A DNA stretch of 64,000 nt, taken from Olivibacter jilunii (GTDB lineage: Bacteria; Bacteroidota; Bacteroidia; Sphingobacteriales; Sphingobacteriaceae). The translations under genes were made by a program, and so were the position numbers. This document shows positions 1 to 64,000 of the stretch, one piece after another. The stretch is from positions 1 to 64,000 of the forward strand of contig NZ_LR027859.1 in NCBI RefSeq assembly GCF_900607235.1, written 5' to 3'. Within the stretch, counting starts at the first letter, position 1, and each line of letters begins with the position of its first letter. The notes under the pieces were generated by a model that saw only the letters and a program-made list of their open reading frames with translations, had not been told where the DNA came from and made no database searches.

Positions 1-100
1 TCACCGACATGCTACACTCCCTGTCCAGTTTCCCTTCCAGATAAGTCGGTTGATGATAGGCTTCAAAGAACACTCGCCTAATACCTCGCTACAGGTATAT

Positions 101-1015
101 TTATTGCACATCCAGTACGGGCGCATCTGTAACCGCATTATAACAGCCATACAGCGTCCCCCTTGTGGTTGGATCAGTCTGAGAAGGATTATTAAAAGCA
201 TATTCTAAAGCAACATCAATCTTTTTATTGAACTGGGTCGATAGTTCTTCTTCCCTGTTACTATAAATCTTGTCCAGTGCTTCTTTATTGGAAGCTAAGG
301 CCAGCTGTATTAAGCGTTTGACATTGGTATCAGTTATGCGAATTTTTGACCAGTGGTTGAAAATTTCCTGAAGCTCACAACCAACTGTATGGCTGATCCC
401 TAACAGCTTATGCGCTTTTTTTAGCTTTTCATGTGCACTGACTGTATGCCGTATTTTAACTATCCTTTCTGTTGCCCGAAGGGCAGCATTAAGACTATTA
501 TTGCAAACGATCCTGATCGGTGTAAATGCAGCCGTAATACTATTTGTCCCGTCATGCGCAGTGGTAAGGAAAATATATTGATCTATCAGATCATCACGGC
601 CAACCCTGATAAAGTCAGGCAATTTAGCTGTGATAAATATGCGTTCTCCCTTTCCCAATACACCGGCCGTTTCATACAGAATCCCATTTTTTGCCCCGAC
701 AATGCTATCAAAAAATTCGAATGCGAAAACGTTCTGTACAACTTCATAATCTTTGCCGACGTTCTCGCCTAAAACTTCCTCGTTATCGGTTCGATAGGTA
801 AAAAAACTGTTTTCCGAAAACTGTTCTTTTCCGCTCGGGAAAACCTGCTTATTGGGTGATTTTGCAACTTCATAATTAAGCCCCGCATATTTTATGGCTT
901 CCTCGCTTGTGGGGTAATCCTGCAATATTGTACCTAGGCCATGCCAGGGGATTTCCTTCACACTGAAAAAAGAATGTTCTCCCATTTCTGAATTATAATT
1001 TATATTGTGTGCCAT
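101..1015 (-). CDS. DUF932 (phage/plasmid-like, TIGR03299 type) protein
   Basis: A 304-aa cytosolic protein with no signal peptide. The N-terminal stretch with MGEHSFFSVKEIPWHGLG and the following 'TSEEAIKYAGLNYEV' match the start of DUF932/TIGR03299 proteins, which are common on phages, plasmids and ICEs; their biochemical role is not established. Translation starts at an ATG that overlaps the upstream small gene by 23 bp, so it lies at the distal end of the minus-strand transfer operon. No catalytic residues can be named. The family call is fairly secure, the function is unknown. The 100 bases to its left hold no complete gene. Confidence 0.85.
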   Translation of the reverse strand: MAHNINYNSEMGEHSFFSVKEIPWHGLGTILQDYPTSEEAIKYAGLNYEVAKSPNKQVFPSGKEQFSENSFFTYRTDNEEVLGENVGKDYEVVQNVFAFEFFDSIVGAKNGILYETAGVLGKGERIFITAKLPDFIRVGRDDLIDQYIFLTTAHDGTNSITAAFTPIRIVCNNSLNAALRATERIVKIRHTVSAHEKLKKAHKLLGISHTVGCELQEIFNHWSKIRITDTNVKRLIQLALASNKEALDKIYSNREEELSTQFNKKIDVALEYAFNNPSQTDPTTRGTLYGCYNAVTDAPVLDVQ

Positions 1016-1256
1016 TTCCTCTAATTTTTATTTTACGGTTTTCGGTCATTGTTGCATGCTCACAGATAAAAGCCGTTAACTGAACCTGAAACTCTCTAGG
1101 GTTTTCTTCTCTGAATACTTCGCCGTAACCTTCCCAATAAAGCCCGTCCAAATACTCTAAAAATGCTGTTTCCATAACATGGGTAATTAATTTGCCCCTC
1201 GCCGTAAATGACAAGGGGCATCCATAACTAAGCAGGTAGTTGAATTTCACCTTCAA
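993..1256 (-). CDS. Small hypothetical ICE protein
   Basis: An open frame of up to 87 aa, rich in aromatic and acidic residues (EYLDGLYWEGYGEVFREEN), sitting between and overlapping two minus-strand genes, which suggests a translated operon member. I do not recognise the family. The start is uncertain: the listed 5' end is a TTG, a GTG follows at 1250 and the first ATG is at 1175, giving a 60-residue product. The conserved-looking part is after that ATG. A 6-bp GCCCCT/AGGGGC stem lies in the mRNA before the ATG. Confidence 0.5.
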   Translation of the reverse strand: MKVKFNYLLSYGCPLSFTARGKLITHVMETAFLEYLDGLYWEGYGEVFREENPREFQVQLTAFICEHATMTENRKIKIRGNGTQYKL

Positions 1257-1740
1257 TCTCGGCTAATCTATCCATACAAAGCGTGTTGATGTATTCGGCT
1301 ACCTTTTTGATGATGTAAGGGTTTTTAGTGATAAACTCTCTCCGCTTATCGTCCCCGATCGATAGTACGCAGCCCTGAAAATGGTTGCTATCGGTTTCTT
1401 CCGCATCGTCTTTCTGCGCTACTTCAAAAGCATTAAGTGTATCAATAGTATCGATCAGCTTATCCCGTTGGATTTTTCGACGGTGCAATTCTTCCACAAG
1501 CTTCAAGGTGCTTTCTAAGTTCAGTGCAAGTTTTTCCAGTTTTGGAGCTGTTTCTGCCGCTTTCGGCTCTTTTTGTTCAGCTATTGAAGAAGCTTCTTTT
1601 TTTGTATCTATAGTCTTATCCTGCTGTTTTTCCTGAGGCAAAGAAGGTTTTACATTGTCCTGTGGTTTAACTCCATTTTGCACACTGTTCTTTACAATAT
1701 TCTCCAAATTGCTTTTGCTATTTATTTCTATAGTTTTCAT
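1228..1740 (-). CDS. Hypothetical protein with charged, low-complexity N-terminus
   Basis: 170 aa starting from an ATG. Residues 1-75 are rich in K, Q, E, S and A and look disordered; residues 70-105 (LEKLALNLESTLKLVEELHRR) look like an amphipathic helix or short coiled coil; the C-terminal part is compact and acidic. There is no signal peptide or membrane segment. It overlaps the next minus-strand gene by 29 bp, which points to coupled translation. I do not recognise a named family. It is probably a cytosolic ICE accessory protein; its function cannot be inferred from what is visible. Confidence 0.6.
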   Translation of the reverse strand: MKTIEINSKSNLENIVKNSVQNGVKPQDNVKPSLPQEKQQDKTIDTKKEASSIAEQKEPKAAETAPKLEKLALNLESTLKLVEELHRRKIQRDKLIDTIDTLNAFEVAQKDDAEETDSNHFQGCVLSIGDDKRREFITKNPYIIKKVAEYINTLCMDRLAEIEGEIQLPA

Positions 1741-2179
1741 AATTTCTATTTTTTGATGTCAATAATTCTGTTTGTGTAATTTCTTTTCTGGAGCAGAGCG
1801 AGCGGAAAGCCGCTTCGTTCTGCTGCTGCCTGTCATCAATGGCGGGCTTCTGCCTTTAATTTTTTTCATAGCGCCTAACTTTTAAGTCCTTCGGGCGCAG
1901 GGGCCCTCCGGCAATTGTTAAGCAGCCTCACCTTAATAGAATCCCCATCCGTGCAAGGCTTTGCCGAAAAAAATACGCTCGCGAGGAACGAGCGAGGAAG
2001 ATTTTTTTCGAGCAAACCAACGGGCAGGCTTGCTCGGGTGGGGATTGTTTAATTTTTTTGCTAACGAATCGCCGGGGGTACGCAATCACTAAGCGTTTTA
2101 TGGGTTAAAGGAATATTAAACAAAGGGTTTGACCTAAACAGAAAGCAACTGGCGGCCGAGGAACGAGGCTCCCTGTTGC
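1741..2179. other. Long non-coding stretch with GAGGAACGAG repeats and hairpins
   Basis: No gene of credible composition is seen over about 440 bases. The DNA is rich in short inverted repeats, for example CGCTCG...CGAGCG near 1976-1995, and in repeated GAGGAACGAG words near 1984 and 2158. The word composition differs from the flanking genes, with G/C-rich blocks separated by A/T runs. It may be the leader of the genes to the left, a structured RNA or a remnant; nothing visible decides between these. Confidence 0.4.
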
Positions 2180-2228
2180 AAAAAAAAGAGGATAGCGGCT
2201 TCAAGGCACGAAGAAGCGGCTATCCTCT
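2180..2228 (-). terminator. Rho-independent terminator after the lipoprotein gene
   Basis: Two 16-base arms (2187-2202 and 2213-2228) pair with a single mismatch, separated by a 10-base loop. On the minus strand the stem is followed by a run of eight T (plus-strand A-run 2180-2187). It lies 47 bp beyond the stop codon of the minus-strand lipoprotein gene ending at 2275. Confidence 0.85.
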
Positions 2229-2274
2229 TGCATTTTACAGAAGTTTATATAAAAAAGTTGATGGTACTATATTC

Positions 2275-2730
2275 TCAATCGCTGACTTTTGTATAGATCA
2301 GTGTTTCACCATCATCTCTTGGCCATTCCATTATTGCTTTATCAAGATTAAATTTGAGAATTTTCACACCTCCTCTTAGCTGACCTACGATACGCAGCGT
2401 GGTATCACTGGTCTGAAAATCCGCAACCAATATAGATCCCGGCTTTCCCTTATTCCACACCCCGGCAACTTTATTCATAGGACGTTTGGGGTCATCCTTT
2501 TTTGCATTGCTCCAATGGGCTATTACCTGAACATCAAATTTCCCTTCATCTGCTGATTTGATTTCCACCGTATCTTTGTAATAGTCAAAGATGGATTCAC
2601 TTTGAGATGCATATTTACCAATTAGCTGATCTTGTAAATTTGATTCCCCCTTCTTTGGTGATGAACAGGAAAACGTAAAAGATGAAACAGATAGCAAAAC
2701 GATCCATCTAACTTTTTTGTATACTTTCAT
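2275..2730 (-). CDS. Putative lipoprotein of unknown function
   Basis: 151 aa. The N-terminus has a lysine-rich start, a hydrophobic stretch and a lipobox-like FTFSCSS, so the mature protein is probably a lipid-anchored envelope protein with its Cys near residue 22. The rest is soluble and beta-rich looking (GKFDVQVIAHWSN, TTLRIVGQLRGGVKILKF). I recognise no enzyme motif. It stands alone, with its own terminator downstream and the H1-like gene's terminator upstream, so it is probably a single-gene transcript within the ICE. Confidence 0.7.
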   Translation of the reverse strand: MKVYKKVRWIVLLSVSSFTFSCSSPKKGESNLQDQLIGKYASQSESIFDYYKDTVEIKSADEGKFDVQVIAHWSNAKKDDPKRPMNKVAGVWNKGKPGSILVADFQTSDTTLRIVGQLRGGVKILKFNLDKAIMEWPRDDGETLIYTKVSD

Positions 2731-2819
2731 AATCAGGAGTTTAGACTACAAATCAAACATAAGTATTAAACAAGAAGATAAGAAAGTATTATTCGAAACA
2801 GGGTATGTTAGCATACAAA

Positions 2820-2843
2820 AAAAGCCACTATGGTGTGGCTTTT
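2820..2843 (-). terminator. Terminator of the H1-like gene
   Basis: Perfect 9-bp stem (2820-2828 with 2835-2843) and a 6-base loop. On the minus strand it is followed by a T-run, and it starts 18 bp after the stop of the H1-like gene. The T-rich other side means it could also act on plus-strand transcripts. Confidence 0.85.
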
Positions 2844-2860
2844 CTTCTTAACTAAGAAAC

Positions 2861-3037
2861 CTACTTGGCGTTCTTCTTTGCAGTAACTTCGTTGCGTATT
2901 TCCTGCGCCAACGCTTTTGTTTTCTGGAGCGCGTTCCGTAGACGCGTACCTGCTGCTTTGTTTCCTTTCTCATAAAATGCCTGTGCATCTTTTTCAGCAG
3001 ATGCGATCAGTTCTTTCAGTGTTGCAAATTTTTCCAT
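2861..3037 (-). CDS. Histone H1-like (Hc1-type) basic DNA-binding protein
   Basis: 58 aa beginning MEKFATLKELIASAEKDA, followed by an Ala/Lys-rich helix ending in TAKKNAK. Length and composition match Bacteroidetes Hc1-type proteins, small basic proteins that bind and compact DNA. The frame extends upstream through a poorer start to 3091, but the ATG at 3037 begins the recognisable domain and is preferred. It has its own strong terminator. Many Bacteroidetes ICEs carry one such protein; it may coat or compact the element's DNA, which is inference. Confidence 0.8.
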   Translation of the reverse strand: MEKFATLKELIASAEKDAQAFYEKGNKAAGTRLRNALQKTKALAQEIRNEVTAKKNAK

Positions 3038-3120
3038 GATACAGATTGTTTTTAAGATTGAGATATAGAGCTCGTTTTGAAAAGCCCCCAAATCTTTGTG
3101 ATTATAATTGTGTTAATACC

Positions 3121-3157
3121 GAACAATAGGCTTGGCCGGTAACCAAATCTATTGTTC
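3121..3157. repeat. Inverted repeat between H1-like gene and the 327-aa gene
   Basis: GAACAATAG (3121-3129) is matched by a perfect reverse complement at 3149-3157, with an inner TTGG/CCAA pair. There is no T-run after it on the minus strand, so it could be a weak terminator for the gene ending at 3184, an mRNA-end stabiliser, or an operator for the H1-like gene. Confidence 0.5.
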
Positions 3158-3183
3158 AAAACCCTAAAATACGGCAAATCACT

Positions 3184-4167
3184 TTACCGGGCAATACCTG
3201 CCGCTCTTTCCTGCTTATTTTCCCTGGATACTTTATTCTGTTGTTCGGCTTTTATTCCCGGCTTTAAAAATTCTTCCCGTTTTTCAGGTTTACCATTTTC
3301 AAGGAAGAAATTGGCTTTACGAAACCTTACCGAGGCTTCTACATAAACATTAACCGTTTCTCCACTGGCTTTCTCCGCTTTTACAAGCTCCCTATTTCCG
3401 TTCATGATTCCTGTAAAAATCTTTTCCGCCCTTTCTGGATTTTCAAGATCTTTGATATTAAATGATTTGAGTGATTCTTTAAGATCAAAACCATAACTCG
3501 GATCGTGGAATATCCTTGTCGTCAGGTTATTGTACCTGTCACGGGGCTTGTCAGTATTCAGCATCACCCACGCTTTATAAACCATACCCTGTATATTCAA
3601 CAGATCATCCCGGTACACGGCACGTCCCTGCACCAGATTTCCTGCCTGTTCCTTATTGAATCCTTTTCCTTCTTCTACGTAAAATGTCTGTGGTATGGGA
3701 TTGGCATAATAGGCAGATTGGAAAGTTTTTGCTACAAAATTGACCTTTCCATTCTCCATGTTGGCAACCATACTTTTATGGGCAGGGTCTTTTCCGATAG
3801 CAAGTTCGGCGTTTCCTTCCTGCTTTTTGAACAGTTCAATAGCTTCATTAACGTTATCAAGCTTCTTGACTATGTTTTTGCCATCTTCGCCTTTGAGGAT
3901 AACCATATATTTCTGACCGATCTCCAGTGGGTCGACCTTATTGTGTACGGCGTCAAATTTGTTGAAATAATAGAAATCCGATTGGCTGGATTTTTTGTAA
4001 TGCAGCGTAAAATCAATCTGTCCTTTTGCCGTTGCAGGCATACTGTCATATGCTTTAAATTCGGGAACACCCAATTTGATATTTTCTTCAATCTGTGCAA
4101 TGGTTTTTGGGCTAAAACCAAGGTTTTTAGCTTCGTCGATTCTATCTTCTAAATTGTTCAGATTCAT
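3184..4167 (-). CDS. Hypothetical ICE protein, DUF3945/DUF4099-like
   Basis: 327 aa, soluble. The middle (NLVQGRAVYRDDLLNIQG and KAWVMLNTDKPRDRYNN) resembles the DUF3945-type repeats of Bacteroidetes mobile-element proteins, in which a short beta-rich unit with 'QGRAV' recurs. The C-terminus is Lys/Glu/Gln-rich and looks disordered. It stands right after traM, where TraN is expected in CTnDOT-like elements, but it has no signal peptide and does not resemble TraN/VirB9. Function is unknown; DUF3945 proteins are usually found near topoisomerase or transfer genes. Confidence 0.6.
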   Translation of the reverse strand: MNLNNLEDRIDEAKNLGFSPKTIAQIEENIKLGVPEFKAYDSMPATAKGQIDFTLHYKKSSQSDFYYFNKFDAVHNKVDPLEIGQKYMVILKGEDGKNIVKKLDNVNEAIELFKKQEGNAELAIGKDPAHKSMVANMENGKVNFVAKTFQSAYYANPIPQTFYVEEGKGFNKEQAGNLVQGRAVYRDDLLNIQGMVYKAWVMLNTDKPRDRYNNLTTRIFHDPSYGFDLKESLKSFNIKDLENPERAEKIFTGIMNGNRELVKAEKASGETVNVYVEASVRFRKANFFLENGKPEKREEFLKPGIKAEQQNKVSRENKQERAAGIAR

Positions 4168-4250
4168 AACATTTAATTTTTAATTTACGGATATTGTTAA
4201 ATATGAAATGGTTGTTTTCTTCTCCTTTTAGGAGGGCGGGCTCTTCCAAC

Positions 4251-5336
4251 CTATCTAGTGTTTTTTAAATCATTGTTCTTTAAGAGTACAGACTCCCCGG
4301 CTTTTACCTTAACCTTTATTTTGCGAACTTTTTTGCTGATTATGTTTTTAGCGGCCTCCATACCGGCACCCGCTACCTGCGTGGCAATGGAGCCATCTAG
4401 CCCGTACATACCAATTCCACGCACCAGATTGTCCGTCCCAAGATTTGCGGCTTCCGTGATGACCGCTTCGGGAGCGTAAAGACCCTCCATTCCATCGAGA
4501 CTATAAACGCTTAGGTTTACGGGGATAATCGATGTTCCCAAACGGATATTGCGGATATTTAGCATAATCCGTTGATTCGCTATCCGGCAGGTAGCGAACA
4601 GATAAAAGCCTTTGGGAATATGATGGCCCTTGATGACCATACTATCCTGCAACTGAAGCCTTACCGTAGCTCCCTGTACTACTTTTTGTTTATTGGTAAT
4701 GATCGCCGGTATTGCCCTGAAAAGGCTATCCTCGGCTGCAATCATCTCTTTTTCGCTTTGGAGCTTTTCTTTGACCCGGTCCGGGTGCTGAATATCCAGA
4801 ATCGTCTGGAGTAGTCCATTGAGCTGCTCCACCTCTCTATCATCAGAGCTGTCTGCATGCATGCTTTTCATCAAAGATTCCAGCCGATCTACTTCGCTGT
4901 TCATCTCTGATTTGGGTCTTGGTTCCACCATTGGATTTTCAGCTACAACCGCAAAAGGAAATTTTTTCTGTTTTTCTTGTGGCCTGCTGATTTCCTGCCG
5001 GATTGCTTTTAGCTTTTCATCAATTTCCTCGGCTTTTGGATTTTCCTCTGGCGAGAAACCCAGCCTGTTTATGACATTTTCAATACCCTCCTGCTTTTTT
5101 TCCTCATCCCTCGTCGCCTGCCGGTAAAAATCCATCTTATCACGGGGTTGATTTTTTTGCCTGAATGCAGCATTAGGTAATTCCGTATTGATGCCTTTTT
5201 TTTCGATTTGAGCATCGTCCTTTGTTCCCTTACCGCCCCCTAATGTATAAAATGCAAATACCAAAAAGGGCATTACGAGCAATGGCAAGAAAAGCCATAT
5301 TTTACGGGTGTCTCTCTTTTTTTCCTGTTCTATCAT
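4251..5336 (-). CDS. traM: Conjugative transposon protein TraM (VirB10-like role)
   Basis: About 361 aa. Starts MIEQEKKRDTRKIWLF; a single membrane segment follows (FLPLLVMPFLVFAFYTL), then a long charged, Pro/Glu-rich periplasmic linker and a C-terminal folded domain (QGATVRLQLQDSMVIKGHHI ... GMYGLDGSIATQVAG). This is the architecture of Bacteroidetes TraM, thought to bridge inner and outer membranes in the mating-pair apparatus. The open frame runs further upstream to 5447, but that part overlaps the small upstream gene and gives nonsense, so the ATG at 5336 is chosen. It is the last clear tra gene seen; traN does not follow. Confidence 0.9.
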   Translation of the reverse strand: MIEQEKKRDTRKIWLFLPLLVMPFLVFAFYTLGGGKGTKDDAQIEKKGINTELPNAAFRQKNQPRDKMDFYRQATRDEEKKQEGIENVINRLGFSPEENPKAEEIDEKLKAIRQEISRPQEKQKKFPFAVVAENPMVEPRPKSEMNSEVDRLESLMKSMHADSSDDREVEQLNGLLQTILDIQHPDRVKEKLQSEKEMIAAEDSLFRAIPAIITNKQKVVQGATVRLQLQDSMVIKGHHIPKGFYLFATCRIANQRIMLNIRNIRLGTSIIPVNLSVYSLDGMEGLYAPEAVITEAANLGTDNLVRGIGMYGLDGSIATQVAGAGMEAAKNIISKKVRKIKVKVKAGESVLLKNNDLKNTR

Positions 5337-5362
5337 GATATTGTTTTTTTTGATGATCAATT

Positions 5363-5590
5363 TCAATTCAGTGCCCGGACCAACAGGTAAATACAGTAAG
5401 CTCCAATAGAGAGAAAGCATAAGAGGAAAGCGGATAGCAAAACCCATCGGGGTAAGCCACTGGCCTTTTTATTCAAAAAGGAAGCAAACCGTTGTTGTCC
5501 CTTAACGATTTTCATCGCTATCCGGTAAGCCGTTTCATCCTGTTCATGTTGCTGCTGCTTCCTATCCTGTTGTTTCCTGTAGAGTTTCAT
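5363..5590 (-). CDS. Small single-membrane-segment protein in the traL position
   Basis: 75 aa with a charged Gln/Lys-rich N-terminus (KLYRKQQDRKQQQHEQ) and one C-terminal membrane helix (WVLLSAFLLCFLSIGAYCIYLL). The ATG at 5590 overlaps the traK stop as ATGA, which fixes the start and shows translational coupling. It stands between traK and traM, exactly where a small TraL protein is found in Bacteroidetes conjugative transposons. The sequence is too short and variable to prove homology to TraL; position is the main argument. Confidence 0.75.
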   Translation of the reverse strand: MKLYRKQQDRKQQQHEQDETAYRIAMKIVKGQQRFASFLNKKASGLPRWVLLSAFLLCFLSIGAYCIYLLVRALN

Positions 5591-6198
5591 GGCAACTGGT
5601 TTTCGTTTTTGAGGACTTCCCAATGCTCTATCAGAAAGCCATGTGGGTTATTATCGGTCTGTTGCTTTAAGTCGCGTACTTTCCCTTTGGTGACCAGTCT
5701 CTTCAATGCCGTGCTGGTTGAGCGGGTGAGCTTTTGGGTAGCATAACAGATAAATGTGTAGGGATATTGGTCTATATCAAGCACGGTGCTGTCCACCTCA
5801 ATTTCCTGTGAGATATTGGCCGAGATCAGGTTGTTGTAATAACCCGATTCCTTCAGGTTGTCATACTGCTTCTTGGCAGACTCGTCCGCGAGATAAAATG
5901 CCTTTGAAACACTGGTCTCTATGGCTTTATCGTCCGGAATGAGGTTAAAAAAGTAATAGTGGAACGTTTTGATATGATCCCGTAGCTCAACAGGCAGGTT
6001 ACCTTGCCTATGTGTTGCAAGGGCTTCCATCACCTTCCCGTTATATAGAATATAAATCCGTTGCTGAGCTGCTTCTACCATCTGATAGCTTTTGTAGGCA
6101 CAGAAACAGACTGTCAGAACATTGGCCAATATCAGGGCGATACTGAACCTTTTTATATGCCTGAAGGCCGTATCAATATTTCTGAACTGTGTAAACAT
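5587..6198 (-). CDS. traK: Conjugative transposon protein TraK (VirB8-like role)
   Basis: 203 aa. A short cytoplasmic N-terminus (MFTQFRNIDTAFRHIKRFS) is followed by one membrane helix (ALILANVLTVCFCAYKSYQ) and a periplasmic domain with YILYNGKVMEAL and FHYYFFNLIPDDKAIE, which are typical of Bacteroidetes TraK. The family has the size and topology of the VirB8 scaffold of type IV secretion systems. It ends in a 4-bp ATGA overlap with the small traL-position gene. Family call is secure; the VirB8 analogy is established for related elements by topology. Confidence 0.93.
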   Translation of the reverse strand: MFTQFRNIDTAFRHIKRFSIALILANVLTVCFCAYKSYQMVEAAQQRIYILYNGKVMEALATHRQGNLPVELRDHIKTFHYYFFNLIPDDKAIETSVSKAFYLADESAKKQYDNLKESGYYNNLISANISQEIEVDSTVLDIDQYPYTFICYATQKLTRSTSTALKRLVTKGKVRDLKQQTDNNPHGFLIEHWEVLKNENQLP

Positions 6199-6218
6199 AG
6201 GCTTGTCTTTAATTTGAA

Positions 6219-7430
6219 TTATTTACCGGAAAGCTTGTCATAGAGGTAGGCTCCTCCTTTTCCCATTGTACCTGATGCACCATATGAGCCCGAACCTTCC
6301 TGCTGCCCGGAATATTGTTTTCCGGCCTGTAAGATGTTGGAACCTCCCTGCATTACACCAGCAGCCCCACCTGTCGCCAAACCTCCCGCGGCCATGGCCG
6401 AAGTGGTTACGATACTGGTTACTTTCTGCAACATCGCATTGGCTCCTCCTGCCTGCACCACGTAGTTAGCTACATTGGGAACAGTGAAATACCCTACAAT
6501 TCCGATCAGCATAAATATCAGGTAAGCGGTATCATAGGTACTGAAAAAGGTGTCACCTGACTGGCCGATCTGTCCGATATCTATTTTGAGCATATTCTCC
6601 TGAATTTTGCCAAGTATACTTCCGAATATGTTACTGATGGGAAGCCATAAAAAGACGTTGATATACCGGGCAAGCCATTGGACAAGCGATTGCTGGAAAC
6701 CATCAAAGACCGCTATACCAAGCACAAAGGGCCCTAGTATGGAGAGCACGATCAAGAAAAATGTCCGGATCGTATTGATGCACAGAGAAGCAGCTGCGAA
6801 AACAACCTGCAAAACCTCACTCATCCATTGCTTTACCGAATTGCGGAAATTGTAAGATTGTTTCTCCATCCAGAACTGCATATCGTGGCCCAGTCCTTCC
6901 AAAAGTCCCTCGCCGGAGCCGTTCTCGTTTTCGGGATACTTGTATTTATACCATTCGGAACGATCGCCGTTACCGTCTTCTCCGACATAAATATTATACA
7001 GATCGGATTTTTTTACTGCCGCCTCTTTTTGTTTCAGGAGTGCTATTATTGCATCATTACTGTCTCTGACCATTGCCCCAGTGGCAAGCACAGTCGGTTG
7101 CAGTACACCGTTCATCAGATCGATAACCGCGGGAAAAAACATAATGGCAAGACCAAGACCGAATGGACGCAAAAGCGGATAAAAATCGATGGATTCAGCG
7201 GCCGCAATCTGGCGCCATACACGACTGGCGGTATACCAGAGGGCGCCAAAACCAGCTATGGCACGCGCAACGTCGATGAGTTTTCCGCTTAACGGCTGCA
7301 TGTCGTCCCGCACACTGTCCAGTACGGGCTGCATGCCGCCCAAGGTCTGGGCAATATCCGCGCGACTGGCAAGCGGGAAGACAAGTGCGACAACCGCCAA
7401 CAGGACGGCCGCAAGTTTAATTTTTTTCAT
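6219..7430 (-). CDS. traJ: Conjugative transposon protein TraJ (VirB6-like role)
   Basis: 403 aa polytopic inner-membrane protein. It has an N-terminal signal-like helix, then several long hydrophobic segments (roughly residues 50-75, 85-110, 215-260, 290-330) and a Gly/Ala/Ser-rich C-terminus (GQQEGSGSYGASGTMGKGG). Motifs such as WYTASRVWRQIAAAESIDFY and FFLIVLSILGPFVLGIAVF are those of Bacteroidetes TraJ. It is coupled to the upstream gene by a 4-bp ATGA overlap. The product would form part of the inner-membrane channel of the mating apparatus. Confidence 0.93.
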   Translation of the reverse strand: MKKIKLAAVLLAVVALVFPLASRADIAQTLGGMQPVLDSVRDDMQPLSGKLIDVARAIAGFGALWYTASRVWRQIAAAESIDFYPLLRPFGLGLAIMFFPAVIDLMNGVLQPTVLATGAMVRDSNDAIIALLKQKEAAVKKSDLYNIYVGEDGNGDRSEWYKYKYPENENGSGEGLLEGLGHDMQFWMEKQSYNFRNSVKQWMSEVLQVVFAAASLCINTIRTFFLIVLSILGPFVLGIAVFDGFQQSLVQWLARYINVFLWLPISNIFGSILGKIQENMLKIDIGQIGQSGDTFFSTYDTAYLIFMLIGIVGYFTVPNVANYVVQAGGANAMLQKVTSIVTTSAMAAGGLATGGAAGVMQGGSNILQAGKQYSGQQEGSGSYGASGTMGKGGAYLYDKLSGK

Positions 7431-8089
7431 GGGTTTTTACCGTTAAAAAATTGACTGATACCTTTGATATCATTTATTTCTCTTTTCCTCTGCGCCAGCA
7501 ATACATTACCTGATTCATTGAATTTCCGGAGGAAAAGTAACTTATCCTGTATGTCGTTGTAAATACGGTCGATCTGCGCTAGACGCTCTTCATCGCTCAT
7601 TCTCAATTGAGAGGAAGTGATCACCAGGAGAAGATCCTCCAGGTTGTCTTTGCTCTGGTTCAATAGCCTTCCGTACACATTAGCCATATATTCCAATTCT
7701 CCGGAGTTGAATATTGCCGAACTTCTGAAATGTGATAGTGCGGATCGATATTCCGAATTGATCCTACCTTGCAAGCTGATGATGTCGGCAATCCGTCCAT
7801 ATTTTTTCACTTCGGGACTGACCAGCATCAGGCCATCAAGAAAAACGGTATGCAGGGAAAAGTTGCCCTCTGCTATATTCCTGATCGTATTATAACCATT
7901 GCTGATTATATCATAACCCGTTTTCATATCCCTTAAAATGTTTTTGAACTGGCTCAACTTTTCTGCATTGAGGATCAATTGCTGTATTTCGGTAGACTGC
8001 CCAGATGACCGTAAGGGCAATGCCATTGTTAGGCAGTAAGCAGCTACCGCAAAGAGAAAATACCTGCCTTTTTCAATTAGCTGTTTCAT
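7427..8089 (-). CDS. TraI-position secreted protein, copy 3 (TerB-annotated family)
   Basis: 220 aa with a signal peptide (FLFAVAAYCLTMALPLRSSGQ). The mature part is all-helical: 'LNAEKLSQFKNILRDMKTGYDIISNGYNTI' style helices, then LLLVITSSQLRMSDEERLAQIDRIYND. Proteins of this kind between traG and traJ are often labelled TerB-like; nothing here indicates tellurite resistance. It is a divergent relative of the two upstream genes: all share a '[E/D]LLLVI/VxSxxxxMSDxxRL' block near the C-terminal third. It probably supplies a periplasmic or pilus-associated component, as VirB5-like proteins do. Overlaps its neighbours by 4 and 17 bp. Confidence 0.75.
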   Translation of the reverse strand: MKQLIEKGRYFLFAVAAYCLTMALPLRSSGQSTEIQQLILNAEKLSQFKNILRDMKTGYDIISNGYNTIRNIAEGNFSLHTVFLDGLMLVSPEVKKYGRIADIISLQGRINSEYRSALSHFRSSAIFNSGELEYMANVYGRLLNQSKDNLEDLLLVITSSQLRMSDEERLAQIDRIYNDIQDKLLFLRKFNESGNVLLAQRKREINDIKGISQFFNGKNP

Positions 8090-8759
8090 ACATATGGTGG
8101 ATTTGATTCACGGACTTTAATTCTGATCTTATCTGTTCTTTTAAAACATTTACTTGTCCCGCGAAATGTTGGGCAAATGAGAACTTGTCACGCATAGACG
8201 TAAACACCTTATCTAACCGCTGCAAGCGCTGAGCTTCTGTCATTTCGATTTTACCGGGAGCAATAATCAGGAACAGTTCCTCCATATCCCTGCTACAATC
8301 CTCCGACAGCTTAGCGTGAATCTTTTCGATATAGGCCTTATGTGAAACTGAAAGGTCTCCATTGTCCCTTTCGAGCATATTAAACAGTTTGCTGATGGTA
8401 AGCTGGAAAGCGATGATTTCAGCCACTTTTATATGGTTTCTGATGAAGGGGCTTACAGTTTTTAATGAGCTGATAAAGGCATTATGGAGACTGAACTCCC
8501 CACCAGTAAAACCCTTTACCGTTTGCAGTCCTGAACGCGCAATATTATAACCATCTCTTACATAGCCCGAATAAAGCTGCAAGGCTGCAATCTGTGTCAA
8601 CAGGTATTTTTTCTGCGTCTTTTTCTGTTTAAAAAACTCCGAGAATGTTTGGGCTTGGGCAATATTGTTCACAGAAGAAAGTGGCAATATTGCAATCCAG
8701 CACAATAATACGCTGAACAGCGCACTGTAAAATACCGATAGCTTATTCCTGTATCCCAT
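8073..8759 (-). CDS. TraI-position secreted protein, copy 2 (TerB-annotated family)
   Basis: 228 aa. An N-terminal hydrophobic segment (FYSALFSVLLCWIAILPLSS) acts as signal peptide; the mature protein is helical, with 'LLTQIAALQLYSGYVRDGYNIARSGL' early and MEELFLIIAPGKIEMTEAQRLQRL late. That late block lines up with the corresponding blocks of the genes on both sides. It is embedded in the operon with 17-bp overlaps at both ends. Likely a secreted component of the mating apparatus; the exact role is not known. Confidence 0.75.
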   Translation of the reverse strand: MGYRNKLSVFYSALFSVLLCWIAILPLSSVNNIAQAQTFSEFFKQKKTQKKYLLTQIAALQLYSGYVRDGYNIARSGLQTVKGFTGGEFSLHNAFISSLKTVSPFIRNHIKVAEIIAFQLTISKLFNMLERDNGDLSVSHKAYIEKIHAKLSEDCSRDMEELFLIIAPGKIEMTEAQRLQRLDKVFTSMRDKFSFAQHFAGQVNVLKEQIRSELKSVNQIHHMYETAN

Positions 8760-9480
8760 AAATCTCTTTTAAGGTGACCACTTCATCCAATGAGGTTGCC
8801 CGCTGGATGCTCAGTTTAATGTTTTCGTGATTGAATTTTTTCAGGTCGGTAAGGTTCCGATCGATTTTATCGGCTGCACCGGCAATGATTTCCAGTCTGG
8901 CGGCATCCGACATCTGTGTTTTAAAGCTGTTCACCACTAATAAAAGCTCATCCGCATTTTTGACGCTTGCATCCAGTATCCCTGAATAAACTTTCTCCAT
9001 AACGGAAATCTCTTCGGGCGAGAAATGTTTATCACGTTTAAAGAGATTCCATGCCCACTTATATTCATTGACCAGTTCAACCTGTTTTGCCGTGAGTTCT
9101 TTCAGGCGTTTGTAATAGGTAACAGCTGATTTGATTTCCCAAAGTTCCTGATAGTATTTACGGTAGAGTTCTTTCTGTTTTTCCGTCCAATCGGCAATTT
9201 CGGTGAGTTTCAGCTTGGAAAGCTGATTTTCCAATACTTTCTGGGCATTCTGTAGCCATATCGCTTCGTTCTGCAAGCGTTGTATCTTTAGATCTACCGC
9301 TTTGATGACCCTTTTTACGCCCGTGCGGATCACTTCCGCTAGGGCAATCTGTGCGCTGGCCCCTTTCGGTACACCTACAAACAACGTGGCGGCGCTAAGG
9401 GGAAGCATAATCATATACTTCTTCATAATCTTCCTGATTTTGTGCGTCAAATTTTTTATAGTTTTCATTAGCTTATTCAT
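8743..9480 (-). CDS. traI: Conjugal transfer protein TraI (VirB5-like position)
   Basis: 245 aa, signal peptide around residues 18-43 (MKKYMIMLPLSAATLF ... GASAQ), then a long helical mature region (LKIQRLQNEAIWLQNAQKVL, YYKRLKELTAKQVELVNEYK) ending in a NADELLLVVNSFKTQMSDAARL block. The ATG overlaps the traG stop as TAATG, which supports the start at 9480 even though a second Met lies 4 codons in. Size, signal peptide and place downstream of traG match Bacteroidetes TraI. It begins a run of three related secreted proteins. Confidence 0.85.
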   Translation of the reverse strand: MNKLMKTIKNLTHKIRKIMKKYMIMLPLSAATLFVGVPKGASAQIALAEVIRTGVKRVIKAVDLKIQRLQNEAIWLQNAQKVLENQLSKLKLTEIADWTEKQKELYRKYYQELWEIKSAVTYYKRLKELTAKQVELVNEYKWAWNLFKRDKHFSPEEISVMEKVYSGILDASVKNADELLLVVNSFKTQMSDAARLEIIAGAADKIDRNLTDLKKFNHENIKLSIQRATSLDEVVTLKEIYGIQE

Positions 9481-11933
9481 TATTGACCGAGTGTTTCTTT
9501 GACAAGCATCTCAATACCTTTCTGCATACTACCATATCGCAGGGCGTATTCCTGTACCTTTACCTTTTCACTGGCCTCCGTGGTATAGGTCCAATACTCT
9601 TTGGGTGATACTTCGGTACGGTAGACCTTGCTGTGTCCACCAAGGCTGATAAACACCTCCTTGTACGAGTGGTCGGGATCGTTAGCTTTGTTCATGGATA
9701 GCACCAGTGCTTTCTCCTTATCCGTAAGCCCCAGCAGTTCCTGTACCTGCTCAAACTTGTTGGCATATTTGGACTGATCGAGCAATATCTTCGTGTCAGA
9801 ATTATTAATGATGGCATTTTTTACGATGGGCGAACTGATAATGTCCTCGATTTCCTGCGTCACTACGATAGGTTCACCAAAGAACTTGCGCATGGTTTTC
9901 CATAGGTAGCGCACATGTTCGGCCATACTATCTTTTGCAATTGCCTTCCATGCTTCTTCCAGCAGCACAACTTTCCTGATCTGCGGTATTTTCCGCATCT
10001 TTGATATAATCATTTCCATTATGACAAGGGTAATCACAGGAAAAAGCACGGGGTGGTCTTTCACTGCATCCAGTTCCATCACAATGAACCGTTGATGAAG
10101 TAAGTCCAGATTTTCATTGGCGTTCAACAGGTAATCAAACTCCCCACCCTTGTAGTAAGGATTGAGTACATAAAGAAAACTCCCCAGGTCAAAATCTTTT
10201 TCCTTTACCTGCGCTTCTTTAAGTACCGGCGAATATTCGGATAAGAGAAATTCGTAAAAGCTGTTGAATGAAGGAAAGATGTCGGGATTTTCGTCTAAGT
10301 AAGCGTAGTAAAAGGTTAGGGCATTGGATATCGCAACATACTCGGACCTTTTGTAAGGTTCGCTATCCTTTTTCCATAAGGATAACAGCAAGGTCTTAAT
10401 GCTTTCTTTTTTTTCGGTGTCGAGCGAGCTACCTTCAGGCAGATAGAAAGGATTGAAACGTATGGGGTCATCATCCGAATAAGTAAAATAGTAACCGCCT
10501 ACCAGATCGCACAATCCCTTATAGCTGTGGCCAATATCCACAATAATGATATGTGCACCCTGCTCATGGTAGCTCCGCATGAAATGGTTGGTCAGAAAAC
10601 TTTTTCCCGAACCCGAAGGACCCAATATAAATTTTGCCCGATTGGTGATCCATCCCTGTTTCCAGGGCTCGTCCGAAATATCCACATGCACGGGTCGACC
10701 ACTTATCCGGTCTCCAAGACGGATACCGAACGGACTGATGCTATCTTTATAGTTGGTTTCCAGATTGAAGAAACATGCAGCCTGCTCGGCAAAGCTGTCA
10801 AAAGTATCATTGATGGGAAAATCGGCCCCTGCTCCGGGCATTCCGGCGTACCATATCTGGGCCATGCCGTCTGTCTCCTGTTTGGCCGTGCAGTCCATTT
10901 GAGCAAGTGCCGAACTGACCTGATTTCTAAGTTCTGCATCTTCCGGTTTATCCGACCATACCAGCACGTTGAAATGCGCTTTAATAGGCAGCCGCTGCTC
11001 ACCGATGGCCTCGTTCAGAAAGCCGTTGACTGCCTCCATTGCCAGGGCGTTTTCCCTGCTGTACATCGAAAGAGATTGTAGCCGGAGCTTTTTAGATTCC
11101 AGCGCCTTGATCGTTTTTTGCGGATCTTCGATCAGTATATATTGGTTGTAAATATGATTACAATTTAAGAGCTGCCCTAATGGACTTGCAAAACCAATAC
11201 TGAACTTGGTCCGATCTGTACTGTATTTTTCATAGTTGATCCTGCTTCCGCACAGGGCAGGAAGGTTCTCGGTATCAGCAAGTGTATACAGCTGACAGTA
11301 CCGGTCACCTATTTTCAAACCATTTTGCAGATTAATGTCACGTACTATCGACTGCTCGTTTTCTGTTAACAGAAAACAGTAACGTTCCATAATCCCTGCC
11401 TTTACCGACGTTCCCGCTAACTCATCATTTCTCAATCGCCTCGGCCTAATAAATCCGCTATCTGTTAATATCCGTTCGAATTGCCCCGCGCTGTCCAGAA
11501 AATGTTGGAAAAGGTTTTCGTCCACGGTTTGCGCCGGAACAATCGTCCTCCGTAAAAGATTGTTATAAGCGGATGTGGCAGGCTTGCGCCCATTTGGCTT
11601 TTTGGTCAGGAAAAGATAGCAGGAATGAGCCAGATAAGGTCGTTCATTAAAAAACTTTTCACTGCTACGGGCAAGGAAACCATCCTTTCCTTCGTAGTCT
11701 GCTTTATAGCTCGCCTGTGTGTGCCAATCCTGTTTATGTAGGACGGTATGGTTTTGCAGTACCTTGATTGCCTTGACAAAGGTGCTGTGATAAGCCGTAT
11801 AATCCCGTTCCGATAAAGTGAAAATCTCGGGCAGGGTCAGTTCATAGGCTACCGTAATATCTCCCTGTCTGCTGAGTATACAGTCGTGCTCCACTTTGTA
11901 AATAGGAAATATGTTTGTTGCTTCGGCTATCAT
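9480..11933 (-). CDS. traG: Conjugation ATPase TraG (VirB4 family)
   Basis: 817 aa cytoplasmic or membrane-associated ATPase that powers assembly of the mating apparatus and substrate transport. Walker A is GPSGSGKS at residues 438-445; the Walker B-type segment is RKVVLLEEAW near residue 660, followed by WKTMRKFFGEPIVVTQEIED. The N-terminal third is the VirB4-type domain (FPIYKVEHDCILSRQGDITV). Length fits the family's usual 800-850 aa. ATG at 11933, 9 bp after traF. The assignment is very secure. Confidence 0.97.
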   Translation of the reverse strand: MIAEATNIFPIYKVEHDCILSRQGDITVAYELTLPEIFTLSERDYTAYHSTFVKAIKVLQNHTVLHKQDWHTQASYKADYEGKDGFLARSSEKFFNERPYLAHSCYLFLTKKPNGRKPATSAYNNLLRRTIVPAQTVDENLFQHFLDSAGQFERILTDSGFIRPRRLRNDELAGTSVKAGIMERYCFLLTENEQSIVRDINLQNGLKIGDRYCQLYTLADTENLPALCGSRINYEKYSTDRTKFSIGFASPLGQLLNCNHIYNQYILIEDPQKTIKALESKKLRLQSLSMYSRENALAMEAVNGFLNEAIGEQRLPIKAHFNVLVWSDKPEDAELRNQVSSALAQMDCTAKQETDGMAQIWYAGMPGAGADFPINDTFDSFAEQAACFFNLETNYKDSISPFGIRLGDRISGRPVHVDISDEPWKQGWITNRAKFILGPSGSGKSFLTNHFMRSYHEQGAHIIIVDIGHSYKGLCDLVGGYYFTYSDDDPIRFNPFYLPEGSSLDTEKKESIKTLLLSLWKKDSEPYKRSEYVAISNALTFYYAYLDENPDIFPSFNSFYEFLLSEYSPVLKEAQVKEKDFDLGSFLYVLNPYYKGGEFDYLLNANENLDLLHQRFIVMELDAVKDHPVLFPVITLVIMEMIISKMRKIPQIRKVVLLEEAWKAIAKDSMAEHVRYLWKTMRKFFGEPIVVTQEIEDIISSPIVKNAIINNSDTKILLDQSKYANKFEQVQELLGLTDKEKALVLSMNKANDPDHSYKEVFISLGGHSKVYRTEVSPKEYWTYTTEASEKVKVQEYALRYGSMQKGIEMLVKETLGQ

Positions 11934-11942
11934 ATCATTTTT

Positions 11943-12284
11943 TTATTTATGGTTAACGGAATGCGTGTGTGCATTTAAAGAAGTAAATAGACGGCGCGAG
12001 CGGAATCGTATGGTGTGGGGCAGCCTTCTCTTTGCCAGATATTTCATCAGGCCGTGCGTTCCGAAGCGGTGGCTTAAATGAAAAACCAATAAAAAATGTG
12101 CTGTGCCCAGCATCAGAATCAGGGGTAAAACGATCAACAGACTGGTATCCATGATATACAATAACGCAAAGAGAATCAGAAGAACAACCAGCCCTATTGC
12201 CAGATAGATAATATACTGCGCCTTGAGGCCTTTGAACACAATTGGCTGCGAAACACCTTTGTTGATGGAATAAATGCCGCTCAT
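11943..12284 (-). CDS. traF: Conjugative transposon protein TraF (DUF4133, VirB3-like)
   Basis: 113 aa with MSGIYSINKGVSQPIVFKGL at the start, the signature of the DUF4133 TraF family, and two adjacent membrane helices (YIIYLAIGLVVLLILFALLY, LLIVLPLILMLGTAHFLLVF). The basic C-terminus would be cytoplasmic. It lies between traE (pilin-like) and traG (VirB4), the usual VirB2-VirB3-VirB4 order, and 9 bp before traG. Confidence 0.93.
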   Translation of the reverse strand: MSGIYSINKGVSQPIVFKGLKAQYIIYLAIGLVVLLILFALLYIMDTSLLIVLPLILMLGTAHFLLVFHLSHRFGTHGLMKYLAKRRLPHTIRFRSRRLFTSLNAHTHSVNHK

Positions 12285-12296
12285 AGTCTGCTCTTT

Positions 12297-12635
12297 TTAT
12301 ACACCAAAAAATGATTTGAGAACAGTGGCCACAATGACCAGAAAGACGCAGCTTCCAAACCATGAAGCTGCCACTTTATTCGTGTCGGGTTCTCCAGCAT
12401 TCCATTTATTGAAAACCTTGACAGCTCCTATAATGCCTACCACCGCACCGATGGCATACATCAGGTCAATTCCCGAATCAAAATACCCCTTCACCTTATC
12501 GGTTGCTGACTGGATACCGGCATCCCCGTCCTGCGCAAATAGTGGAATGGAAAGGAAAAACTGATAACTGAAAAAGATATATAAGGCGAAGAGTATCCTG
12601 GCAATAGCCTGTTTTTTATGATTGTTGCGATTCAT
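12297..12635 (-). CDS. traE: Conjugative transposon protein TraE (DUF4134, VirB2-like pilin)
   Basis: 112 aa with a signal peptide (FALYIFFSYQFFLSIPLFAQ) and two hydrophobic helices in the mature part (LMYAIGAVVGIIGAVKVFNK and a C-terminal SCVFLVIVATVLKSFF) joined by WNAGEPDTNK. This is the DUF4134/TraE family, which has the size and topology of VirB2 pilins. It is the first of the conserved tra genes in this operon. Confidence 0.92.
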   Translation of the reverse strand: MNRNNHKKQAIARILFALYIFFSYQFFLSIPLFAQDGDAGIQSATDKVKGYFDSGIDLMYAIGAVVGIIGAVKVFNKWNAGEPDTNKVAASWFGSCVFLVIVATVLKSFFGV

Positions 12636-12667
12636 ATAAGGATGATTTTAAGTTTCTCTAAAAAATT

Positions 12668-13192
12668 TTATTCCCAGAAGTTTTCCAACTCTCTTTCCGA
12701 AAGGGGAAAAGGGGCATGCCGGGTAATAAATTCATTAAGGGATTGCTGGTTGGAATCGGTACGGATAGCCTTGAGGCGTGGTTTGAATCCATCCATCAGG
12801 ATAAGGAAATCTTCTTTTGTCCCTTCCTCGTCTTTTAGGATCTGAAAAAGCTGTTTCATCTCTTCCAGCAGATCGGGAATGTTGCCGAGCATTTTTTCTT
12901 TGTGCTCTTCATCCCTTTTCCGGAAAGAGAATTCGTCCATGCCCATGACACTCATCCCTTCGGGAAGTTTCGTCTTACCCATCAGGTCATCGTCCACGCT
13001 TTCCGTTTGTTCTGTATCGAGGTCATTCTCCTTTGTTCCGCTGTGTGGTCTTTTTTCGGCACCGTGTTTTTTACCTGTCAACAACCTTTTTAATTCTTTT
13101 CTGAAAAGGAGCAGGATTACGCTGATATACCATAGGAATGTCAACAAGGTGGCGGCAAGTAAGAACTCCTGCCATGTGATATGTTTTAACAT
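12668..13192 (-). CDS. Membrane-anchored hypothetical protein at the head of the tra operon
   Basis: 174 aa. One N-terminal membrane helix (FLLAATLLTFLWYISVILLL) is followed by a basic stretch (RKELKRLLTGKKHGAEKR), an acidic linker and a helical C-terminal domain ending LSERELENFWE. It occupies the place of traC/traD in CTnDOT-like operons, 32 bp upstream of traE, but I cannot establish homology. It is probably cytoplasmic apart from its anchor. It would be the first gene read from the promoter proposed at 13238-13290. Confidence 0.65.
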   Translation of the reverse strand: MLKHITWQEFLLAATLLTFLWYISVILLLFRKELKRLLTGKKHGAEKRPHSGTKENDLDTEQTESVDDDLMGKTKLPEGMSVMGMDEFSFRKRDEEHKEKMLGNIPDLLEEMKQLFQILKDEEGTKEDFLILMDGFKPRLKAIRTDSNQQSLNEFITRHAPFPLSERELENFWE

Positions 13193-13237
13193 AATACTTT
13201 GCTTTCAGCTGCACTCCATTATGCAGCTTTTACGAAG

Positions 13238-13290
13238 CAAAGTTTGATAGACTACGTTTTTTTGCTTGACAACCTACTGGGTAGTACCCA
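13238..13290 (-). promoter_or_regulatory. Candidate promoter and operator of the tra operon
   Basis: On the minus strand AAACTTTG (TTTG at 13241-13238) resembles the Bacteroidetes -7 element, with a TTG at 13272-13270 upstream. The spacing is a few bases longer than the usual 19-21, so this is tentative. Just upstream lies a 13-bp palindrome, TGGGTA-G-TACCCA (13278-13290), a plausible operator. The first gene starts at 13192. Confidence 0.4.
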
Positions 13291-13326
13291 AAAATAAACG
13301 CGTAAACACCTGAAGGACAATCTGAT

Positions 13327-14190
13327 TTAAAATCGTCTATTTTGGATGTCCGGGCGATATGCATCTTCATCATCCAGCTTTTGGATTATAGCTTTACCCA
13401 TTTCGTCAATATATTTGGTACGACTGAGCCTTTTGCGCTGCTTGATTTCGGCAAATCTTCTGTAAGGGCGTCCGATTTTTACATTGAAGAGAATTTCCAG
13501 CTTACGGACAATTTCACCTATTCCCGCGTGACCCTTGTTGATCTGTCCGGTACAGTACCATCCGTAGGCAGTTTCCAGCAAATTAATGCTTTCTCCGGTC
13601 CAAACCATGTCGTTCCCCGCTTCGATGTCGGTAACATTGTCCTTTCCATCTATCAGCTTCCGTAGATAGGTGGTCATACGCTCATTGGAAAGAATCTTAC
13701 CGATGAGATAATCTGCCGGGGTGGAGAAACGTTCGTCGTAGTCAATCCGTACCGGACAGAGCCATGACGGTGGTTCTGTAGACGAACGCATAAACAGAAG
13801 GCGGTCGAGGTGGTCAGCTCCGGAACGATGATAGCTGTGAAGTTCACGGTTGTCGCGATAGAATTTCTCGATCCCTTTGAGGAGATAACGGTAATATTTC
13901 TTAAGTTGATCGGCCGTGCCTTCCGGTTTCGTCAATTCAATCCGTTGTCTGGCAGAATAATAAAGTACCTGACTTATAAACGTAGGCTTTTTAGTCTTAA
14001 AAAAAGCTATTTCTTCCTGTTCACTGCTAAAGGTATAGTTTACAGTCCTGTTTTTAAGTTCAACGAGATAAGAACGCGCAGTCAGCAATTTTTTGGCAAT
14101 TTCCAGCTTATCTGTTATTTCTTCCTGTTCGATCATTGCCAGCTCATCTGAAAGTTGCCGGTAAAGATTATTGGCGATTTCGAGTATCAT
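13327..14190 (-). CDS. rteC: RteC-type ICE regulatory protein
   Basis: 287 aa, soluble and helical. The C-terminal half (LLETAYGWYCTGQINKGHAG, then IVRKLEILFNVKIGRPYRRF and EIKQRKRLSRTKYID) is the RteC domain. In CTnDOT, RteC is needed for excision and is itself controlled by the RteA/RteB two-component system. The ATG at 14190 is preferred over a TTG two codons upstream. Here the nearby two-component system is of LytS/LytTR type, so that system may control this gene; that link is inference. Confidence 0.88.
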   Translation of the reverse strand: MILEIANNLYRQLSDELAMIEQEEITDKLEIAKKLLTARSYLVELKNRTVNYTFSSEQEEIAFFKTKKPTFISQVLYYSARQRIELTKPEGTADQLKKYYRYLLKGIEKFYRDNRELHSYHRSGADHLDRLLFMRSSTEPPSWLCPVRIDYDERFSTPADYLIGKILSNERMTTYLRKLIDGKDNVTDIEAGNDMVWTGESINLLETAYGWYCTGQINKGHAGIGEIVRKLEILFNVKIGRPYRRFAEIKQRKRLSRTKYIDEMGKAIIQKLDDEDAYRPDIQNRRF

Positions 14191-14346
14191 AAGCAAAAAT
14201 TTTGGTGCGCTACAAATACTCAGGTTTTACGGATGGAAATAAAGTGGTGAAGGTGGTGTCGGAACAGCTACATGTGTAATATCAGAGCTTATTTACGGCC
14301 TATTAAAGGTATTAGGTGGTGAAAAAATGAGAAAAAATGTGCAATA

Positions 14347-14610
14347 TTAGTCAAAACCTTCACTGAAGAACTCTTTGGGTGTCACATTAAGTGCTTTCAT
14401 GACTTTCAAAAGGCTTTTGTACTGTAAGTTTTCGCCTGCCTCATAGCGACCATATTGTGCTCGCGCTAGATCATGGGCATTGGCAAATTTTTCGTAATTG
14501 GCATACCCGGCTTTGATCCGGAGTGCTTTTATCCTTTCTCCCAGTTTTCTTAAATCTTCATCTTCCGATGGTGATATTTCCTTTTGCGACATACAAACAA
14601 AATAAGCCAT
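14347..14610 (-). CDS. XRE-family HTH transcriptional regulator
   Basis: 87 aa with a single helix-turn-helix: LRKLGERIKALRIKAGYANY, then FANAHDLARAQYGRYEAGEN and KSLLKVMKALNVTPKEFF. It is a Cro/CI-type DNA-binding domain with almost nothing else. A second ATG at 14592 also precedes the domain. It faces the 14689 gene across three tandem 14-bp repeats, which are the obvious operator for it. Confidence 0.85.
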   Translation of the reverse strand: MAYFVCMSQKEISPSEDEDLRKLGERIKALRIKAGYANYEKFANAHDLARAQYGRYEAGENLQYKSLLKVMKALNVTPKEFFSEGFD

Positions 14611-14632
14611 AAGGATATTTATATGTTACCAT

Positions 14633-14674
14633 TAATAAGTTACTACTAATTAGATACTACTAATAAGTAGTAAA
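14633..14674. promoter_or_regulatory. Three tandem 14-bp repeats (operator candidate)
   Basis: Three head-to-tail units of exactly 14 bp: TAATAAGTTACTAC (14633-14646), TAATTAGATACTAC (14647-14660) and TAATAAGTAGTAAA (14661-14674). The third is partly inverted, so TTACTACT and AGTAGTAA also form a dyad. They fill the gap between the divergent XRE gene and the alpha-CTD-like gene, ending 15 bp before the latter's ATG, which is a position for repression. Confidence 0.7.
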
Positions 14675-14688
14675 ATATTCTTATTTTT

Positions 14689-14934
14689 ATGCCGATGAAT
14701 AAGATGTCGGAACTGGAAAAATTAACGGGCCTGGAGACACTTCCCCTGAACCAGCACCCCTTAAGCGCTAGTTTTATTAAAACGTGCAACAAAATTGGAT
14801 GGCTAACGATAGAAGATATTTTCAATGCCGGACTGGAAAAGGTTGCAGAACATCCAAAGATCAACGACGAATGGTTTGATGAACTGTTGGCTTACCTGAG
14901 AGAGCTTGGGATGCTATATAGGATGAACCCTTGA
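14689..14934 (+). CDS. Small RNA-polymerase alpha-CTD-like (HhH) protein
   Basis: 81 aa. Residues about 22-76 follow the pattern of the RNA polymerase alpha-subunit C-terminal domain: 'LPLNQHPLSASFIKTCNKIG' then WLTIEDIF, and DELLAYLRELGM. In alpha-CTD this is 'LsvRaxNcLkxaGIxTvgdLl ... GxkSldEixxxLxxlGL'. The usual arginine of the first helix is not kept. No alpha N-terminal domain is present. It is divergent from the XRE gene and converges on the 401-aa gene with abutting stop codons (TGATCA). Role is unknown; a transcription adaptor is a reasonable guess. Confidence 0.6.
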   Translation: MPMNKMSELEKLTGLETLPLNQHPLSASFIKTCNKIGWLTIEDIFNAGLEKVAEHPKINDEWFDELLAYLRELGMLYRMNP

Positions 14935-16140
14935 TCAGGGATACTTGGAATTTATGTAATTCAACATTGAGGTTAACATCTGTTTTACTTTATTGATCAC
15001 CTGTTGAGAGGGAATGGTATCCTTACTCAGTAAACTATGCAGCGCCAGGTGTTCTCTGTTGGGTGTTCCGATAAAGTCTGCTATAAAAGCAAATAACATT
15101 TTCTTGGTATCCACCACAAGTATTTTCATTTCCAACAGCACGCGGAAAAAGAAAAGTAGCTGCCGTTCGGTAAGGGAAACCTGAAAATGGTAGCGGCCCG
15201 TTGCCGGATCAATTGCACCCACCGGAAATTTTGACCATAAGCTTCGACGCTTGCGGAGCTCTTTACGCTTACGTTTACTGTATGTTAAAAGTTGCTGCCT
15301 TATGGACGGCATCTGGTTATCGGCGGCCTGTTTTTTTACTTCAGGGATCAGCGCCAACTGGTTTCTGTAAATTAGCCATTGTTCTTCTTTTTTATATTCA
15401 TCGTCCAGATTTTCCACAGCCTTTGCCATTTTTTCTTTGATAAGATGACAGAAGGGGCCATAATTGAAATTCAGGGTTATCAGCTGTTCGATCAGCTCCC
15501 GTTCGTAGCGATCCGAATATTTCAGGTAAGACAGACGTGAAGGCAATTCAGCTACAAGCCTGATGGCATAATGCCAATGATGCCATTTAAAATAACTCAT
15601 CATGCTTTTATCAGAAAACCCGGAAAAGTAGTTTTGTAGGGAGACGATCAGCTGTCGATCCACGCGATTTTTATATAGCTCTCCCAATAATGTGCGTACA
15701 TTCCTCAAAAAGGTTGTTGACCTGAAATAGGGTATAAAAGGGGGCAGTGGTCTGTCTTCGTGAAAACAATCGGGATAGTGCTGAAATAAGCCTTCCAGAA
15801 ACCGGATTCCCTGGTTCAGTGCATAGTAATAGACCGCAGCCCGGTAGTTATTCCCGTAAGCTATCTTTATTCTTCTTTCCTTTTCCTGTTCAAGTTTCCT
15901 CCACCACTCCTGCATTACATCGGTTATATTGAGTTGGTATTTTCCTATTAATGTATACCTGCTGAACGGCTCATGGAGGACTGTAGCCGAGATATTTGTT
16001 TCCAGACTTAAAAAATATTGTTTTATGACCCGTTTATAAGACGTGAAGCTCTCTTTATAATACGTTTCTGATATCAATACCTCATTAATGAGTTCATGAA
16101 GGTCATCGGCGCGCACAATTCGGTTCGATCTGGCATACAT
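14935..16140 (-). CDS. Hypothetical 401-aa protein, distal gene of the LytTR operon
   Basis: Soluble, basic and helical (FLSLETNISATVLHEPFSRY, ... YRAAVYYYALNQGIRFLEGL). The C-terminus (LTERQLLFFFRVLLEMKIL ... LLSKDTIPSQQVINKVKQML) has a layout like the C-terminal part of RteC and of other Bacteroidetes mobile-element regulators, but the similarity is weak and read by eye. It starts 13 bp after the LytTR gene, so it is part of that operon and may be its output or effector. I do not recognise a named family. Confidence 0.6.
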   Translation of the reverse strand: MYARSNRIVRADDLHELINEVLISETYYKESFTSYKRVIKQYFLSLETNISATVLHEPFSRYTLIGKYQLNITDVMQEWWRKLEQEKERRIKIAYGNNYRAAVYYYALNQGIRFLEGLFQHYPDCFHEDRPLPPFIPYFRSTTFLRNVRTLLGELYKNRVDRQLIVSLQNYFSGFSDKSMMSYFKWHHWHYAIRLVAELPSRLSYLKYSDRYERELIEQLITLNFNYGPFCHLIKEKMAKAVENLDDEYKKEEQWLIYRNQLALIPEVKKQAADNQMPSIRQQLLTYSKRKRKELRKRRSLWSKFPVGAIDPATGRYHFQVSLTERQLLFFFRVLLEMKILVVDTKKMLFAFIADFIGTPNREHLALHSLLSKDTIPSQQVINKVKQMLTSMLNYINSKYP

Positions 16141-16153
16141 CTCATGTTGGTGA

Positions 16154-16861
16154 TTAGTGTTGATACAACGTCTTTAGAACATAGTCCTTATATGTTTTTC
16201 CGATGATCAGCCCTGTTTTATTTTTCAGTATAACCATACCTTCATCGATCAGGTCAATCATCTTTATAGATATGATATAAGATCGGTGGATTCGTATAAA
16301 ACCGTCAGTCAGACGCAGTTCGGATTCAACATCGTCCATCCGCATGGAAGTCAATACAAATTCATCATGTTTGTGGAATATTACATCGTTTCCCCTTGCT
16401 TCTACATAAATGATATCATTGAAATCTATCTTCTTTAATTTTCCTTTATGTTCGATCTGTACAAAGATGTAATCGTTTTTTACTGTGGGTAATTCCAATG
16501 TTCTGTGCAGTATCCTTTCCTTCAGCTTTTCCACTGCTTTTGCAAATCGATCGAATTGAACAGGCTTTAACAGATAATCCACTGCATCGAGCTCGATACT
16601 TTCGATTGCAAATTCTGTATAAGCAGTACAGACCACCACTTTAACCGAAGGGTCAAGCTCGCGCATCACTTCGGTACCCGTCATTTCATCCATTTCCATG
16701 TCAAGAAAAACTGCATGAACATTTAGTTTCGGGATCATTTTTAAACCTTCGAGTGGCCTTGTGGCGGTTCCTATCAAATGGACGTTCGGTACCTGCTCCA
16801 GATAACGGGAAATCTGTTCCAGTGCGGCAGGTTCATCATCAATTGCGAAACAGTTTATCAT
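16154..16861 (-). CDS. LytTR-family response regulator
   Basis: 235 aa. Residues 1-118 are a receiver domain: acidic pair IDDEPAA, phosphoacceptor Asp in VFLDMEMDEMTG (about residue 54), T/S and K in VVCTAYTEFA and DYLLKPV. Residues about 135-233 are a LytTR DNA-binding domain (YIFVQIEHKGKLKKIDFNDI, YVEARGNDVIFH, FIRIHRSYIISI). It overlaps the kinase stop by one base (TAATG), so the two are translated together. LytTR regulators bind pairs of short direct repeats about 21 bp apart; such a pair is seen at 19537-19565. Confidence 0.95.
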   Translation of the reverse strand: MINCFAIDDEPAALEQISRYLEQVPNVHLIGTATRPLEGLKMIPKLNVHAVFLDMEMDEMTGTEVMRELDPSVKVVVCTAYTEFAIESIELDAVDYLLKPVQFDRFAKAVEKLKERILHRTLELPTVKNDYIFVQIEHKGKLKKIDFNDIIYVEARGNDVIFHKHDEFVLTSMRMDDVESELRLTDGFIRIHRSYIISIKMIDLIDEGMVILKNKTGLIIGKTYKDYVLKTLYQH

Positions 16862-18051
16862 TATATTTCTTTTGTATCACTGGAAAAATCAATAAATAGC
16901 TCAACTGTATAAATCTCATTGTCTTCCGTACGACTAAGTCTCGCCTTGTTCTTAAAAGCACCTTTCAGTCTCCGTTCCACATTTTTCAAGCCAACATGGC
17001 TGCCCGAAGTATCCAATGTTTTGCTGATCCTTTTTTTATTGGAACTATAGAAATAAATCTTATCCCGGTTGACCACGATCTTGATCTGTAAGGGATATAG
17101 CGGATCTGATAGGTCTCCATATTTGAAGGCATTTTCCACAAGTGTAATAAAGGACAAAGGTGGAATCGAATGCAGATAGCGATCGCCTTCAAATTCAAAT
17201 ACAATATTTTTTCCTTTGCCGAAACGTCTCCGATTGATTTCGAGGTAAATTTCCAGATATTCCAGCTCCTTATGCACCGGCACAAGCTGTTTGCCTTTCA
17301 CCGCATTGTCCAACGAATAACGCATCATCATGGAAAGCAGGTAGATGCTCTCGGCCAATGACTTGGATAAAGAGAGCGCCTCTGTATAGATAAAATTTAG
17401 TGAATTATGCAGAAAATGGGGATTGACCTGGGCTCTTAAAAATGCCTGTTCATATTCGAACTTTTCCCGTTCCATTTCGTAATGTGCTTTTTCCATCCGG
17501 CGTTTATACGCCAGATTGGCAAACCATTTCAGTATAAAATACACGATAATGGCATAGCTGGCGTATTTGATATAAGGGGAAAGTATATTGCGCAGGTACA
17601 GGCTCAGTTTAAACGGCACATCCTCATAATATAATTTAGCCCCAAATAGCGGCAATATTCCATAGATGCAAACATAGCCCAGTGCTGCCAGTATAAAGAA
17701 AGTGGAGATTACCAATAATATAGCGATCCCAATATTTATTTTCCGGCTTTCGATAAATTTAAAGAGAAAGAAATTACTGTAAAAGATAATCGAATACAAC
17801 AAGCAGAGAAAAAGTATATGACTGTAGTCGACATAACTGATTTTGGGTAGGTTGTAGATATATACAAACTGGGCATAGATTATCCAACAGATAAAATTGA
17901 ACAACAGGGGGTGTTTACGGAAAAAAGTGGCCATATCTTCCGGATTTTTTGGTTCATCATTCCACAAGATAAAAAAATTAGGCCATTTTCCGTAAAAAAG
18001 TGTGCAAAGAACGTTATTTCTCTTTGCACTGATAGCATCTAATGATTGCAT
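16861..18051 (-). CDS. LytS-type sensor histidine kinase
   Basis: About 396 aa. Four membrane helices lie between residues 50 and 180, followed by a coiled-coil linker (RMEKAHYEMEREKFEYEQAF), the phosphoacceptor block QVNPHFLHNSLNFIY, and an ATPase domain (LSFITLVENAFKYGD, SHVGLKNVERRL). Helices of this kind without a large periplasmic domain suit sensing of a membrane-bound or hydrophobic ligand. The frame opens at a TTG (18081), but the ATG at 18051 has GAAGAGA before it and is preferred. It is the partner of the adjoining LytTR regulator. Confidence 0.93.
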   Translation of the reverse strand: MQSLDAISAKRNNVLCTLFYGKWPNFFILWNDEPKNPEDMATFFRKHPLLFNFICWIIYAQFVYIYNLPKISYVDYSHILFLCLLYSIIFYSNFFLFKFIESRKINIGIAILLVISTFFILAALGYVCIYGILPLFGAKLYYEDVPFKLSLYLRNILSPYIKYASYAIIVYFILKWFANLAYKRRMEKAHYEMEREKFEYEQAFLRAQVNPHFLHNSLNFIYTEALSLSKSLAESIYLLSMMMRYSLDNAVKGKQLVPVHKELEYLEIYLEINRRRFGKGKNIVFEFEGDRYLHSIPPLSFITLVENAFKYGDLSDPLYPLQIKIVVNRDKIYFYSSNKKRISKTLDTSGSHVGLKNVERRLKGAFKNKARLSRTEDNEIYTVELFIDFSSDTKEI

Positions 18052-18064
18052 ATTCTCTTCTTTT

Positions 18065-19198
18065 TTAGATTTCCAGAACAACTCTGCCGGTTATGAGATC
18101 GCTCATATGATTCCGCTGTAATAAAGGGACTGTAAAAGGATAATCCCTTCTGTAAATCTGTTCCAGCCGCTTATATAACCAGTGTTCGATATCGAAACAT
18201 TGATAATCTCTTTTCCTGAAAAGAAAATATTTGCCGGTTATACTGAAAAAGCTATAATCCTCTTCGTTGAATCTGATCAGTCTTTTCTTTTTTCCTTCTG
18301 TGATAATTGGTTCGGATATCTGTTCCGCGATCGGATTGACGATATCGGCATGCTCATGCAAATGCAGCCATGTTTCCCATTGCCAGGGCTTTATGGAGAC
18401 AACTTTCTCCAGATGTTTATAGATTCGTGAAACGGCCTGCCCTATAAATATTTGCCTATTAAGCTCCTTATTCGGTAATATCGGAGGAAAAAAATCGAGA
18501 CAGGGAACACGCTTCCATTGCCGTGTAGAAACTACCGGATAAATCGGGGATTTGCTCAGGTAAGAAATAAAAGCTGCCCCTGCTCTTACTTTGACATGTT
18601 GGTTCAGAAAAGGGATGGATATAAGGTTACGGCTCGTCAGGTCGTCTCCTGTTCCGGTATTACCATCTACATAAACTAAAATATTTTTTCCGTCCCTTAA
18701 TTCTCTATTTATTCGCAGTAGGCTACTTTTATCGTTGGCATTGATCAGACTAAAACCAAGGTGTTCTATTTTTTTGTTGTCATATTTAGAATCAACCAGC
18801 TCTGTTTCCCTTTGCATCCCGTCTTTTGAAACCACCAGTACAAATGGAATATCATTTTTTGCCAGGTAATGCCCGATCATCCGGAAAGATCCGCTATGAA
18901 AGGTAGCAATTACTCCCGGTCTGGCTTTTATGTCCTGCAAAGCATAGCCATGAAAGCGAACTTTAAGGTTTTTGGGTACATCTGGGAGTGACTGTTCAAA
19001 ATAGCTTTGCTGCTGGTTGGTCAACAGTTTAAAGAAATTTGACTCGTGCTCTCCATATTCCATCGATGGAAGAAAATTTCGAAAGCTTGCACTCACCACC
19101 TGAAATTTGTACCAGAAGGGGTTTGTAGGTTCTAAAGGAACCTTTATACCACTGATAGCAAAGCTGAGAGTATGACTTTTTACAAGAGCATTCTCCAT
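18065..19198 (-). CDS. LpxL/HtrB-like acyltransferase
   Basis: 377 aa. The middle follows the LpxL/HtrB lauroyl/myristoyl-transferase pattern: GVIATFHSGSFRMIGHYL at about residues 94-111 (family HxxxxD/E region), DIPFVLVVSKD, RDGKNILVYVDGNTGTGDDL and IPFLNQHVKVRAGAAFIS. Two things are odd: the catalytic H-x4-E of LpxL is HSGSFR here, without the acid, and the usual N-terminal membrane helix is missing. It sits between a 42-codon peptide gene and a LytS kinase, so its acceptor may be the peptide and not lipid A. Family likely, substrate unknown. Confidence 0.7.
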   Translation of the reverse strand: MENALVKSHTLSFAISGIKVPLEPTNPFWYKFQVVSASFRNFLPSMEYGEHESNFFKLLTNQQQSYFEQSLPDVPKNLKVRFHGYALQDIKARPGVIATFHSGSFRMIGHYLAKNDIPFVLVVSKDGMQRETELVDSKYDNKKIEHLGFSLINANDKSSLLRINRELRDGKNILVYVDGNTGTGDDLTSRNLISIPFLNQHVKVRAGAAFISYLSKSPIYPVVSTRQWKRVPCLDFFPPILPNKELNRQIFIGQAVSRIYKHLEKVVSIKPWQWETWLHLHEHADIVNPIAEQISEPIITEGKKKRLIRFNEEDYSFFSITGKYFLFRKRDYQCFDIEHWLYKRLEQIYRRDYPFTVPLLQRNHMSDLITGRVVLEI

Positions 19199-19213
19199 TT
19201 TTTTAATGATTTA

Positions 19214-19238
19214 GCCCGACGGTCGAAAACCGCCGGGC
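19214..19238 (-). other. Intercistronic hairpin between peptide and acyltransferase genes
   Basis: Two 10-base arms (19214-19223 and 19229-19238) pair around a 5-base loop; in minus-strand RNA the only imperfect pair is a G-U. No T-run follows. It is placed 15 bp after the peptide stop and 16 bp before the acyltransferase start, as expected of an element that raises the peptide mRNA level over the downstream genes. Confidence 0.7.
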
Positions 19239-19252
19239 GGTAAACACTACTT

Positions 19253-19381
19253 CTATAGTCCCTCATAAGGGATACATTTATCTTCAGTTTCTGCTACCAG
19301 CATAACAGCCTCCAATGCGAGCAATGTAATGGGCCGGCTGAAGAGTTTTCCTGTCCGGGATTTTCCACTTTTACGTTTCAT
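19253..19381 (-). CDS. Small 42-aa peptide, candidate signal precursor
   Basis: An ATG after an A-rich AAAAAAAG leader opens a 42-codon frame. The first 12 residues are very basic (MKRKSGKSRTGK); a hydrophobic stretch follows (ITLLALEAVMLVA), then an acidic tail with one cysteine that ends CIPYEGL. It is not part of any larger gene and is the first frame of the operon peptide - acyltransferase - LytS - LytTR - 401 aa. Basic leader, hydrophobic core and acidic tail fit a processed or modified peptide. No GG leader-cleavage site is seen. It could also be a regulatory leader peptide. Confidence 0.55.
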   Translation of the reverse strand: MKRKSGKSRTGKLFSRPITLLALEAVMLVAETEDKCIPYEGL

Positions 19382-19811
19382 CTTTTTTTGTATGTATAAT
19401 TAAACCATTGCCTACTCTGATCAAGGGTTTTCGGTTACGCCCTACCAATGGCCACGGGTTTTCTGGATATCCGATAGCGAATTTCGAGCGTTAGGGAGGT
19501 CTGTCCAACTAACTTGGTTTAAATAGCGGGATTCTATATGTGAATGTCGCTTTTCTGTATGCGAAAGTTTTATAGCGACATTACAGCGGAGGTAAAGATT
19601 TTCGATGTAGTGAAAAGATGGGGTAACAAAATGTCAGGAGTATTTCTGATCTTAAACTATTAACTGAAAGTCTAGTTAAAATGAAATTATGTGCACATTT
19701 CTGTATCTATTATGAGTATACCGAAATTCTTTTTGCATTCCTAAAGTTTTATTTAAATTTAACGCTGAGACAAACTTATCCTATAAATATAATATACCGG
19801 TTATAACATTA
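19382..19811. other. Intergenic region upstream of the peptide operon
   Basis: 430 bp without a credible gene. It must hold the promoter of the minus-strand peptide operon and perhaps that of the plus-strand gene at 19812. The DNA near 19382-19400 in minus sense reads TTATACATAC before the A-rich leader; no clean TAnnTTTG is seen. The only clear structure is the repeat pair at 19537-19582, described separately. Confidence 0.5.
19537..19582. promoter_or_regulatory. 21-bp-spaced direct repeats plus dyad, candidate LytTR site
   Basis: TATGTGAA at 19537 and TATGCGAA at 19558 are spaced 21 bp start to start, the two-turn spacing bound by LytTR dimers. Overlapping them is a perfect 9-bp dyad AATGTCGCT (19543-19551) / AGCGACATT (19574-19582). 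The site is about 155 bp upstream of the peptide gene whose operon encodes a LytTR regulator. Confidence 0.45.
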
Positions 19812-20921
19812 ATGAAGAATACGCTTATTGGCAATTGGCTAAAATATTATAGAAACAGCTTGGCAGATGGTGAGCTTTCCGATATATCTCCAGATGTCTG
19901 TGAAAAAAAAGGTCATTTCGTTGGTTCAAAATCTGATCTGTCAAATGAAAATCTAAAATCTATCAACATACTCATCTCTCCATTTTATATATCAACTAAA
20001 GTAGCGCACGGAAAGAACAAAGGTGAAATAAAAAAGAATTTCCCTTTCTGGATAGAGGTTAAGTTAACTCATGAAGGAACGATTATTGTAGACGAATCCC
20101 TGCGCAAGCCCTGGATATGCCGAAGCTTTTTAGAACCTATTTCAATAGCGTCAGGTATCTGGCCCATTCTCAGCACGATGGACAGTTATGATAGTGCCCT
20201 GGAGAACCATCGGTTTGATTATAAATCTTTTGACAACTATTGGGAAAGTGCCGCTAAGTTCTTTGAAAAGATAACAGGTTATAGGAACTATAAAGTAGTA
20301 TTCGATGAATTTAACGCGAAGCATGAAGTGTGCATCATCAAATCGGATAAACTAATTTCTGCACAAAATATCCTGAACACCTATGCCGACCTTCAGAAAA
20401 GCGGAGCCTTTCCTTTACTACTATCCAGCATATTAGATTTTACACCCAAATCAATACGAAAGATTCCAGCTGACAATTTGCTTTTTGCAGAACCTGGCCA
20501 CTACGAACAGTTCAGCAATCAATTCCCGCTAAATAATTCCCAACGAAAGTCACTGCTGGTATACGAACAGCAAACAAATGGCAACATACTGGCAGTAAAT
20601 GATCCACCAGGAACAGGTAAGACTACACTATTGCAAAGTATCCTCGCGAATGAACTCGTAAAATCTGTTCTTAATGGTGCAAGACCTCCCAGACTGGTAG
20701 AAGCTCCTGCAGCAGGTGATATTTATTTTGGACATTACGAAGCGTACAAAGGAAAAGGTACCCCCATAGGTGCAAAAATTGGTTATGGCTGGTTTAAAGT
20801 AGTCAAAGTTGAAGGAGAAGACTATTATCTTGCAAGGAATACGGAAATGAATAAAGGCCATAAGCCAAAAGAACAACTCAATAGTACAGATTTTGAAACA
20901 GAAAGTATGCCCCGCCGCTAA
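19812..20921 (+). pseudogene. Truncated superfamily-1 helicase / AAA protein
   Basis: The first ~295 codons look like the N-terminus of a large DNA2/NAM7-type helicase: MKNTLIGNWLKYYRNSLADG and, later, Walker A in NDPPGTGKTTLLQSILANEL. Full-length relatives run to over 1000 aa; here the frame leaves the helicase soon after GARPPR (about 20690) and continues into an unrelated sequence (GDIYFGHYEAYKGKGTP). Walker B and all later helicase motifs are missing. It is therefore a 5' fragment fused to foreign DNA and very probably inactive. A residual role as a truncated protein cannot be excluded. Confidence 0.7.
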
Positions 20922-21004
20922 AACTATCGAAACAAACGGGATATAACATACGTTTCAAATCATCCGACGGATTGACAGAGGTCTATATAACCGACAAAAA
21001 GTAA
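20703..21004 (+). pseudogene. 3' fragment of an unknown gene with a frameshift
   Basis: Reads in frame with the helicase fragment as 'GDIYFGHYEAYKGKGTPIGA ... YYLARNTEMNKGHKPKEQL' up to 20909. Adding one C to the C-run at 20910-20913 lets it continue as LKLSKQTGYNIRFKSSDGLT to a TAA at 21002-21004, 1 bp before the ATG of the next broken gene. It therefore looks like the end of a gene that once formed an operon with that gene, later joined to a helicase fragment and frameshifted. Family not recognised. Confidence 0.6.
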
Positions 21005-21005
21005 T

Positions 21006-21565
21006 ATGACGATCAAGAAAATAATGGGTATCGTTGCGTTGATAATCATTGGAGGTGTTGGTTTTTTCTCCTTATCCTGTACGGCACAATAAAAACCAAG
21101 TCCACCAGCCTTAATAAATACAAGCCGTTCAAAGAATGAGTGGGGAAAACCGTTGTACTGAATAGGGAAACAATACTGTTTAAAGAAAAAATCCGTATGA
21201 ATGATAACACTGATTATCCCTTTATCCTGTTAGATAGTTTGCATCCGCAATGGCAATATGTGGAAGAGCGAAAGAATATGGCAGTGCCCGACTTGGAAGA
21301 AATTGTCACATTTCCGGCTGGAACGAAATTACGTATAGAAAAAGCTGTGCAATATACCAATGGCGTTTCCGGATCATCGTACCCAACGGTATTTGGTTCA
21401 ATTAGCACAAACGGAAAGTCTTACAAAATGGGCTATCAATGGGGAAAGATAGACATTGGAAAAAGCTTCGACAAAATTGAAAAATGCTGGCACTTTCATC
21501 AGGCACCTTGGCAACAAAAAACCGATACCGCTTTTTATGCATTGCCAATAGCGAATTTTTGGTGA
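21006..21565 (+). pseudogene. Broken membrane-anchored hypothetical gene (frameshift and nonsense)
   Basis: ATG at 21006 starts MTIKKIMGIVALIIIGGVGF. Restoring one T to the T-run at 21062-21067 extends this into a full membrane helix and then KTKSTSLNKYKPFKE, which stops at TGA 21137-21139 where a Trp is likely. The same frame then continues uninterrupted (VGKTVVLNRETILFKE ... DNTDYPFILLDSLHPQWQYV) to 21565. Two lesions thus break one gene of about 186 codons. The remaining 141-codon frame could start at the GTG at 21140 but would lack the anchor. Family unknown. Confidence 0.65.
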
Positions 21566-21792
21566 TGAACAATGAAAATATAACCAATGAAGTGCCTTCA
21601 TAAATAGTATGCATAAACAGGGGGTTAATTGTCCATATACCCCTACAATAGAGCAGATGTTAGCTGTTTTCTTCATGTACTTTCCTATACAGGTGCTTAA
21701 TCGCATCACTTAACCGTTCTTAATAAATACTTATTTTATTCTACATTTGTCATATATGTTTATGCAAAATATTCATATTGATTTAGCGAAAT

Positions 21793-22356
21793 ATGCGTAC
21801 ATTATTTATAAAAAATATGGTCTGCAATCGTTGCATTCTCGTAGTTCAACATGAACTCGAAAAGCTTGGCATAGCGGTTAATAGCGTAAAGCTGGGTGAA
21901 ATTACGCTAAAAAAAGATTTGACCACCAAGGAGCGTGCGGCAATGGAAAATGCTTTGATCCCCTTGGGCTTTCAGCTCATAGACGACAAGAAGAGCAGGA
22001 TAATTGAAAAGATAAAAAACGTTATCATTGATTTGGTGCACCATCAGGACAATGATGCGAAAACCAATCTTTCGGACATATTGAGTAATGTATTGCACCA
22101 CGATTACAATTATCTTTCCAATCTGTTTTCCGAAATTGAGGGTACAACCATTGAGAAGTATTTTATTGCTCAAAAAGTTGAAAGGGTAAAAGAACTGTTG
22201 GTGTACGATGAACTATCGTTGAGCGAAATCGCTTTCCGTCTAAACTATTCGAGCGTTGCCTATTTGAGCAATCAATTCAAAAAAGTAACCGGACTTACAA
22301 CGAGTCATTTCAAGCAAATACGAGAGGATAAAAGAAAACCCTTGGACAAGGTTTAA
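21793..22356 (+). CDS. AraC-type regulator with N-terminal CxxC metal-site domain, copy 1
   Basis: 187 aa. Residues 1-75 resemble a heavy-metal-associated fold: FIKNMVCNRCILVVQHELEK gives the CxxC, followed by 'GIAVNSVKLGEITL'. Residues about 95-180 are an AraC-type double HTH: YLSNLFSEIEGTTIEKYFI, VERVKELLVYDELSLSEIAF, YLSNQFKKVTGLTTSHFKQI. A metal-thiolate sensor fused to an activator fits its place directly upstream of copA. Two further copies (28650, 59253) and one without the CxxC domain (26579) are in the window. Its own promoter lacks the shared copper box. Domain reading is firm; copper as ligand is inference. Confidence 0.88.
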   Translation: MRTLFIKNMVCNRCILVVQHELEKLGIAVNSVKLGEITLKKDLTTKERAAMENALIPLGFQLIDDKKSRIIEKIKNVIIDLVHHQDNDAKTNLSDILSNVLHHDYNYLSNLFSEIEGTTIEKYFIAQKVERVKELLVYDELSLSEIAFRLNYSSVAYLSNQFKKVTGLTTSHFKQIREDKRKPLDKV

Positions 22357-22421
22357 AGTAAATTTTACAAAACAAACCCATAATTCTGCAATAGGCATCC
22401 AAATAATTGTCGCCAAATTTG
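22357..22421 (+). promoter_or_regulatory. Copper-box promoter of copA (site a)
   Basis: Box AGTAAATTTTACAAAA starts at 22357; the second element ATTCTGCAA is at 22383-22391 and is the weakest of the seven. The -7 element AAATTTG has its TTTG at 22418-22421, exactly 60 bp after the box G at 22358. The copA ATG is 29 bp further on. Confidence 0.7.
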
Positions 22422-22446
22422 TATTGTAAATAAAAGCAATCAGAAA

Positions 22447-24864
22447 ATGGCGGCAAATAACAATAGAGAAACCGTTTATCTCCCTTTGGAGGACGTAGAA
22501 AGCGAACACTGCGCATTAATCGTTGACAAAGGATTGGCGCAGGTAAAAGGCATTGAAACCCATAAGGTAGAGCTTAATAACCATAGAGCTGCTATTACAG
22601 TGGACAATGATGAGGTGGTAGCAGCAGCCGTGCAGGCGATTAAAGATCTTGGCTATGGGGTTCCCACCATTAAAAATTCCTTCCCTGTATTGGGGATGAC
22701 CTGTGCTTCTTGTGCAGGAAGTGTTGAAAGCATTGTAAAATACGAGCCGGGCGTTGTGAATGCTTCTGTTAACTTTGCTACGGGCAACCTTACCGTAGAA
22801 TATCTACCCAACATGACTGATGCTTCTAAAATTCAGCGGGCCGTTCAGGGTGTTGGCTATGACCTATTGATAGAAGATGAAACCAAACAGCAGGAAACCC
22901 TGGAAGCGATTCACACCGAAAGATTCAGGAAACTTAAAAGCAAAACCATTTGGGCAATCATCTTATCGCTTCCGGTGGTCATTATTGGTATGCTCTTCAT
23001 GGATATACCTTATGCCAATGAGACCATGTGGCTTTTCTCCACTCCAGTAGTTCTTTGGCTAGGCAAAGACTTTTTTATCAACGCATGGAAACAGACTAAA
23101 CATCGTTCTGCCAATATGGATACCTTGGTTGCATTAAGTACAGGTATTGCGTATATATTCAGCGTATTCAATATGCTGTTTATGGACTTCTGGCATCGGA
23201 GAGGTTTACACGCACACGTGTATTTTGAAGCCGCAGCGGTTATCATTGCCTTTATTCTATTAGGTAAATTATTGGAGGAAAAAGCTAAGGGGAATACCTC
23301 ATCAGCCATTAAAAAATTAATGGGATTACAACCAAAAACAGTTATTATAATAGAAACAGACGGCACAGAAAGACAAAAAGCCATTGAAGAGGTGAACGTA
23401 GGGGATGTTATTTTGGTAAAACCGGGCGAAAAAATCGCAGTAGATGGTATGGTAACTTCAGGCACTTCATATGTGGATGAAAGTATGCTAAGTGGCGAAC
23501 CGGTGCCCGTACTAAAAAAAGAAAAAGAAAAGGTATTTGCAGGAACGATTAATCAAAAAGGCAGTTTTCGCTTCCAAGCCGTTAAAGTGGGTAAAGAAAC
23601 CATGCTTGCTCAAATCATCAAAATGGTGCAGGATGCACAGGGGAGTAAAGCGCCTGTACAGAAATTGGTTGATAAAATTGCAGGCATTTTCGTGCCTGTA
23701 GTGATCAGCATTGCTATCCTTACATTTGTCCTATGGTTGATTTTGGGAGGCAACAATGGAATTGTGCAAGGTTTATTGGCCGCTGTTACCGTATTAGTAA
23801 TTGCTTGTCCTTGTGCTTTGGGCCTGGCCACTCCCACCGCTATTATGGTTGGGGTAGGTAAAGGTGCTGAAAAGGGTATCTTGATTAAAGACGCAGAAAG
23901 TCTGGAACTGGCAAAAAAGGTAAATGCCGTTGTTTTAGATAAAACTGGAACGATTACCGAGGGGAGACCACAGCTTACCGATATTCAATGGCTAAATAAT
24001 GATGATGCGACCAAAGATATTTTATTGAGCATTGAAAAGCAATCCGAGCACCCCTTGGCAGAAGCTGTGGTAAAGCATCTGGACGAAGTTTCTACTATTT
24101 CACTGTCGAATTTTGACAGTATTACAGGTAAAGGTGCAAAAGCTGATCATAATAATGAAACATACTATGTAGGCAACAAAAAATTGTTAGCCGAAAACAA
24201 GATCACTATTGCTGAACAATTGCAAAAACAAGCTGATGAATGGGGTAAACTATCTAAAACTGTTATTTGGTTTGCCAGCAGCAAACAAGCGCTATCGGTA
24301 ATCGCAATTTCCGATAAAATCAAAGAAACGTCAGTAGCAGCAATCAAGGAAATGCAGGATATGGGTATCGACCTATATATGCTTACTGGAGATAACGAGG
24401 CAACGGCTAAAGCCATTGCTGAGCAAGCAGGTATTCATCATTACAAAGCGGAAGTATTACCGCAACATAAAGCAGACTTTGTGAAAAAACTGCAAGAGCA
24501 AGGCAAAGTAGTAGCAATGGTTGGGGATGGTATCAATGATAGCACGGCTTTGGCCACCGCCGATGTAAGTATCGCAATGGGTAAAGGATCGGATATCGCA
24601 ATGGACGTGGCAAAAATGACCATTATTTCATCTGATCTTACCAAGATACCGCAGTCGATAAGATTATCAAAACAGACTGTTGCAACCATTAAACAAAACT
24701 TGTTTTGGGCATTCATCTACAATCTTATTGGTATCCCGATTGCTGCGGGTATTCTTTACCCAATTAACGGCTTCTTATTAAACCCGATGATTGCCGGTGC
24801 AGCCATGGCATTGAGCAGCGTCAGTGTGGTAAGCAACAGTTTACGTTTGAAATGGAAAAAGTGA
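22447..24864 (+). CDS. copA: Copper-exporting P1B-type ATPase CopA
   Basis: 805 aa inner-membrane Cu(I) exporter. Two N-terminal HMA domains: the first (about 8-75) has SEHC in place of CxxC, the second has GMTCASC with Cys at 86 and 89. Then eight membrane helices with the ion-path CPC at 454-456, actuator motif SGEP, phosphorylated Asp in DKTGT at 498, a HP motif in SEHPLAEA, and TGDN and GDGINDS in the P domain. The C-terminal helices hold NAAxSS-like ALSSVSVVSNS. Length is normal. It heads an operon with a metal-binding lipoprotein and is driven by copper box a. Confidence 0.97.
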   Translation: MAANNNRETVYLPLEDVESEHCALIVDKGLAQVKGIETHKVELNNHRAAITVDNDEVVAAAVQAIKDLGYGVPTIKNSFPVLGMTCASCAGSVESIVKYEPGVVNASVNFATGNLTVEYLPNMTDASKIQRAVQGVGYDLLIEDETKQQETLEAIHTERFRKLKSKTIWAIILSLPVVIIGMLFMDIPYANETMWLFSTPVVLWLGKDFFINAWKQTKHRSANMDTLVALSTGIAYIFSVFNMLFMDFWHRRGLHAHVYFEAAAVIIAFILLGKLLEEKAKGNTSSAIKKLMGLQPKTVIIIETDGTERQKAIEEVNVGDVILVKPGEKIAVDGMVTSGTSYVDESMLSGEPVPVLKKEKEKVFAGTINQKGSFRFQAVKVGKETMLAQIIKMVQDAQGSKAPVQKLVDKIAGIFVPVVISIAILTFVLWLILGGNNGIVQGLLAAVTVLVIACPCALGLATPTAIMVGVGKGAEKGILIKDAESLELAKKVNAVVLDKTGTITEGRPQLTDIQWLNNDDATKDILLSIEKQSEHPLAEAVVKHLDEVSTISLSNFDSITGKGAKADHNNETYYVGNKKLLAENKITIAEQLQKQADEWGKLSKTVIWFASSKQALSVIAISDKIKETSVAAIKEMQDMGIDLYMLTGDNEATAKAIAEQAGIHHYKAEVLPQHKADFVKKLQEQGKVVAMVGDGINDSTALATADVSIAMGKGSDIAMDVAKMTIISSDLTKIPQSIRLSKQTVATIKQNLFWAFIYNLIGIPIAAGILYPINGFLLNPMIAGAAMALSSVSVVSNSLRLKWKK

Positions 24865-24896
24865 CATCATTAACTTCCTAAATTAGTTCAACAAAA

Positions 24897-25286
24897 ATGA
24901 AAATAAACAAATTATTAATAGGGGCTTTTGCCTTGTTGGTCATGATTATTTCGTCCTGCGGCAGCGATGCTAAAAAGGCAAAAAACGATCACGTACATGC
25001 TGCGGATGATGGACACGACCACGCTACAGAACTGCTGGAAAAATCCCCGGGAAAAATCGGCAACAACAGAAATGAAAAGGGCGAGTTGGTAGATGCAGCT
25101 GGGCATTTGATTACCGGTTGTCCCTCGCATAAAGAAATGATCGGTTCAGAAGGAGATATGTGTCCGAAGTGTGGTTATATGACGATGATCCCTATTACTT
25201 GGGATATTAGCGGAGTAGACACTGTGCGTGTTACAACGTTGACTGACTACAGTCCTCCGGCGGATAAATTAAAAAATAATAACTAG
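24897..25286 (+). CDS. Lipoprotein with heavy-metal-binding (CxxC-type) domain
   Basis: 129 aa. Signal peptide and lipobox MIISSCGSD put an acylated Cys at about residue 22. A His/Asp-rich segment follows (DHVHAADDGHDHATEL), then TGCPSHKEMIGSEGDMCPKCGYM, which is the heavy-metal-binding domain pattern (CPxH ... CPxCGM) found in CusB-type adaptors and in P-ATPase-linked proteins. It lies 32 bp after copA and before a strong terminator, so it is copA's operon partner and probably a periplasmic copper chaperone or buffer. Confidence 0.85.
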   Translation: MKINKLLIGAFALLVMIISSCGSDAKKAKNDHVHAADDGHDHATELLEKSPGKIGNNRNEKGELVDAAGHLITGCPSHKEMIGSEGDMCPKCGYMTMIPITWDISGVDTVRVTTLTDYSPPADKLKNNN

Positions 25287-25308
25287 GCTAGACTTGATTG
25301 CGTTTGTT

Positions 25309-25345
25309 AAACGGTGGTTCATTCAAAACGAACCGCCGTTTTTTT
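25309..25345 (+). terminator. Rho-independent terminator of the copA operon
   Basis: 12-bp stem (25309-25320 with 25330-25341, one G-U) with a 9-base loop, followed by T-run 25339-25345, 22 bp after the lipoprotein stop. Confidence 0.92.
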
Positions 25346-25351
25346 AGAGCC

Positions 25352-25415
25352 GTAAAAATTACAAATTTTACAGGTTATATCACACTTCCAACACATTAGC
25401 CGTTAGGTAGATTTG
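25352..25415 (+). promoter_or_regulatory. Copper-box promoter of the azurin operon (site b)
   Basis: CGTAAAAATTACAAAT begins at 25351; second element ATATCACAC at 25377-25385; -7 element TAGATTTG with TTTG at 25412-25415, 60 bp after the box G. It starts only 6 bp past the copA terminator. The first ATG downstream is 25449. Confidence 0.75.
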
Positions 25416-25448
25416 GATATTGCTAAACTGTCAAAGAGGAAATTTCTC

Positions 25449-25610
25449 ATGAATAAAAACGATATAAAAAATGCTAGCCTTGTCCGAAAATCTATTACGG
25501 ACATAAGGTCTATTTTGTTGACCAGGGAAATACAACAGCTAAAAATTTCAGGTATTGTTTCGGTAGCAAAACTCCCTAAATTGTGGTATCAGATAACAGA
25601 TAAATCTTAA
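25449..25610 (+). CDS. Small hypothetical protein before azurin
   Basis: 53 aa, basic and soluble (MNKNDIKNASLVRKSITDIR ... ISGIVSVAKLPKLWYQITD). The frame is open from a TTG at 25413, but that lies inside the -7 element of promoter b, so the ATG at 25449 with AGAGG upstream is the sensible start. It ends 6 bp before azurin, so the two would be co-transcribed from the copper box. No family recognised; the position relative to the promoter is the main support for it being real. Confidence 0.5.
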   Translation: MNKNDIKNASLVRKSITDIRSILLTREIQQLKISGIVSVAKLPKLWYQITDKS

Positions 25611-25616
25611 GTAAAA

Positions 25617-26123
25617 ATGAAAAAGTTCATGTTAGTATTGTCCGTAATCACTTTAAATGCCTGTAACAATACGGCTAAAAACGAAAAAGCAATAGAAAAT
25701 CATTATCCCGAAACGGAGAGAGCAACTATTCGGGCTGAAAACAGAAATGAAGAAGTCATTACCATTAATGGTGACGATGATATGAAATTCGACAAAACCG
25801 AACTCAAGGCCAAAGAGGGTCAAACCGTAAAGCTTATGCTGAAACATGTTGGTAAAGCACCTGTTGGAGCCATGGGGCATAATGTTGTCATACTTGCACA
25901 AGGCACAGACTTCAATGCTTTTGCCAATGCAGCGATAGATGCCAAGGACAATGACTATATTCCAAAGAGAATGGAAAATGCAGTAATCGCTAAAACCAAT
26001 ATAATTGGCGGCGGGCAAATTACTGAAATTACCTTTATCGCTCCAGCAAAAGGCTCATATGATTTCCTGTGTTCATTTCCAGGTCACTGTATCTATATGA
26101 AAGGGAAGTTCATTGTAGCGTAA
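25617..26123 (+). CDS. Azurin-like blue copper lipoprotein
   Basis: 168 aa. A short hydrophobic signal with a lipobox-like TLNACNN suggests a lipid anchor. The mature domain is a cupredoxin of the azurin type: MKFDKTELKAKEGQTVKLML, MGHNVVIL (first His ligand) and FLCSFPGHCIYMKGKF (Cys, His and Met ligands); KSGSYDFLCSFPGH-type ends are diagnostic. It carries single electrons in the periplasm or may bind copper as a buffer. It follows the 53-aa gene by 6 bp under copper box b. Confidence 0.92.
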   Translation: MKKFMLVLSVITLNACNNTAKNEKAIENHYPETERATIRAENRNEEVITINGDDDMKFDKTELKAKEGQTVKLMLKHVGKAPVGAMGHNVVILAQGTDFNAFANAAIDAKDNDYIPKRMENAVIAKTNIIGGGQITEITFIAPAKGSYDFLCSFPGHCIYMKGKFIVA

Positions 26124-26142
26124 CTCAGCATCTCGAAATCAG

Positions 26143-26205
26143 TAAAAATCATAAATCTTACATGGAATAACATAATAATAGCCACCGTTTGATACGGAAA
26201 TTTGT
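26143..26205 (+). promoter_or_regulatory. Copper-box promoter of the HMA gene (site c)
   Basis: AGTAAAAATCATAAAT begins at 26142; ATAACATAA at 26168-26176; -7 element GAAATTTG with TTTG at 26202-26205, 59 bp after the box G. The ATG of the HMA gene is at 26227, 21 bp downstream. Confidence 0.72.
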
Positions 26206-26226
26206 AACATAAAAAACAAGTTCAAA

Positions 26227-26472
26227 ATGAAAAATGTAGAATTAAGCATACCAGATATGCAAAGTGCACATTGCCAATCAAGAGTAAACAATGCTATCAA
26301 TGCTATTGCTGGTGTCAAAATCGAAAGATTGGAAGCAGGAAAACTTGCAGTTTCAGTTGAAAGTGACGAAATAAAAGAAGAGATGGTAGCGGTTATTGAA
26401 AAAGCAGGTTACAAAGTAGAGGGTAACGACAACGGAAAAACTTCGACTTGTTCAACGGGATGCTGTGACTAG
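26227..26472 (+). CDS. HMA-fold metallochaperone-like protein with SAHC site and Cys-rich tail
   Basis: 81 aa. The first 65 residues follow the HMA fold (MKNVELSIPDMQSAHC, AINAIAGVKIERLEAGKLAV, EEMVAVIEKAGYKVEG), but the CxxC loop is MQSAHC, so only one of the two cysteines is present, preceded by His. The tail STCSTGCCD supplies three more cysteines. The same SxHC variant is seen in the first HMA domain of CopA at 22447. Probably a cytosolic copper chaperone or sensor-like partner. It has its own copper-box promoter and terminator. Confidence 0.82.
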   Translation: MKNVELSIPDMQSAHCQSRVNNAINAIAGVKIERLEAGKLAVSVESDEIKEEMVAVIEKAGYKVEGNDNGKTSTCSTGCCD

Positions 26473-26482
26473 TTTTTTTGGC

Positions 26483-26524
26483 AAATCTCGGGGAGATATT
26501 TTAGTACATCTCCGGGATTTTACC
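26483..26524 (+). terminator. Terminator after the HMA gene
   Basis: GGAGAT pairs with ATCTCC and the outer AAATCTC with GGGATTT, leaving a small G bulge; the stem is followed by a short T-run. It lies 11 bp past the stop. Confidence 0.7.
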
Positions 26525-26578
26525 AAACCGCCTCTAAAGTATAAAACTGTAAAAATCTTGGTCTATAAGTAAAAAGGT

Positions 26579-26995
26579 ATGTTATTTAATCAAAATTCAG
26601 GCGATTGTTCGGATATCATGACAAAGGTTTGCAATATAGCAGACCAGCATATTCAGAACCTATTGTATACAGGAACATCTGCACCATTCAACGTACAGCT
26701 TACAAAGGAACTAAAAACGGATTATAAACAATTGAACAAGATGTTCCTCATCAACTGCAATATGAGCCTCGAAATTATTTTCGTAATGCGGATCGTTGAA
26801 AAGGTAAAAGAAATGCTTGTATACACCGAGCAGTCTATATCGCAAATTGCAAAAGCATTAAGCTATAGAAAACCAACAAAACTATCTGAGCAATTGATGA
26901 CCTATACAGGATTAACATCTGCCCATTTCAAACAGATAAGAAGAAACAAGCTGGAAATCATCAGAAAACGGCAGGAAAGCCAAAACGAATTATAA
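26579..26995 (+). CDS. AraC-type HTH protein without the CxxC domain
   Basis: 138 aa. The C-terminal half matches the DNA-binding domain of the three CxxC-AraC regulators (IVEKVKEMLVYTEQSISQIA, KLSEQLMTYTGLTSAHFKQI), but the N-terminal metal domain is absent and replaced by a short unrelated stretch. The second HTH (ALSYRKPTKLSEQL) is less regular than in its relatives. It could be a dominant-negative or constitutive form, or a decaying duplicate. A degenerate box-like GTAAAAATC lies just upstream, with no -7 element at the required distance. Confidence 0.75.
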   Translation: MLFNQNSGDCSDIMTKVCNIADQHIQNLLYTGTSAPFNVQLTKELKTDYKQLNKMFLINCNMSLEIIFVMRIVEKVKEMLVYTEQSISQIAKALSYRKPTKLSEQLMTYTGLTSAHFKQIRRNKLEIIRKRQESQNEL

Positions 26996-27033
26996 TTATC
27001 AGACCAGCAACCTTCTATATAAAGGGCTCTATT

Positions 27034-27069
27034 AACCTCTCTTTGCGTAAAAGCGGAGGTTTTCTTTTT
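27034..27069 (+). terminator. Terminator after the short AraC gene
   Basis: AACCTC (27034-27039) pairs with GAGGTT (27056-27061), with an inner CTTT/AAAG pairing, then TTCTTTTTA. It ends 27 bp before the reductase ATG. Confidence 0.75.
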
Positions 27070-27095
27070 ATAGGTAGCGTAAGAACAACTTGGGA

Positions 27096-28166
27096 ATGAA
27101 GAAATACACCTGGCGAACACATAAAATTATAAAGGAAACTAAAGACGCGATTACTATATGCTTTGATCCAGGGCATCAGAAATTTGCCTATTTGCCTGGT
27201 CAATATCTTAACATCAGAATTAGCTTAAACGGAGAACTGTTGATACGCTCGTATTCGTTTTGCTCTAAGCCATCTGATGAATTTCCTGCTATTACCATTA
27301 AAAGGGTTATTGGCGGAAAGATGAGCAATTTTATTTTAGACAATGCAGCAGATATCGAAACCTGGGAAATAGAGGCTCCCTTTGGAAATTTTGTATTGGA
27401 TAAGTCAATTGTAGAACAATCCGAAATTGTTCTGTTGGCAGGTGGAAGTGGTATTTCTCCTTTGTTCTCCATGTTAAAAAGCATTGAAAATACAAACCAA
27501 ATTCCTCTGTTAGTCTATAGTAACAAATTGCCACAAGAAACCATTTTTTGGAATGAATTGGAGACAATGCATACAAACGAGAAACTGAACATTTGCTATT
27601 CCTTCACCGACCCTGAATTTATCTCAACAAAAATCAACCACATTGCAGGCAGGTTTTCCTTGCTTGTTCTCAGGTCAGTCATCAAAAGGCTAGTTTCGGC
27701 AGTTAATGATGCCCATTATTACATCTGCGGACCTACTGGGCTAATGGATTTATATAAGGATGCACTCACTGGCTTGAAAATCCCCGAGGAAAATATCCAT
27801 ATGGAATATTTTGATCCAATACAGATAGATGCAAACGATATGGAAACGGACTGTACTACCAAAGATGTTATTGTAAACTATTATGAGGACAACTATGTGA
27901 ACGATGAAATGCAGACTTTTGAATGTACATCACTCATTGAAGTTCAGCCAAGGCAGTCTTTATTAGGGGCGATGAAAGCACACCATATCAAAGTTCCTAG
28001 CTCCTGTAGGAAGGGAACCTGTGGGGCTTGCTGGGCGGTAAAAACAGGCGGTGAAATTCGGATGCTTCATAGTGGTGCATTGACCGAGCAAGATATTGCG
28101 GAGGGAATAATTTTACTATGCCAAAGCTATCCACTGAATGCGGATGTATGCATTACCGTACAGTAA
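27096..28166 (+). CDS. FAD/2Fe-2S oxidoreductase (ferredoxin-reductase type)
   Basis: 356 aa, one-component reductase with three domains. FAD domain: LPGQYLNIRISLNG and RSYSFCS; NAD(P) domain: IVLLAGGSGISPLFSMLKSI and YYICGPTGLMDLY; C-terminal plant-type [2Fe-2S] ferredoxin with ligands in PSSCRKGTCGACWAVKTG and a fourth Cys in ILLCQSYPLNADV. The order FAD-NAD-FeS matches PaaE-type reductases. A TTG two codons upstream also opens the frame; the ATG at 27096 is preferred. Its link to copper is not obvious: it could reduce Cu(II) or feed azurin, both guesses. Confidence 0.9.
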   Translation: MKKYTWRTHKIIKETKDAITICFDPGHQKFAYLPGQYLNIRISLNGELLIRSYSFCSKPSDEFPAITIKRVIGGKMSNFILDNAADIETWEIEAPFGNFVLDKSIVEQSEIVLLAGGSGISPLFSMLKSIENTNQIPLLVYSNKLPQETIFWNELETMHTNEKLNICYSFTDPEFISTKINHIAGRFSLLVLRSVIKRLVSAVNDAHYYICGPTGLMDLYKDALTGLKIPEENIHMEYFDPIQIDANDMETDCTTKDVIVNYYEDNYVNDEMQTFECTSLIEVQPRQSLLGAMKAHHIKVPSSCRKGTCGACWAVKTGGEIRMLHSGALTEQDIAEGIILLCQSYPLNADVCITVQ

Positions 28167-28176
28167 ACATATCCAT

Positions 28177-28443
28177 TCAAAAATCCTCTTTCAGCAAATC
28201 TTTGAGTTTTCGATATTGCACGTACAGATCGGTATACATTGTTTTTAACTTGCCGTTTTCTTCGTTTAAATTTACTAATTCTACGAGAATATCCATTCCT
28301 AAATCCTTGTATTTTTGTCTCAGTTCAAAAATATTTGTGCCGTAAACGCCGTATTTCTCGTAAAGCTCCAGACCGCTTTTCCCAGCGTTGTAGTCTTTCA
28401 GCACTTTTATAACCTGATGTTCATTACTTTTTTTGTTCTTCAT
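28177..28443 (-). CDS. Orphan IS3-type transposase OrfA-like protein
   Basis: 88 aa: HTH (VIKVLKDYNAGKSGLELYEK, GVYGTNIFELRQKY) followed by a leucine-zipper-like coiled coil (LVNLNEENGKLKTMYTDLYV ... LKDLL), the layout of IS3-family OrfA. No OrfB with the DDE catalytic domain follows, and no flanking inverted repeats were recognised, so this is a stranded piece of an insertion sequence or a domesticated HTH protein. It converges with the reductase, 10 bp between stops. Confidence 0.75.
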   Translation of the reverse strand: MKNKKSNEHQVIKVLKDYNAGKSGLELYEKYGVYGTNIFELRQKYKDLGMDILVELVNLNEENGKLKTMYTDLYVQYRKLKDLLKEDF

Positions 28444-28549
28444 TTTTTTAGGATGTTACCTGCTACAAAATTCTATAAGAACAGCAGGAGTAGCTATATA
28501 CTTTTTCCCCTTTATTTTATAATATTTAATGTTGAAATATTGCTTTTCA

Positions 28550-28613
28550 TAAAATTTCACAAATCAAAGCTGGAATATCATAATAATTTACTGGGTTCGA
28601 ATGCTGAATTTTG
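28550..28613 (+). promoter_or_regulatory. Copper-box promoter of the second CxxC-AraC gene (site i)
   Basis: TAAAATTTCACAAATC at 28550 matches the box except at its first two bases; ATATCATAA lies at 28575-28583, fully matching the second element; -7 element AATTTTG with TTTG at 28610-28613, 60 bp after the first box base. The regulator's ATG is at 28650, so this would be autoregulation. Confidence 0.6.
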
Positions 28614-28649
28614 ATCTATGAATAAAGAGATTAAAACGGTCTAGATGTT

Positions 28650-29255
28650 ATGACACTATTGATAAAAGGAATGGTGTGCGATAGATGTATATATGTTCTT
28701 GAACAGGAAATGACAGCTTTGGGTTTTGAGGTTTTAAATATAAAACTGGGAGAGATGGTTTTAAAAGATACAGAAGTGGTTTTACAGAAGTTGGAAGCCA
28801 TCAAAACGATGTTGAAAAGTAATGGTTTTGAACTGATATACAACAAGAACCAAAAGACGATAAATATGATAAAGGAATTAGTGGAAAAAGGTATCAGGAT
28901 GCAACTGGATAGCGGAACGCCTACTAAGTTCACAACCTTAATTAGTAATAAGCTGCACAAGAACTACAATACATTAAGTGCCTTATTTTCTTCGGCTGAG
29001 GGAGTGACGCTTGAAAAATATATCATTCACAGAAAAATTGAAATGGTAAAAGAGTTATTGGTTTATACCGAAATGTCTTTGACCGAAATTGCTCATCGGT
29101 TGGGTTATAGCAGTCAGGCATATCTATCCAACCAGTTGAAAAGATACACGGGCTTTACATCGCGCTATTTTAAACCGATGAAGCAGGAAAAAAAGGATAT
29201 CATCAACATGCGGAGGGATGAAGCACTTAGCTCTGATGGTTCGCGGCCCATATAA
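28650..29255 (+). CDS. AraC-type regulator with N-terminal CxxC metal-site domain, copy 2
   Basis: 201 aa. Same plan as the gene at 21793: LIKGMVCDRCIYVLEQEMTA with the CxxC, LNIKLGEMVLKDTEV, then the double HTH (LSALFSSAEGVTLEKYIIHR, IEMVKELLVYTEMSLTEIAH, YLSNQLKRYTGFTSRYFKPM). The C-terminal tail is longer than in the other copies. The matching copper-box promoter 40 bp upstream suggests positive autoregulation. Copper as the inducer is inferred from the genes around it. Confidence 0.88.
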   Translation: MTLLIKGMVCDRCIYVLEQEMTALGFEVLNIKLGEMVLKDTEVVLQKLEAIKTMLKSNGFELIYNKNQKTINMIKELVEKGIRMQLDSGTPTKFTTLISNKLHKNYNTLSALFSSAEGVTLEKYIIHRKIEMVKELLVYTEMSLTEIAHRLGYSSQAYLSNQLKRYTGFTSRYFKPMKQEKKDIINMRRDEALSSDGSRPI

Positions 29256-29268
29256 GTCATTCAAAAAA

Positions 29269-29332
29269 GTAAATTTCATAACATTTAACCGTCATTTCGT
29301 ATAGCTGCTCCTACGTTACAATCCGACCTTTG
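29269..29332 (+). promoter_or_regulatory. Copper-box promoter (site e)
   Basis: AGTAAATTTCATAACA at 29268; ATTTCGTAT at 29294-29302; -7 element GACCTTTG with TTTG at 29329-29332, 60 bp after the box G. The first ATG frame downstream is the 34-codon frame at 29393; the DUF2652 gene follows at 29630. Confidence 0.68.
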
Positions 29333-29392
29333 CCTTTGCTATTTGAATAGTCAGTTTGAGGGAATAAAGAAGTGTCATAAAATAAACATAAG

Positions 29393-29497
29393 ATGAGAAC
29401 AAGTAAAATAGGTTTGGTATCCCGCTTCCTAATTGGAGCAGGAATAATACAGCGTCTTGAGCAGCAAATGAAAAATCAACGGGCCGGATATGTCTGA
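29393..29497 (+). CDS. Possible 34-aa small protein
   Basis: ATG after a purine-rich AAACATAAG leader, 60 bp downstream of the site-e -7 element. The peptide is basic, with a short hydrophobic part (SRFLIGAGIIQRLEQQM) and no recognisable family. It is the first start codon on the predicted transcript. Support comes from position alone; it may be a non-functional leader. The remaining 29498-29629 shows no other gene. Confidence 0.3.
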   Translation: MRTSKIGLVSRFLIGAGIIQRLEQQMKNQRAGYV

Positions 29498-29629
29498 TAC
29501 AAAATGAATTAAATATAAATTCGCAAAATTCGTAGGGTGATGCGCTAGGTTAAAGCATGTTAAGATTGAACCCAATATGGAGACCCTTAAATACTATTCT
29601 AACTTTTCATCATACTAAAATCCTAAGTC

Positions 29630-30196
29630 ATGGAAGAACAGATTACCCAATATAAAACAGGAATGGTGATGATACCGGACATATCAGGGTTTACTGATTT
29701 TGTCATTAATACCAATATGTTCGTCGGTAGATATATAACTGAAAAACTTCTGAAATCGATTTTGGATAGCAATCGTCTAGCACTAAAGGTTTCTGAAATC
29801 GAGGGTGATGCTATACTGTTTTACAAATACAATAACATCCCCACATTTGATGATGCCATTACCCAGGTTGAAATAATGTACAATAACTTTAAAAAGGAAG
29901 TAGCTCGTTTAGCCCTGCAGTTTGCAATAAAAATTCCGCTATCATTAAAGATTATCCTACACTACGGTTCTTTTTCAAAATACAGTATTGGCAAATTTGA
30001 AAAGCTCTATGGAGTCCCAGTCATTGAAGCACATAACATGCTCAAAAATAGTGTTGCAGGATTTCCTCCTTATGCTCTTTTTTCTGAAGCTTTTTTAAAA
30101 ATAAATTTCGAAATACCTTTCCATTCAATAAATAAATACCATGCCTGTGATAGCTGCAAGTATCTGCCAGACATTGGCTACATACATTATCTTTAG
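29630..30196 (+). CDS. DUF2652 protein (degenerate class III cyclase-like)
   Basis: 188 aa. MVMIPDISGFTDFVINTNMF at the start and VSEIEGDAILFYK are the DUF2652 signature. The fold resembles the class III nucleotide cyclase domain, with D of 'IPDISGFT' and the EGDA block in the metal-binding places, but cyclase activity is not established for the family. The C-terminus ends in HACDSCKYLPDIGY, a CxxC that could bind metal. It lies downstream of copper box e. Confidence 0.82.
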   Translation: MEEQITQYKTGMVMIPDISGFTDFVINTNMFVGRYITEKLLKSILDSNRLALKVSEIEGDAILFYKYNNIPTFDDAITQVEIMYNNFKKEVARLALQFAIKIPLSLKIILHYGSFSKYSIGKFEKLYGVPVIEAHNMLKNSVAGFPPYALFSEAFLKINFEIPFHSINKYHACDSCKYLPDIGYIHYL

Positions 30197-30211
30197 AACG
30201 CAAAAAAACCA

Positions 30212-30274
30212 GTAAATATTACAAATCAAACAAGGAGTTGCGTATTCATACCCCTTAGTGAATGATCAACTTTG
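30212..30274 (+). promoter_or_regulatory. Copper-box promoter of the RND operon (site f)
   Basis: AGTAAATATTACAAAT at 30211; GTTGCGTAT at 30237-30245; -7 element CAACTTTG with TTTG at 30271-30274, 59 bp after the box G. The adaptor gene starts about 100 bp further on, so the leader is longer than at the other sites. Confidence 0.75.
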
Positions 30275-30372
30275 TAGTGTTAATTCAGCATATGAATACT
30301 GTAAAAATTTCAATTATCACGCTATAAAATAATAAAGTTTAATCATTTGTTGCACAATTAAATAATAAGACC

Positions 30373-31455
30373 ATGTTATACAAATATACGAAACTCAGGT
30401 TTGGGGTTTTGATTCTCCTGTTGGGTAATATATTGATTGCCTGTGAGAGCAAGCCTGAAAACGCATTAGAAGAAACGGCGACTGCTCATGACGATGCAGC
30501 CAAATTACCCGTAGATATTATGATCGCAAAAGAAAAAGAGCTTAATCACGATGAAATCGTGGTAGGAACAATGATGCCCTATCGCGAAGTATCCATTGTC
30601 AGCGAATTACCCTTAAAAATCACCCAAGTGGCTTTTAAAGATGGTGGCTACGTGAAACAGGGAACTATACTTTACACATTGAATGATGCCGATATCAGAT
30701 CCCGTTTAAAGGAAATCGAGGCTGCACTGGAACTGGCACAACTGAATAAACAGCGGTTGTACAATCTTCTGAAAACCGAAACCGTAAAACAGCAGGAGTA
30801 CGACGAGGCACTTATGCACTTCCGCTCCTTAGAGGCACGACAGGAATTGCTTCGCGTAGAACTTGACAAGACGGTGATCAAAGCCCCTTTTTCAGGAAAA
30901 ATTGGTATTTCAAAAGTGCATACCGGAGCATATGTAAGGCCTGGTACAGATTTGGTTACCTTGCAAGACCAAAACAGTGTCAAAATCAATTTTTCCATTC
31001 CCGAAAGATACTTGCCATTAATAAGTACTGGAACGAAAGTACGGTTTACTACTGAGCTTTCTGAGCAACAACTTGAGGCTACCGTAGTGGCGACCGAACC
31101 CGGACTTGATGCTTCTGGCAGAAGCCTACAGGTTCAAGCCATGGCTAATAATTCCGATGGAAAATTCCGAGCGGGTCTGTCTGCAAAGATATATTTTGGT
31201 ATCAGTGGCCAAGGTGCTAAAGGCGTAAGCGTACCAACCGAAGCCCTCATGCCCGGTGAGGGTGGGTACAATGCTTTTATTCTAGCCAATGGAAAAGCGA
31301 AACCTGTGGCAGTTACCATAGGTAACCGAACCGAATCAGAAGCTGTTATCACATCTGGTTTAAGCACTGGCGACAGTATCATTATCTCCAATATGCTACG
31401 CATTAGCGAGGGTATGCCAGTAAAAGCCATTATATCAAAAAATAATACGTTATGA
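30373..31455 (+). CDS. RND efflux periplasmic adaptor (membrane fusion lipoprotein)
   Basis: 360 aa lipoprotein: LLLGNILIACESKP gives the lipobox. Then the adaptor fold: barrel-sandwich halves (EVSIVSELPLKITQVAFKDG and KTVIKAPFSGKIGISKVHTG), an alpha-hairpin between (LELAQLNKQRLYNLLKTETV), and a beta-barrel with GKFRAGLSAKIYF. It links the inner-membrane pump to TolC. Its stop overlaps the pump start as ATGA. No metal-specific His/Met cluster is seen, so this may be a multidrug type rather than CusB. Confidence 0.93.
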   Translation: MLYKYTKLRFGVLILLLGNILIACESKPENALEETATAHDDAAKLPVDIMIAKEKELNHDEIVVGTMMPYREVSIVSELPLKITQVAFKDGGYVKQGTILYTLNDADIRSRLKEIEAALELAQLNKQRLYNLLKTETVKQQEYDEALMHFRSLEARQELLRVELDKTVIKAPFSGKIGISKVHTGAYVRPGTDLVTLQDQNSVKINFSIPERYLPLISTGTKVRFTTELSEQQLEATVVATEPGLDASGRSLQVQAMANNSDGKFRAGLSAKIYFGISGQGAKGVSVPTEALMPGEGGYNAFILANGKAKPVAVTIGNRTESEAVITSGLSTGDSIIISNMLRISEGMPVKAIISKNNTL

Positions 31456-34400
31456 GTATATCGTCACTAAGTATAAAAAAACCAGTATTGGCAGGAGTAT
31501 TCTCTCTTTTGCTGGTTATATTGGGTATCATAGGATGGAAACAATTGGGAGTGCGAGAATTTCCATTGACAGAACCGCCGGTTATTTCTGTTATCACGTT
31601 TTACCCCGGAGCAAGCCCTGATGTAATTGCCTCCAAACTTACAAGACCAATGGAAGAATCCATTGCTGAAGCAAGCGGTATCCGTACAATTTCTTCCGAA
31701 TCACGGGAACAGGTAAGCGTTATTTCAATAGAATTTAATCGCGACACCGATATTGAAGACGCCTTGAATGACGTTAGAGATAAGGTGGCCAAATCCCGTA
31801 AGCAACTTCCAGCTGATGTGGACCCACCGATTGTTCAGAAGGCATCTTCGGCGGATAATCTGGTTGCCTTTCTTGAAGTTGAAAGTGATACCAAGGACAT
31901 CAAAGAAGTAAGTCATATTGCATCAACCGTCATCAAAGACAGAATGCAGTCTATTCCTGGCATTAACAACGTAGCTATCGTAGGCGAGCATAAATATGCC
32001 ATGCGGCTCCGATTTGACCCCGTAAAACTAGCGACTTATAAACTTACGCCTGAAGATATCAGACAAGCTCTACTCAGGGAAAATATTGACCTTCCGGCCG
32101 GCCGGATAGACGGCGAGAATAGTGAGCTAAGCATACGGACACTTGGTCGGCTTACAACCGCAGAAGAGTTTAATGAAATGCTGATAAAGCAAACCGGCAA
32201 TACGGTAATTAAATTGAAAGATGTTGGAACTGCGGAGCTTGGTGAAATGAATGAGCGTACAGCCATCATCAATGAAACCGGAAACTTGAACCGTATCGGC
32301 GTAGGGGTGGCCATCCAGATTCAACGGGATGCCAATGCCATTGAGGTAGTGGATGAGTTTTACAGACGCCTAGAACAACTGCGAAAGGATATCCCAACGG
32401 ACTATCGTCTGATCGTCGGTTTTGACTTTACACGCTCCGTTCGCGAATCCATTAAGGAAGTAGAAGAAACATTATTTATTGCATTCGGATTAGTCGTGCT
32501 GATTATCTTCCTTTTCCTCCGTGACTGGCGTTCCACTATTATTCCTGTGCTGGCGATTCCTGTTTCGATCTTGTCTGCATTTTTTATTATGTATATAGCT
32601 GGATTCTCCATCAACGTCCTCACTCTTTTAGGATTAGTGCTGGCAATTGGGCTGGTGGTGGATGATGCTATTGTAGTGCTGGAGAATATCTATAAAAAAA
32701 TAGAAGAAGGCATGACACCTATTCAGGCAGCATTTAAAGGGTCTAAGGAAATTTACTTTGCGGTTATTTCTACGACTATTACCTTAGCTGCCGTATTCTT
32801 GCCTATCGTATTCATGGGCGGTATCAGCGGTCAGCTTTTCCTGGAATTTGCTATCGTTGTGTCTGGTTCTGTATTGGTTTCAGCCTTTGTAGCGCTAACG
32901 CTTACACCTATGCTGAGTGCTTATTTCCTAAAAAAGAAAGAGGGACCGGGATGGTTCTACCGGGTCACAGAGCCATTCTTTGTTCGATTGAATAACGGAT
33001 ATGCCCATCTACTTAAGAATTTTATGCGGGTCAGATGGTTGGCCTGGGTCTTTCTGATAGCCACTACGGGGCTCATCTATTTCGTAGGGAAGCAATTACC
33101 ATCAGAACTGGCTCCTGTAGAAGACCGTTCGAATATGAACTTAATTGCCATTGCTCCCGAAGGCGTTTCCTTCGATTACATGAAAAGAAACATGATGGAG
33201 GTAGGTAAATACGTAAACGATTCTACTGATGGATTGTACCAGACCTACTCGATGGTGGCCATTTCGTTCATTCCGGCCCCAGCACCTGTCAATATTGCCG
33301 TACAAAGTATCTACCTGAAAGATCCTAAAGAAAGAAAAGCTTCCATACAGGACCTGTATAATCAATATGGAGCAGCATCGGGCAATTTCAGGGGATTTCT
33401 TTTATTTCCTTACTTGCCGCCTACAATCGGTACACGATATGGTGGTGGTATGCCCGTACAGTTTGTATTACAGGCACAAAATCTGGACAGTCTGACTTCC
33501 GTACTTCCAAAATTTTTGGGAGCGGTACGTCAGAGTAAAAAACTTATGTTTGCAGATGCTGACCTAAAGATCAATAAGCCCGAGGTGAAAATCAGCATAG
33601 ACCGTGAAAAGGCCGCCCTAATGGGTGTTTCCATAGAGGAGGTAGCCCGTACGCTACAGCTTTCTCTCTCCGGGCAGCGATATGGATATTTCCTCCGTAA
33701 CGATCGTCAATATGAAGTGATCGGACAATTGTCTCGTTCGCATAGGAATAACATCAAAGACCTTAATGCTGTCTATGTCCATTCCACAACAGGCCAGATC
33801 ATCCCCTTAAGCAACCTCATCACAACAGAGGAAGCGGTAAGTCCTGCAGCCATTTACCGGTACGATCAATACACATCTGCCACCATATCAGCTGCACCCG
33901 CACCCGGCGTTAGCCTTGCCGAAGCCATACAGGAAATTGAAGAAATAAAAGCCGATGTGCTGGGAGAAAACTTTAAGACTTCATTGGCTGGACAATCACG
34001 CGACTACACCGAAAGCCAAGGCAATATCACTTTTACCCTTATATTGGCGCTGGTGCTTATTTATATGATACTTGCGGCACAATTTGAAAGCCTGCGCGAC
34101 CCGCTTACCATTATGCTTACCGTGCCAATGGCAGTAACAGGCGCAGTCCTCAGTTTGCACTGGTTTGGCCAGAGCCTAAACGTATTCAGCCAGATCGGAA
34201 TTATTACCTTGGTAGGCCTGATCACAAAGAATGGAATTTTGATTGTAGAATTCGCTAATCATCTAAAAGATACCGGATTATCTAAGCTTGATGCGGCTAT
34301 AACAGCTGCCGAACAACGTTTCCGTCCCATCTTGATGACATCGCTTGCGATGATATTTGGGGCATTGCCGATCGCCCTTACTGTCAACAGTCGCCAGTCT

Positions 34401-34553
34401 TTAGGAATTGTGATAGCGGGAGGTTTGGTCTTTTCGGGCATCCTCACACTATTTATTATTCCTGCAGTTTACTCCTATTTATCCAGCAGTAAGCGCAGAA
34501 AGGCTGTTGTGGAAGAAAACATAGAGGAAATAAGCGAATCGGCAGTGTCCTAG
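31452..34553 (+). CDS. RND multidrug-type efflux transporter
   Basis: 1033 aa, normal for AcrB-type (HAE1) pumps. N-terminal helix, large periplasmic loops, and twelve membrane segments in two halves; TM4 has GLVLAIGLVVDDAIVVLENI with the proton-relay Asp pair, and TM10 has ITLVGLITKNGILIVEFANH. The start FPLTEPPVISVITFYPGASP is typical of the family. CusA-type Met triads are not evident, so drug or organic substrates are more likely than copper, even though the operon carries a copper-box promoter. Confidence 0.95.
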   Translation: MSISSLSIKKPVLAGVFSLLLVILGIIGWKQLGVREFPLTEPPVISVITFYPGASPDVIASKLTRPMEESIAEASGIRTISSESREQVSVISIEFNRDTDIEDALNDVRDKVAKSRKQLPADVDPPIVQKASSADNLVAFLEVESDTKDIKEVSHIASTVIKDRMQSIPGINNVAIVGEHKYAMRLRFDPVKLATYKLTPEDIRQALLRENIDLPAGRIDGENSELSIRTLGRLTTAEEFNEMLIKQTGNTVIKLKDVGTAELGEMNERTAIINETGNLNRIGVGVAIQIQRDANAIEVVDEFYRRLEQLRKDIPTDYRLIVGFDFTRSVRESIKEVEETLFIAFGLVVLIIFLFLRDWRSTIIPVLAIPVSILSAFFIMYIAGFSINVLTLLGLVLAIGLVVDDAIVVLENIYKKIEEGMTPIQAAFKGSKEIYFAVISTTITLAAVFLPIVFMGGISGQLFLEFAIVVSGSVLVSAFVALTLTPMLSAYFLKKKEGPGWFYRVTEPFFVRLNNGYAHLLKNFMRVRWLAWVFLIATTGLIYFVGKQLPSELAPVEDRSNMNLIAIAPEGVSFDYMKRNMMEVGKYVNDSTDGLYQTYSMVAISFIPAPAPVNIAVQSIYLKDPKERKASIQDLYNQYGAASGNFRGFLLFPYLPPTIGTRYGGGMPVQFVLQAQNLDSLTSVLPKFLGAVRQSKKLMFADADLKINKPEVKISIDREKAALMGVSIEEVARTLQLSLSGQRYGYFLRNDRQYEVIGQLSRSHRNNIKDLNAVYVHSTTGQIIPLSNLITTEEAVSPAAIYRYDQYTSATISAAPAPGVSLAEAIQEIEEIKADVLGENFKTSLAGQSRDYTESQGNITFTLILALVLIYMILAAQFESLRDPLTIMLTVPMAVTGAVLSLHWFGQSLNVFSQIGIITLVGLITKNGILIVEFANHLKDTGLSKLDAAITAAEQRFRPILMTSLAMIFGALPIALTVNSRQSLGIVIAGGLVFSGILTLFIIPAVYSYLSSSKRRKAVVEENIEEISESAVS

Positions 34554-34576
34554 TTATAAATTTCGATTAAGTCACA

Positions 34577-35926
34577 ATGAAAAAAACAGCATATATAATT
34601 ATTACAACTTTTCTGTTATTAGGTGGTCACAGCCCCTTACAGGCACAGAAAAAACTGTTATCCCTTGCAGATGCTTTGGGAATGGCAAGTGAGGGAAATA
34701 AGGCGCTGCAGGTGCAGGTCTTGGAGGAAATTCACGCTGCGGCACTGACACGGGAGAAGAGAGGCACCTTGCTGCCAAGTATATCGGCAAACGTAGCCTA
34801 CTCCCATTTCTTTGACAGACAGACAATATTCCTGCCCGGCTCGTTTGCTGGCACGAGCAAGCCGGTACAAGAGATAGCTGTAGGTGGCAGAAATGCCTAC
34901 AATGGATTTATATCCCTTTACCAACCCATTTTTGCCCCCAGCATAAAGCGACAAACAAAAGCAGCTTTGATCAACGAAAAGATGCAGCACGGAAAAACAG
35001 CAGACTTCAACAGCAGGATTGCGCTTCGGGTATCTACTAACTATCTCGGTATATTGATGATGATGGGACAGTTAGATTTGCTGGAGCAAAGCCTGCAACG
35101 AAATATCAAAGCACTGAAGGATGCCCAGTCACTGTTTTTACAGGGGCGCGCATTAAAATCTGATACCTTACGGAGTTTTATCGCTGTTGAAAATTTAAAA
35201 TCTTCGGTTTCGTATCTAAAAAACAGTATTAACGTGTCTACCATTGAGCTAAAAAGGCTTATTGGTTTGGAGGAAACAAACGATATACAATTGAGCGATA
35301 AACTCGATGTTGATCTACAGAGAAGTCAGTACGAGTTTTACACAGTAGATGAAGCATTGAAAACCGCAGAAGCAAACCGCAAGGATTTGGGCGTCCAAAA
35401 ATTGGCTATTGATTTTCAACAAAAAAAAATGAAAGTGGCACAGGCAGAACTAATGCCTACACTATCGTTGATAGGGCAATATCAAGTGCAGGCGCAATCC
35501 GATGACATGCGATTTGGAGATTATGCCTGGCCGAGAACGTCGTTTTTAGGTGTGCAGCTTTCTGTCCCCATTTTTAATGGTAACCGAACTAGGTCTCAGA
35601 TCAGTCAGGCAAATATCAGATTACAACAGGAACAGATACGTCTGAACGATTTCAAGGACGAAATCAAAACGCAATTGGCCACTATCATCAGCAAATGGAA
35701 AGAAGCAAAATCGCAATTGGAGATACAGAAAACAACGGTAAACTCGGCAGAGCTGAACTACCAAATGAACGAAAATCGCTTTGAAAATGGCTTGAGTTCA
35801 AGACTTGAACTGACAGATGCAGAACTGGCATTGACACAGGCAAGGATAAACCACCTGCGGGCAACCTATAATCTGCGGGTACTCCATACAGAACTGCAAC
35901 ATACGTTGGGGCTTTTGAGCCTTTGA
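34577..35926 (+). CDS. TolC-family outer-membrane efflux protein
   Basis: 449 aa. Signal peptide (TTFLLLGGHSPLQAQ), then two TolC-type repeats of long helices: LSLADALGMASEGNKALQVQ opens the first, EALKTAEANRKDLGVQKLAI the second, and the end has NRFENGLSSRLELTDAELAL and RATYNLRVLHTEL. With the adaptor and RND pump upstream (24 bp gap) it completes a tripartite efflux system. Confidence 0.93.
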   Translation: MKKTAYIIITTFLLLGGHSPLQAQKKLLSLADALGMASEGNKALQVQVLEEIHAAALTREKRGTLLPSISANVAYSHFFDRQTIFLPGSFAGTSKPVQEIAVGGRNAYNGFISLYQPIFAPSIKRQTKAALINEKMQHGKTADFNSRIALRVSTNYLGILMMMGQLDLLEQSLQRNIKALKDAQSLFLQGRALKSDTLRSFIAVENLKSSVSYLKNSINVSTIELKRLIGLEETNDIQLSDKLDVDLQRSQYEFYTVDEALKTAEANRKDLGVQKLAIDFQQKKMKVAQAELMPTLSLIGQYQVQAQSDDMRFGDYAWPRTSFLGVQLSVPIFNGNRTRSQISQANIRLQQEQIRLNDFKDEIKTQLATIISKWKEAKSQLEIQKTTVNSAELNYQMNENRFENGLSSRLELTDAELALTQARINHLRATYNLRVLHTELQHTLGLLSL

Positions 35927-35970
35927 TAAAAGATAAATTTTAGAAGAACAATTTAAAGACAATTCATAAG

Positions 35971-37398
35971 ATGAATAGGGAAACAATACAAGCGACAGAC
36001 CAAGCTGCTCCATACCCCAAACGTTGGGCAGCACTTTTCTTGCTATGTACTGCACAGTTTGTGGTTATCATGGACACGTCAATCATTGGGGTGGCACTAC
36101 CTGCAATAAAAGAAGATTTGGGCTATTCACAATCCGGCCTGCAATGGATTTTTAACGCGTACGTGATTGTGTTTGGTGGGGTTTTACTACTTGGCGGACG
36201 TTTGTCTGATCTTTTCGGGGCACGCAAGATTTTTATGTGGGGATTTGCTATCCTTACTGCCGCATCGTTGTTAGCAGGTATAGCCTGGTCGGAAACGGCA
36301 CTTAATATGGGCAGGGGTTTACAGGGCTTAGGGTCGGCATTGATTGCCCCAGCAGCCCTTACGCTGGTCATATCCAAGTTTACCGACCCTAAAGAGCTGA
36401 ACAAAGCTTTCGGTTTCTGGGGGGCATCAGCCGCTGCTGGAGGTTCGGCAGGGGTTTTCCTTGGTGGGGTGATTACCGAATGGCTTTCCTGGCATTGGGT
36501 GTTTCTGATTAATATTCCTGTTGGACTTCTTGTAATGCTTTTCAGTCAACGCTTATTGCTGAGGGGCGCCACTAGAAAAGGGAAAGTGGATGTTGCCGGT
36601 GCAGTACTGACTACAGCTGCACTTGTTTTAACGGTGTATACCATTGTATCAACAGAACATGCAGGTTGGCAGTCAGCACGAACCACCTTCCTATTTGGTT
36701 TATCATTGGTCTTGTTCATTGTTTTCTTCATAGTGCAGAAGCAAAAAAGCGAACCTCTGGTCCCCATAGGAATCTTTAAAGTCCCCAATCTTTTAGCTGG
36801 TAACCTCGTAATGGCGTTATTGGCAGGAGCATGGATACCGCTATGGTTTTTCCTCAATCTTTACTTACAGCAGATCCTGCACTATTCCGCCTTTCACAGC
36901 GGACTCGCCCTGCTACCCATGACCATCGCCATTATGGTACTGATGGTAGGCTTTACTGGAAAACTCGTAGCACGGTTTGGTTTTAAATCAAATATAATAG
37001 CCGGGCTTATGGTACTTGCAAGCTCGCTGTTGCTGTTTAGCAATATTCCTGCAGACGGGTCTTTCGTAATCAATGTCCTGCCAGCCTCTTTATTAGGTGC
37101 AGTGGGTATGTCCTTAACCTATATACCGGGGACAATTGCGTCCATGTCGGGCGCTAAACCTGAAGAAACCGGGCTCGCTTCCGGGCTGGTAAACACAAGT
37201 TATCAGGTCGGTTCTGCTTTCGGATTGGCCATCATCGTAGCTATTTCTGCTATGGAAACCAAGGCCGTAAAAATAAAGGGTGAAGCCGACATTGAAGCAT
37301 TAAACGCCGGTTTTCAGACCGCGTTTTTCTCGGCGGGCATCGTATGTGTGGTGACGGCATTAATTGCGACGATTTCTATCAAAACCCTTAAACAATAA
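35971..37398 (+). CDS. MFS drug exporter (DHA2, 14-helix type)
   Basis: 475 aa with about 14 membrane helices. Motifs of the EmrB/QacA subfamily: FVVIMDTSIIGVALPAI in helix 1, GGRLSDLFGARKIFMWG (motif A) after helix 2, and GSALIAPAALTLV. It follows tolC by 44 bp and is probably in the same transcript from box f. As in EmrAB-TolC, it may use the same outer-membrane channel; this is inferred from order only. Confidence 0.93.
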   Translation: MNRETIQATDQAAPYPKRWAALFLLCTAQFVVIMDTSIIGVALPAIKEDLGYSQSGLQWIFNAYVIVFGGVLLLGGRLSDLFGARKIFMWGFAILTAASLLAGIAWSETALNMGRGLQGLGSALIAPAALTLVISKFTDPKELNKAFGFWGASAAAGGSAGVFLGGVITEWLSWHWVFLINIPVGLLVMLFSQRLLLRGATRKGKVDVAGAVLTTAALVLTVYTIVSTEHAGWQSARTTFLFGLSLVLFIVFFIVQKQKSEPLVPIGIFKVPNLLAGNLVMALLAGAWIPLWFFLNLYLQQILHYSAFHSGLALLPMTIAIMVLMVGFTGKLVARFGFKSNIIAGLMVLASSLLLFSNIPADGSFVINVLPASLLGAVGMSLTYIPGTIASMSGAKPEETGLASGLVNTSYQVGSAFGLAIIVAISAMETKAVKIKGEADIEALNAGFQTAFFSAGIVCVVTALIATISIKTLKQ

Positions 37399-37445
37399 GG
37401 CGAGAAGGGTATGAAAGACATGGATAACGAATAAAATATTAATCA

Positions 37446-37509
37446 GTAAATTTTACAAATTAAAGCAAGAATAACGTAAGTAGGAGTAGCCTTTGTTTGC
37501 TCAACTTTG
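37446..37509 (+). promoter_or_regulatory. Copper-box promoter of the CopZ-like gene (site g)
   Basis: AGTAAATTTTACAAAT at 37445 is the best match to the consensus; ATAACGTAA at 37471-37479; -7 element CAACTTTG with TTTG at 37506-37509, 60 bp after the box G. The ATG is at 37541. Confidence 0.78.
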
Positions 37510-37540
37510 TATCATAGACAATAATAAAAATTAAAAGAAA

Positions 37541-37774
37541 ATGAAAAATAAAAATCTTCAGTTCAAGACAAACCTTAATTGTGGAGGTTGTGTATCAAAA
37601 GTACAATCAGATTTGGATAATGCAAATGGAGTTTGCGAATGGAATGTGGACGTCGCCAATAATGATAAAATCCTTACCGTAAAATCGGAAGGTATTACAG
37701 AAGATGAAATCGTAGCGATTATCAAAAGTAAAGGCTTTAAGGCTGAACCAATAAGCGCTTCATCGCAATTCTAA
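37541..37774 (+). CDS. CopZ-like HMA copper chaperone
   Basis: 77 aa: LQFKTNLNCGGCVSKVQSDL holds the CxxC loop (CGGC), then 'VCEWNVDVANNDKILTVKSE' and IVAIIKSKGFKAE complete the HMA fold. A stand-alone cytosolic copper carrier of normal size that would hand Cu(I) to CopA. It has its own copper-box promoter. The gene at 60397 is a close relative (KFKTNIKCGGCIETV). Confidence 0.9.
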   Translation: MKNKNLQFKTNLNCGGCVSKVQSDLDNANGVCEWNVDVANNDKILTVKSEGITEDEIVAIIKSKGFKAEPISASSQF

Positions 37775-37987
37775 AATTTGTATAAAAATGGTATTAGCCG
37801 TGGCTGTATTGTTGTACGGAGTTTCGGCATTACCCAATTCAAAGTCGCATTTAGACAATTAGATTAATATTAAAACGGTATTGATAGGGTTAAACACATA
37901 ATCTAAAACAATATTGCTACAATCAGCGGTTTCTTGGAAATGTTAAGCCGTTACAATGCAGAATGCAATAAAAATAAATCATCAAAT

Positions 37988-38791
37988 ATGAACACACACC
38001 AGCACGCACAGCACAAACATTCCGATAGCAAAGGAAAATTTGAAGTAAAAATTGCTTCTGAGCCACAAGCGATCGAAGTGGGTAAACCGACAAAACTATC
38101 CATTGCCATTACCAAACATGGCAAAAATGTACCATTGGACGTTGTGCATGAAAGGAAAATGCATTTTCTGGTAGTGGATGAAGACCTAAGCTGGTTTAAT
38201 CATACCCACCCTGAAGAACAGGCAGACGGAACATACAGCGTTTTAGAAACATTTCCATCAGCAGGAAAATACTTGTTGTTTGTTGATTACAAACCAATCG
38301 GCGCCGGGGCAGATATCAATAAGCAGGAAATCAATTTAACGGGTGAAAAGACTTTACAATTAGCAGAAACTGCGGTTAATTTTGTCTCCGCCACGGACGG
38401 GTTTACTGTAACTTTGTTAAACGGAAATGATTTTAAGACAAATGGAAACCAACGCTTGCAATTCACTGTGGAGAAAGATGGTCGCAAATTAGAGGAAAAA
38501 GATATGGAAAACTATCTCGGAGCACCCGCGCACATTGTGATGATAGGCCAAGTCGATAAAAACTTCTTACACATCCACCCTGTATCAAAGGAAGGTTTTC
38601 CAATTTATGCTGAAACCCATGTCGAAAAAGCTGGCATTTACAGATTGTGGGTGCAGTTTCGGATAGATGGGGTGGTACATACTGTTGATTTTACGATAAA
38701 TATTACCGAAGGCGAAAAAACTGCGAAAGATGACAGAGCGATCATCACAAACATTAGGAAAAATCCTGATAGCAGGCCTAAATTAAGATAA
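37988..38791 (+). CDS. His-rich predicted copper-binding protein (YtkA-like beta-sandwich)
   Basis: 267 aa from the ATG at 37988; the frame is open upstream to a TTG at 37934 but without coding character. The start is His-rich (NTHQHAQHKHSDSKGK). Two similar beta-sandwich units follow, each with a 'HxHP' site: FNHTHPEEQADGTYSVLETF and NFLHIHPVSKEGFPIYAETH, next to 'FPSAGKYLLFVDYKPIGAG' and 'VEKAGIYRLWVQFRIDG'. This resembles YtkA/FixH-like domains in Bacteroidetes copper islands. No signal peptide is seen, which is odd for that group. It probably belongs to the CopZ-like gene's transcript. Confidence 0.7.
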   Translation: MNTHQHAQHKHSDSKGKFEVKIASEPQAIEVGKPTKLSIAITKHGKNVPLDVVHERKMHFLVVDEDLSWFNHTHPEEQADGTYSVLETFPSAGKYLLFVDYKPIGAGADINKQEINLTGEKTLQLAETAVNFVSATDGFTVTLLNGNDFKTNGNQRLQFTVEKDGRKLEEKDMENYLGAPAHIVMIGQVDKNFLHIHPVSKEGFPIYAETHVEKAGIYRLWVQFRIDGVVHTVDFTINITEGEKTAKDDRAIITNIRKNPDSRPKLR

Positions 38792-38849
38792 GAAAAATGG
38801 TACATAATGCGCACGGCCCTATTTTATTAGCGTAAAAAAAGAAAACCGA

Positions 38850-39333
38850 TGAGTTGTGTTTCCTCTTCTTCAGCATATCCTTCTGGTTCTCTATCCGTTA
38901 CTGCAAAATAAAATACCTGCCATCTGCTTCTACAATAGCATCATTGGGTACAGCGGCAGTAGTCGGCAATTGTAGCAATTACCTGTCCCTTTTTTACATG
39001 ATCGCCTATTTGTACAGTAAGTGCCTTTACCACACCGCCATATATAGAAGTTACGTTGGCCTTGTTGTTATTGGGCACCCTGAGCAAACCGTTGGCTTTT
39101 ATGGTAGCGGTAAGTCCCTTTTTTTGGATTGAACCCAATTCTATACCTACCGTTTTTATTTGCTCTTCGGTAAGCGATGCAATGGTTGCTGTTCCTTCTT
39201 CGTGGGCTTCCGCTGCTTTAGCTTCTTGTTTTGGGTTCTTGTCGCTTTCCTGTTTATTATTGCCACAGGCTGAAATAAGAAGTACCGAAGCAATTATCGC
39301 TACCGTTATTATTTGATTTATATGGAATTTCAT
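38850..39333 (-). pseudogene. cusB-type adaptor gene with internal deletion
   Basis: The 5' part encodes a lipoprotein adaptor start (IIASVLLISACGNN, then TIKANGLLRVPNNNKANVTS and VQIGDHVKKGQVIATIAD). At about 38968 the frame jumps to a C-terminal piece read in another frame: VPNDAIVEADGRYF and, after a further shift, TDREPEGYAEEEETQL, both typical of CusB ends. Most of the hairpin and barrel is missing. It is a pseudogene of the heavy-metal RND adaptor, with a 7-bp gap to the cusA remnant. Confidence 0.8.
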
Positions 39334-39340
39334 TTTTATC

Positions 39341-39675
39341 TTATTGGTTAATGAGCGAATAGATAGTAATAATAGACTGATTGACCTGCTGAATGCTTCT
39401 TAAATAGTCGAATTGTATGTCTGTAGCCGTTTCCATAGCGTAAAGATATTCGACGTAACTAAGTCGCCGGTGCGATAACCCAATTGGGCCGCAGAAGCAA
39501 TATCCCTTGCATTGGGCACGGCTTTCTGCGGGTAATAGTTAAACTCTTGCAGCTCTTGCTTGTACTGGTTTATCGCATTTTGAAAGTTGCTAAACAGTAG
39601 CCTTTCCTGCTGTTGTGCACTGGCTGTGGCTGCCTGTTTCTGATAATCCAATGCCCTTACTTTTGCGAAAGCAGC
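39341..39675 (-). pseudogene. 3' remnant of a cusA-type RND pump gene (TolC-like tail)
   Basis: Encodes the last ~110 residues of the long CusA proteins of Bacteroidetes, which end in a TolC-like helical tail: NFQNAINQYKQELQEFNYY, then AAQLGYRTGDL. A one-base deletion after GDL breaks the frame; restored, it reads YVEYLYAMETATDIQFDYL and ends at TAA 39341-39343. The pump itself is gone. Confidence 0.8.
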
Positions 39676-39777
39676 CATTGCTCACCTTCAAGCTCGGGCC
39701 TTACACGTCCTTTCATGTTCACACTTACATCTGCTTCAATAAAAAATGGCAAAGTATATCTGAAACAGATACAGGGT
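39669..39777 (-). pseudogene. Fragment of a second multicopper oxidase gene
   Basis: Reads FRYTLPFFIEADVSVNMKGR and ELEGEQWLL, nearly identical to the tail of the oxidase at 62389. At DNA level 39676-39777 aligns with 62543-62644 with only scattered differences. It is joined directly to the cusA remnant, marking a deletion or recombination point at about 39670. Confidence 0.8.
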
Positions 39778-39790
39778 TTCTAAAATTGAA

Positions 39791-41971
39791 CTAGAGCCTG
39801 AGTTTCACGCCTCCGTTTATAACAAAGCCATCAACAGGAGCATAAATATCCCTGAATACAGGATTGGTGATACTTCCCGTATAAATGGTGTCAAATTTGG
39901 TCTGTCGGGTATCGCTGAAATTCTCCAAGTTTATGAAGATTGAAAAGCGTTCCCATAGTTTTTCTGCCATGAACCCGGTGGTCCAGTAGCCTTTGCCCGT
40001 AGCGCCATCATTGAGCTTTTGTTTGCTGAAGTAATAGGCTTCCAGGCCAATCTTCCACTGATCTTCTATTTCGTACATCAGCACATTGTTCAAACGGTGC
40101 CTCGAAACAAGCGGATAGGGGTTGCTGGTACTTTGGGTGTGCTGATTCACATCGGCCATGGTATAGCCGATGAACAGCTTAAAGTCAGCATAGGTAATCT
40201 TGGCGTTCGTCTCCATTCCTTTGGTATCCAGGCTGCCCTTGGCTTGCACATAGGCCAGGTTACCGCCGGTTGCAGCAGCTAACAGGATCGGATCGTTGAT
40301 GCGGGTATAAAAAAACATGTGGTTGATACTGAACCCTACGTTACCATCAAAAAGTGAGGTACGGTAATTAACATCATAATTAGCTCCGTAAGAACGCTCC
40401 GCTTTTGTGTTAGCTACATCAATAGGCAATACATTCCTGAACTGAATACGCTCGGCATCTTCTGTGAATACAGTAGGTGCTTTATAACCCAGTCCACCGC
40501 CCAAGCGGGTTGAAAAATGTTCGCTGATCTTCCACAAACCGGAAATCTTCGGTAAAAGAAAGAAGCCATACGCATTGTGATAATCCCCGCGAATGCCCGA
40601 TTCAATACTCAATTTTTCAGACAGATTCCAGGTGTTCTGGGCAAAGGCACCAATGGTATTGTAATTATAGTTTCTTAAGACTGTGGCGCTCTTCCGGTCT
40701 TCCTTGAAGTTGTCCGTCAGGAAATTGATACCCAATACCCAGTCCGCTTTTTCTCCATTCCGGCTATAATTAGCTTCACTATAAGTAGACGCCTGTACAC
40801 CGGAAAAAAGATAGTTTGGCAGACCGATACTACGGTCATAATAGCTTACTGAATTGCGCAATGTCAGCTTCTGGTTTTCATCTATTTTGTGATTCATTTC
40901 GATCTGCGTACTATAACGCCCGGTTTTGTTTTCTTCAAAATAAGCGTGGTTTGCGCTGCCATTTCCTTTAACGTATTCCAGGTCACCCCCGATCCGTTTT
41001 TCAGCGGTGGCGTTAATCCCGGCAGACAGGGTGGTCGCTGCATTGAAATAAAAGTATAGTTTAGGGTTTAAAGTAAAGCGATCAAACTTAGGAATAGCCG
41101 TTAAGCCAATATCGGAAGGATCGTAGGCCGTTCCTTTATTATAGGCACCGTAAACGGTAATACCAATTTTATCAAATTTTTGCGCGTAAAAACCGCTGGC
41201 ATCTAAGCCCAGTGCCGAAGTTCCGTTCAGCAGAAAATTGAGCTGACGTTCTTCGGTAGGCTTTTTGGAAACCAGGTTCACAAGCCCGGCAATAGCTCCA
41301 CCACCATAAAGGGTTGAAGACGATCCTTTGATCACCTCAACCTGTTGTAAGTCCAGCGGAGCGATCTGTAACAGGCCCAAGCCGCCTGAGAAGCCGGAGT
41401 ACAGCGGAAAACCATCACGGATAATCTGGGTATATTTTCCGTCAAGTCCCTGAATACGTATGGCCGAGTTACCACTCGTAGCGGATGTTTGCTGCGTTTG
41501 TATGCCGGTGCTTTCGGCCAGCAGCATACGAATGTCGCCCGGTTTCATATTGCCCTTTTCGTCCAGTTCTTCGCCAGAGATGACCTCCACACGAGTAGGT
41601 ATATTGTCGATGGTACGGCTGCTCCGCGTAGCGGAAACCACCACTTCTTCCAGCTCTTCATCCTCTTCGGTTGCTTCTAGTAAAACGGTAGCTGCTGCAG
41701 TTTCGGCAAGCGGAAAGGTTAAGGTATCGGTTTTAGTCCGAAAACCTACATAGTTATATTGTATCACCTGCCGGCCAGAAGTTATTCCGGTAAGCGTTAC
41801 CGAACCGGTATTGTCAGATGTTGATCCAAGTGTTGTCCCCAGAACTTTTACGGTTGCTCCCGGCAGGGGTTGATTTGTTTTTGCGTCTTTGATGATCGCT
41901 TTGTATGTGTTTTGGGCATAGACCATGGCTGTAAAAAACAGCATGGCCAGAAGCACAATTGTTCTTTTCAT
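39791..41971 (-). CDS. TonB-dependent outer-membrane receptor with carboxypeptidase-like N-domain
   Basis: 726 aa. Signal peptide (VLLAMLFFTAMVYAQ), a CarboxypepD_reg-like domain (DAKTNQPLPGATVKVLGTTL), a TonB-box-like EELEEVVVSATR, plug domain (NSAIRIQGLDGKYTQIIRDG, GSSSTLYGGGAIAGLVNLVS) and a 22-strand barrel ending in VDGFVINGGVKLRL. Receptors of this type usually sit with cus genes in Bacteroidetes metal islands, so copper or another metal is a plausible ligand. It is transcribed with the Cys-rich gene upstream. It is intact although its downstream cus neighbours are destroyed. Confidence 0.92.
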   Translation of the reverse strand: MKRTIVLLAMLFFTAMVYAQNTYKAIIKDAKTNQPLPGATVKVLGTTLGSTSDNTGSVTLTGITSGRQVIQYNYVGFRTKTDTLTFPLAETAAATVLLEATEEDEELEEVVVSATRSSRTIDNIPTRVEVISGEELDEKGNMKPGDIRMLLAESTGIQTQQTSATSGNSAIRIQGLDGKYTQIIRDGFPLYSGFSGGLGLLQIAPLDLQQVEVIKGSSSTLYGGGAIAGLVNLVSKKPTEERQLNFLLNGTSALGLDASGFYAQKFDKIGITVYGAYNKGTAYDPSDIGLTAIPKFDRFTLNPKLYFYFNAATTLSAGINATAEKRIGGDLEYVKGNGSANHAYFEENKTGRYSTQIEMNHKIDENQKLTLRNSVSYYDRSIGLPNYLFSGVQASTYSEANYSRNGEKADWVLGINFLTDNFKEDRKSATVLRNYNYNTIGAFAQNTWNLSEKLSIESGIRGDYHNAYGFFLLPKISGLWKISEHFSTRLGGGLGYKAPTVFTEDAERIQFRNVLPIDVANTKAERSYGANYDVNYRTSLFDGNVGFSINHMFFYTRINDPILLAAATGGNLAYVQAKGSLDTKGMETNAKITYADFKLFIGYTMADVNQHTQSTSNPYPLVSRHRLNNVLMYEIEDQWKIGLEAYYFSKQKLNDGATGKGYWTTGFMAEKLWERFSIFINLENFSDTRQTKFDTIYTGSITNPVFRDIYAPVDGFVINGGVKLRL

Positions 41972-42036
41972 GATTTGATTTTGTAATACTGATTTCGATA
42001 AATAAGTCCATCTCGGACAGTGTGTAAAATGTGGAC

Positions 42037-42357
42037 TTAATAAAGCTTAGGCGGCTGCCAGATGGAAAGGGCAATAAGAGGCAGTCCGGCCGTAATGTAA
42101 GCCGTATTATGCTTTACAGGTTTGATCGGTATGGCGAAGGTAACTGCCTGCTGTGTGGTAAATGTGAATCCGATGCAAGTTCCGCATAAGTAGAACGGAG
42201 AGCAATCTTTGCAGGAATCATCTGATTGCCCGTCGCATACGTGTTTTTCCTTTTGCGTTGTTTCATGTGCACATGAATCAGCCCCTTCCAAAGCACAGCA
42301 AGGTGCGACGGAAAGCACGACTACAATAATGGCCAGAAATAAGGATACGAACTTCAC
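42037..42357 (-). CDS. Cys-rich DUF6660-type secreted protein
   Basis: 106 aa. Signal peptide FLAIIVVVLSVAPCCALEG, then a short segment with many cysteines (ADSCAHET, HVCDGQSDDSCKDCSPFYLC and GTCIGF) and a hydrophobic end. The start and Cys pattern match the DUF6660 proteins that precede TonB receptor genes in Bacteroidetes metal islands. Probably binds metal in the periplasm. Its ATG lies 12 bp downstream of a 28-bp perfect palindrome, which should be its operator. Confidence 0.8.
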   Translation of the reverse strand: MKFVSLFLAIIVVVLSVAPCCALEGADSCAHETTQKEKHVCDGQSDDSCKDCSPFYLCGTCIGFTFTTQQAVTFAIPIKPVKHNTAYITAGLPLIALSIWQPPKLY

Positions 42358-42369
42358 GCCGTAAAAATA

Positions 42370-42397
42370 TTCATTTAAGATTTAAATCTTAAATGAA
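42370..42397. promoter_or_regulatory. 28-bp perfect palindrome, operator candidate
   Basis: Each 14-base half reads TTCATTTAAGATTT, followed by its exact reverse complement. The sequence has the A/T-rich ATTTAAG core seen in ArsR/SmtB-type operators. It ends 12 bp before the ATG of the Cys-rich gene, so a bound protein would block transcription or initiation. No ArsR-type gene is in the window. Confidence 0.8.
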
Positions 42398-42576
42398 TTT
42401 GATTTCAAATAGAATTCCCGTTGAAGCCCGCTTTTCAATGATATCAAAGCAATAAAGTGCGTCCAACTCAATTGTCGTATTGCTGATCCGACAATTAGTT
42501 CACGAAAATATTGTGACAGACCTATGTATTCTGCTTAAACAGGTCAAAAACAACCATACTTGATTGATTTTAACAC

Positions 42577-42972
42577 TTAATAATCTATTTTCTTTGGATT
42601 GATATATTCCAGCAAAGGGACTTTAAGAAAATCTTTGTCATTGTCAGCAATTAAGGTGAGCCCGTTAACAATAGCTGTAGCGGCAATAAGGGCATCAGGC
42701 AACTTCAACTTATAAGCCTTCCTAATTCTTATCGTTTCTGCAACAATACGCTCATCAACTCCCAATATTGTAGAGCTGTTAACAAATTGGTGGAACGTTT
42801 CAATGTCTGAGGGATTTTCAGGAGACCATACTAACAATTCAATTTCTGTAATAAAGGATATTACACATTCTCCATCTATTATCTCATCGATCATTTCCAA
42901 TGAAGCATCTGGAAATGTACCGTTGAGGTACTTAATTACGGCTGATGTATCAATTAGGTATCTCTTCGCCAT
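42577..42972 (-). CDS. VapC-type PIN-domain toxin
   Basis: 131 aa. PIN-domain acidic residues are in YLIDTSAVIKYLNG (D8), FITEIELLVW (E), PDALIAATAIVNGLTLIADN (D) and DKDF (D). This is the layout of VapC ribonucleases, which cut tRNA or mRNA when freed from antitoxin. It overlaps the upstream antitoxin gene by 19 bp. As a toxin-antitoxin pair it would stabilise the ICE. Confidence 0.9.
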   Translation of the reverse strand: MAKRYLIDTSAVIKYLNGTFPDASLEMIDEIIDGECVISFITEIELLVWSPENPSDIETFHQFVNSSTILGVDERIVAETIRIRKAYKLKLPDALIAATAIVNGLTLIADNDKDFLKVPLLEYINPKKIDY

Positions 42973-43154
42973 TCGTTACGCAATTTCTCCAATTGTGTAT
43001 CTATTTTATTTTCGCTCATAGGAGTTTGAATTTTCTTCCTTAACGAAGATAACTTGACGGGGCTTTTCATCATCTTTATCAGATTTAACTCTTCAAGCTC
43101 TTTCAATAAGCGATAAGCTTTTTGATTCGTCAACTCTATTACTATTCGTTCCAT
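42954..43154 (-). CDS. VapB-like antitoxin
   Basis: 66 aa. The N-terminal part (IVIELTNQKAYRLLKELEEL) and the charged C-terminal helix (NKIDTQLEKLRNEWRRDT) fit small antitoxins paired with PIN toxins. No clear SpoVT/AbrB or ribbon-helix-helix family is assigned by eye. It starts 28 bp past the 23-bp hairpin terminator and overlaps the toxin gene, so the two are translated together. Confidence 0.8.
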   Translation of the reverse strand: MERIVIELTNQKAYRLLKELEELNLIKMMKSPVKLSSLRKKIQTPMSENKIDTQLEKLRNEWRRDT

Positions 43155-43182
43155 ATAACAAATTTACGCATAAGTGGTGGAA

Positions 43183-43232
43183 AAAGAAAGATTAACGCGA
43201 TGCTTTAACAAGCATCGCGTTAATCTTTCTTT
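43183..43232 (-). terminator. 23-bp perfect hairpin, strong (bidirectional) terminator
   Basis: Arms 43183-43205 and 43210-43232 are exact reverse complements with a TAAC loop; the minus-strand end reads CTTTCTTTTT. It follows the stop of the third XRE gene by 6 bp and insulates the toxin-antitoxin pair. The arms are unusually long and perfect for a terminator. Confidence 0.88.
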
Positions 43233-43238
43233 ATTGTT

Positions 43239-43607
43239 TCAATTATTCCTCGTTTGCACGCGTGCTTGTAGACGATTTGCATCCCGTTTACTTTTATCGA
43301 CCTGTTCCTCTAAATTCTTGATCTGGTCAGAAGAGCAACCTTGGTACATTATGTTCACTCCCTGATTACCATCATAATTGTTAAAGTGGTTTGTATAAGT
43401 GGCCTTTTCTTGATAGTTGAGTATATATTCTGGGGCTACTCCGAAAATCTCCGATAGCTCGTAAAGTCTTGACACTGTAACGTCTGCAACATTATTTTCT
43501 ATATTACTATACGCTTTAACTGTTATACCGAGAGCCTTTGCTACATCCTCTTTGTGCAAGCCTTTTTCCTTTTCTCGGATTTCTTTAATATTCTCTCCAA
43601 TCTTCAT
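43239..43607 (-). CDS. XRE-family regulator, tandem copy 3
   Basis: 122 aa: HTH from residue 1 (MKIGENIKEIREKEKGLHKE, ALGITVKAYSNIENNVADVT), then YELSEIFGVAPEYILNY, and a tail with YDGNQGVNIMYQG followed by a short coiled coil (LEEQVDKSKRDANRLQARV). It is homologous along its length to the two genes upstream, at 43619 and 44028, with 11 and 10-bp gaps. Known members of the family bind operators as dimers; the tail may multimerise or bind a ligand. Confidence 0.85.
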   Translation of the reverse strand: MKIGENIKEIREKEKGLHKEDVAKALGITVKAYSNIENNVADVTVSRLYELSEIFGVAPEYILNYQEKATYTNHFNNYDGNQGVNIMYQGCSSDQIKNLEEQVDKSKRDANRLQARVQTRNN

Positions 43608-43618
43608 ATCTTAAATAT

Positions 43619-44017
43619 TTAAAATTCTATATTATTGTTTTTCAATAGTGCTTCAAGTAAAGAGATTCGTTTCCGTTCGCTTTCTAGCAATTCCTCTTGT
43701 AATTTAAGGATTTTCTTATTGTTTTCGGACTCTACATTTGTTCCGCCTTGATGCATAATATTAGTCCCCTTATTGCCGCTTTTGTTGTGAAAATAATTAT
43801 AGAATTCTTTCTTCGATTGCTTATAGTTCAGGATATATTCTGGACTACATTCAAATATTGAAGCAATCTCTTCCAGTCTAGTTAAACTGATATCTGTAAC
43901 ATTATTCTCAATGTTCCCATATGCCCTTTCGGAGATATTTAACCTATCGGCCATATAGCTCCTTTTAAAGTTTTTTTCGGTCTCTCTAATTTCTCTTATA
44001 TTATCGCCAACTTTCAT
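43619..44017 (-). CDS. XRE-family regulator, tandem copy 2
   Basis: 132 aa: VGDNIREIRETEKNFKRSYM, LNISERAYGNIENNVTDISL, LEEIASIFECSPEYILNY, then NKSGNKGTNIMHQGG and a coiled coil (ILKLQEELLESERKRISLLE). Same plan as the flanking XRE genes; the tail motif NxGxNIMxQG is the most constant element outside the HTH. Target and ligand unknown. Confidence 0.85.
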   Translation of the reverse strand: MKVGDNIREIRETEKNFKRSYMADRLNISERAYGNIENNVTDISLTRLEEIASIFECSPEYILNYKQSKKEFYNYFHNKSGNKGTNIMHQGGTNVESENNKKILKLQEELLESERKRISLLEALLKNNNIEF

Positions 44018-44027
44018 GTTAAAAGGT

Positions 44028-44411
44028 TCAAAAATCTATTGGTATATTGTTTTCGCGCAACAACTTTTCAAGCTTGGGTATCCTTTTTAGCTCTTCACTA
44101 TACAACTCTTTGTATGCTTTCCTTACTTCTTTTTGATCAATTCCCTGAATCTTAATATTTGTTCCCGAATTATCACTATGATTAAAAAAATAATTTTTTA
44201 TTCCGTTGGTCGGTTCGTTAAGCTGAAGTAATTCTACAGGAGTTAAAGACAAAACACTACAAATTGCGTCCAACATACTTAAAGTTATGTCAACATCATC
44301 ATTTTCAATTGATTTGTATTCATCAACACTAATTTTCAATTCGTCGGCCATAAACTCTTCAGTATACTTGTGAGCTCTTCGGATCTCAATGATGTTTTTC
44401 CCTATTTTCAT
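44028..44411 (-). CDS. XRE-family regulator, tandem copy 1
   Basis: 127 aa from the ATG at 44411 (the frame is open to 44462 but only from an unlikely start). MKIGKNIIEIRRAHKYTEEF, LKISVDEYKSIENDDVDITL and LDAICSVLSLTPVELLQL are the HTH; the tail has HSDNSGTNIKIQG and a charged helix (YSEELKRIPKLEKLLRENN). It is the most divergent of the three and the first gene of the operon, divergent from the 77-aa gene at 44584. Confidence 0.83.
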   Translation of the reverse strand: MKIGKNIIEIRRAHKYTEEFMADELKISVDEYKSIENDDVDITLSMLDAICSVLSLTPVELLQLNEPTNGIKNYFFNHSDNSGTNIKIQGIDQKEVRKAYKELYSEELKRIPKLEKLLRENNIPIDF

Positions 44412-44583
44412 TTTATAAATTTTTACGATCGTAAATATAGTAAAACTTCCACAGAAGAACAAATACTTCTAAATAAACTTCCGTACAAATTCATCTTTCT
44501 GAACTACAACATCAATTACTAGAAGCGATTTTCTCTAATTTTCATCACATTTGTTTTTTCTTTGCTGTTCCTAACAATAGATT

Positions 44584-44817
44584 ATGAAAAAGAAAAAGAC
44601 ACCAAAATCAATCCAAACCATTTTAGAAAAGGTTCTAAAGGGTTACCGTCTATCTAAGCTTTTTTCATATCAATCCTTTAAATTTCGTCCGATAGTAATA
44701 CTAACTGATGAAGAAATCACTGTCAATAACTCGAATTTCAATCTAACGATTCAATGTGCTGCGGAAAAAAGCACTAAAAAGGACCTATACAAGAATCTCA
44801 TTAAATCTCCTGTTTAG
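44584..44817 (+). CDS. Hypothetical 77-aa protein
   Basis: Begins MKKKKTPKSIQTILEKVLKG and is basic and soluble, with a beta-like middle (FKFRPIVILTDEEITVNNSN). It is divergent from the XRE operon across about 170 bp. No family recognised. It may be a control target of the XRE proteins, or a remnant. Confidence 0.45.
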   Translation: MKKKKTPKSIQTILEKVLKGYRLSKLFSYQSFKFRPIVILTDEEITVNNSNFNLTIQCAAEKSTKKDLYKNLIKSPV

Positions 44818-45125
44818 CCCCTTTCCCCTTCTTTCCAAAAAGAAGTTCAACCTAATTTTTAACCAAACCGTAATCACAGAAAATGAATTTAACGCTCATA
44901 AGGGCTTTGCTGTGCCCAAAAGGCGAGCTATCGGCTTTCGGCAATCGGCTATCAGCTAAATCCCTGTTCAAGAAAAAAAGTACTAATAAAAGAAATATCA
45001 CCTATCTCCACGCTACTGTCCGTCCCCATTTTTTGGGACGAACGACCGTGTGCAGGGACGAACGACATAAAATTATTGCAAATGGCACTCTAGGGATTAT
45101 TAACAGATGTTTCCCTAAGCTAGAC
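44818..45125. other. Region upstream of susC with short repeats
   Basis: 308 bp with an open frame in phase with susC but no coding character. It contains ATCGGCTTTCGGCAATCGGC near 44930 and two copies of GGGACGAACGAC at about 45036 and 45056. No promoter can be picked with confidence. Confidence 0.4.
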
Positions 45126-48100
45126 ATGAAGCCCAATTTGGCCAAAGTGGCCTTGCGCGGCCTTAATCCTTATAGCTCATACCTTAAACCTTACACCATA
45201 TACCTTATAACCTTAAAGATTTTGTTCTGTGTTTGTTTGGCACACGCCCGGCAGTCCTCCTCCACGGAGGCTGCCACCGGCGTGGCTTTGCAGCAAATAA
45301 CGCTGAAGGGTAATGTATTGTCAGCGGTTAATGGCGAACCGCTTGAAGGAGCCACCGTACGTACCGAAATCACCTCTATAAAGACTGATCAGAAAGGGAA
45401 TTTCACTGTCATAACCAAAAAGAACAAGGGAACATTTACGGCCACCTATTTGGGTTATCAAACCAAGGAAATTCAGTACGATATTTCTACCAGCCAGTAC
45501 TATACCGTAAAACTTGATCCACAGCAAAATACCCTAGATGAAACCGTCGTAATTGCTTATGGACAAACTACCAAACGCTTCAACACCGGTAGTGTTGGGC
45601 GTATAACCGCAGCAGAAATTTCAAGGCAACCGGTTGCCAATCCTATAGCTGCGTTACAGGGGAGAATTCCGGGAGTAGAGATAACACAACAGAGCGGACG
45701 TACGGGATCAAATTTTAATGTTCTTATCCGTGGAAGAAGTTCCATCGACAACGGCAACGAGCCATTATATATTGTAGACGGGGTACCTTGGTTGAGTAAT
45801 AGTATAGGCCAGATAACGGTTACGGGAGGTTCAAGCAGTCCATTCAATAACTTAAATCCGAACGATATAGAAAGTATAGAAGTGTTAAAAGATGCGGATG
45901 CAACTGCTATTTACGGTTCACGAGGAGCTAACGGTGTTATTTTAATTACCACAAAGAAAGGAAGCGTCGGAAAAACCGAAGTTGATGTTAATGTATATAA
46001 CGGATTTAATAAGGTCGCAAATATTGTTCCTTTAATGAATACCGAAGAATATCTGAATATGCGGAGGGAAGCATTGAAAAACGACAACATTACACCTACG
46101 GTTACAAATGCACCTGATCTTCTGCAATACGATCAAAATACATTTACAGATTGGACGGATCTCTTGATCGGAAGTAGCTCAAATGTCACCAATGGTCAAA
46201 TTACGTTATCCGGTGGAACCGGCGAAACGAATTTTAGGCTCTCGGGAGGATTTCGATCGGAGGGAAACGTATATCCTGGCGAAGAACTAAATAGGCGCTA
46301 TAGTGGTCAGTTAAACCTTAATCACAGTACAAATGACAAAAAGTTCCTGGCAGTTATGAGTGTCGGTTATTCCAACGACAACAATAATATTCTACCATTC
46401 GATCTGACTTCCGGGATATATTCTACTCCTAATTTAAAGCCTTTTGAAGATGATGGTACCATGCTTTATGGAAACTCTCCTTTTTCGATGACCTTACATC
46501 ATTATAATCAATTACAAACCAATCTTATTACAAACATCAACTTATCATACTCACTTTTTAAAAGCGTAACCTTACGATTAAATAATGGATATACAAAAAC
46601 AGATAATGATCAAATAGAGGTTACTCCTTTAGCTGCATTTGGGAATAATTCTACAAGAACAAGCGGCGAATCCCGTTTTTCAAATTCAGCATTTAGCAGC
46701 TGGATTTTAGAGCCCCAACTTTCATATCGGAAGACTTTCAGCGATCATGCCTTTGACATTTTGTTCGGAGGTACGTGGCAACAGGAATCTCTTAAAGGAA
46801 CGAGAATCAATGCAACTGATTACAGCAGTGAAGAACTTCTATATACTACCACTGGAGCGGCATCAATTACCGCAAGTGAACAATACAGCTTATATAAATA
46901 TCAGGCAGTCTTCGGAAGAATAAACTACCAATTTAAAAATCGTTATTTAATTAACCTGACAGGCAGAAGGGATGGATCGTCGCGATTTGGACCAGGGAAA
47001 CAATTTGCAAACTTTGGAGCGCTCGGAATCGCATGGATATTCTCTGATGAGCATTTTATAAAAAACAAATTGCCAAAAATGAGCTTTGGAAAAGTGCGTG
47101 CAAGCTTTGGCACTACCGGTAACGATAAAATCGGTGATTATCAATTTTTGGACACGTATGGAGGAGTTGCCTATCCTTACGATGGTGTTAGCGGGTTAAA
47201 GCCACAACGCCTATACAATCCAGATTACGGTTGGGAGAGCAATCGCAAACTTGAATTTTCTGCCGATTTGGGTTTTTTCGATAACAAAATTTTGTTTTCA
47301 GCAGGATGGTTCAGAAACAGAAGCGGTAATCAACTTTTGCAATATTCCCTTCCAACACAAACAGGCTTTACCGGAGTTACAAGAAATTTACCGGCGTTAG
47401 TGGAAAATAGGGGATGGGAAATAGAGTTGAACACCATAAACCTTGCGAACACGGCAATAAAATGGAACACAGCATTCAACATAACCATTGCGGGTAATAA
47501 GCTGTTAGATTTTCCAAATCTTGAAAAATCTAGTTATGCAAGCCAATATTCCATAGGTGAATCGTTGAACATTATGAAGGTTTATCCATACTTGGGTGTA
47601 GATCCAATGACCGGCCTTTGGAGTGTGGATTTAAACGCCGGCAGATCAGTCGTCAAGGATTTAAGCACAAAATTTTACGGCGGACTAAATAATCAATGGC
47701 AATACGGTCGATTTCAATTGGATGTATTTATTCAGTTTGTGAAAAAGAATGCAAGAAATTATCTCTCCAGTTTACCGGCAACAGCCGGTATTCAGGGAGC
47801 CAACATGCCAAAACTGTTTGAATCGCGATGGCAAAATCCCGGCGATATTACCGATGTACAAAGGTTCGGCACCGTTGCACCCGCGACAACAGCGAGGACA
47901 AACTTCCTGATTTCAGAAGGGGCATTTGCGGACGCATCTTTTTTACGGCTAAAGAATATATCCTTAAGCTATTCACTTCCCGCATCGGTGACCAATAGAG
48001 TAAAAATGAAACTAGTAAGGTTTTATCTACAGGGACAAAACCTCCTAACCATTACAGGCTATAAAGGCAATGATCCCGAAGTAACTAATATGACGGTATT

Positions 48101-48146
48101 ACCACCATTACGGACCGTTACTCTGGGAACACAAATTACCTTTTAG
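45126..48146 (+). CDS. SusC/RagA-type TonB-linked outer-membrane protein
   Basis: About 1006 aa from the ATG at 45126, which is followed by a hydrophobic signal (YTIYLITLKILFCVCLAHA). CarboxypepD-like domain (LSAVNGEPLEGATVRTEITS), then the SusC plug signature PIAALQGRIPGVEITQQSG, LIRGRSSIDNGNEPLYIVDG, IESIEVLKDADATAIYGSRG and ANGVILITTKKG. The barrel ends in PPLRTVTLGTQITF. It forms a nutrient or peptide transporter with the SusD at 48167. An upstream in-frame stretch to 44883 is not coding-like. Confidence 0.92.
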   Translation: MKPNLAKVALRGLNPYSSYLKPYTIYLITLKILFCVCLAHARQSSSTEAATGVALQQITLKGNVLSAVNGEPLEGATVRTEITSIKTDQKGNFTVITKKNKGTFTATYLGYQTKEIQYDISTSQYYTVKLDPQQNTLDETVVIAYGQTTKRFNTGSVGRITAAEISRQPVANPIAALQGRIPGVEITQQSGRTGSNFNVLIRGRSSIDNGNEPLYIVDGVPWLSNSIGQITVTGGSSSPFNNLNPNDIESIEVLKDADATAIYGSRGANGVILITTKKGSVGKTEVDVNVYNGFNKVANIVPLMNTEEYLNMRREALKNDNITPTVTNAPDLLQYDQNTFTDWTDLLIGSSSNVTNGQITLSGGTGETNFRLSGGFRSEGNVYPGEELNRRYSGQLNLNHSTNDKKFLAVMSVGYSNDNNNILPFDLTSGIYSTPNLKPFEDDGTMLYGNSPFSMTLHHYNQLQTNLITNINLSYSLFKSVTLRLNNGYTKTDNDQIEVTPLAAFGNNSTRTSGESRFSNSAFSSWILEPQLSYRKTFSDHAFDILFGGTWQQESLKGTRINATDYSSEELLYTTTGAASITASEQYSLYKYQAVFGRINYQFKNRYLINLTGRRDGSSRFGPGKQFANFGALGIAWIFSDEHFIKNKLPKMSFGKVRASFGTTGNDKIGDYQFLDTYGGVAYPYDGVSGLKPQRLYNPDYGWESNRKLEFSADLGFFDNKILFSAGWFRNRSGNQLLQYSLPTQTGFTGVTRNLPALVENRGWEIELNTINLANTAIKWNTAFNITIAGNKLLDFPNLEKSSYASQYSIGESLNIMKVYPYLGVDPMTGLWSVDLNAGRSVVKDLSTKFYGGLNNQWQYGRFQLDVFIQFVKKNARNYLSSLPATAGIQGANMPKLFESRWQNPGDITDVQRFGTVAPATTARTNFLISEGAFADASFLRLKNISLSYSLPASVTNRVKMKLVRFYLQGQNLLTITGYKGNDPEVTNMTVLPPLRTVTLGTQITF

Positions 48147-48166
48147 GCATCAATAAACTAAAAATA

Positions 48167-49483
48167 ATGAAAAGCATATACTTATTTATGATCTTGATTT
48201 ATCTGGCATCCTGCAAAAAATTTGTTGAGGTCGATATGCCACCCAATCAGTTATTTTCCGAGAATGTCTTTAATGATAAAACTTCGGCAAACGCCGCATT
48301 TTCCGGTATATACAGTGAGTTATCTACTATAACGCACCCATTAAACGCAGATATACAGATCGCAGCGTCTATGTACAGCGGTATTTTAGAATATACAAAA
48401 TCTGAACAGAGCTATCTCGATTTTGGAAATAAGGCGATCCAGATCAATAACTCAATCGTAGGTAGTATGTGGACCGCTACATACCAAACGATTTATCAGG
48501 TCAATTTGGCAATACAAAAACTCCAGGCTTCTTCTTTGGAGTTATCGTTGAAAAATCAATTATTGGGAGAAGCTAAGTTCATTAGGGCATTCTGCTACTT
48601 CTATTTTGTAAGTCTATACGGTGGTGTTCCATTAATTACGGAAAATGCATATGAAAATAATGCAGGAGAAGCTCGTGCTATACCTGCAGCAATACATGAA
48701 CAGATTTTAGCAGATTTAACAGATGCTATCGAATTGCTTGCGGATATCCGAGGCGAGGGTGAGAAAATCAGGCCCGATTATTTCTCTGCTTGCGCTCTGT
48801 TATCTAAAGTGTATCTATCCGTTGGAAATTGGCAGAAAGCTTTTGACTTCGCATCTTTAGTTATTGACCAGGGAGAATACGAGCTGGAACAAGATTTGCG
48901 CAATGTGTTCGCAAAGGAAAGTAAAGAAACGATTTGGCAACTAAAGCCATCATTTCCTTTTTACAACACCAACATCGGTCGAATTTTAACGCCTTCTTTA
49001 ACAAATAACACGATTCCTAATTTCTGCTTAAGTGACCAATACATACGGTCATTTTTACCTGAAGACAAGAGATTTAAGGAATGGATTGGAAATAAAACCG
49101 TCGAAGAAAGGTCTTTCGCATTTCCTTATAAATACAAAGTACAGTCAGGAGGAAATCTGACAGAATATCAAGTGATATTCAGATTGGCCGAAATATATCT
49201 GATCCGGTCGGAGGCGGCTGTGAATCTTGGGAATTTTGAAGAAGCGCTGCAGGATATCAATAAAATAAGAGATCGTGCCGATCTGCCCCCTGTCGTTAAT
49301 GAAATTTCGAAGACACATCTTATTGATATTCTCACTACGGAGGTACGTCATGAATTATTTACGGAATGGGCGAATGAATGGCTTGTTGAAAAGAGGCTTA
49401 ATGATACTTCCATAAAGCTATGGCCGATTCCCTTAGCTCAGTTGGAGCTAAATCCAAATCTTGAACAAAATAATGGCTATTAA
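48167..49483 (+). CDS. SusD/RagB-family nutrient-binding lipoprotein
   Basis: 438 aa with lipobox LASCKKFVEVDMPPNQL. SusD features follow: FIRAFCYFYFVSLYGGVPLI, LLSKVYLSVGNWQKAFDFAS, and in the C-terminal part VIFRLAEIYLIRSEAAVNLG and INKIRDRADLPPV. It partners the SusC upstream (20-bp gap). Length is at the short end of the family. The substrate cannot be read from the sequence. Confidence 0.93.
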   Translation: MKSIYLFMILIYLASCKKFVEVDMPPNQLFSENVFNDKTSANAAFSGIYSELSTITHPLNADIQIAASMYSGILEYTKSEQSYLDFGNKAIQINNSIVGSMWTATYQTIYQVNLAIQKLQASSLELSLKNQLLGEAKFIRAFCYFYFVSLYGGVPLITENAYENNAGEARAIPAAIHEQILADLTDAIELLADIRGEGEKIRPDYFSACALLSKVYLSVGNWQKAFDFASLVIDQGEYELEQDLRNVFAKESKETIWQLKPSFPFYNTNIGRILTPSLTNNTIPNFCLSDQYIRSFLPEDKRFKEWIGNKTVEERSFAFPYKYKVQSGGNLTEYQVIFRLAEIYLIRSEAAVNLGNFEEALQDINKIRDRADLPPVVNEISKTHLIDILTTEVRHELFTEWANEWLVEKRLNDTSIKLWPIPLAQLELNPNLEQNNGY

Positions 49484-49484
49484 A

Positions 49485-50849
49485 ATGAAAATCAGATTTT
49501 ATTTGAGTGTATTTACTATCATATTATTTAGCATGAACGGTGCCTATGCCCAATCCATGGATATTAAGGAACTAAAGGTAAATGACACTATACCCAGCGA
49601 GTTGCTACTAGGCACGCCAAAGGATAGAACTGAACCGATCAAATTTTCGGACATTAAAAGAAAACTTATAGTGATAGACTTTTGGGCAAGCTACTGTCAA
49701 CCCTGTATCAATGCCCTTCCTAAATTTCAAAAACTTCAACATATTTTTAGAGATGAAGTGCAGTTCTTAATCGTTACACATGAAGACGAAAATCGGGTAG
49801 AAGGCTTACTGAGACGATCAGAAATTACAAAAGAGATTGACTTTTCCATACCATTTTTGGTTCGGGATACCATACTGAGAAAATTGTTCCCACATCAGGT
49901 AATACCGCATGAAGTAATTATTGACTCCTCGGGTATCATTAAAGCCATTACATATGAATCGGAAATCACGGAAAAAAACATTCGCTTAGCTCTATACACC
50001 GATAAAATCAATGTAGCTTCCAAGAATGATTTTCAAGCTAATATCGATTCCATAAAATCGGACGAGCCTGAAATATGGTTATCTAGCCTACAGTTGGGAG
50101 GAAATGGTAGGGGCAGTGTAAAACACTATCGGAATAACGAATACATAAAATCCATAAGCTTGGAATTTACTCCGATAAATTTGTTTTATAAAGTTTATTC
50201 CTATTTCAAACTTGGTCAATTAGCTCCGCTGAATGTGAAAAGGGTTTTGGTACAGGTGAACGATTCTGCAAATTTTAAGAGATATGCAAATAGAGATTTA
50301 CGTCCATTACCTTTCTTTCCGAGCCGATTTCCATACTTACATTACAACAATCGTCAAGAATACGATAATGATAACACATATATCTACAAACTCCATGTAC
50401 CTTATGGAACAGCAGATTCTAGTATTTTCCGTGTTGCGATGGAAGATTTAAATCGTTATTTCCCGATTAAGGGAAAGGTTGAAAAACGAAAGGTACCAGT
50501 GTGGGTTATCCGCCGGAATAATAAACAACCGATAAAACCTTCAGACGGCGATAGCTCCAGATTAATACTTACAAATACGGAGATCGGCATTGTAAATAAG
50601 CCAATAGACGACATTTTCTTTTTACTGACCCGTTTTGTAAACGCTGATCCATTCATAAATGAAACTGGCCTGAAATATCCCATAGATCTTGTAGTAAATT
50701 TCAAAAACTCTAAGCTGCGAGATCCAAAAAATGGACTCGTTAACAATAGTCCTTTGGATAGCGAAATACTAAAAAACACGCTTGAGGACAAAGGATTGAC
50801 AATGGTTCGGGAATATCGGGAAGTCGACTTATTAATCGTTAGTGACTAG
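49485..50849 (+). CDS. TlpA-type thioredoxin fused to a DUF3738-like domain
   Basis: 454 aa. Signal peptide (YLSVFTIILFSMNGAYAQ), then a thioredoxin fold of TlpA/ResA type with active site WASYCQPCINALP (CxxC, here C-Q-P-C). Residues about 200-450 resemble the TIGR03435/DUF3738 domain (NETGLKYPIDLVVNF and LKNTLEDKGLTMVREYREVD). It follows susD with a 1-bp gap; upstream in-frame starts at 49461 and 49473 overlap susD. A redox protein next to a SusCD transporter and MauE hints at handling of Cys-containing peptides. Confidence 0.85.
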   Translation: MKIRFYLSVFTIILFSMNGAYAQSMDIKELKVNDTIPSELLLGTPKDRTEPIKFSDIKRKLIVIDFWASYCQPCINALPKFQKLQHIFRDEVQFLIVTHEDENRVEGLLRRSEITKEIDFSIPFLVRDTILRKLFPHQVIPHEVIIDSSGIIKAITYESEITEKNIRLALYTDKINVASKNDFQANIDSIKSDEPEIWLSSLQLGGNGRGSVKHYRNNEYIKSISLEFTPINLFYKVYSYFKLGQLAPLNVKRVLVQVNDSANFKRYANRDLRPLPFFPSRFPYLHYNNRQEYDNDNTYIYKLHVPYGTADSSIFRVAMEDLNRYFPIKGKVEKRKVPVWVIRRNNKQPIKPSDGDSSRLILTNTEIGIVNKPIDDIFFLLTRFVNADPFINETGLKYPIDLVVNFKNSKLRDPKNGLVNNSPLDSEILKNTLEDKGLTMVREYREVDLLIVSD

Positions 50850-51867
50850 TTAGGCGATTTAATCCCCGTATTCTGGAGATTAGTACGATATTATCATAAT
50901 ACAGCGCCGCTATAACGCCTTTATTATAAGCTAAGCTTTTGAAAATCTTGTTATTATGTAAAGGGAGATAAAAGCTCCCTTTATATTTTTCATTCATGAA
51001 ATCGTAAATATCAACTGGCACATTTTTCAAATATTTCTGTCTCTCTTCATTGTCTGCTTTCAAGTTGGAACAGACAAAAATTAAATTTTTATAGATACAG
51101 CTTTTTTTGTTCGTTACCAGCAATGGTTTTCGACGATCCATATCGGGATTATACTTGATTGTATCAATAGTGTTCAGTGTTTTTTTTCTATGCAGAGTAG
51201 TGTCAAAAATTACAATGTTGTTGTTATAATAGTGCATATAGATACAGAGGCCAAATGCCTCGGCATAGTGCAGCTGACCATCTGTACTTAGTCCGCTATT
51301 ATTGCTTTTGAAAGTAATATCATGCTCCCATTGCGAAATCGGATCATTTGTATTGATATACCTAAATCTCATATCCTTGGTATTACGAGAATACTGCCTG
51401 ATCACGAAGGAGTGTCGGGAAATTCTTAGCGCATATGAAAAAGGGTTATCTGTTATTCTTTTTTGGGATAGTGGTTCAAGCTCGAAAATAGATGCAAGTT
51501 TTTTTGCAAAAAGGGTGACATCATCGCAATTTCCGCTCATTGAATAAGAGAATGTACTACCTATTATTGCCTTAAGAGAATCAGATAAGTTCCATTGTAA
51601 TGTCTCTGTCCTGAGAGCACTAAGATGCAGGACTTTTATGATGCCCGGTGAATCAGTTGAAAAAAGTATCTTCGAATCATCAAAATATATTATTTCTCTT
51701 AAAGGACTGCCGAAGTTTATCCTTTTTGGGTCCTGTAACTCTATATCTAAAAATTTTCTAAAAAAACCGTTGCTGCGCTTATTTGGAAAATCGGTGTTTT
51801 CCCAGAGTAGGAAAACAAGGCTGAGACCAAGCAAGATTGCAGCAACGATTTTAAGAACAATTGTCAT
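50839..51867 (-). CDS. Hypothetical membrane-anchored protein
   Basis: 342 aa. An N-terminal hydrophobic helix (IVLKIVAAILLGLSLVFLLW) anchors a beta-rich periplasmic domain (IIYFDDSKILFSTDSPGIIK, HYNNNIVIFDTTLHRKKT and IKSLAYNKGVIAALYYDNIV), which looks like a beta-propeller-type repeat. It is the distal gene of the minus-strand mauE - DUF6520 - 342-aa operon and converges with the thioredoxin gene with an 11-bp overlap of the ends. Family not recognised. Confidence 0.7.
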   Translation of the reverse strand: MTIVLKIVAAILLGLSLVFLLWENTDFPNKRSNGFFRKFLDIELQDPKRINFGSPLREIIYFDDSKILFSTDSPGIIKVLHLSALRTETLQWNLSDSLKAIIGSTFSYSMSGNCDDVTLFAKKLASIFELEPLSQKRITDNPFSYALRISRHSFVIRQYSRNTKDMRFRYINTNDPISQWEHDITFKSNNSGLSTDGQLHYAEAFGLCIYMHYYNNNIVIFDTTLHRKKTLNTIDTIKYNPDMDRRKPLLVTNKKSCIYKNLIFVCSNLKADNEERQKYLKNVPVDIYDFMNEKYKGSFYLPLHNNKIFKSLAYNKGVIAALYYDNIVLISRIRGLNRLTSH

Positions 51868-51877
51868 GGCTGACTAA

Positions 51878-52165
51878 TTAGAACTTAGTTGCTCCTCCGT
51901 TCCATTCCTCGATATTGTTTGGATTTCCGACTTCTTGAGCGCATTCTTGTCCCGAAGACGGACATAGTGCTTGGACTGTAGCCAAATCTCCTTCAAGTCC
52001 AAAGTTTGGATGGCTTTCATCTGTTATTCTGTACACTTCCTGAACTTTAGTCATCGGAGTTACTGAAACTTCAGCAGCATTTACTTTGTTATCATCATTC
52101 ATTACCCAGTTTGCAACACCGACCAACCCTGCGGCCAGTGTTATTCTTAAAATTATTTTTTTCAT
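51878..52165 (-). CDS. Small secreted DUF6520-type protein
   Basis: 95 aa. Signal peptide MKKIILRITLAAGLVGVANW, mature part acidic, with two cysteines in ATVQALCPSSGQECAQEV that could form a disulfide. This matches the small Bacteroidetes secreted proteins of DUF6520 type found beside MauE and SusCD genes. It sits 10 bp upstream of the 342-aa gene. The MauE and thioredoxin neighbours could form its disulfide; its role is unknown. Confidence 0.7.
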   Translation of the reverse strand: MKKIILRITLAAGLVGVANWVMNDDNKVNAAEVSVTPMTKVQEVYRITDESHPNFGLEGDLATVQALCPSSGQECAQEVGNPNNIEEWNGGATKF

Positions 52166-52276
52166 TTTTTTTGTTATTCAAGTTTATCTGTTAATTCGCT
52201 TTTCATGGTAGAAGAGACCGTCGTACAGTTGTTCATCATGGCGGTGGATGAGGAAATAAGGTGTTCAAAAATTTTT

Positions 52277-52750
52277 TCATAATCCTATTTGTTTTTGTTG
52301 GTTGGTTTCCTGAAGTGCGACTCCGGTTATGGCTAGAATTAAAAATATGATATTGAATATCAGATGCTCTTCCCAAGTGAGTGATTCAACGGCTGCCGAG
52401 CACAAGCAAGACGTAAAATAACTGTAATTAACTAGCATGTATATATAAGCGGTAAATAAGCTCATAAGAAAAACCGATGCGTACAAGCCTTTTAATCTTG
52501 TTTTATCTATACTTAATGCAACGGCCACTGCCAACTCAACCAATGGTGTCCCTATTGCAATTATGAAAGCATAATTCATAAGAAATGGGGACTTACCCAA
52601 TTCGCTGTAAAACCTCTCAAAGCGAATTGCCTTGTCAAATGCAGTTAAACCAAAAAGAGCAATGAGAAGAATAGCAACTACTTCCAATGTTATATCTTGC
52701 CAACTCTTCCTTTCCTTTTTTCTTTTTATGTCGATATACGAGGCATCCAT
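52277..52750 (-). CDS. MauE/DoxX-type membrane protein
   Basis: 157 aa with four membrane helices (VAILLIALFGLTAFDKAIRF, MNYAFIIAIGTPLVELAVAV, GLYASVFLMSLFTAYIYMLV, IFNIIFLILAITGVAL). The CLC in SYFTSCLCSAAVESLTWEEH is the MauE-type redox pair next to the membrane. MauE proteins are thought to help form disulfides in secreted partners. It is the first gene of the operon; the four 22-bp phased repeats at 52811-52898 lie 61-148 bp upstream. Confidence 0.82.
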   Translation of the reverse strand: MDASYIDIKRKKERKSWQDITLEVVAILLIALFGLTAFDKAIRFERFYSELGKSPFLMNYAFIIAIGTPLVELAVAVALSIDKTRLKGLYASVFLMSLFTAYIYMLVNYSYFTSCLCSAAVESLTWEEHLIFNIIFLILAITGVALQETNQQKQIGL

Positions 52751-53063
52751 CTTAGTATCTTAAAAGTTGTGATCTAATATGATAAAGTTCTGAAAGTGAG
52801 AAATAAATCTTTGTATCAGTTTTCGAAAACTTTTGTCGGATATGAGACATGGTCTTGTCGTAAAAGACACAGATTCTTGTCACAAAAGCGATAAATTTTT
52901 AGGTCATTAAACATGCTTAAGCAGCCTTTATGTTAAACTAGAGCAGTTTTGAAAGAAATGTTGTGTGGAATAAAATGGTTTCACCCCATAAAAATCGTCG
53001 GTGTGAAAATCTGCTTATTTTTGGCTTGATGTAGAGAAAACCTACGATTTTACAGTAGTGATT
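52751..53063. other. Regulatory interval upstream of mauE
   Basis: 313 bp with no gene. Apart from the phased repeats (listed separately), it carries the mauE promoter to the left and the end of the Crp/Fnr gene to the right. No convincing second promoter was found. Confidence 0.4.
52811..52898. repeat. Four 22-bp phased repeats (TTGTC-type)
   Basis: TTGTA at 52811 and TTGTC at 52833, 52855 and 52877 recur at exactly 22-bp steps; the third and fourth units also share AAAAG and an A/T-rich end. This is a head-to-tail array with two helical turns per unit, expected for a protein binding several adjacent sites on one face of the DNA. It lies upstream of mauE. Confidence 0.6.
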
Positions 53064-53639
53064 TTATTTGATAATCTTGTACAGATATCTCCTGTCAATT
53101 TGTAGGTATTGGGCCTGTTGTTCAATGGTCAATTTTCTGGCAAGATCAGGATATTCCATAAGAAAGTAATTATATCGGTCTGTTGCATTTTTAATTCGCA
53201 GCATGATCTCTCTTCCGGCACCTTCCACTACGGCCTCTTCATAAATTTCCAGCAGCATTCTGTACATATTGATGTTGTTGCGTGCAATGGCATCTGCGCG
53301 TAAAAGGTTAAGGGCGTATCCTTCTGTATCATTTAAAACCTGAATAAGTTCCTCTTTTTTTGTTCCGGATAGAAAGCCATTACCCGGCACTATAAAACCT
53401 TTGTCGATTATCCATAAGCAGTAGTCTCCACTGGATTTAGAAACCACACTTCTTACCAGACCACCTGTGATATAATAAAGATATGCAGTAGAAATACCTG
53501 TAGGATAGGAAATCACCCAGCTTCGTTTAAATGAAATTGGGGAGAAGAGATCCTCTAACAACATGATGGTCTTTTCGTTAGCTGTTTTTAGGGATTGTAG
53601 TCTTTGTCGTAATTCCACCATAGCCTGAATTTTATTCAT
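53064..53639 (-). CDS. Crp/Fnr-family transcriptional regulator
   Basis: 191 aa. A cyclic-nucleotide-type beta-roll (SFKRSWVISYPTGISTAYLY, GGLVRSVVSKSSGDYCLWII and VPGNGFLSGTKKEE) and a helical hinge precede a C-terminal HTH that reads KLTIEQQAQYLQIDRRYLYK. No CxxxC Fe-S ligands are seen, so it is not a classical Fnr. It sits between the mauE and mob operons; its target is unknown, the phased repeats at 52811 being one candidate. Confidence 0.82.
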   Translation of the reverse strand: MNKIQAMVELRQRLQSLKTANEKTIMLLEDLFSPISFKRSWVISYPTGISTAYLYYITGGLVRSVVSKSSGDYCLWIIDKGFIVPGNGFLSGTKKEELIQVLNDTEGYALNLLRADAIARNNINMYRMLLEIYEEAVVEGAGREIMLRIKNATDRYNYFLMEYPDLARKLTIEQQAQYLQIDRRYLYKIIK

Positions 53640-53724
53640 AAAGGAAAAATTATTTTTTCAATAAAATGGGTGGTGAGGGTGGCGCGGATTAACCACCCAT
53701 TTTACAATCGATTAAAAAAGTACT

Positions 53725-55737
53725 TTATAAAGACAGGGAAGTCTGTTCAGGAGGCGTTGGAATATTTTTTGGAAGGGTATCATTTTCTTTGGGAAGTGAT
53801 CCGGTCATCTTTGCCAACTCTTTTGTTATCAACTGCTGTATATCATCTTTTATACTGAGATAGGTTTCCTGTATATCTGCTGCTGTTACCTTTTCAACAA
53901 GTGGTATATCTCTATAGGAAGCTTCTTCTGCCTTTATAACTTCATGGTCATTCTGTATTTCTGCATGAAAAATTTTCTGTGGTATCTTACAGTCCGGGTT
54001 GTCGGCAACAACGCCAACAAACACGCCTGATGAAAGTGTTGCTATCTTGCTTGCCGGAATGGCGGCATCCAACTGCGTAGATTTTGAGATGGATGTGTCA
54101 CTGCTGTTTATGCTCAGACTCTGTCGATCCTGAACAATTTTGCCAAACGTCTCCGATAACTTTTTTGCAGTATCGCCGGTCACCTGTCCGCTGATAATAT
54201 TCCCGACAATTCCGGTTATTACATCTGCTTGGTCGGCCCCGTAATCTTTTTTTAGCTGGCTGAAATCCTGAACGGCTAATACCGTGGCCACTTTGTTGCT
54301 CCTTGCTGTGGCAATAAGGCTATCAATATTGTTAAAGTAGATCGTTGGAAACTCATCAAAAATAAGGCTGCTTTTAAGTTGGCCTTTCCTGTTGACCAGT
54401 TTTATCATTCTTGAAATGAAGAGGGAAAGTATAGGGCCGAACACCTGTAGTTTCTGCGGGTTGTTACCAACGCATACGATTTTTGGAGCTTTTGGGTTAT
54501 TAACATCCAAGGTAAAATCATTGCCGCTCAGAACATAATATAACTGGGGCGAGGATAATCTGGCCAATCCGATTTTTGCGCTGGCGATCTGCCCCTCCAG
54601 CTGCTCTTTTGCGTTATTCTGAAAAGCAGATATAAATGGGTTGATCAGTACCTTGATCTGCTCCTCCTGTTGTAATACGGCAAAAAGCGGATCGTAATCC
54701 ACCTGCATTAGCTCTATAACATGCGGCAAGGTACAATATCTCCCATTTTCATACTTCCGAAGAAACCAGATAATGGCTGTTAGGAAGTTTATGGGACTCT
54801 CTACAAAGAAGTCACCTTCCTTTTTTATCCAGTCGCGGTTAAGGCCAAGCATAATGGTACGGCTTGCCTCCGTAGCATCGGTAATATCGTCCATACTTTC
54901 GGGATCCAAGGGATTGCACCGGTGATATATTTTCTCGAAATCAATCACCCAGAAAGTTGGCTTCACGGCATAATTCTTCCGATATCTCAATAATGCATTA
55001 TAGGTAATCCTGGACAGATCATCGAATTTAAAATCATATAAGAAGACGGAGAACCCCTTTTTTATATGCTGATCAATGATATGGCGGATGACAAAATAAC
55101 TTTTCCCTGCACCGGGGGTTCCCGCTACCAATAGTCCTCTGAAAAGATTGATAAAGTTTATCCAACCGTTCCTTATCTTCCCCTTAAGCTGATATTTTGT
55201 CTGAAGGTTAACGGAAAATTCGTTTTCCAATAGCCGTTCTTCCTGTGGAAAGGTTTCATTCTCTGTATTGAAGATATCATGGCTAAGCTTTTCTTTTAAT
55301 AGCCTTGAGAGGTATACGCCTCCCGTTAGGATCAGGAGGTAACCTATTGATGTCATCAGCATATAGAGTGCTGCAATGACCGCTATTCGTGTAGGGAGAT
55401 AAAAACAAAGTATACTTATGAAGTAAAGTAACAGTCCGGTAATAATATAGCAAACGATCACCCTTACCTTCATCTTTTCATCCTTTTTGCCCTTTGCTCC
55501 CAACAGGGATATCGACAGCAAACCCAGTGCAGCAAGTTTGGGCAAGAAGATGTGGGAATAAAGGCCCGTCTTTGCAATAACACTTATGATTCGATTGGTA
55601 ATTTCTGCTGTCCAGCCCCATTGTTCAAAAACTTTATAACAGCATAGGTAAAAATGGATAGCCAATATGAATATGCTGATCAGTCTGGAAAAGTCTATAA
55701 TTTTCCTTAAGCCCTGTATATCTTCTCCTGTGTTCAT
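53725..55737 (-). CDS. mobC: MobC type IV coupling protein (VirD4 family)
   Basis: 670 aa. N-terminal membrane helices (residues 15-150), then an ATPase domain with Walker A in LLVAGTPGAGKSYFVIRHII (about 205-215) and Walker B in SSLIFDEFPTIYFNNID, plus TVLAVQDFSQLKKDYG. In Bacteroidetes ICEs this coupling protein is called MobC; it brings the relaxase-DNA complex to the mating channel. Its start overlaps the mobB stop by 4 bp. Confidence 0.93.
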   Translation of the reverse strand: MNTGEDIQGLRKIIDFSRLISIFILAIHFYLCCYKVFEQWGWTAEITNRIISVIAKTGLYSHIFLPKLAALGLLSISLLGAKGKKDEKMKVRVIVCYIITGLLLYFISILCFYLPTRIAVIAALYMLMTSIGYLLILTGGVYLSRLLKEKLSHDIFNTENETFPQEERLLENEFSVNLQTKYQLKGKIRNGWINFINLFRGLLVAGTPGAGKSYFVIRHIIDQHIKKGFSVFLYDFKFDDLSRITYNALLRYRKNYAVKPTFWVIDFEKIYHRCNPLDPESMDDITDATEASRTIMLGLNRDWIKKEGDFFVESPINFLTAIIWFLRKYENGRYCTLPHVIELMQVDYDPLFAVLQQEEQIKVLINPFISAFQNNAKEQLEGQIASAKIGLARLSSPQLYYVLSGNDFTLDVNNPKAPKIVCVGNNPQKLQVFGPILSLFISRMIKLVNRKGQLKSSLIFDEFPTIYFNNIDSLIATARSNKVATVLAVQDFSQLKKDYGADQADVITGIVGNIISGQVTGDTAKKLSETFGKIVQDRQSLSINSSDTSISKSTQLDAAIPASKIATLSSGVFVGVVADNPDCKIPQKIFHAEIQNDHEVIKAEEASYRDIPLVEKVTAADIQETYLSIKDDIQQLITKELAKMTGSLPKENDTLPKNIPTPPEQTSLSL

Positions 55738-57020
55738 GGTTGTTTTCGCTTTATCTGTCTTTTTTTCTTTTTGGAAGTAATAGAAGGTGCATATCCGGTA
55801 TACTCGGGATTCAGAAGGTCTTTCAGTATTTTATCGGTTGTAGTGGAGACAGTCAGATTGGAAAAGTTGGTTTTTCCGGCATGTTGAAGGTGCTTTTCTT
55901 CACTGTGGGGTTTTAGGTAACTGTTTATTCTTTTTGGCTTCGCCAGATAGGTCTTGACCTTATCGTTTTCGGCAAGTTTTTCCTTCAGGGCTTTTGCACT
56001 GTAAGCTTTCCCAAGACTGCTGCCATTAAAAACGGTTTTACACCGGTGATCAATAAACGTGGTGCCGTATATAAATCCTTCTTCGTTCTGGCGGAAAAAA
56101 AGCGCTATCTCACTTTTCTGTAATTCGGTATTCAAGGTCTGTTTGGTGATGCCTTCATACCTGTTAAGCACCTGGTCGATCCGCTCTTTTAGATCATCGC
56201 GATACGGCTTCCTTTTCTCGACATTCTGTTCAAACTTTCTTTCCAACCGTTTAAGGATAGGTTTACTATAAAAGCTGCTTGCTTTGATCGGAACTCCAAC
56301 CTTATTGCCCTGTCTGTCCAGCACTGAATAAAGAAGACCTTTTTTTCTGAACATTTCGCTTTCCTCACTCCCCCTGTCTGCCACGACATTGAACTGTTTG
56401 AGCACTGCATTAAATTCTGCAAGTGACGTGAACTTATAGCTATTCATCACCGTCGTAACCACACTGCCGATTGCCCTTTTGGTAGGCAAATGACCATATT
56501 GTATTCTCTCAGGATCAATTGCCTTTATAGCTGGCTCTGGATGATATGTTTTGCTCTCCGCTTTTATCAGGCCAAATTCTTTCTCTATGAATTTTCTTGC
56601 CTGTTCCGATTTTATCCTTCCTATGTTATGTAGGTTGATAGAGTTGCCATCCTTTTTTATATTTACCGTTGCGATGTGGAAATGCTGATGGGAAACATCG
56701 TGATGCCGATATACCAGAAAAGGTTGGTCACCAAACCCGATACCTTCCATATAGGCTGCTGCGATCTGTTGCATTTCAGCGTCGACCAATTTTTCACTTG
56801 AATGGAAGTTAAGTGAAATATGAAGTGCATTCGTTTTTACGCTTGGTTTGAGATTGGTTAGATGTTCAAATCGCGTAAGTTTATGAGCGAAATTCAACTT
56901 TTTGATGTCATCTGCAAACCCACTGGCCATAATCAGCGTGGCAGAACCTTCCGCAACCTTCTGCTCGTTATAATGCAATATGCCCCGAATACTTTTACCT
57001 ATCATGATCTTTGCAACCAT
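55734..57020 (-). CDS. mobB: MobB relaxase (MOBP-like)
   Basis: 428 aa. N-terminal domain starts MVAKIMIGKSIRGILHYNEQ; the metal-binding histidine cluster is VYRHHDVSHQHFHIATVNIK (HxxxxHxH). The C-terminal half is charged and linker-like, ending KKKKRQIKRKQP. Bacteroidetes MobB cuts one strand at oriT and stays attached to it. It overlaps mobA by 19 bp and mobC by 4 bp. Confidence 0.93.
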   Translation of the reverse strand: MVAKIMIGKSIRGILHYNEQKVAEGSATLIMASGFADDIKKLNFAHKLTRFEHLTNLKPSVKTNALHISLNFHSSEKLVDAEMQQIAAAYMEGIGFGDQPFLVYRHHDVSHQHFHIATVNIKKDGNSINLHNIGRIKSEQARKFIEKEFGLIKAESKTYHPEPAIKAIDPERIQYGHLPTKRAIGSVVTTVMNSYKFTSLAEFNAVLKQFNVVADRGSEESEMFRKKGLLYSVLDRQGNKVGVPIKASSFYSKPILKRLERKFEQNVEKRKPYRDDLKERIDQVLNRYEGITKQTLNTELQKSEIALFFRQNEEGFIYGTTFIDHRCKTVFNGSSLGKAYSAKALKEKLAENDKVKTYLAKPKRINSYLKPHSEEKHLQHAGKTNFSNLTVSTTTDKILKDLLNPEYTGYAPSITSKKKKRQIKRKQP

Positions 57021-57412
57021 TTTTCAGCAAGTTTTGAAACGATATCCAATAGCCGTTCTATTTTTGGTTCCATCTGTTTATAGGTACTGGCTGTTTTAAG
57101 GGCAAAAAAAGCCCGTTCAGCCTCACTCTGACTGGTGTGAAAACGATGCGTCTGCTGATTGATATTGACACCTATTGCTTTGATCTCTTTTCTTATCAAT
57201 GCAAGCTCTTCCATAGGACCATTCATAGAAACATCCCTATGCAGGTAAGTTATCCGTTGTTTTAAGAGCGTCTTTCTGACCACTTCTCCAATGCTCCTGC
57301 AATTACTTTCTTTCCGGATTTTTTCGAGCTTATTAAACTCATTTAAAGTGACTCTAATAACAATCGGATTAGTAAGTACCTGTTCTTGATTTTTGATTTC
57401 TTTCCTTGGCAT
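57002..57412 (-). CDS. mobA: MobA mobilisation accessory protein
   Basis: 136 aa with a ribbon-helix-helix-like start (VIRVTLNEFNKLEKIRKESN, SIGEVVRKTLLKQRITYLHR) and a helical C-terminal part (IRKEIKAIGVNINQQTHRFH). Proteins of this type bind oriT and help the relaxase. It is the first gene of the mob operon and starts directly next to the structured DNA at 57430-57563. Confidence 0.88.
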   Translation of the reverse strand: MPRKEIKNQEQVLTNPIVIRVTLNEFNKLEKIRKESNCRSIGEVVRKTLLKQRITYLHRDVSMNGPMEELALIRKEIKAIGVNINQQTHRFHTSQSEAERAFFALKTASTYKQMEPKIERLLDIVSKLAEKWLQRS

Positions 57413-57429
57413 AAATCACACCTTTTAGA

Positions 57430-57563
57430 AAGTTCAGACTTTACGAGTTCCGAGTAAAGTCTCCGGCCTCAAGGACGGCAAAGATATTTTCGTATACGAA
57501 AATACATCTTTGCTGCCCACCCGCGTGGGCCATAACTCACCTGCTGGAATGTAGTCTGAACTT
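57430..57563. other. oriT candidate with nested inverted repeats
   Basis: Outer 11-bp perfect repeats AAGTTCAGACT (57430-57440) and AGTCTGAACTT (57553-57563) enclose three hairpins: AGACTTTAC/GTAAAGTCT (57436-57462); a 20-bp perfect palindrome at 57485-57504 extended by GCAAAGA/TCTTTGC (57478-57513); and GCCCAC/GTGGGC (57515-57530). It lies immediately upstream of mobA, where oriT is found in related elements. The exact nick position cannot be read. Confidence 0.7.
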
Positions 57564-57601
57564 CGGTTATATTTTAGGATTGTCCTTACTTATCTTTTTA
57601 T

Positions 57602-57778
57602 TTAATTGGGAAATTGCTGATAAATATCATTGACATCTTCAGGTAGAAGGAGCGGAATAAAAGACCGAAGAAGTTGCCTTATTCGTGCTCGAGTATTTCT
57701 TACAGGTTTGATAATTAGTTTGAGATTTTTGTGTAAATCTGTTCTTTTAATGGTCTCGTCTTTTGTGTTCTTTTTCAT
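57602..57778 (-). CDS. Possible small basic protein
   Basis: 58 aa from the ATG at 57778: MKKNTKDETIKRTDLHKNLK, then IKPVRNTRARIRQLLRSFIP. Very basic N-terminus and a helix-forming end. It sits between oriT and the copper island, in the place where ParA-like genes often lie in related ICEs, but is not one. A TTG at 57802 also opens the frame. No family recognised; it could be a chance frame. Confidence 0.35.
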   Translation of the reverse strand: MKKNTKDETIKRTDLHKNLKLIIKPVRNTRARIRQLLRSFIPLLLPEDVNDIYQQFPN

Positions 57779-57802
57779 GTTTTTGACTATATTTTCAGTC
57801 AA

Positions 57803-58199
57803 AGTTGAGGGAAAGTTTTTGGCCTATTTGACAACCTGTTGGGGAGTGGTTAAAGATTCTTTTTTTCATTCCAAAAAAGAATATGCCTTGATATTTTTTA
57901 GTAAATTTTTTTAATGTACTGTTTATGAGCGAAGCTATTGGTCAGCACATTGTTCACCGGTGCTATTTGAAAATTTCGCAGTTGACAAACGAGCCGAGGA
58001 AGCGTAGATAGATGTGTAATGTTTAAAAGAGATAGCAAAAAACGATACATCGACAAAACATAAAAAACATCCGTAAAATCAGAGAGTTTTATACGTTTGA
58101 TAATTTGCACGGACAAGATAGGCGCTGGTTAGAAAATTACTATTCACAAAATATAGAAAGCTTGTATCATGAAGTTTATCGAACTTGATAATTTGTGGT
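57803..58199. other. Gene-free interval between mob region and copper island
   Basis: About 400 A/T-rich bases with no credible gene; frames present on the minus strand have no coding character. No promoter or att site is recognised. It may hold an ICE cargo boundary. Confidence 0.4.
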
Positions 58200-58240
58200 A
58201 AATCAGCGAGGCTCCACCTTGAACAGAGCCCCGCTGATTT
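58200..58240 (-). terminator. Hairpin after the Csp gene
   Basis: 15-bp stem (58200-58214 with 58226-58240, one G-U in minus-strand RNA), 11-base loop, directly after the Csp stop codon. No clear T-run follows, so termination may be weak, or the hairpin may protect the transcript end. Confidence 0.65.
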
Positions 58241-58241
58241 A

Positions 58242-58586
58242 TTAGGCTACGTGAGCCATTTCCTCACATGCTTGCGCACATTTACGACATGCTTCCGCGC
58301 ATTCGCGGCAATGTTCCATCCCCATTTGGGCATGTTTTTCACACTCCTCTCCGCATACATTACAAATTTCAGCGCAGATTCTACAAAGTTGTTCGCTGTA
58401 GTTACCTCCCAAGCTCATAACTTCAGCCGCAGACCGACAAATCGCTGCACATTCAAGGTCCAGATGAATGCATCTTTTAAGATGACTTACATCTTCTTCA
58501 TTTAAACATGCAATAGCACAGTGGTTGCAGATAACTGCACAAGCATTACATGCTTCAATGCAGTTTTGATACTGTTGATGTGACAT
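58242..58586 (-). CDS. Four-helix-bundle copper storage protein (Csp-like)
   Basis: 114 aa with 19 cysteines spaced every 3-4 residues along helices, for example QYQNCIEACNACAVICNHC, CRICAEICNVCGEECEKHA and CRECAEACRKCAQACEEM. This is the DUF326/Csp pattern: cytosolic bundles whose inward Cys bind many Cu(I) ions. There is no signal peptide, so it fits the cytosolic Csp3 type. It is the last gene of an operon with DUF305 and the third CxxC-AraC regulator. Confidence 0.95.
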   Translation of the reverse strand: MSHQQYQNCIEACNACAVICNHCAIACLNEEDVSHLKRCIHLDLECAAICRSAAEVMSLGGNYSEQLCRICAEICNVCGEECEKHAQMGMEHCRECAEACRKCAQACEEMAHVA

Positions 58587-58615
58587 AGATAAAATGTTTA
58601 ATGTTAAAAAAATGA

Positions 58616-59233
58616 TTAATTGTTTCGGTTAGTCAATAACCAGTCCTGTAAGTCGGCGATCTCTTTTTGTTGGTCGTCGATAATCTTCGTTGCCATAATC
58701 TTCATTTGTTCGCTCTTACCCAACTGTAGAAGCAGTTGTGAGCTTTCGATTGCACTTTGATGATGGACGATCATTAATGTGGCGAAATCTTCGTCTGTAC
58801 TACCATTGATAATCTGTAAATCAGCATTCTTGGATGATTTTTCCATACCTTCCATCGTTTTCATTTGAAATTCTTCATTGACAACTGAGGGTTCGTTACT
58901 TTCGATGAAAGCCGTCAGTTCTTCAATTTCGGCCTGTTGGGCGGCTACAATATTTTCAGCCGTTTTGCGTATGGTGCCGTCAGTTCCTGTCGATAGTTCC
59001 TGATTGGACATCTTAATTGCCCCTTCGTGATGCATACGCATCATCATGGCAAAATCGATATCAGGATCCTTCGTAAACTGCATAGCATGCATATTATCCA
59101 TCATTTCATGCATGATACCCATCATCGTGTTTTTATCATGCTCCTCAATTTTAATAGTGTCATCGTCTTTTGAACAGGACGAAAATGCAAAGGCAACTGA
59201 TGCCAATAGTGTTAGTTTAACAACGTTCTTCAT
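58616..59233 (-). CDS. DUF305 lipoprotein (copper-associated)
   Basis: 205 aa from the ATG at 59233. Lipobox VAFAFSSCSKDD. Two DUF305 repeats: IDFAMMMRMHHEGAIKMSNQ and DEDFATLMIVHHQSAIESSQ, each with the HH pair and flanking Met residues expected to bind metal. DUF305 proteins are often in copper islands; their mechanism is not settled. An upstream Met at 59266 overlaps the regulator gene and is less likely. Confidence 0.9.
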   Translation of the reverse strand: MKNVVKLTLLASVAFAFSSCSKDDDTIKIEEHDKNTMMGIMHEMMDNMHAMQFTKDPDIDFAMMMRMHHEGAIKMSNQELSTGTDGTIRKTAENIVAAQQAEIEELTAFIESNEPSVVNEEFQMKTMEGMEKSSKNADLQIINGSTDEDFATLMIVHHQSAIESSQLLLQLGKSEQMKIMATKIIDDQQKEIADLQDWLLTNRNN

Positions 59234-59252
59234 GGTAGGTGCTTTTAATTTT

Positions 59253-59816
59253 TTAAACTTTATCAAGTGATAGCCTTACTTGTTTATTCAACCCTTTGAA
59301 CTGGCTAGGCGTTAAGCCTGTAATGGACTTGAATTGATTCGAAAGATGAGCATTACTGCTATAACCCATTTCGTAGGAAATCTCATTAAGGGTCAATTCT
59401 CCATATAACAATAATTCTTTTACTCTTTCGACTTTCTGCTGGATAATATATCGCTCAATGGTAACGCCTTGAGAATCGGAGAAAAGGCGACTTAAGTAAG
59501 CTTGATCCTTGTTTAGACGCTTGCTGACAACATTCATTATACTCTCGTTTAGACTTATAAGATCGGAATGATGCACAAGCTCAATCACTACATTTTTTAT
59601 ACGTTCGATAAGCTGGTTCTTTTCTTTAGTTAATAGCTCAAAGCCTAAAACGTTCAAAGATGAGCTTATCAGATGTAATTGTCCTTCCGTTGGATCGGGC
59701 GATATTTTGACAGTACCGAGAGATATCTCTAAAACCTGTAATCCCAGATTTTCTAATTGTTGGCGAACAACCATTATACAGCGGCCGCACACCATGTTTT
59801 TAATATGTAATAACAT
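59253..59816 (-). CDS. AraC-type regulator with N-terminal CxxC metal-site domain, copy 3
   Basis: 187 aa. IKNMVCGRCIMVVRQQLENL holds the CxxC; LEISLGTVKISPDPTEGQLH continues the metal domain; the HTH part reads YLSRLFSDSQGVTIERYIIQ, VERVKELLLYGELTLNEISY and LSNQFKSITGLTPSQFKGLN. It is closest in layout to copy 1. No copper box was found upstream. It leads the regulator - DUF305 - Csp operon. Confidence 0.88.
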   Translation of the reverse strand: MLLHIKNMVCGRCIMVVRQQLENLGLQVLEISLGTVKISPDPTEGQLHLISSSLNVLGFELLTKEKNQLIERIKNVVIELVHHSDLISLNESIMNVVSKRLNKDQAYLSRLFSDSQGVTIERYIIQQKVERVKELLLYGELTLNEISYEMGYSSNAHLSNQFKSITGLTPSQFKGLNKQVRLSLDKV

Positions 59817-59886
59817 GTAATTTCCAAGCTTAATAAAAAAATAGAGTTATGATCTCTTGTAAAGAGCCTTACAAGACAGCTTGAAA

Positions 59887-60297
59887 TCAAATAAGGAAGG
59901 TTTGGTTTAGTATATAAATGGGCTTCTTTCGAACCTTGGGCGGTCCGGTATCCATAGAGTATACCTGTACTTTTACCTCGGTTCTGTAGAAGGTGTATAA
60001 GAAACTTTTTTCTTGGTCAAGCAAACAATATAATTCAGGCTCGTTTATCGTCTGTTTATGGGTTGCGATATTTTCCTTGATGACATATTCGCCATGTTCG
60101 TTACAACAATCGCAGTCTTTGCCTTTGTCGCAAGTCTTCTTTGATTTGTGCTCTTTGCTGTCGCTATCGTGTACTAATGAAATTGAGAGTTCGTCGTTAA
60201 ACAGATAGGCACCGCTACAATGCAGAATACATACAAACAGACCCGTTGTAAGTAACAGATAGAATGCTGCAAAACTTATGGCTCCGACTTTTCTCAT
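59887..60297 (-). CDS. Cys/Lys-rich membrane-anchored hypothetical protein
   Basis: 136 aa from the ATG at 60297 (a GTG at 60306 is also possible). One N-terminal helix (FAAFYLLLTTGLFVCILHCS), then a charged periplasmic domain with a Cys cluster (KKTCDKGKDCDCCNEHGEY). The cluster could bind copper. No family recognised; similar small Cys-rich anchored proteins occur in Bacteroidetes copper islands. Confidence 0.6.
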   Translation of the reverse strand: MRKVGAISFAAFYLLLTTGLFVCILHCSGAYLFNDELSISLVHDSDSKEHKSKKTCDKGKDCDCCNEHGEYVIKENIATHKQTINEPELYCLLDQEKSFLYTFYRTEVKVQVYSMDTGPPKVRKKPIYILNQTFLI

Positions 60298-60352
60298 ATT
60301 CTTCACCGAGGACTGGTTTCCTAATCTTAGTACATAATAGACTTTTTTTTGT

Positions 60353-60392
60353 TTTAAAAAAATAAAAAAACAGGCAGAATTTTCTACCTGTT
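60353..60392 (-). terminator. Rho-independent terminator after the HMA gene
   Basis: 11-bp stem (60369-60379 with 60382-60392, one G-U), 2-base centre, followed on the minus strand by a long T-rich tract (plus-strand A-runs 60353-60370). It begins 5 bp after the CopZ-like stop. Confidence 0.92.
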
Positions 60393-60396
60393 ATGA

Positions 60397-60609
60397 TTAG
60401 GCCTTTTCTGCCTTATATCCCGCTTGATCCAGTGCAGACATTACCTTCTGACCGTCTAGCGATTCGTCGCCTTGAACGGTTAGTATTTTGTCTGGATCAG
60501 TGATGTCAACCTCCCATTTTTTAACTTCTGAGAGGTTATTCAAAAAAGGGGTAACAGTCTCTATACAGCCGCCGCATTTGATGTTTGTTTTGAACTTTAA
60601 TGTTTCCAT
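60397..60609 (-). CDS. CopZ-like HMA copper chaperone
   Basis: 70 aa: METLKFKTNIKCGGCIETVT with the CGGC loop, KKWEVDITDPDKILTVQGDE and VMSALDQAGYKAEKA. A minimal HMA domain, related to the 77-aa protein at 37541. It is cytosolic and should carry Cu(I). It lies after the hydrolase gene, 43 bp downstream, and before a strong terminator. Confidence 0.93.
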   Translation of the reverse strand: METLKFKTNIKCGGCIETVTPFLNNLSEVKKWEVDITDPDKILTVQGDESLDGQKVMSALDQAGYKAEKA

Positions 60610-60652
60610 GATATTTACCGAAAAATAATAGAAAATGTGGGTTTAACTTGTA

Positions 60653-61522
60653 TTAGTCTTTATGTAAAATTTTCTCAGACGGCAGATCATTTATAAATTG
60701 TTTTATACACGGCGCCAAGAACTTTGAGAAATCATTGATCGTTCGAATATCGCTTGAAAGTGATGTCGTCGAAAGCTGTGCATTAACCAAAAGTTTTACT
60801 AAATTTTTGGCTAGTGCCGCAGGATGTCTATCATCATCCCCGGGTATTATAAATGTTGGAATGGCAATATCTTTTAATTCTTTATAACTATGAAAAGCCC
60901 GATCGTATACTATTGCCGCCGCCGCCGCAATACTTGCCGGTTCCGAACGGGGAATGGCATCTTTCACCATATCTCCGATCACAGGTGACAAATTCTTAAG
61001 AATAGGTTCCCAGGCAGCCTCCAGGCCATGACTTAGGACTCGAGTGGCAAACGCTTCCAACAGTTCAATTTCTTTCGCTTTCGCGTCATCGTCTTCAATT
61101 TCTTCAATACTGATAAGAATCAATGCACATAACCTTTCAGGAAAAGTCATTGCCGATTTGAGGGCAATCGTCGTTCCTATTCCAGCGCCTCCCAAGATTA
61201 TTGAAGGCACTTGTAAATAATCGATTAAGTCCCTGATATCCTCCACATATCGATTCCATGTATATGAGTTCCTATCATAACAAATTGACTTTCCGTATCC
61301 TCTTAAGTCTGGCAAAATAACGGAATGTCTGCTAGACAGAGCTTTTGCTAAAGGAATGAGACTTTGATGATCCGGGCCACCTCCGTGCAACAACATGATA
61401 ATTGAGTTTGCGTTTTTTTTGATTGCGCCAATAGAAGTCGCATAAAGGAGTCGGCCATCACTGCTTTGAAAGCAAAATCCCTGTATTTCATTATTGGTTG
61501 ATCGTATCAGCTGATTTTCCAT
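60653..61522 (-). CDS. Alpha/beta-hydrolase-fold protein lacking the usual nucleophile
   Basis: 289 aa. HGG oxyanion loop in SIIMLLHGGGPDHQSLIPLA, strand-helix HSVILPDLRGYGKS and the acid-region FIIPGDDDRHPAAL fit alpha/beta hydrolases. The nucleophile elbow, normally GxSxG, reads GGAGIGTTIALK, with Ala at the Ser position, and no GH-type catalytic His is seen near the end. It may be a non-catalytic member or a decayed gene with an intact frame. It sits in a copper operon between the truncated copA and the HMA gene. Confidence 0.8.
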   Translation of the reverse strand: MENQLIRSTNNEIQGFCFQSSDGRLLYATSIGAIKKNANSIIMLLHGGGPDHQSLIPLAKALSSRHSVILPDLRGYGKSICYDRNSYTWNRYVEDIRDLIDYLQVPSIILGGAGIGTTIALKSAMTFPERLCALILISIEEIEDDDAKAKEIELLEAFATRVLSHGLEAAWEPILKNLSPVIGDMVKDAIPRSEPASIAAAAAIVYDRAFHSYKELKDIAIPTFIIPGDDDRHPAALAKNLVKLLVNAQLSTTSLSSDIRTINDFSKFLAPCIKQFINDLPSEKILHKD

Positions 61523-61537
61523 CTTGCCTATTTTTTG

Positions 61538-62263
61538 TCATTTTAAACGAATACTGTTACTAACAACAGAAACAGAACTTAGGGTCATCGCGGCACCTGC
61601 AATAATTGGATTCAACAGAAATCCGTTGATCGGGTATAGAATCCCTGCCGCAATAGGAATTCCAATTAGGTTATATATGAACGGCCAGAAAAGATTCTGT
61701 CTGATCGTTTTAACCGTTTGCCTCGAAAGACACAGGGTTTTGTAAACCTGCTGTAAATCAAACGATACCAAAGTTATTTTTGCTGCGTCAATTGTATCCG
61801 AGTTAGCTTCCCCATGCTTAGCTTGCTTGTATGCATTGATAAAAAAGCTTTTCCCGAAGATAAACAGTACAAGAGTTGCCAATACACAAGACATGTCCGT
61901 TAGGAACATTCCGAGAATGACAATGGGAATAGTTAGAATAGAAGTGGCAATAATTCTGGATTTTAATGCTTTATAATGGATTTTTTGCACCTCTAGTACT
62001 TCTTTACCCTTTTCCGTATCCAAAATTAAGTCATAACCGATAGATTGCAATACTTCCTTGAATTTATTTAACTGAACTGCAATAGAGTCAAATACAACCT
62101 TTACGGTTTGGGTAGCATAGTTCACTTCAGCATTATGCACTCCGAATATCGATTTAATCATAGATTCTACGCTTACACCGCAAGCTGCAAAGGTCACTCC
62201 CAGGACAGGGAGCGACGCGGTTTCTATATTTTCTTTGCTTAACATTTCCTTCGATTTTGACAT
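61538..62263 (-). CDS. Internally deleted CopA-like protein
   Basis: 241 aa. HMA-like domain (ASLPVLGVTFAACGVSVESM, with FAAC instead of CxxC), two membrane helices, then from about GEANSDT an in-frame join to the last part of a P-type ATPase (AAKITLVSFDLQQVYKTLCL, TIRQNLFWPFIYNLIGIPIA, ILYPINGFLLNPIIAGAAMT). The actuator domain, CPC, DKTGT, N domain and P domain are gone, so it cannot pump. The frame is intact across the deletion. Start ATG at 62263; open frame to 62380. A pseudogene or a minimal membrane copper protein. Confidence 0.85.
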   Translation of the reverse strand: MSKSKEMLSKENIETASLPVLGVTFAACGVSVESMIKSIFGVHNAEVNYATQTVKVVFDSIAVQLNKFKEVLQSIGYDLILDTEKGKEVLEVQKIHYKALKSRIIATSILTIPIVILGMFLTDMSCVLATLVLFIFGKSFFINAYKQAKHGEANSDTIDAAKITLVSFDLQQVYKTLCLSRQTVKTIRQNLFWPFIYNLIGIPIAAGILYPINGFLLNPIIAGAAMTLSSVSVVSNSIRLK

Positions 62264-62388
62264 TACAAGGGTAAGTAGGGACCTTGTCCGATACTTTACA
62301 TGATTTCGATAAAAGTTTACATAATTTTTAATTAAAAAAGTGATGCCTTTTAAAAAGGCACCACTTGGACTAATCTCCACACTAAAAA

Positions 62389-64000
62389 CTAAAATCGTAC
62401 CAATAGACCTCCTCCCCAGCGATACCTTGAATCGTAGCCAGCTGAGATTGATAACTTCTTTGCAAGCATATATTCAATGTCCAAATGATATTCTTTATCT
62501 GTATTTGCACGCCAGTTAAAGAACATTCGTGGAAGTAGCCATTGCTCTCCCTCAAGTTCAGCCCTTACACGCCCCTTCATATTCACACTTACATCTGCTT
62601 CAATAAAAAATGGTAACGTATACCTGAAACCGAGAACCGGGAGTTCATAATCCTGTTCAAAGGTTTGTCTACCGTTAAATACGTTATAGTATTTTTGCTG
62701 TAAGCCCCGAAATCCGATATAAGGCCTCAACCAATCATTCAGATACCTTTCATATGACACTTCGGCTTCATACTGACCGCCATAGTTTGCATTTGCTTCT
62801 AGACGAAAAGCGTTTCGCGAATTAAAGTAGTTGGCCTGTAATTCACTCATATGGCTTTTGGCAGCAAAATTTCCGTAAAAAAACCACTGTCTATCTTCCT
62901 TAAATAAATTCTTGAGAGGTGCTGTAGCCAACGCAGTGTCACGCTTGCTTCCTTCATAATGCACGATGCGTGCCATGCCGCTCATCATATGATATAAGAT
63001 ATGACAATGAAAGAACCAGTCTTTATCCTCATCCGCAGCAAACTCGATGGTAACGCTGGTCATTGGTGGAACATCAACTGTATGTTTAAGTGGGGAGTAG
63101 TCCCCGTTTTTATTCAGAACCCTGAAAAAGTGGCCATGCAAATGCATGGGGTGATTCATCATCGTGGTATTCTCCAAAGTGAACTGTACAACTTCACCCT
63201 TCTTCACGTTGATCATATCGGCTTCCGATAGTACTTTTTTATTGATTGACCACACGTAGCGGTACATATTGCCTGTCAGCGTAAGATGATAATTCTTTTT
63301 TGTACGAGCAGGATCAAAAGTGGTTTTTTCCAAGGCCTTCAGCATGTCGTAATTAAATACTACATCTGCCATTGAATCCTGTCCGATTTGGTGATCAGCC
63401 ATTTCATCGTGCATGGAATGATCCATGTTTTTTTCGTTATGCTCCTTCGTTTCCCTATGCTGTCCATATGCTTTATGGTCGGCACTGTCCTGTTCCAACT
63501 TCATTTTCGCCATATCGTTGCTCTCCATATTGTGTCCACCGTGATCCTGTTTTTGTAAGGAATCCAGTATCTTCTCCCCGTCATCCATCTTCATATCATG
63601 AGCGGGGTACTGATTGTCGGATTGGGACTGTTTTTCCTGAGAAACTTTTTTAGGCGCCTTGTTTTTTTCTTCCATACCACCCATGTCCATTCCGTCCATA
63701 TCGGTGTTTTCCGTCGCCCCATGATTCATGCCGTTCATTTTCATTCGTCCTGGAAAATTTACGGTCATATCCATCATCATTTTGTTCATGTTCCATACAT
63801 CCGGCTTAGAAATGTCTCTTGCCATTACCTTCTCACCAGAGCCGATAAACACAGAAGTAGAACCGGAAATATCCTGTGGGGTAGCCCGCAATTCATAGGC
63901 ACCGTCGGATGGTACGGTGATCAGGAAATCATAGGTTTCCGCCGTTCCGATCAATATCCTATCAATAGATATTGGGCTAACATCTAAGCCGTCTGCCGCT
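62389..64000 (-). CDS. Multicopper oxidase fused to a CopB/PcoB-like outer-membrane domain (partial)
   Basis: The last 537 codons; the start lies beyond the window. Cupredoxin part: IGTAETYDFLITVPSDGAYE, a Met/His-rich segment (about 63355-63810) and C-terminal copper sites HPMHLHGHFF and WFFHCHILYHMMSGM (T1/T2/T3 ligands). It continues into a beta-barrel-like tail (YGGQYEAEVSYERYLNDWLR, PFFIEADVSVNMKGRVRAEL, GYDSRYRWGGGLLVRF), like PcoB/CopB. This is a CopA-CopB-type fusion for Cu(I) oxidation at the cell envelope. Downstream is the truncated copA. Confidence 0.9.
   Translation of the reverse strand, partial: AADGLDVSPISIDRILIGTAETYDFLITVPSDGAYELRATPQDISGSTSVFIGSGEKVMARDISKPDVWNMNKMMMDMTVNFPGRMKMNGMNHGATENTDMDGMDMGGMEEKNKAPKKVSQEKQSQSDNQYPAHDMKMDDGEKILDSLQKQDHGGHNMESNDMAKMKLEQDSADHKAYGQHRETKEHNEKNMDHSMHDEMADHQIGQDSMADVVFNYDMLKALEKTTFDPARTKKNYHLTLTGNMYRYVWSINKKVLSEADMINVKKGEVVQFTLENTTMMNHPMHLHGHFFRVLNKNGDYSPLKHTVDVPPMTSVTIEFAADEDKDWFFHCHILYHMMSGMARIVHYEGSKRDTALATAPLKNLFKEDRQWFFYGNFAAKSHMSELQANYFNSRNAFRLEANANYGGQYEAEVSYERYLNDWLRPYIGFRGLQQKYYNVFNGRQTFEQDYELPVLGFRYTLPFFIEADVSVNMKGRVRAELEGEQWLLPRMFFNWRANTDKEYHLDIEYMLAKKLSISAGYDSRYRWGGGLLVRF

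Follow-up and report, generated by a model that had tools for sequence, protein, structure and literature searches.

A candidate ICE control module built around a free-standing alpha-CTD-like mini-protein in Olivibacter jilunii

An ICE of Olivibacter jilunii carries, in a conserved gene neighborhood, a gene for a free-standing protein related to the RNA polymerase alpha-CTD. The reading that we favor, with moderate confidence, is that this mini-protein has given up DNA binding and acts by protein contact within an ICE control module. The window, that is, the whole stretch of DNA analyzed, comprises the first 64,000 nucleotides of contig NZ_LR027859.1 (assembly GCF_900607235.1). The features of the module and its immediate surroundings are listed below by their positions in the window.

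9480-11933, reverse strand: TraG-type conjugation ATPase (TIGR03783), which marks the ICE
13327-14196, reverse strand: RteC (PF09357) homologue
14347-14610, reverse strand: XRE regulator, divergent from the mini-protein gene (HTH_3, 25 bits; Pfam cut-off 23)
14625-14666: three tandem 14-bp repeats within the mini-protein promoter region, a putative XRE operator
14689-14934, forward strand: alpha-CTD-like mini-protein (family fam0), 81 aa; domain at about residues 12-81, flexible N-terminus at residues 1-10
14935-16140, reverse strand: convergent partner (family fam1), 401 aa, with no Pfam family and no credible fold match
16154-16861, reverse strand: LytTR response regulator
16861-18081, reverse strand: LytS-type sensor kinase (His_kinase, PF06580)
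18065-19198, reverse strand: Lip_A_acyltransferase-like gene, upstream of the kinase gene and co-oriented with it

The mini-protein gene and that of a 79%-identical relative differ at 11, 7 and 29 sites on codon positions 1, 2 and 3, so the open reading frame behaves as a real gene. The window protein has no match in Pfam or NCBIfam, and in one relative PF03118 reached 17.7 bits, under the cut-off of 23.8. A profile of 20 relatives compared with all PDB sequences placed RNA polymerase alpha subunits first (E ~0.001), in an alignment that is ungapped over the domain, and full-length RpoA proteins were the next profile matches beyond the family itself. An AlphaFold2 model made from 12 sequences (pLDDT 79.9) was compared with known structures by Foldseek and VIA-align. 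The best 50 PDB entries were all RNA polymerase alpha subunits, and the top match was 1z3e_B (Z 9.0, rmsd 1.9 Å, 67 residues). The initial annotation had described an alpha-CTD-like mini-protein without the rest of alpha and had suggested structure prediction as a check. The predicted structure bears out this description, and the modeled alpha-CTD fold is solid. The alpha-NTD is indeed absent, as the open frame is only 81 aa, and the host genome carries a separate RpoA of 330 aa. Relatives occur in Pedobacter, Mucilaginibacter and another Sphingobacteriaceae genome, and the family spans several genera; single-protein scans of genome contigs, viral contigs and plasmids found none. A literature search found nothing relevant on free-standing alpha-CTD proteins or on this module. 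A second small alpha-CTD-like protein, with PF03118 above the cut-off and a cysteine-rich N-terminus, is encoded elsewhere in the host (contig C9, L035:1360-1653).

The surface by which an alpha-CTD would touch DNA is altered in the mini-protein. Because the alignment is ungapped, residue n of the window protein corresponds to E. coli residue n + 237. We take R265, N268, C269, G296, K298 and S299 of the E. coli alpha-CTD to be DNA-contact residues. In the mini-protein, R265, S266, N268, C269, G296, K298 and S299 are replaced by S28, F29, K31, T32, N59, E61 and W62, respectively. A residue table of 49 distinct relatives, set against the alpha subunits of the host and E. coli, extends this pattern to the family. 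Phenylalanine occupies the S266 position in 49/49 relatives and tryptophan the S299 position in 48/49, and the E302 position is glutamate in 43/49. Arginine is not among the eight commonest residues at the R265 position, and glycine does not occur at the G296 position. The minor-groove Arg, Asn, Gly and Lys are thus not retained across the family, whereas host RpoA retains them. Judging from which residues contact DNA in the E. coli alpha-CTD, DNA binding appears to have been lost, and the former DNA face looks hydrophobic and suited to binding protein. With the contact residues gone and Phe and Trp in their place, the mini-protein should not occupy promoters as alpha-CTD does.

These substitutions bear directly on two other explanations of the fold. 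The initial annotation had proposed that the mini-protein could compete with or replace alpha-CTD at promoters; as a true alpha-CTD substitute, it would bind UP-element DNA. Although the fold agrees with this idea, neither the window protein nor its family has kept the equivalents of R265, N268, G296, K298 and S299, and there is no alpha-NTD to tether the protein to polymerase; we consider such a substitute highly improbable. Loss of DNA contact would suit a soluble decoy, which would keep the side of alpha-CTD that contacts proteins and draw activators or sigma region 4 away from RNA polymerase, so that host or ICE promoters are damped. The fold and length are those of an isolated alpha-CTD, which speaks for a decoy. 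However, the family does not conserve the positions classically used for contact (E. coli 259, 261 and 286-288), whereas it does conserve the F and W of the former DNA face. A decoy would also leave a constant partner gene unexplained, and we regard it as unlikely.

That partner gene (14935-16140) was overlooked in the initial annotation. In the window, its stop codon and that of the mini-protein gene abut directly (TGATCA). The wider counts refer to 51 mini-protein loci, two of which were taken twice. A partner of about 390 aa is convergent with the mini-protein in 45 of them, at end-to-end distances of -71 to +88 nt and usually with overlap; it is absent from the other six, two of which are one locus taken twice. 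Two copies of the partner gene lie near one mini-protein gene in L108, L116 and L117. Distance matrices over 28 loci gave r = 0.915 for the mini-protein and its partner, 0.915 for the HK-RR pair and 0.78 for the mini-protein and the RR, a co-variation in which shared ancestry and linkage are not separable from interaction. The partner may be called a regulator by context only. Its structural model is of low confidence (pLDDT 69) and has no credible match, although this does not argue for a new fold. Kinship with RteC (PF09357) was rejected, as there was no Pfam match and the hhalign probability was below 1% for both the full length and the C-terminal part. A search of plasmids found no copy of the partner.

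The pairing invites a third explanation, in which the partner is an effector and the mini-protein is a small inhibitor that masks it in the style of an antitoxin or anti-regulator, with convergent, overlapping transcription separating the two. The stable convergent pairing and overlap of the genes and the matching divergence of the two proteins speak for such an inhibitor. However, convergent order is unusual among toxin-antitoxin pairs, and the partner matched no Pfam toxin domain. We regard this explanation, like the decoy, as unlikely.

The promoter region of the mini-protein gene provides evidence of regulation. Its three repeat copies, GTTACCATTAATAA, GTTACTACTAATTA and GATACTACTAATAA, are identical in 10/14 columns and are followed by a partial copy, GTAGTA, at 14667-14672. 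The initial annotation had noted three 14-bp repeats here, and they withstand comparison with dinucleotide shuffles, of which 0/2000 were as good at period 14 and 0/400 over periods 8-30. Its starting point, 14633, falls inside the first repeat, and the array begins 8 bp earlier. The XRE gene that it placed opposite is likewise confirmed, divergent and with HTH_3 above the Pfam cut-off. From the family alignment, the true XRE start is probably at 14592, which would make the shared intergenic region 96 bp long. Scans for a sigma-70-type promoter and for a terminator were empty; for sigma-70, this is expected of a Bacteroidota promoter. A 14-bp weight matrix run over the window found only isolated further sites, one of which, at 51091, scores above the array copies.

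An array of the same type, with a unit of about TAGATACATCTTAT, precedes the mini-protein gene even in relatives only ~25% identical in protein. A significant array is present in 14/18 XRE-bearing loci, or 15/18 once the start in L127 is corrected, compared with 2/33 XRE-less loci. In both XRE-less exceptions, a 683-aa gene adjoins the array, and in L085 that gene separates the array from an XRE gene. In the other three loci with an XRE gene, the period is 14 bp but weak in L126 and 15 bp in L113, and L087 shows neither. The association is significant by Fisher's test (p ~5e-9 without the two gene-insertion loci and 3e-8 with them), although these values are optimistic as the loci are related. 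The array is tied to the XRE gene, which supports the view that the repeats are the XRE operator. This co-occurrence agrees with the control by the XRE protein that the initial annotation suggested, which would act by binding and repression. The possibility that the array represents LytTR-type direct repeats was dropped, as the array follows the XRE gene and LytTR sites are spaced about two helical turns apart. Many relatives have neither the XRE gene nor the array, so that control by XRE can be only one mode among at least two. Three similar small XRE-like ORFs (122-132 aa) also lie in tandem at 43239-44411.

A different element precedes the mini-protein gene in XRE-less relatives of one group, which includes the host's third copy (contig C4). 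It is a structured leader of ~180 nt that ends at the mini-protein start codon.

L128:10041-10222, reverse strand: leader on host contig C4
L091:9577-9757: leader; also found in L094, L096, L097, L110, L120, L122, L125, L134-L138 and L140

The structure of the leader comprises 50 pairs, 16 of them with compensatory changes, and its covariation score was reached by 0/500 shuffles. A model of the leader matched 17 of 100 relatives' genomes. In five of the leader loci that were opened, the 3' ORF added a divergent new member to the mini-protein family, with scores of 37-55 bits against the family profile compared with 10.7 for the best shuffle. In four others (L139 and L141-L143), the leader is followed by another gene, unrelated to the mini-protein. 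Assignment to 6S RNA or another Rfam family was rejected, as there was no Rfam match, and the leader is possibly a new RNA element.

The module is associated with conjugation genes. As the initial annotation had supposed, it is carried by an ICE. TraG and tra genes lie nearby, and more relaxase and coupling-protein genes are found at 53.7-57.0 kb of the window, which together place the whole region in an ICE. Across the family, TraG was found within 50 kb in 21/43 places (hand count), compared with roughly 4% expected from gene density. Other neighbors recur among the 51 loci: about 30 have kinase and regulator genes, 18 a divergent XRE gene and 12 RteC. The Lip_A_acyltransferase-like gene recurs in 5/51 loci, within the host's genus. 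In Pedobacter and Mucilaginibacter (L079:9420-12197, L092:13459-16473 and others), a gene for a LanB-type lantibiotic dehydratase comes after the module, convergent to the response regulator gene, which suggests a link to peptide natural-product clusters. The ICE in the window also carries genes for SusC, SusD, a thioredoxin-like protein, two uncharacterized proteins of 342 and 95 aa, MauE and a protein of 191 aa (44883-53639). A SusC/SusD, thioredoxin-like and MauE cassette, which in the window spans 44.9-52.8 kb, occurs in several loci, and SusC, SusD, MauE and cNMP-binding genes flank the module in other genera.

In the mechanism that we propose, with the mini-protein acting by protein contact, the XRE protein would bind the array and repress the mini-protein gene and probably also its own. 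The mini-protein would be made only once this repression is lifted. Through its Phe/Trp face, it would then bind the ~390-aa partner or a regulator, and this binding would alter the output of ICE control genes, namely the LytTR two-component system, RteC and the transfer genes. Because these two genes overlap tail to tail, an antisense brake might act as well. The mini-protein is probably part of an undescribed ICE switch. More tentatively, and with odds that we would put well short of even, an alpha-CTD may have been turned into a soluble adaptor or mimic that links the partner with the transcription machinery, or prevents such a link, and so gates ICE transfer under the control of either an XRE array or an RNA leader. 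If true, the adaptor would belong to a class of transcription co-regulator that has not been described before, with two alternatives for its control. To our knowledge, little is understood of how transfer is decided in Bacteroidota ICEs that fall outside the CTnDOT group. A conserved module whose alpha-CTD-like protein has lost its DNA-contact residues would connect an ICE with the transcription machinery of its host in a concrete and testable way.

Each part of the module resembles a known system and departs from it. The mini-protein shares the fold of the RNA polymerase alpha-CTD (PF03118), aligns with it ungapped over the domain and has alpha-CTD structures at the top of its profile list. 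In contrast to alpha-CTD, it stands alone at 81 aa with no alpha-NTD, bears a Phe/Trp face in place of the DNA-contact residues and falls below Pfam detection. The arrangement of an HTH_3 gene divergent from the gene it would control, with repeated sites between them, is that of divergent switches of the XRE/Cro type. Unlike in those switches, the putative operator is a tandem array with a 14-bp period and the controlled gene is alpha-CTD-like. CTnDOT uses a two-component system to turn on rteC, and rteC in turn governs excision and transfer (PMC1976400). The window resembles the RteA/RteB/RteC region of that element (PMC1976400) in that the conjugation genes of a Bacteroidota ICE are accompanied by RteC and a two-component system. 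However, a LytTR/LytS-type pair replaces RteA/RteB, and the XRE regulator, the mini-protein and the ~390-aa partner are added. By analogy, the layout of the window suggests a cascade like that of CTnDOT, built from different parts.

Follow-up and report, generated by a model that had tools for sequence, protein, structure and literature searches.

A three-hairpin repeat block upstream of mobA as the probable transfer origin of a Bacteroidota ICE, with copies on recombinase-bearing islands that may be mobilised in trans

The DNA analysed here (the window) is a stretch of 64,000 nucleotides from Olivibacter jilunii, and the question that it raises is what a block of inverted repeats packed into positions 57430-57563, just ahead of a set of mobilisation genes, does for the element that carries it. 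An earlier note on this DNA had proposed an origin of transfer (oriT) next to mobA. Because of its position, its mob neighbours, its phylum-wide conservation beside a relaxase family and the existence of stand-alone copies where no mob genes were detected, all of which support that proposal, we consider the block to be the oriT of a mobABC-carrying ICE with a probability of around 90%.

The block immediately precedes the mobA-mobB-mobC operon that a Bacteroidota ICE carries here, the position of the cis site in mobABC ICEs of the CTn341/CTnDOT kind. The three genes are read from the minus strand. The product of mobC (53725-55737) is a VirD4-like coupling protein of 670 amino acids that scored 1127.7 bits with NF041326, above its cut-off of 900, and that of mobB (55734-57020) is a MOBP-type relaxase of 428 amino acids with a PF03432 domain (E 2.7e-25), an N-terminal tyrosine and the HxDxxHxHxH motif. 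Its residues Y17, H106, D108, H111, H113 and H115 were invariant in 25 sequences, and we take them to be the catalytic tyrosine and the HxDxxHxHxH motif of MOBP relaxases. When the full-length MobB was compared with Bacteroid_MobB (NF041325, E 5.6e-90), it reached 302.3 bits against a cut-off of 400, in such a way that it can be described as a relative of this model and not as a member by its cut-off. MobA (57002-57412, 136 amino acids, a putative relaxosome accessory protein) was a weak match to MobC_2 (PF19514), with 26.8 bits, just below the curated cut-off of 27.5, and it scored 26.7 bits with Bacteroid_MobA (NF041324) against a curated cut-off of 150; it appears MobA-like by position, not a member of the NF041324 model, and these scores below the cut-offs count against the oriT reading. 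At the other end of the window, TraM, TraK, TraJ and TraG of the Bac_Flav conjugative-transposon type (4251-11933, minus strand) matched TIGR03779, TIGR03781, TIGR03782 and TIGR03783, all above cut-off. A copper P-type ATPase was found among the other genes of the window. The nearest named relative was Olivibacter sp. XZL3 (92%), and the window's own genome has three further mobABC-type loci with oriT-like sites (G000:C9:58939-59106, L002 and L060; C6:11370-12410, L106; C2:618090-619130, L111), one of them 88-91% identical to the block.

The four perfect inverted repeats that had been described were all present. The outer one, of 11 bp, pairs 57430-57440 with 57553-57563. The second, of 9 bp, pairs 57436-57444 with 57454-57462 and forms hairpin C (57436-57462), whose loop reads TC-G-GAA-C-TC in the mob sense. 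The third is the 20-bp palindrome B, TATTTTCGTATACGAAAATA, at 57485-57504, and it has the extended arms attributed to it, which are imperfect (57473-57490 and 57501-57518). The fourth, GCCCAC-CCGC-GTGGGC, forms hairpin A with arms at 57515-57520 and 57525-57530, two bases 3' of the nick proposed below on the plus strand. Between B and A lies the putative nick arm ATCTTTGC (57506-57513, plus strand), and on the other side of B a facing arm GCAAAGAT (57478-57485, plus strand) extends the palindrome. The block had been thought to touch the start of MobA, but its edge at 57430 is separated by 17 nt from the minus-strand ATG at 57412. Perfect palindromes of at least 20 bp are rare at the composition of the window, as judged from 20 first-order random sequences, of which 18 had none and two had one; the window has three. 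The other two are at 42374-42393, the core of a longer palindrome between listed ORFs, and at 11358-11377, inside traG. As DNA, the block folds much better than its dinucleotide shuffles, with z values of -6.9 for the plus strand and -6.3 for the minus strand.

The outer repeat had been taken to enclose the others in one large fold. It exists and is perfect in the window, but it does not hold as the fold that organises the block: each of the four nearest relatives shows one or two changes on one side only, with no compensatory change in any of them, which rules it out in this role, and in more distant relatives the repeat is lost. As it is perfect only here and is not maintained, the single nested structure is probably an accident of the window copy.

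The remaining parts are widely conserved. A relaxase search of 200 genomes gave matches in 57, and about 1 kb upstream of the relaxase match was inspected in the loci of the best 60 matches, from which the window was excluded. A GCAAGAT-like nick arm and hairpin C were found at the same place in 59 of the 61 loci made up by the window and these relatives; the two failures were a locus with the site farther upstream (L077) and one with a truncated site (L109). In the mob sense, the conserved unit runs from hairpin A through a GCAA(A)GAT arm and palindrome B to hairpin C, and an ATCTT(T)GC arm that faces the first one usually stands between B and C. The second set, of named genomes, overlaps with the first in some genomes and was chosen by the relaxase protein alone, with an alignment of relaxases as query; a single relaxase gave no match. 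Three of its 80 loci were left out for want of sufficient upstream DNA. In 68 of the remaining 77 loci an automated search detected arm, B and C in the 1 kb that precedes the relaxase, against 1 of 77 on the reverse strand, supporting that the signature is shared along the relaxase family. Most of the nine misses were, on inspection, variants of the same layout that the search pattern excludes, and one locus (L272) had no such site in the upstream stretch inspected. The automated search likewise missed four Bacteroides/Parabacteroides mobABC loci, where the layout is visible only by eye. The site of a Spirosoma plasmid was found automatically, and a plasmid collection searched with the block DNA gave only a 25-base match that looks like chance. 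Many mob-bearing loci carry two hairpins C. At one locus (L134, G034:C11), hairpin C and a GCAAGATGT arm are also found ahead of a mobilisation gene pair of another kind, which includes a distant relaxase-like protein.

Palindrome B keeps its position and symmetry among the relatives while its sequence changes, as in TTTTCGTATACGAAAA, TTTTTGTCCACAAAAA and CGTTTGTATTACAAACG, and its loop varies in length. Most of them have hairpin A at the same place, with different arm sequences and with 0-2 nt between its 3' arm and the GCAAG arm. In some relatives hairpin A is weak or absent, or the facing arm is degenerate, and this counts against the oriT reading, as do the truncated site of L109 and the stretch without a site in L272.

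Hairpin C has a near-invariant loop, TC-[S-GAA-S]-TC, and stems that covary. Loci were selected for its alignment by the loop only, which left 53 of the 61 in a gap-free alignment of 25 columns, the other eight having a variant loop or none. Pairing was observed in 80.2% of the cells compared with 49.3% in shuffles, and the covariation score was 0.733 compared with 0.229, a value reached by none of 500 shuffles, the best slid register scoring 0.319. The pair that closes the GAA triloop was C-G in 28 and G-C in 22 of the 50 distinct sequences and was never unpaired, a pairing that the selection of loci did not require. A covariance model of this hairpin (R1) had exactly four matches at E<=0.007 in the window's genome, all beside MobB-family relaxases. 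Further R1 matches there, at E values of 0.28-0.9, had neither a nick arm nor a palindrome alongside and were discarded as probable chance.

A block with these properties just upstream of mobA could also be an RNA leader that controls the expression of mobABC, be it an attenuator, a riboregulator or a site for MobA in the mRNA. The transcript folds well (z -5.3 against dinucleotide shuffles), and 2-56 nt lie between the end of hairpin C and the start codon, a range that also means that its distance to the gene varies. A function as RNA predicts more G-U pairs than A-C mismatches in the stems when the mob-sense strand is read. We counted single internal mismatches flanked by Watson-Crick pairs, and found 10 G.T, 10 A.C and 26 others in hairpin C, 1, 4 and 4, respectively, in hairpin A, and 2, 1 and 4 in palindrome B, in such a way that the three together show 13 G.T against 15 A.C. 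By the same rule, 23 distinct tRNAs of the relatives gave 9 G.T and no A.C. Moreover, hairpin C is kept in nine loci with no detected mobA, an Rfam search gave no match near the block, a scan showed no terminator-like site in the region, and promoter-like sites there were no more than in shuffles. We rejected the RNA leader on the G-U statistics and the orphan copies, and consider it improbable. Stems that covary without an excess of G-U, in a hairpin that persists in copies without detected mobA, argue for the hairpins acting as DNA structure, even if transcription may run through the block. Calculated with DNA energies, hairpin C is slightly more stable on the transferred strand in 40 of the 50 sequences (mean -3.2 compared with -2.8 kcal/mol), a weak hint towards that strand.

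Even less likely, the repeats could be double-stranded operators for a repressor of mobABC instead of a transfer origin. Operators typically show dyad symmetry ahead of their operon, and MobA could regulate its own operon through these sites; against this, the arm sequences drift among relatives with their self-complementarity kept, the conserved part of hairpin C is its loop, and copies exist without the operon. That the true oriT is elsewhere in the ICE and the block an unrelated folding, an idea left some room by a nick placed here by inference, has a negligible probability when the layout is conserved beside the relaxase in 68 of 77 loci against 1 in the control, and when the only significant matches of the hairpin C model are the four mob loci of the genome.

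Having in mind that the block is most probably an oriT, its likeness to known systems points to how it might work. The arm on the side of hairpin A was present, with a permissive arm pattern, in all 59 loci anchored on hairpin C, and the facing arm in 44 of the 59. On the plus strand of the window the complement of the nick arm reads ACATCTTTGC, and in most relatives ACATCTTGC; the core of MOBP nick sites is YATCCTG^Y. From this conservation and this likeness we infer a MOBP-type oriT nicked on the plus strand at about 57512/57513. The facing arm, read on the opposite strand, gives ATCTTTGC as well, which counts against this placement. In the mechanism that we propose, MobA and MobB would bind the region of the arm and palindrome B, and supercoiling together with this binding would extrude the hairpins, so that the ATCTT(T)G^C arm between B and A would be exposed as single strand. 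The tyrosine of MobB would then cut the plus strand near 57512/57513 and stay on the 5' end, with palindrome B 5' of the nick and hairpin A directly 3' of it. The strand would leave rightwards, from 58 kb onward, so that mobABC would enter last, and recognition of the regenerated site would close the circle. Hairpin C, located 5' of B on the transferred strand, could serve the relaxosome as a landmark in the DNA, or act as single strand in recapture or priming, and would be in either case a DNA element rather than a leader of the mobA mRNA.

Among known systems, the best reading is that the site belongs, as a new member, to the CTn341/CTnDOT mobABC kind. Peed et al., in 2010, are said to have located the CTn341 oriT just upstream of mobA. 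CTn341 and CTnDOT share gene order and families (NF041325, NF041326) with the mobABC of the window, and, according to passages of PMC5729914, CTn341 has an oriT with an inverted repeat and a nick site. The annotated Bacteroides/Parabacteroides mobABC loci have, judged by eye, the same layout of hairpin A, arm, B and C, with MobB proteins about 31-35% identical to that of the window; palindrome B is short, perfect and without a loop in the window, whereas the Bacteroides type is long and looped. A MOBP relaxase with the HxDxxHxHxH motif, as in MobB, is also present in RP4 and R64, whose oriTs have an inverted repeat 5' of an ATCCTG^Y-like site. The window site differs from them in an additional hairpin directly 3' of the proposed nick and in hairpin C with its near-invariant loop, and we know of no loop-conserved hairpin like C in RP4 or R64. 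No description of the three-hairpin layout was found in the literature passages searched, to which the primary CTn341 and CTnDOT papers do not belong, and absence from print is not claimed.

Copies of the site without mobilisation genes were sought with a pattern of nick arm and C loop in the 200 relative genomes, and 37 places were found in 30 of them, compared with 3 for a reversed control pattern. A MobB-type relaxase follows at 22 of these places and relaxase remnants are present at three; one place is degenerate and about 8 kb from a relaxase remnant, one is at a contig edge, and one lacks B and is probably due to chance. At the other nine (L153-L157 and L224-L227), no match to MobA, MobB or MobC was seen in the surrounding 14-19 kb, where the Pfam scan covered part of the ORFs, so that some of the nine may have a relaxase of another family. 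All nine keep B and C, and the oriT copies occur single or in tandem. L155, L156, L157 and L224 have a tandem of two units of arm and palindrome B, spaced 67-68 bp, followed by one or two hairpins C. L227 (G054) has two oriT-like copies, at 9303 and 10267 (about 1 kb apart), next to a set of Druantia-like genes, and its hairpin C is degenerate.

Recombinases are present near seven of the nine orphans (L154, L153 by its DNA identity to L154, L155, L156, L157, L224 and L226), and anti-phage defence genes near eight, a count that is not put forward as an enrichment over the oriTs that have mob genes. These are a HamB-like helicase (L153), a type I methylase/specificity protein (L154), DRT UG39 and a CBASS cyclase with a TIR-STING effector (L155), GajA and AbiEii (L156), bSEFIR and PDC-S73 (L224), a dCTP deaminase (L225), HamA and HamB (L226), and DruE, DruK and DruM (L227); in L157 none was seen among the fewer proteins scanned. 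The types of cargo over the orphans are CBASS TIR-STING with DRT, Gabija, Hachiman, Druantia, dCTP deaminase, type I restriction-like and SEFIR. The best delimited orphan is L155 (G044), an element of about 11 kb flanked by a 27-bp direct repeat (3246-3272 and 14171-14197), which contains a tandem oriT and a tyrosine integrase that, being in two reading frames, is perhaps broken; a Pfam scan of all ten ORFs of at least 110 amino acids in this element gave no relaxase match. In L225 (G109, 3599-10110), the two copies of a 47-bp direct repeat flank 6.5 kb that contain the oriT, the dCTP deaminase-like gene and PLD and DUF4238 proteins, and no integrase was recognised in this element. An empty-site comparison of the G038 and G087 elements showed repeated att-like segments and no clean empty site. 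Repeated att-like segments were also seen in L323 (G207, at 6908-7081, 15302-15443 and 16354-16501), upstream of a START_2 gene, a region that is likely a hot spot for serine-integrase elements.

A MobB-type relaxase is encoded elsewhere in the genome for four of the nine orphans (G038, G054, G080 and G109). In G080 the orphan copy has almost the same palindrome and spacing as the copy of the resident ICE, as expected if one serves the other; the genomes of the other five have no such relaxase, and a helper would therefore have to come in. To judge from their gene content, the orphan loci look like relaxase-less satellites that would use the MobABC of ICEs in trans. Islands with an integrase and an ICE-like oriT and no relaxase are a known class in passages of PMC5704250 and PMC11389934, as the MGIs of SXT-family ICEs and as iOriT; the orphans share this composition with them, and differ in phylum and in oriT family. 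According to passages of PMC5704250, every Bacteroidetes IME known by 2017 had a relaxase of its own, and nothing on iOriT in Bacteroidota was found in the literature searched. With somewhat better than even confidence, we propose that the three-hairpin oriT is a phylum-wide signal adopted by recombinase-bearing islands with defence cargo and without detected MobABC, presumably mobilised in trans by MobABC ICEs like that of the window, and that hairpin C is a single-stranded DNA element whose invariant loop is read by a protein.

A compact signature of this sort would make transfer origins, and elements mobilised in trans, findable by sequence alone for a widespread type of ICE in Bacteroidota, a phylum with few mapped oriTs. 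The conserved loop of hairpin C, for which no role was found described in the literature passages, offers a specific question that can be tested. If the orphan copies work, they would account for the spread of some defence islands among Bacteroidota and would point to their helpers.
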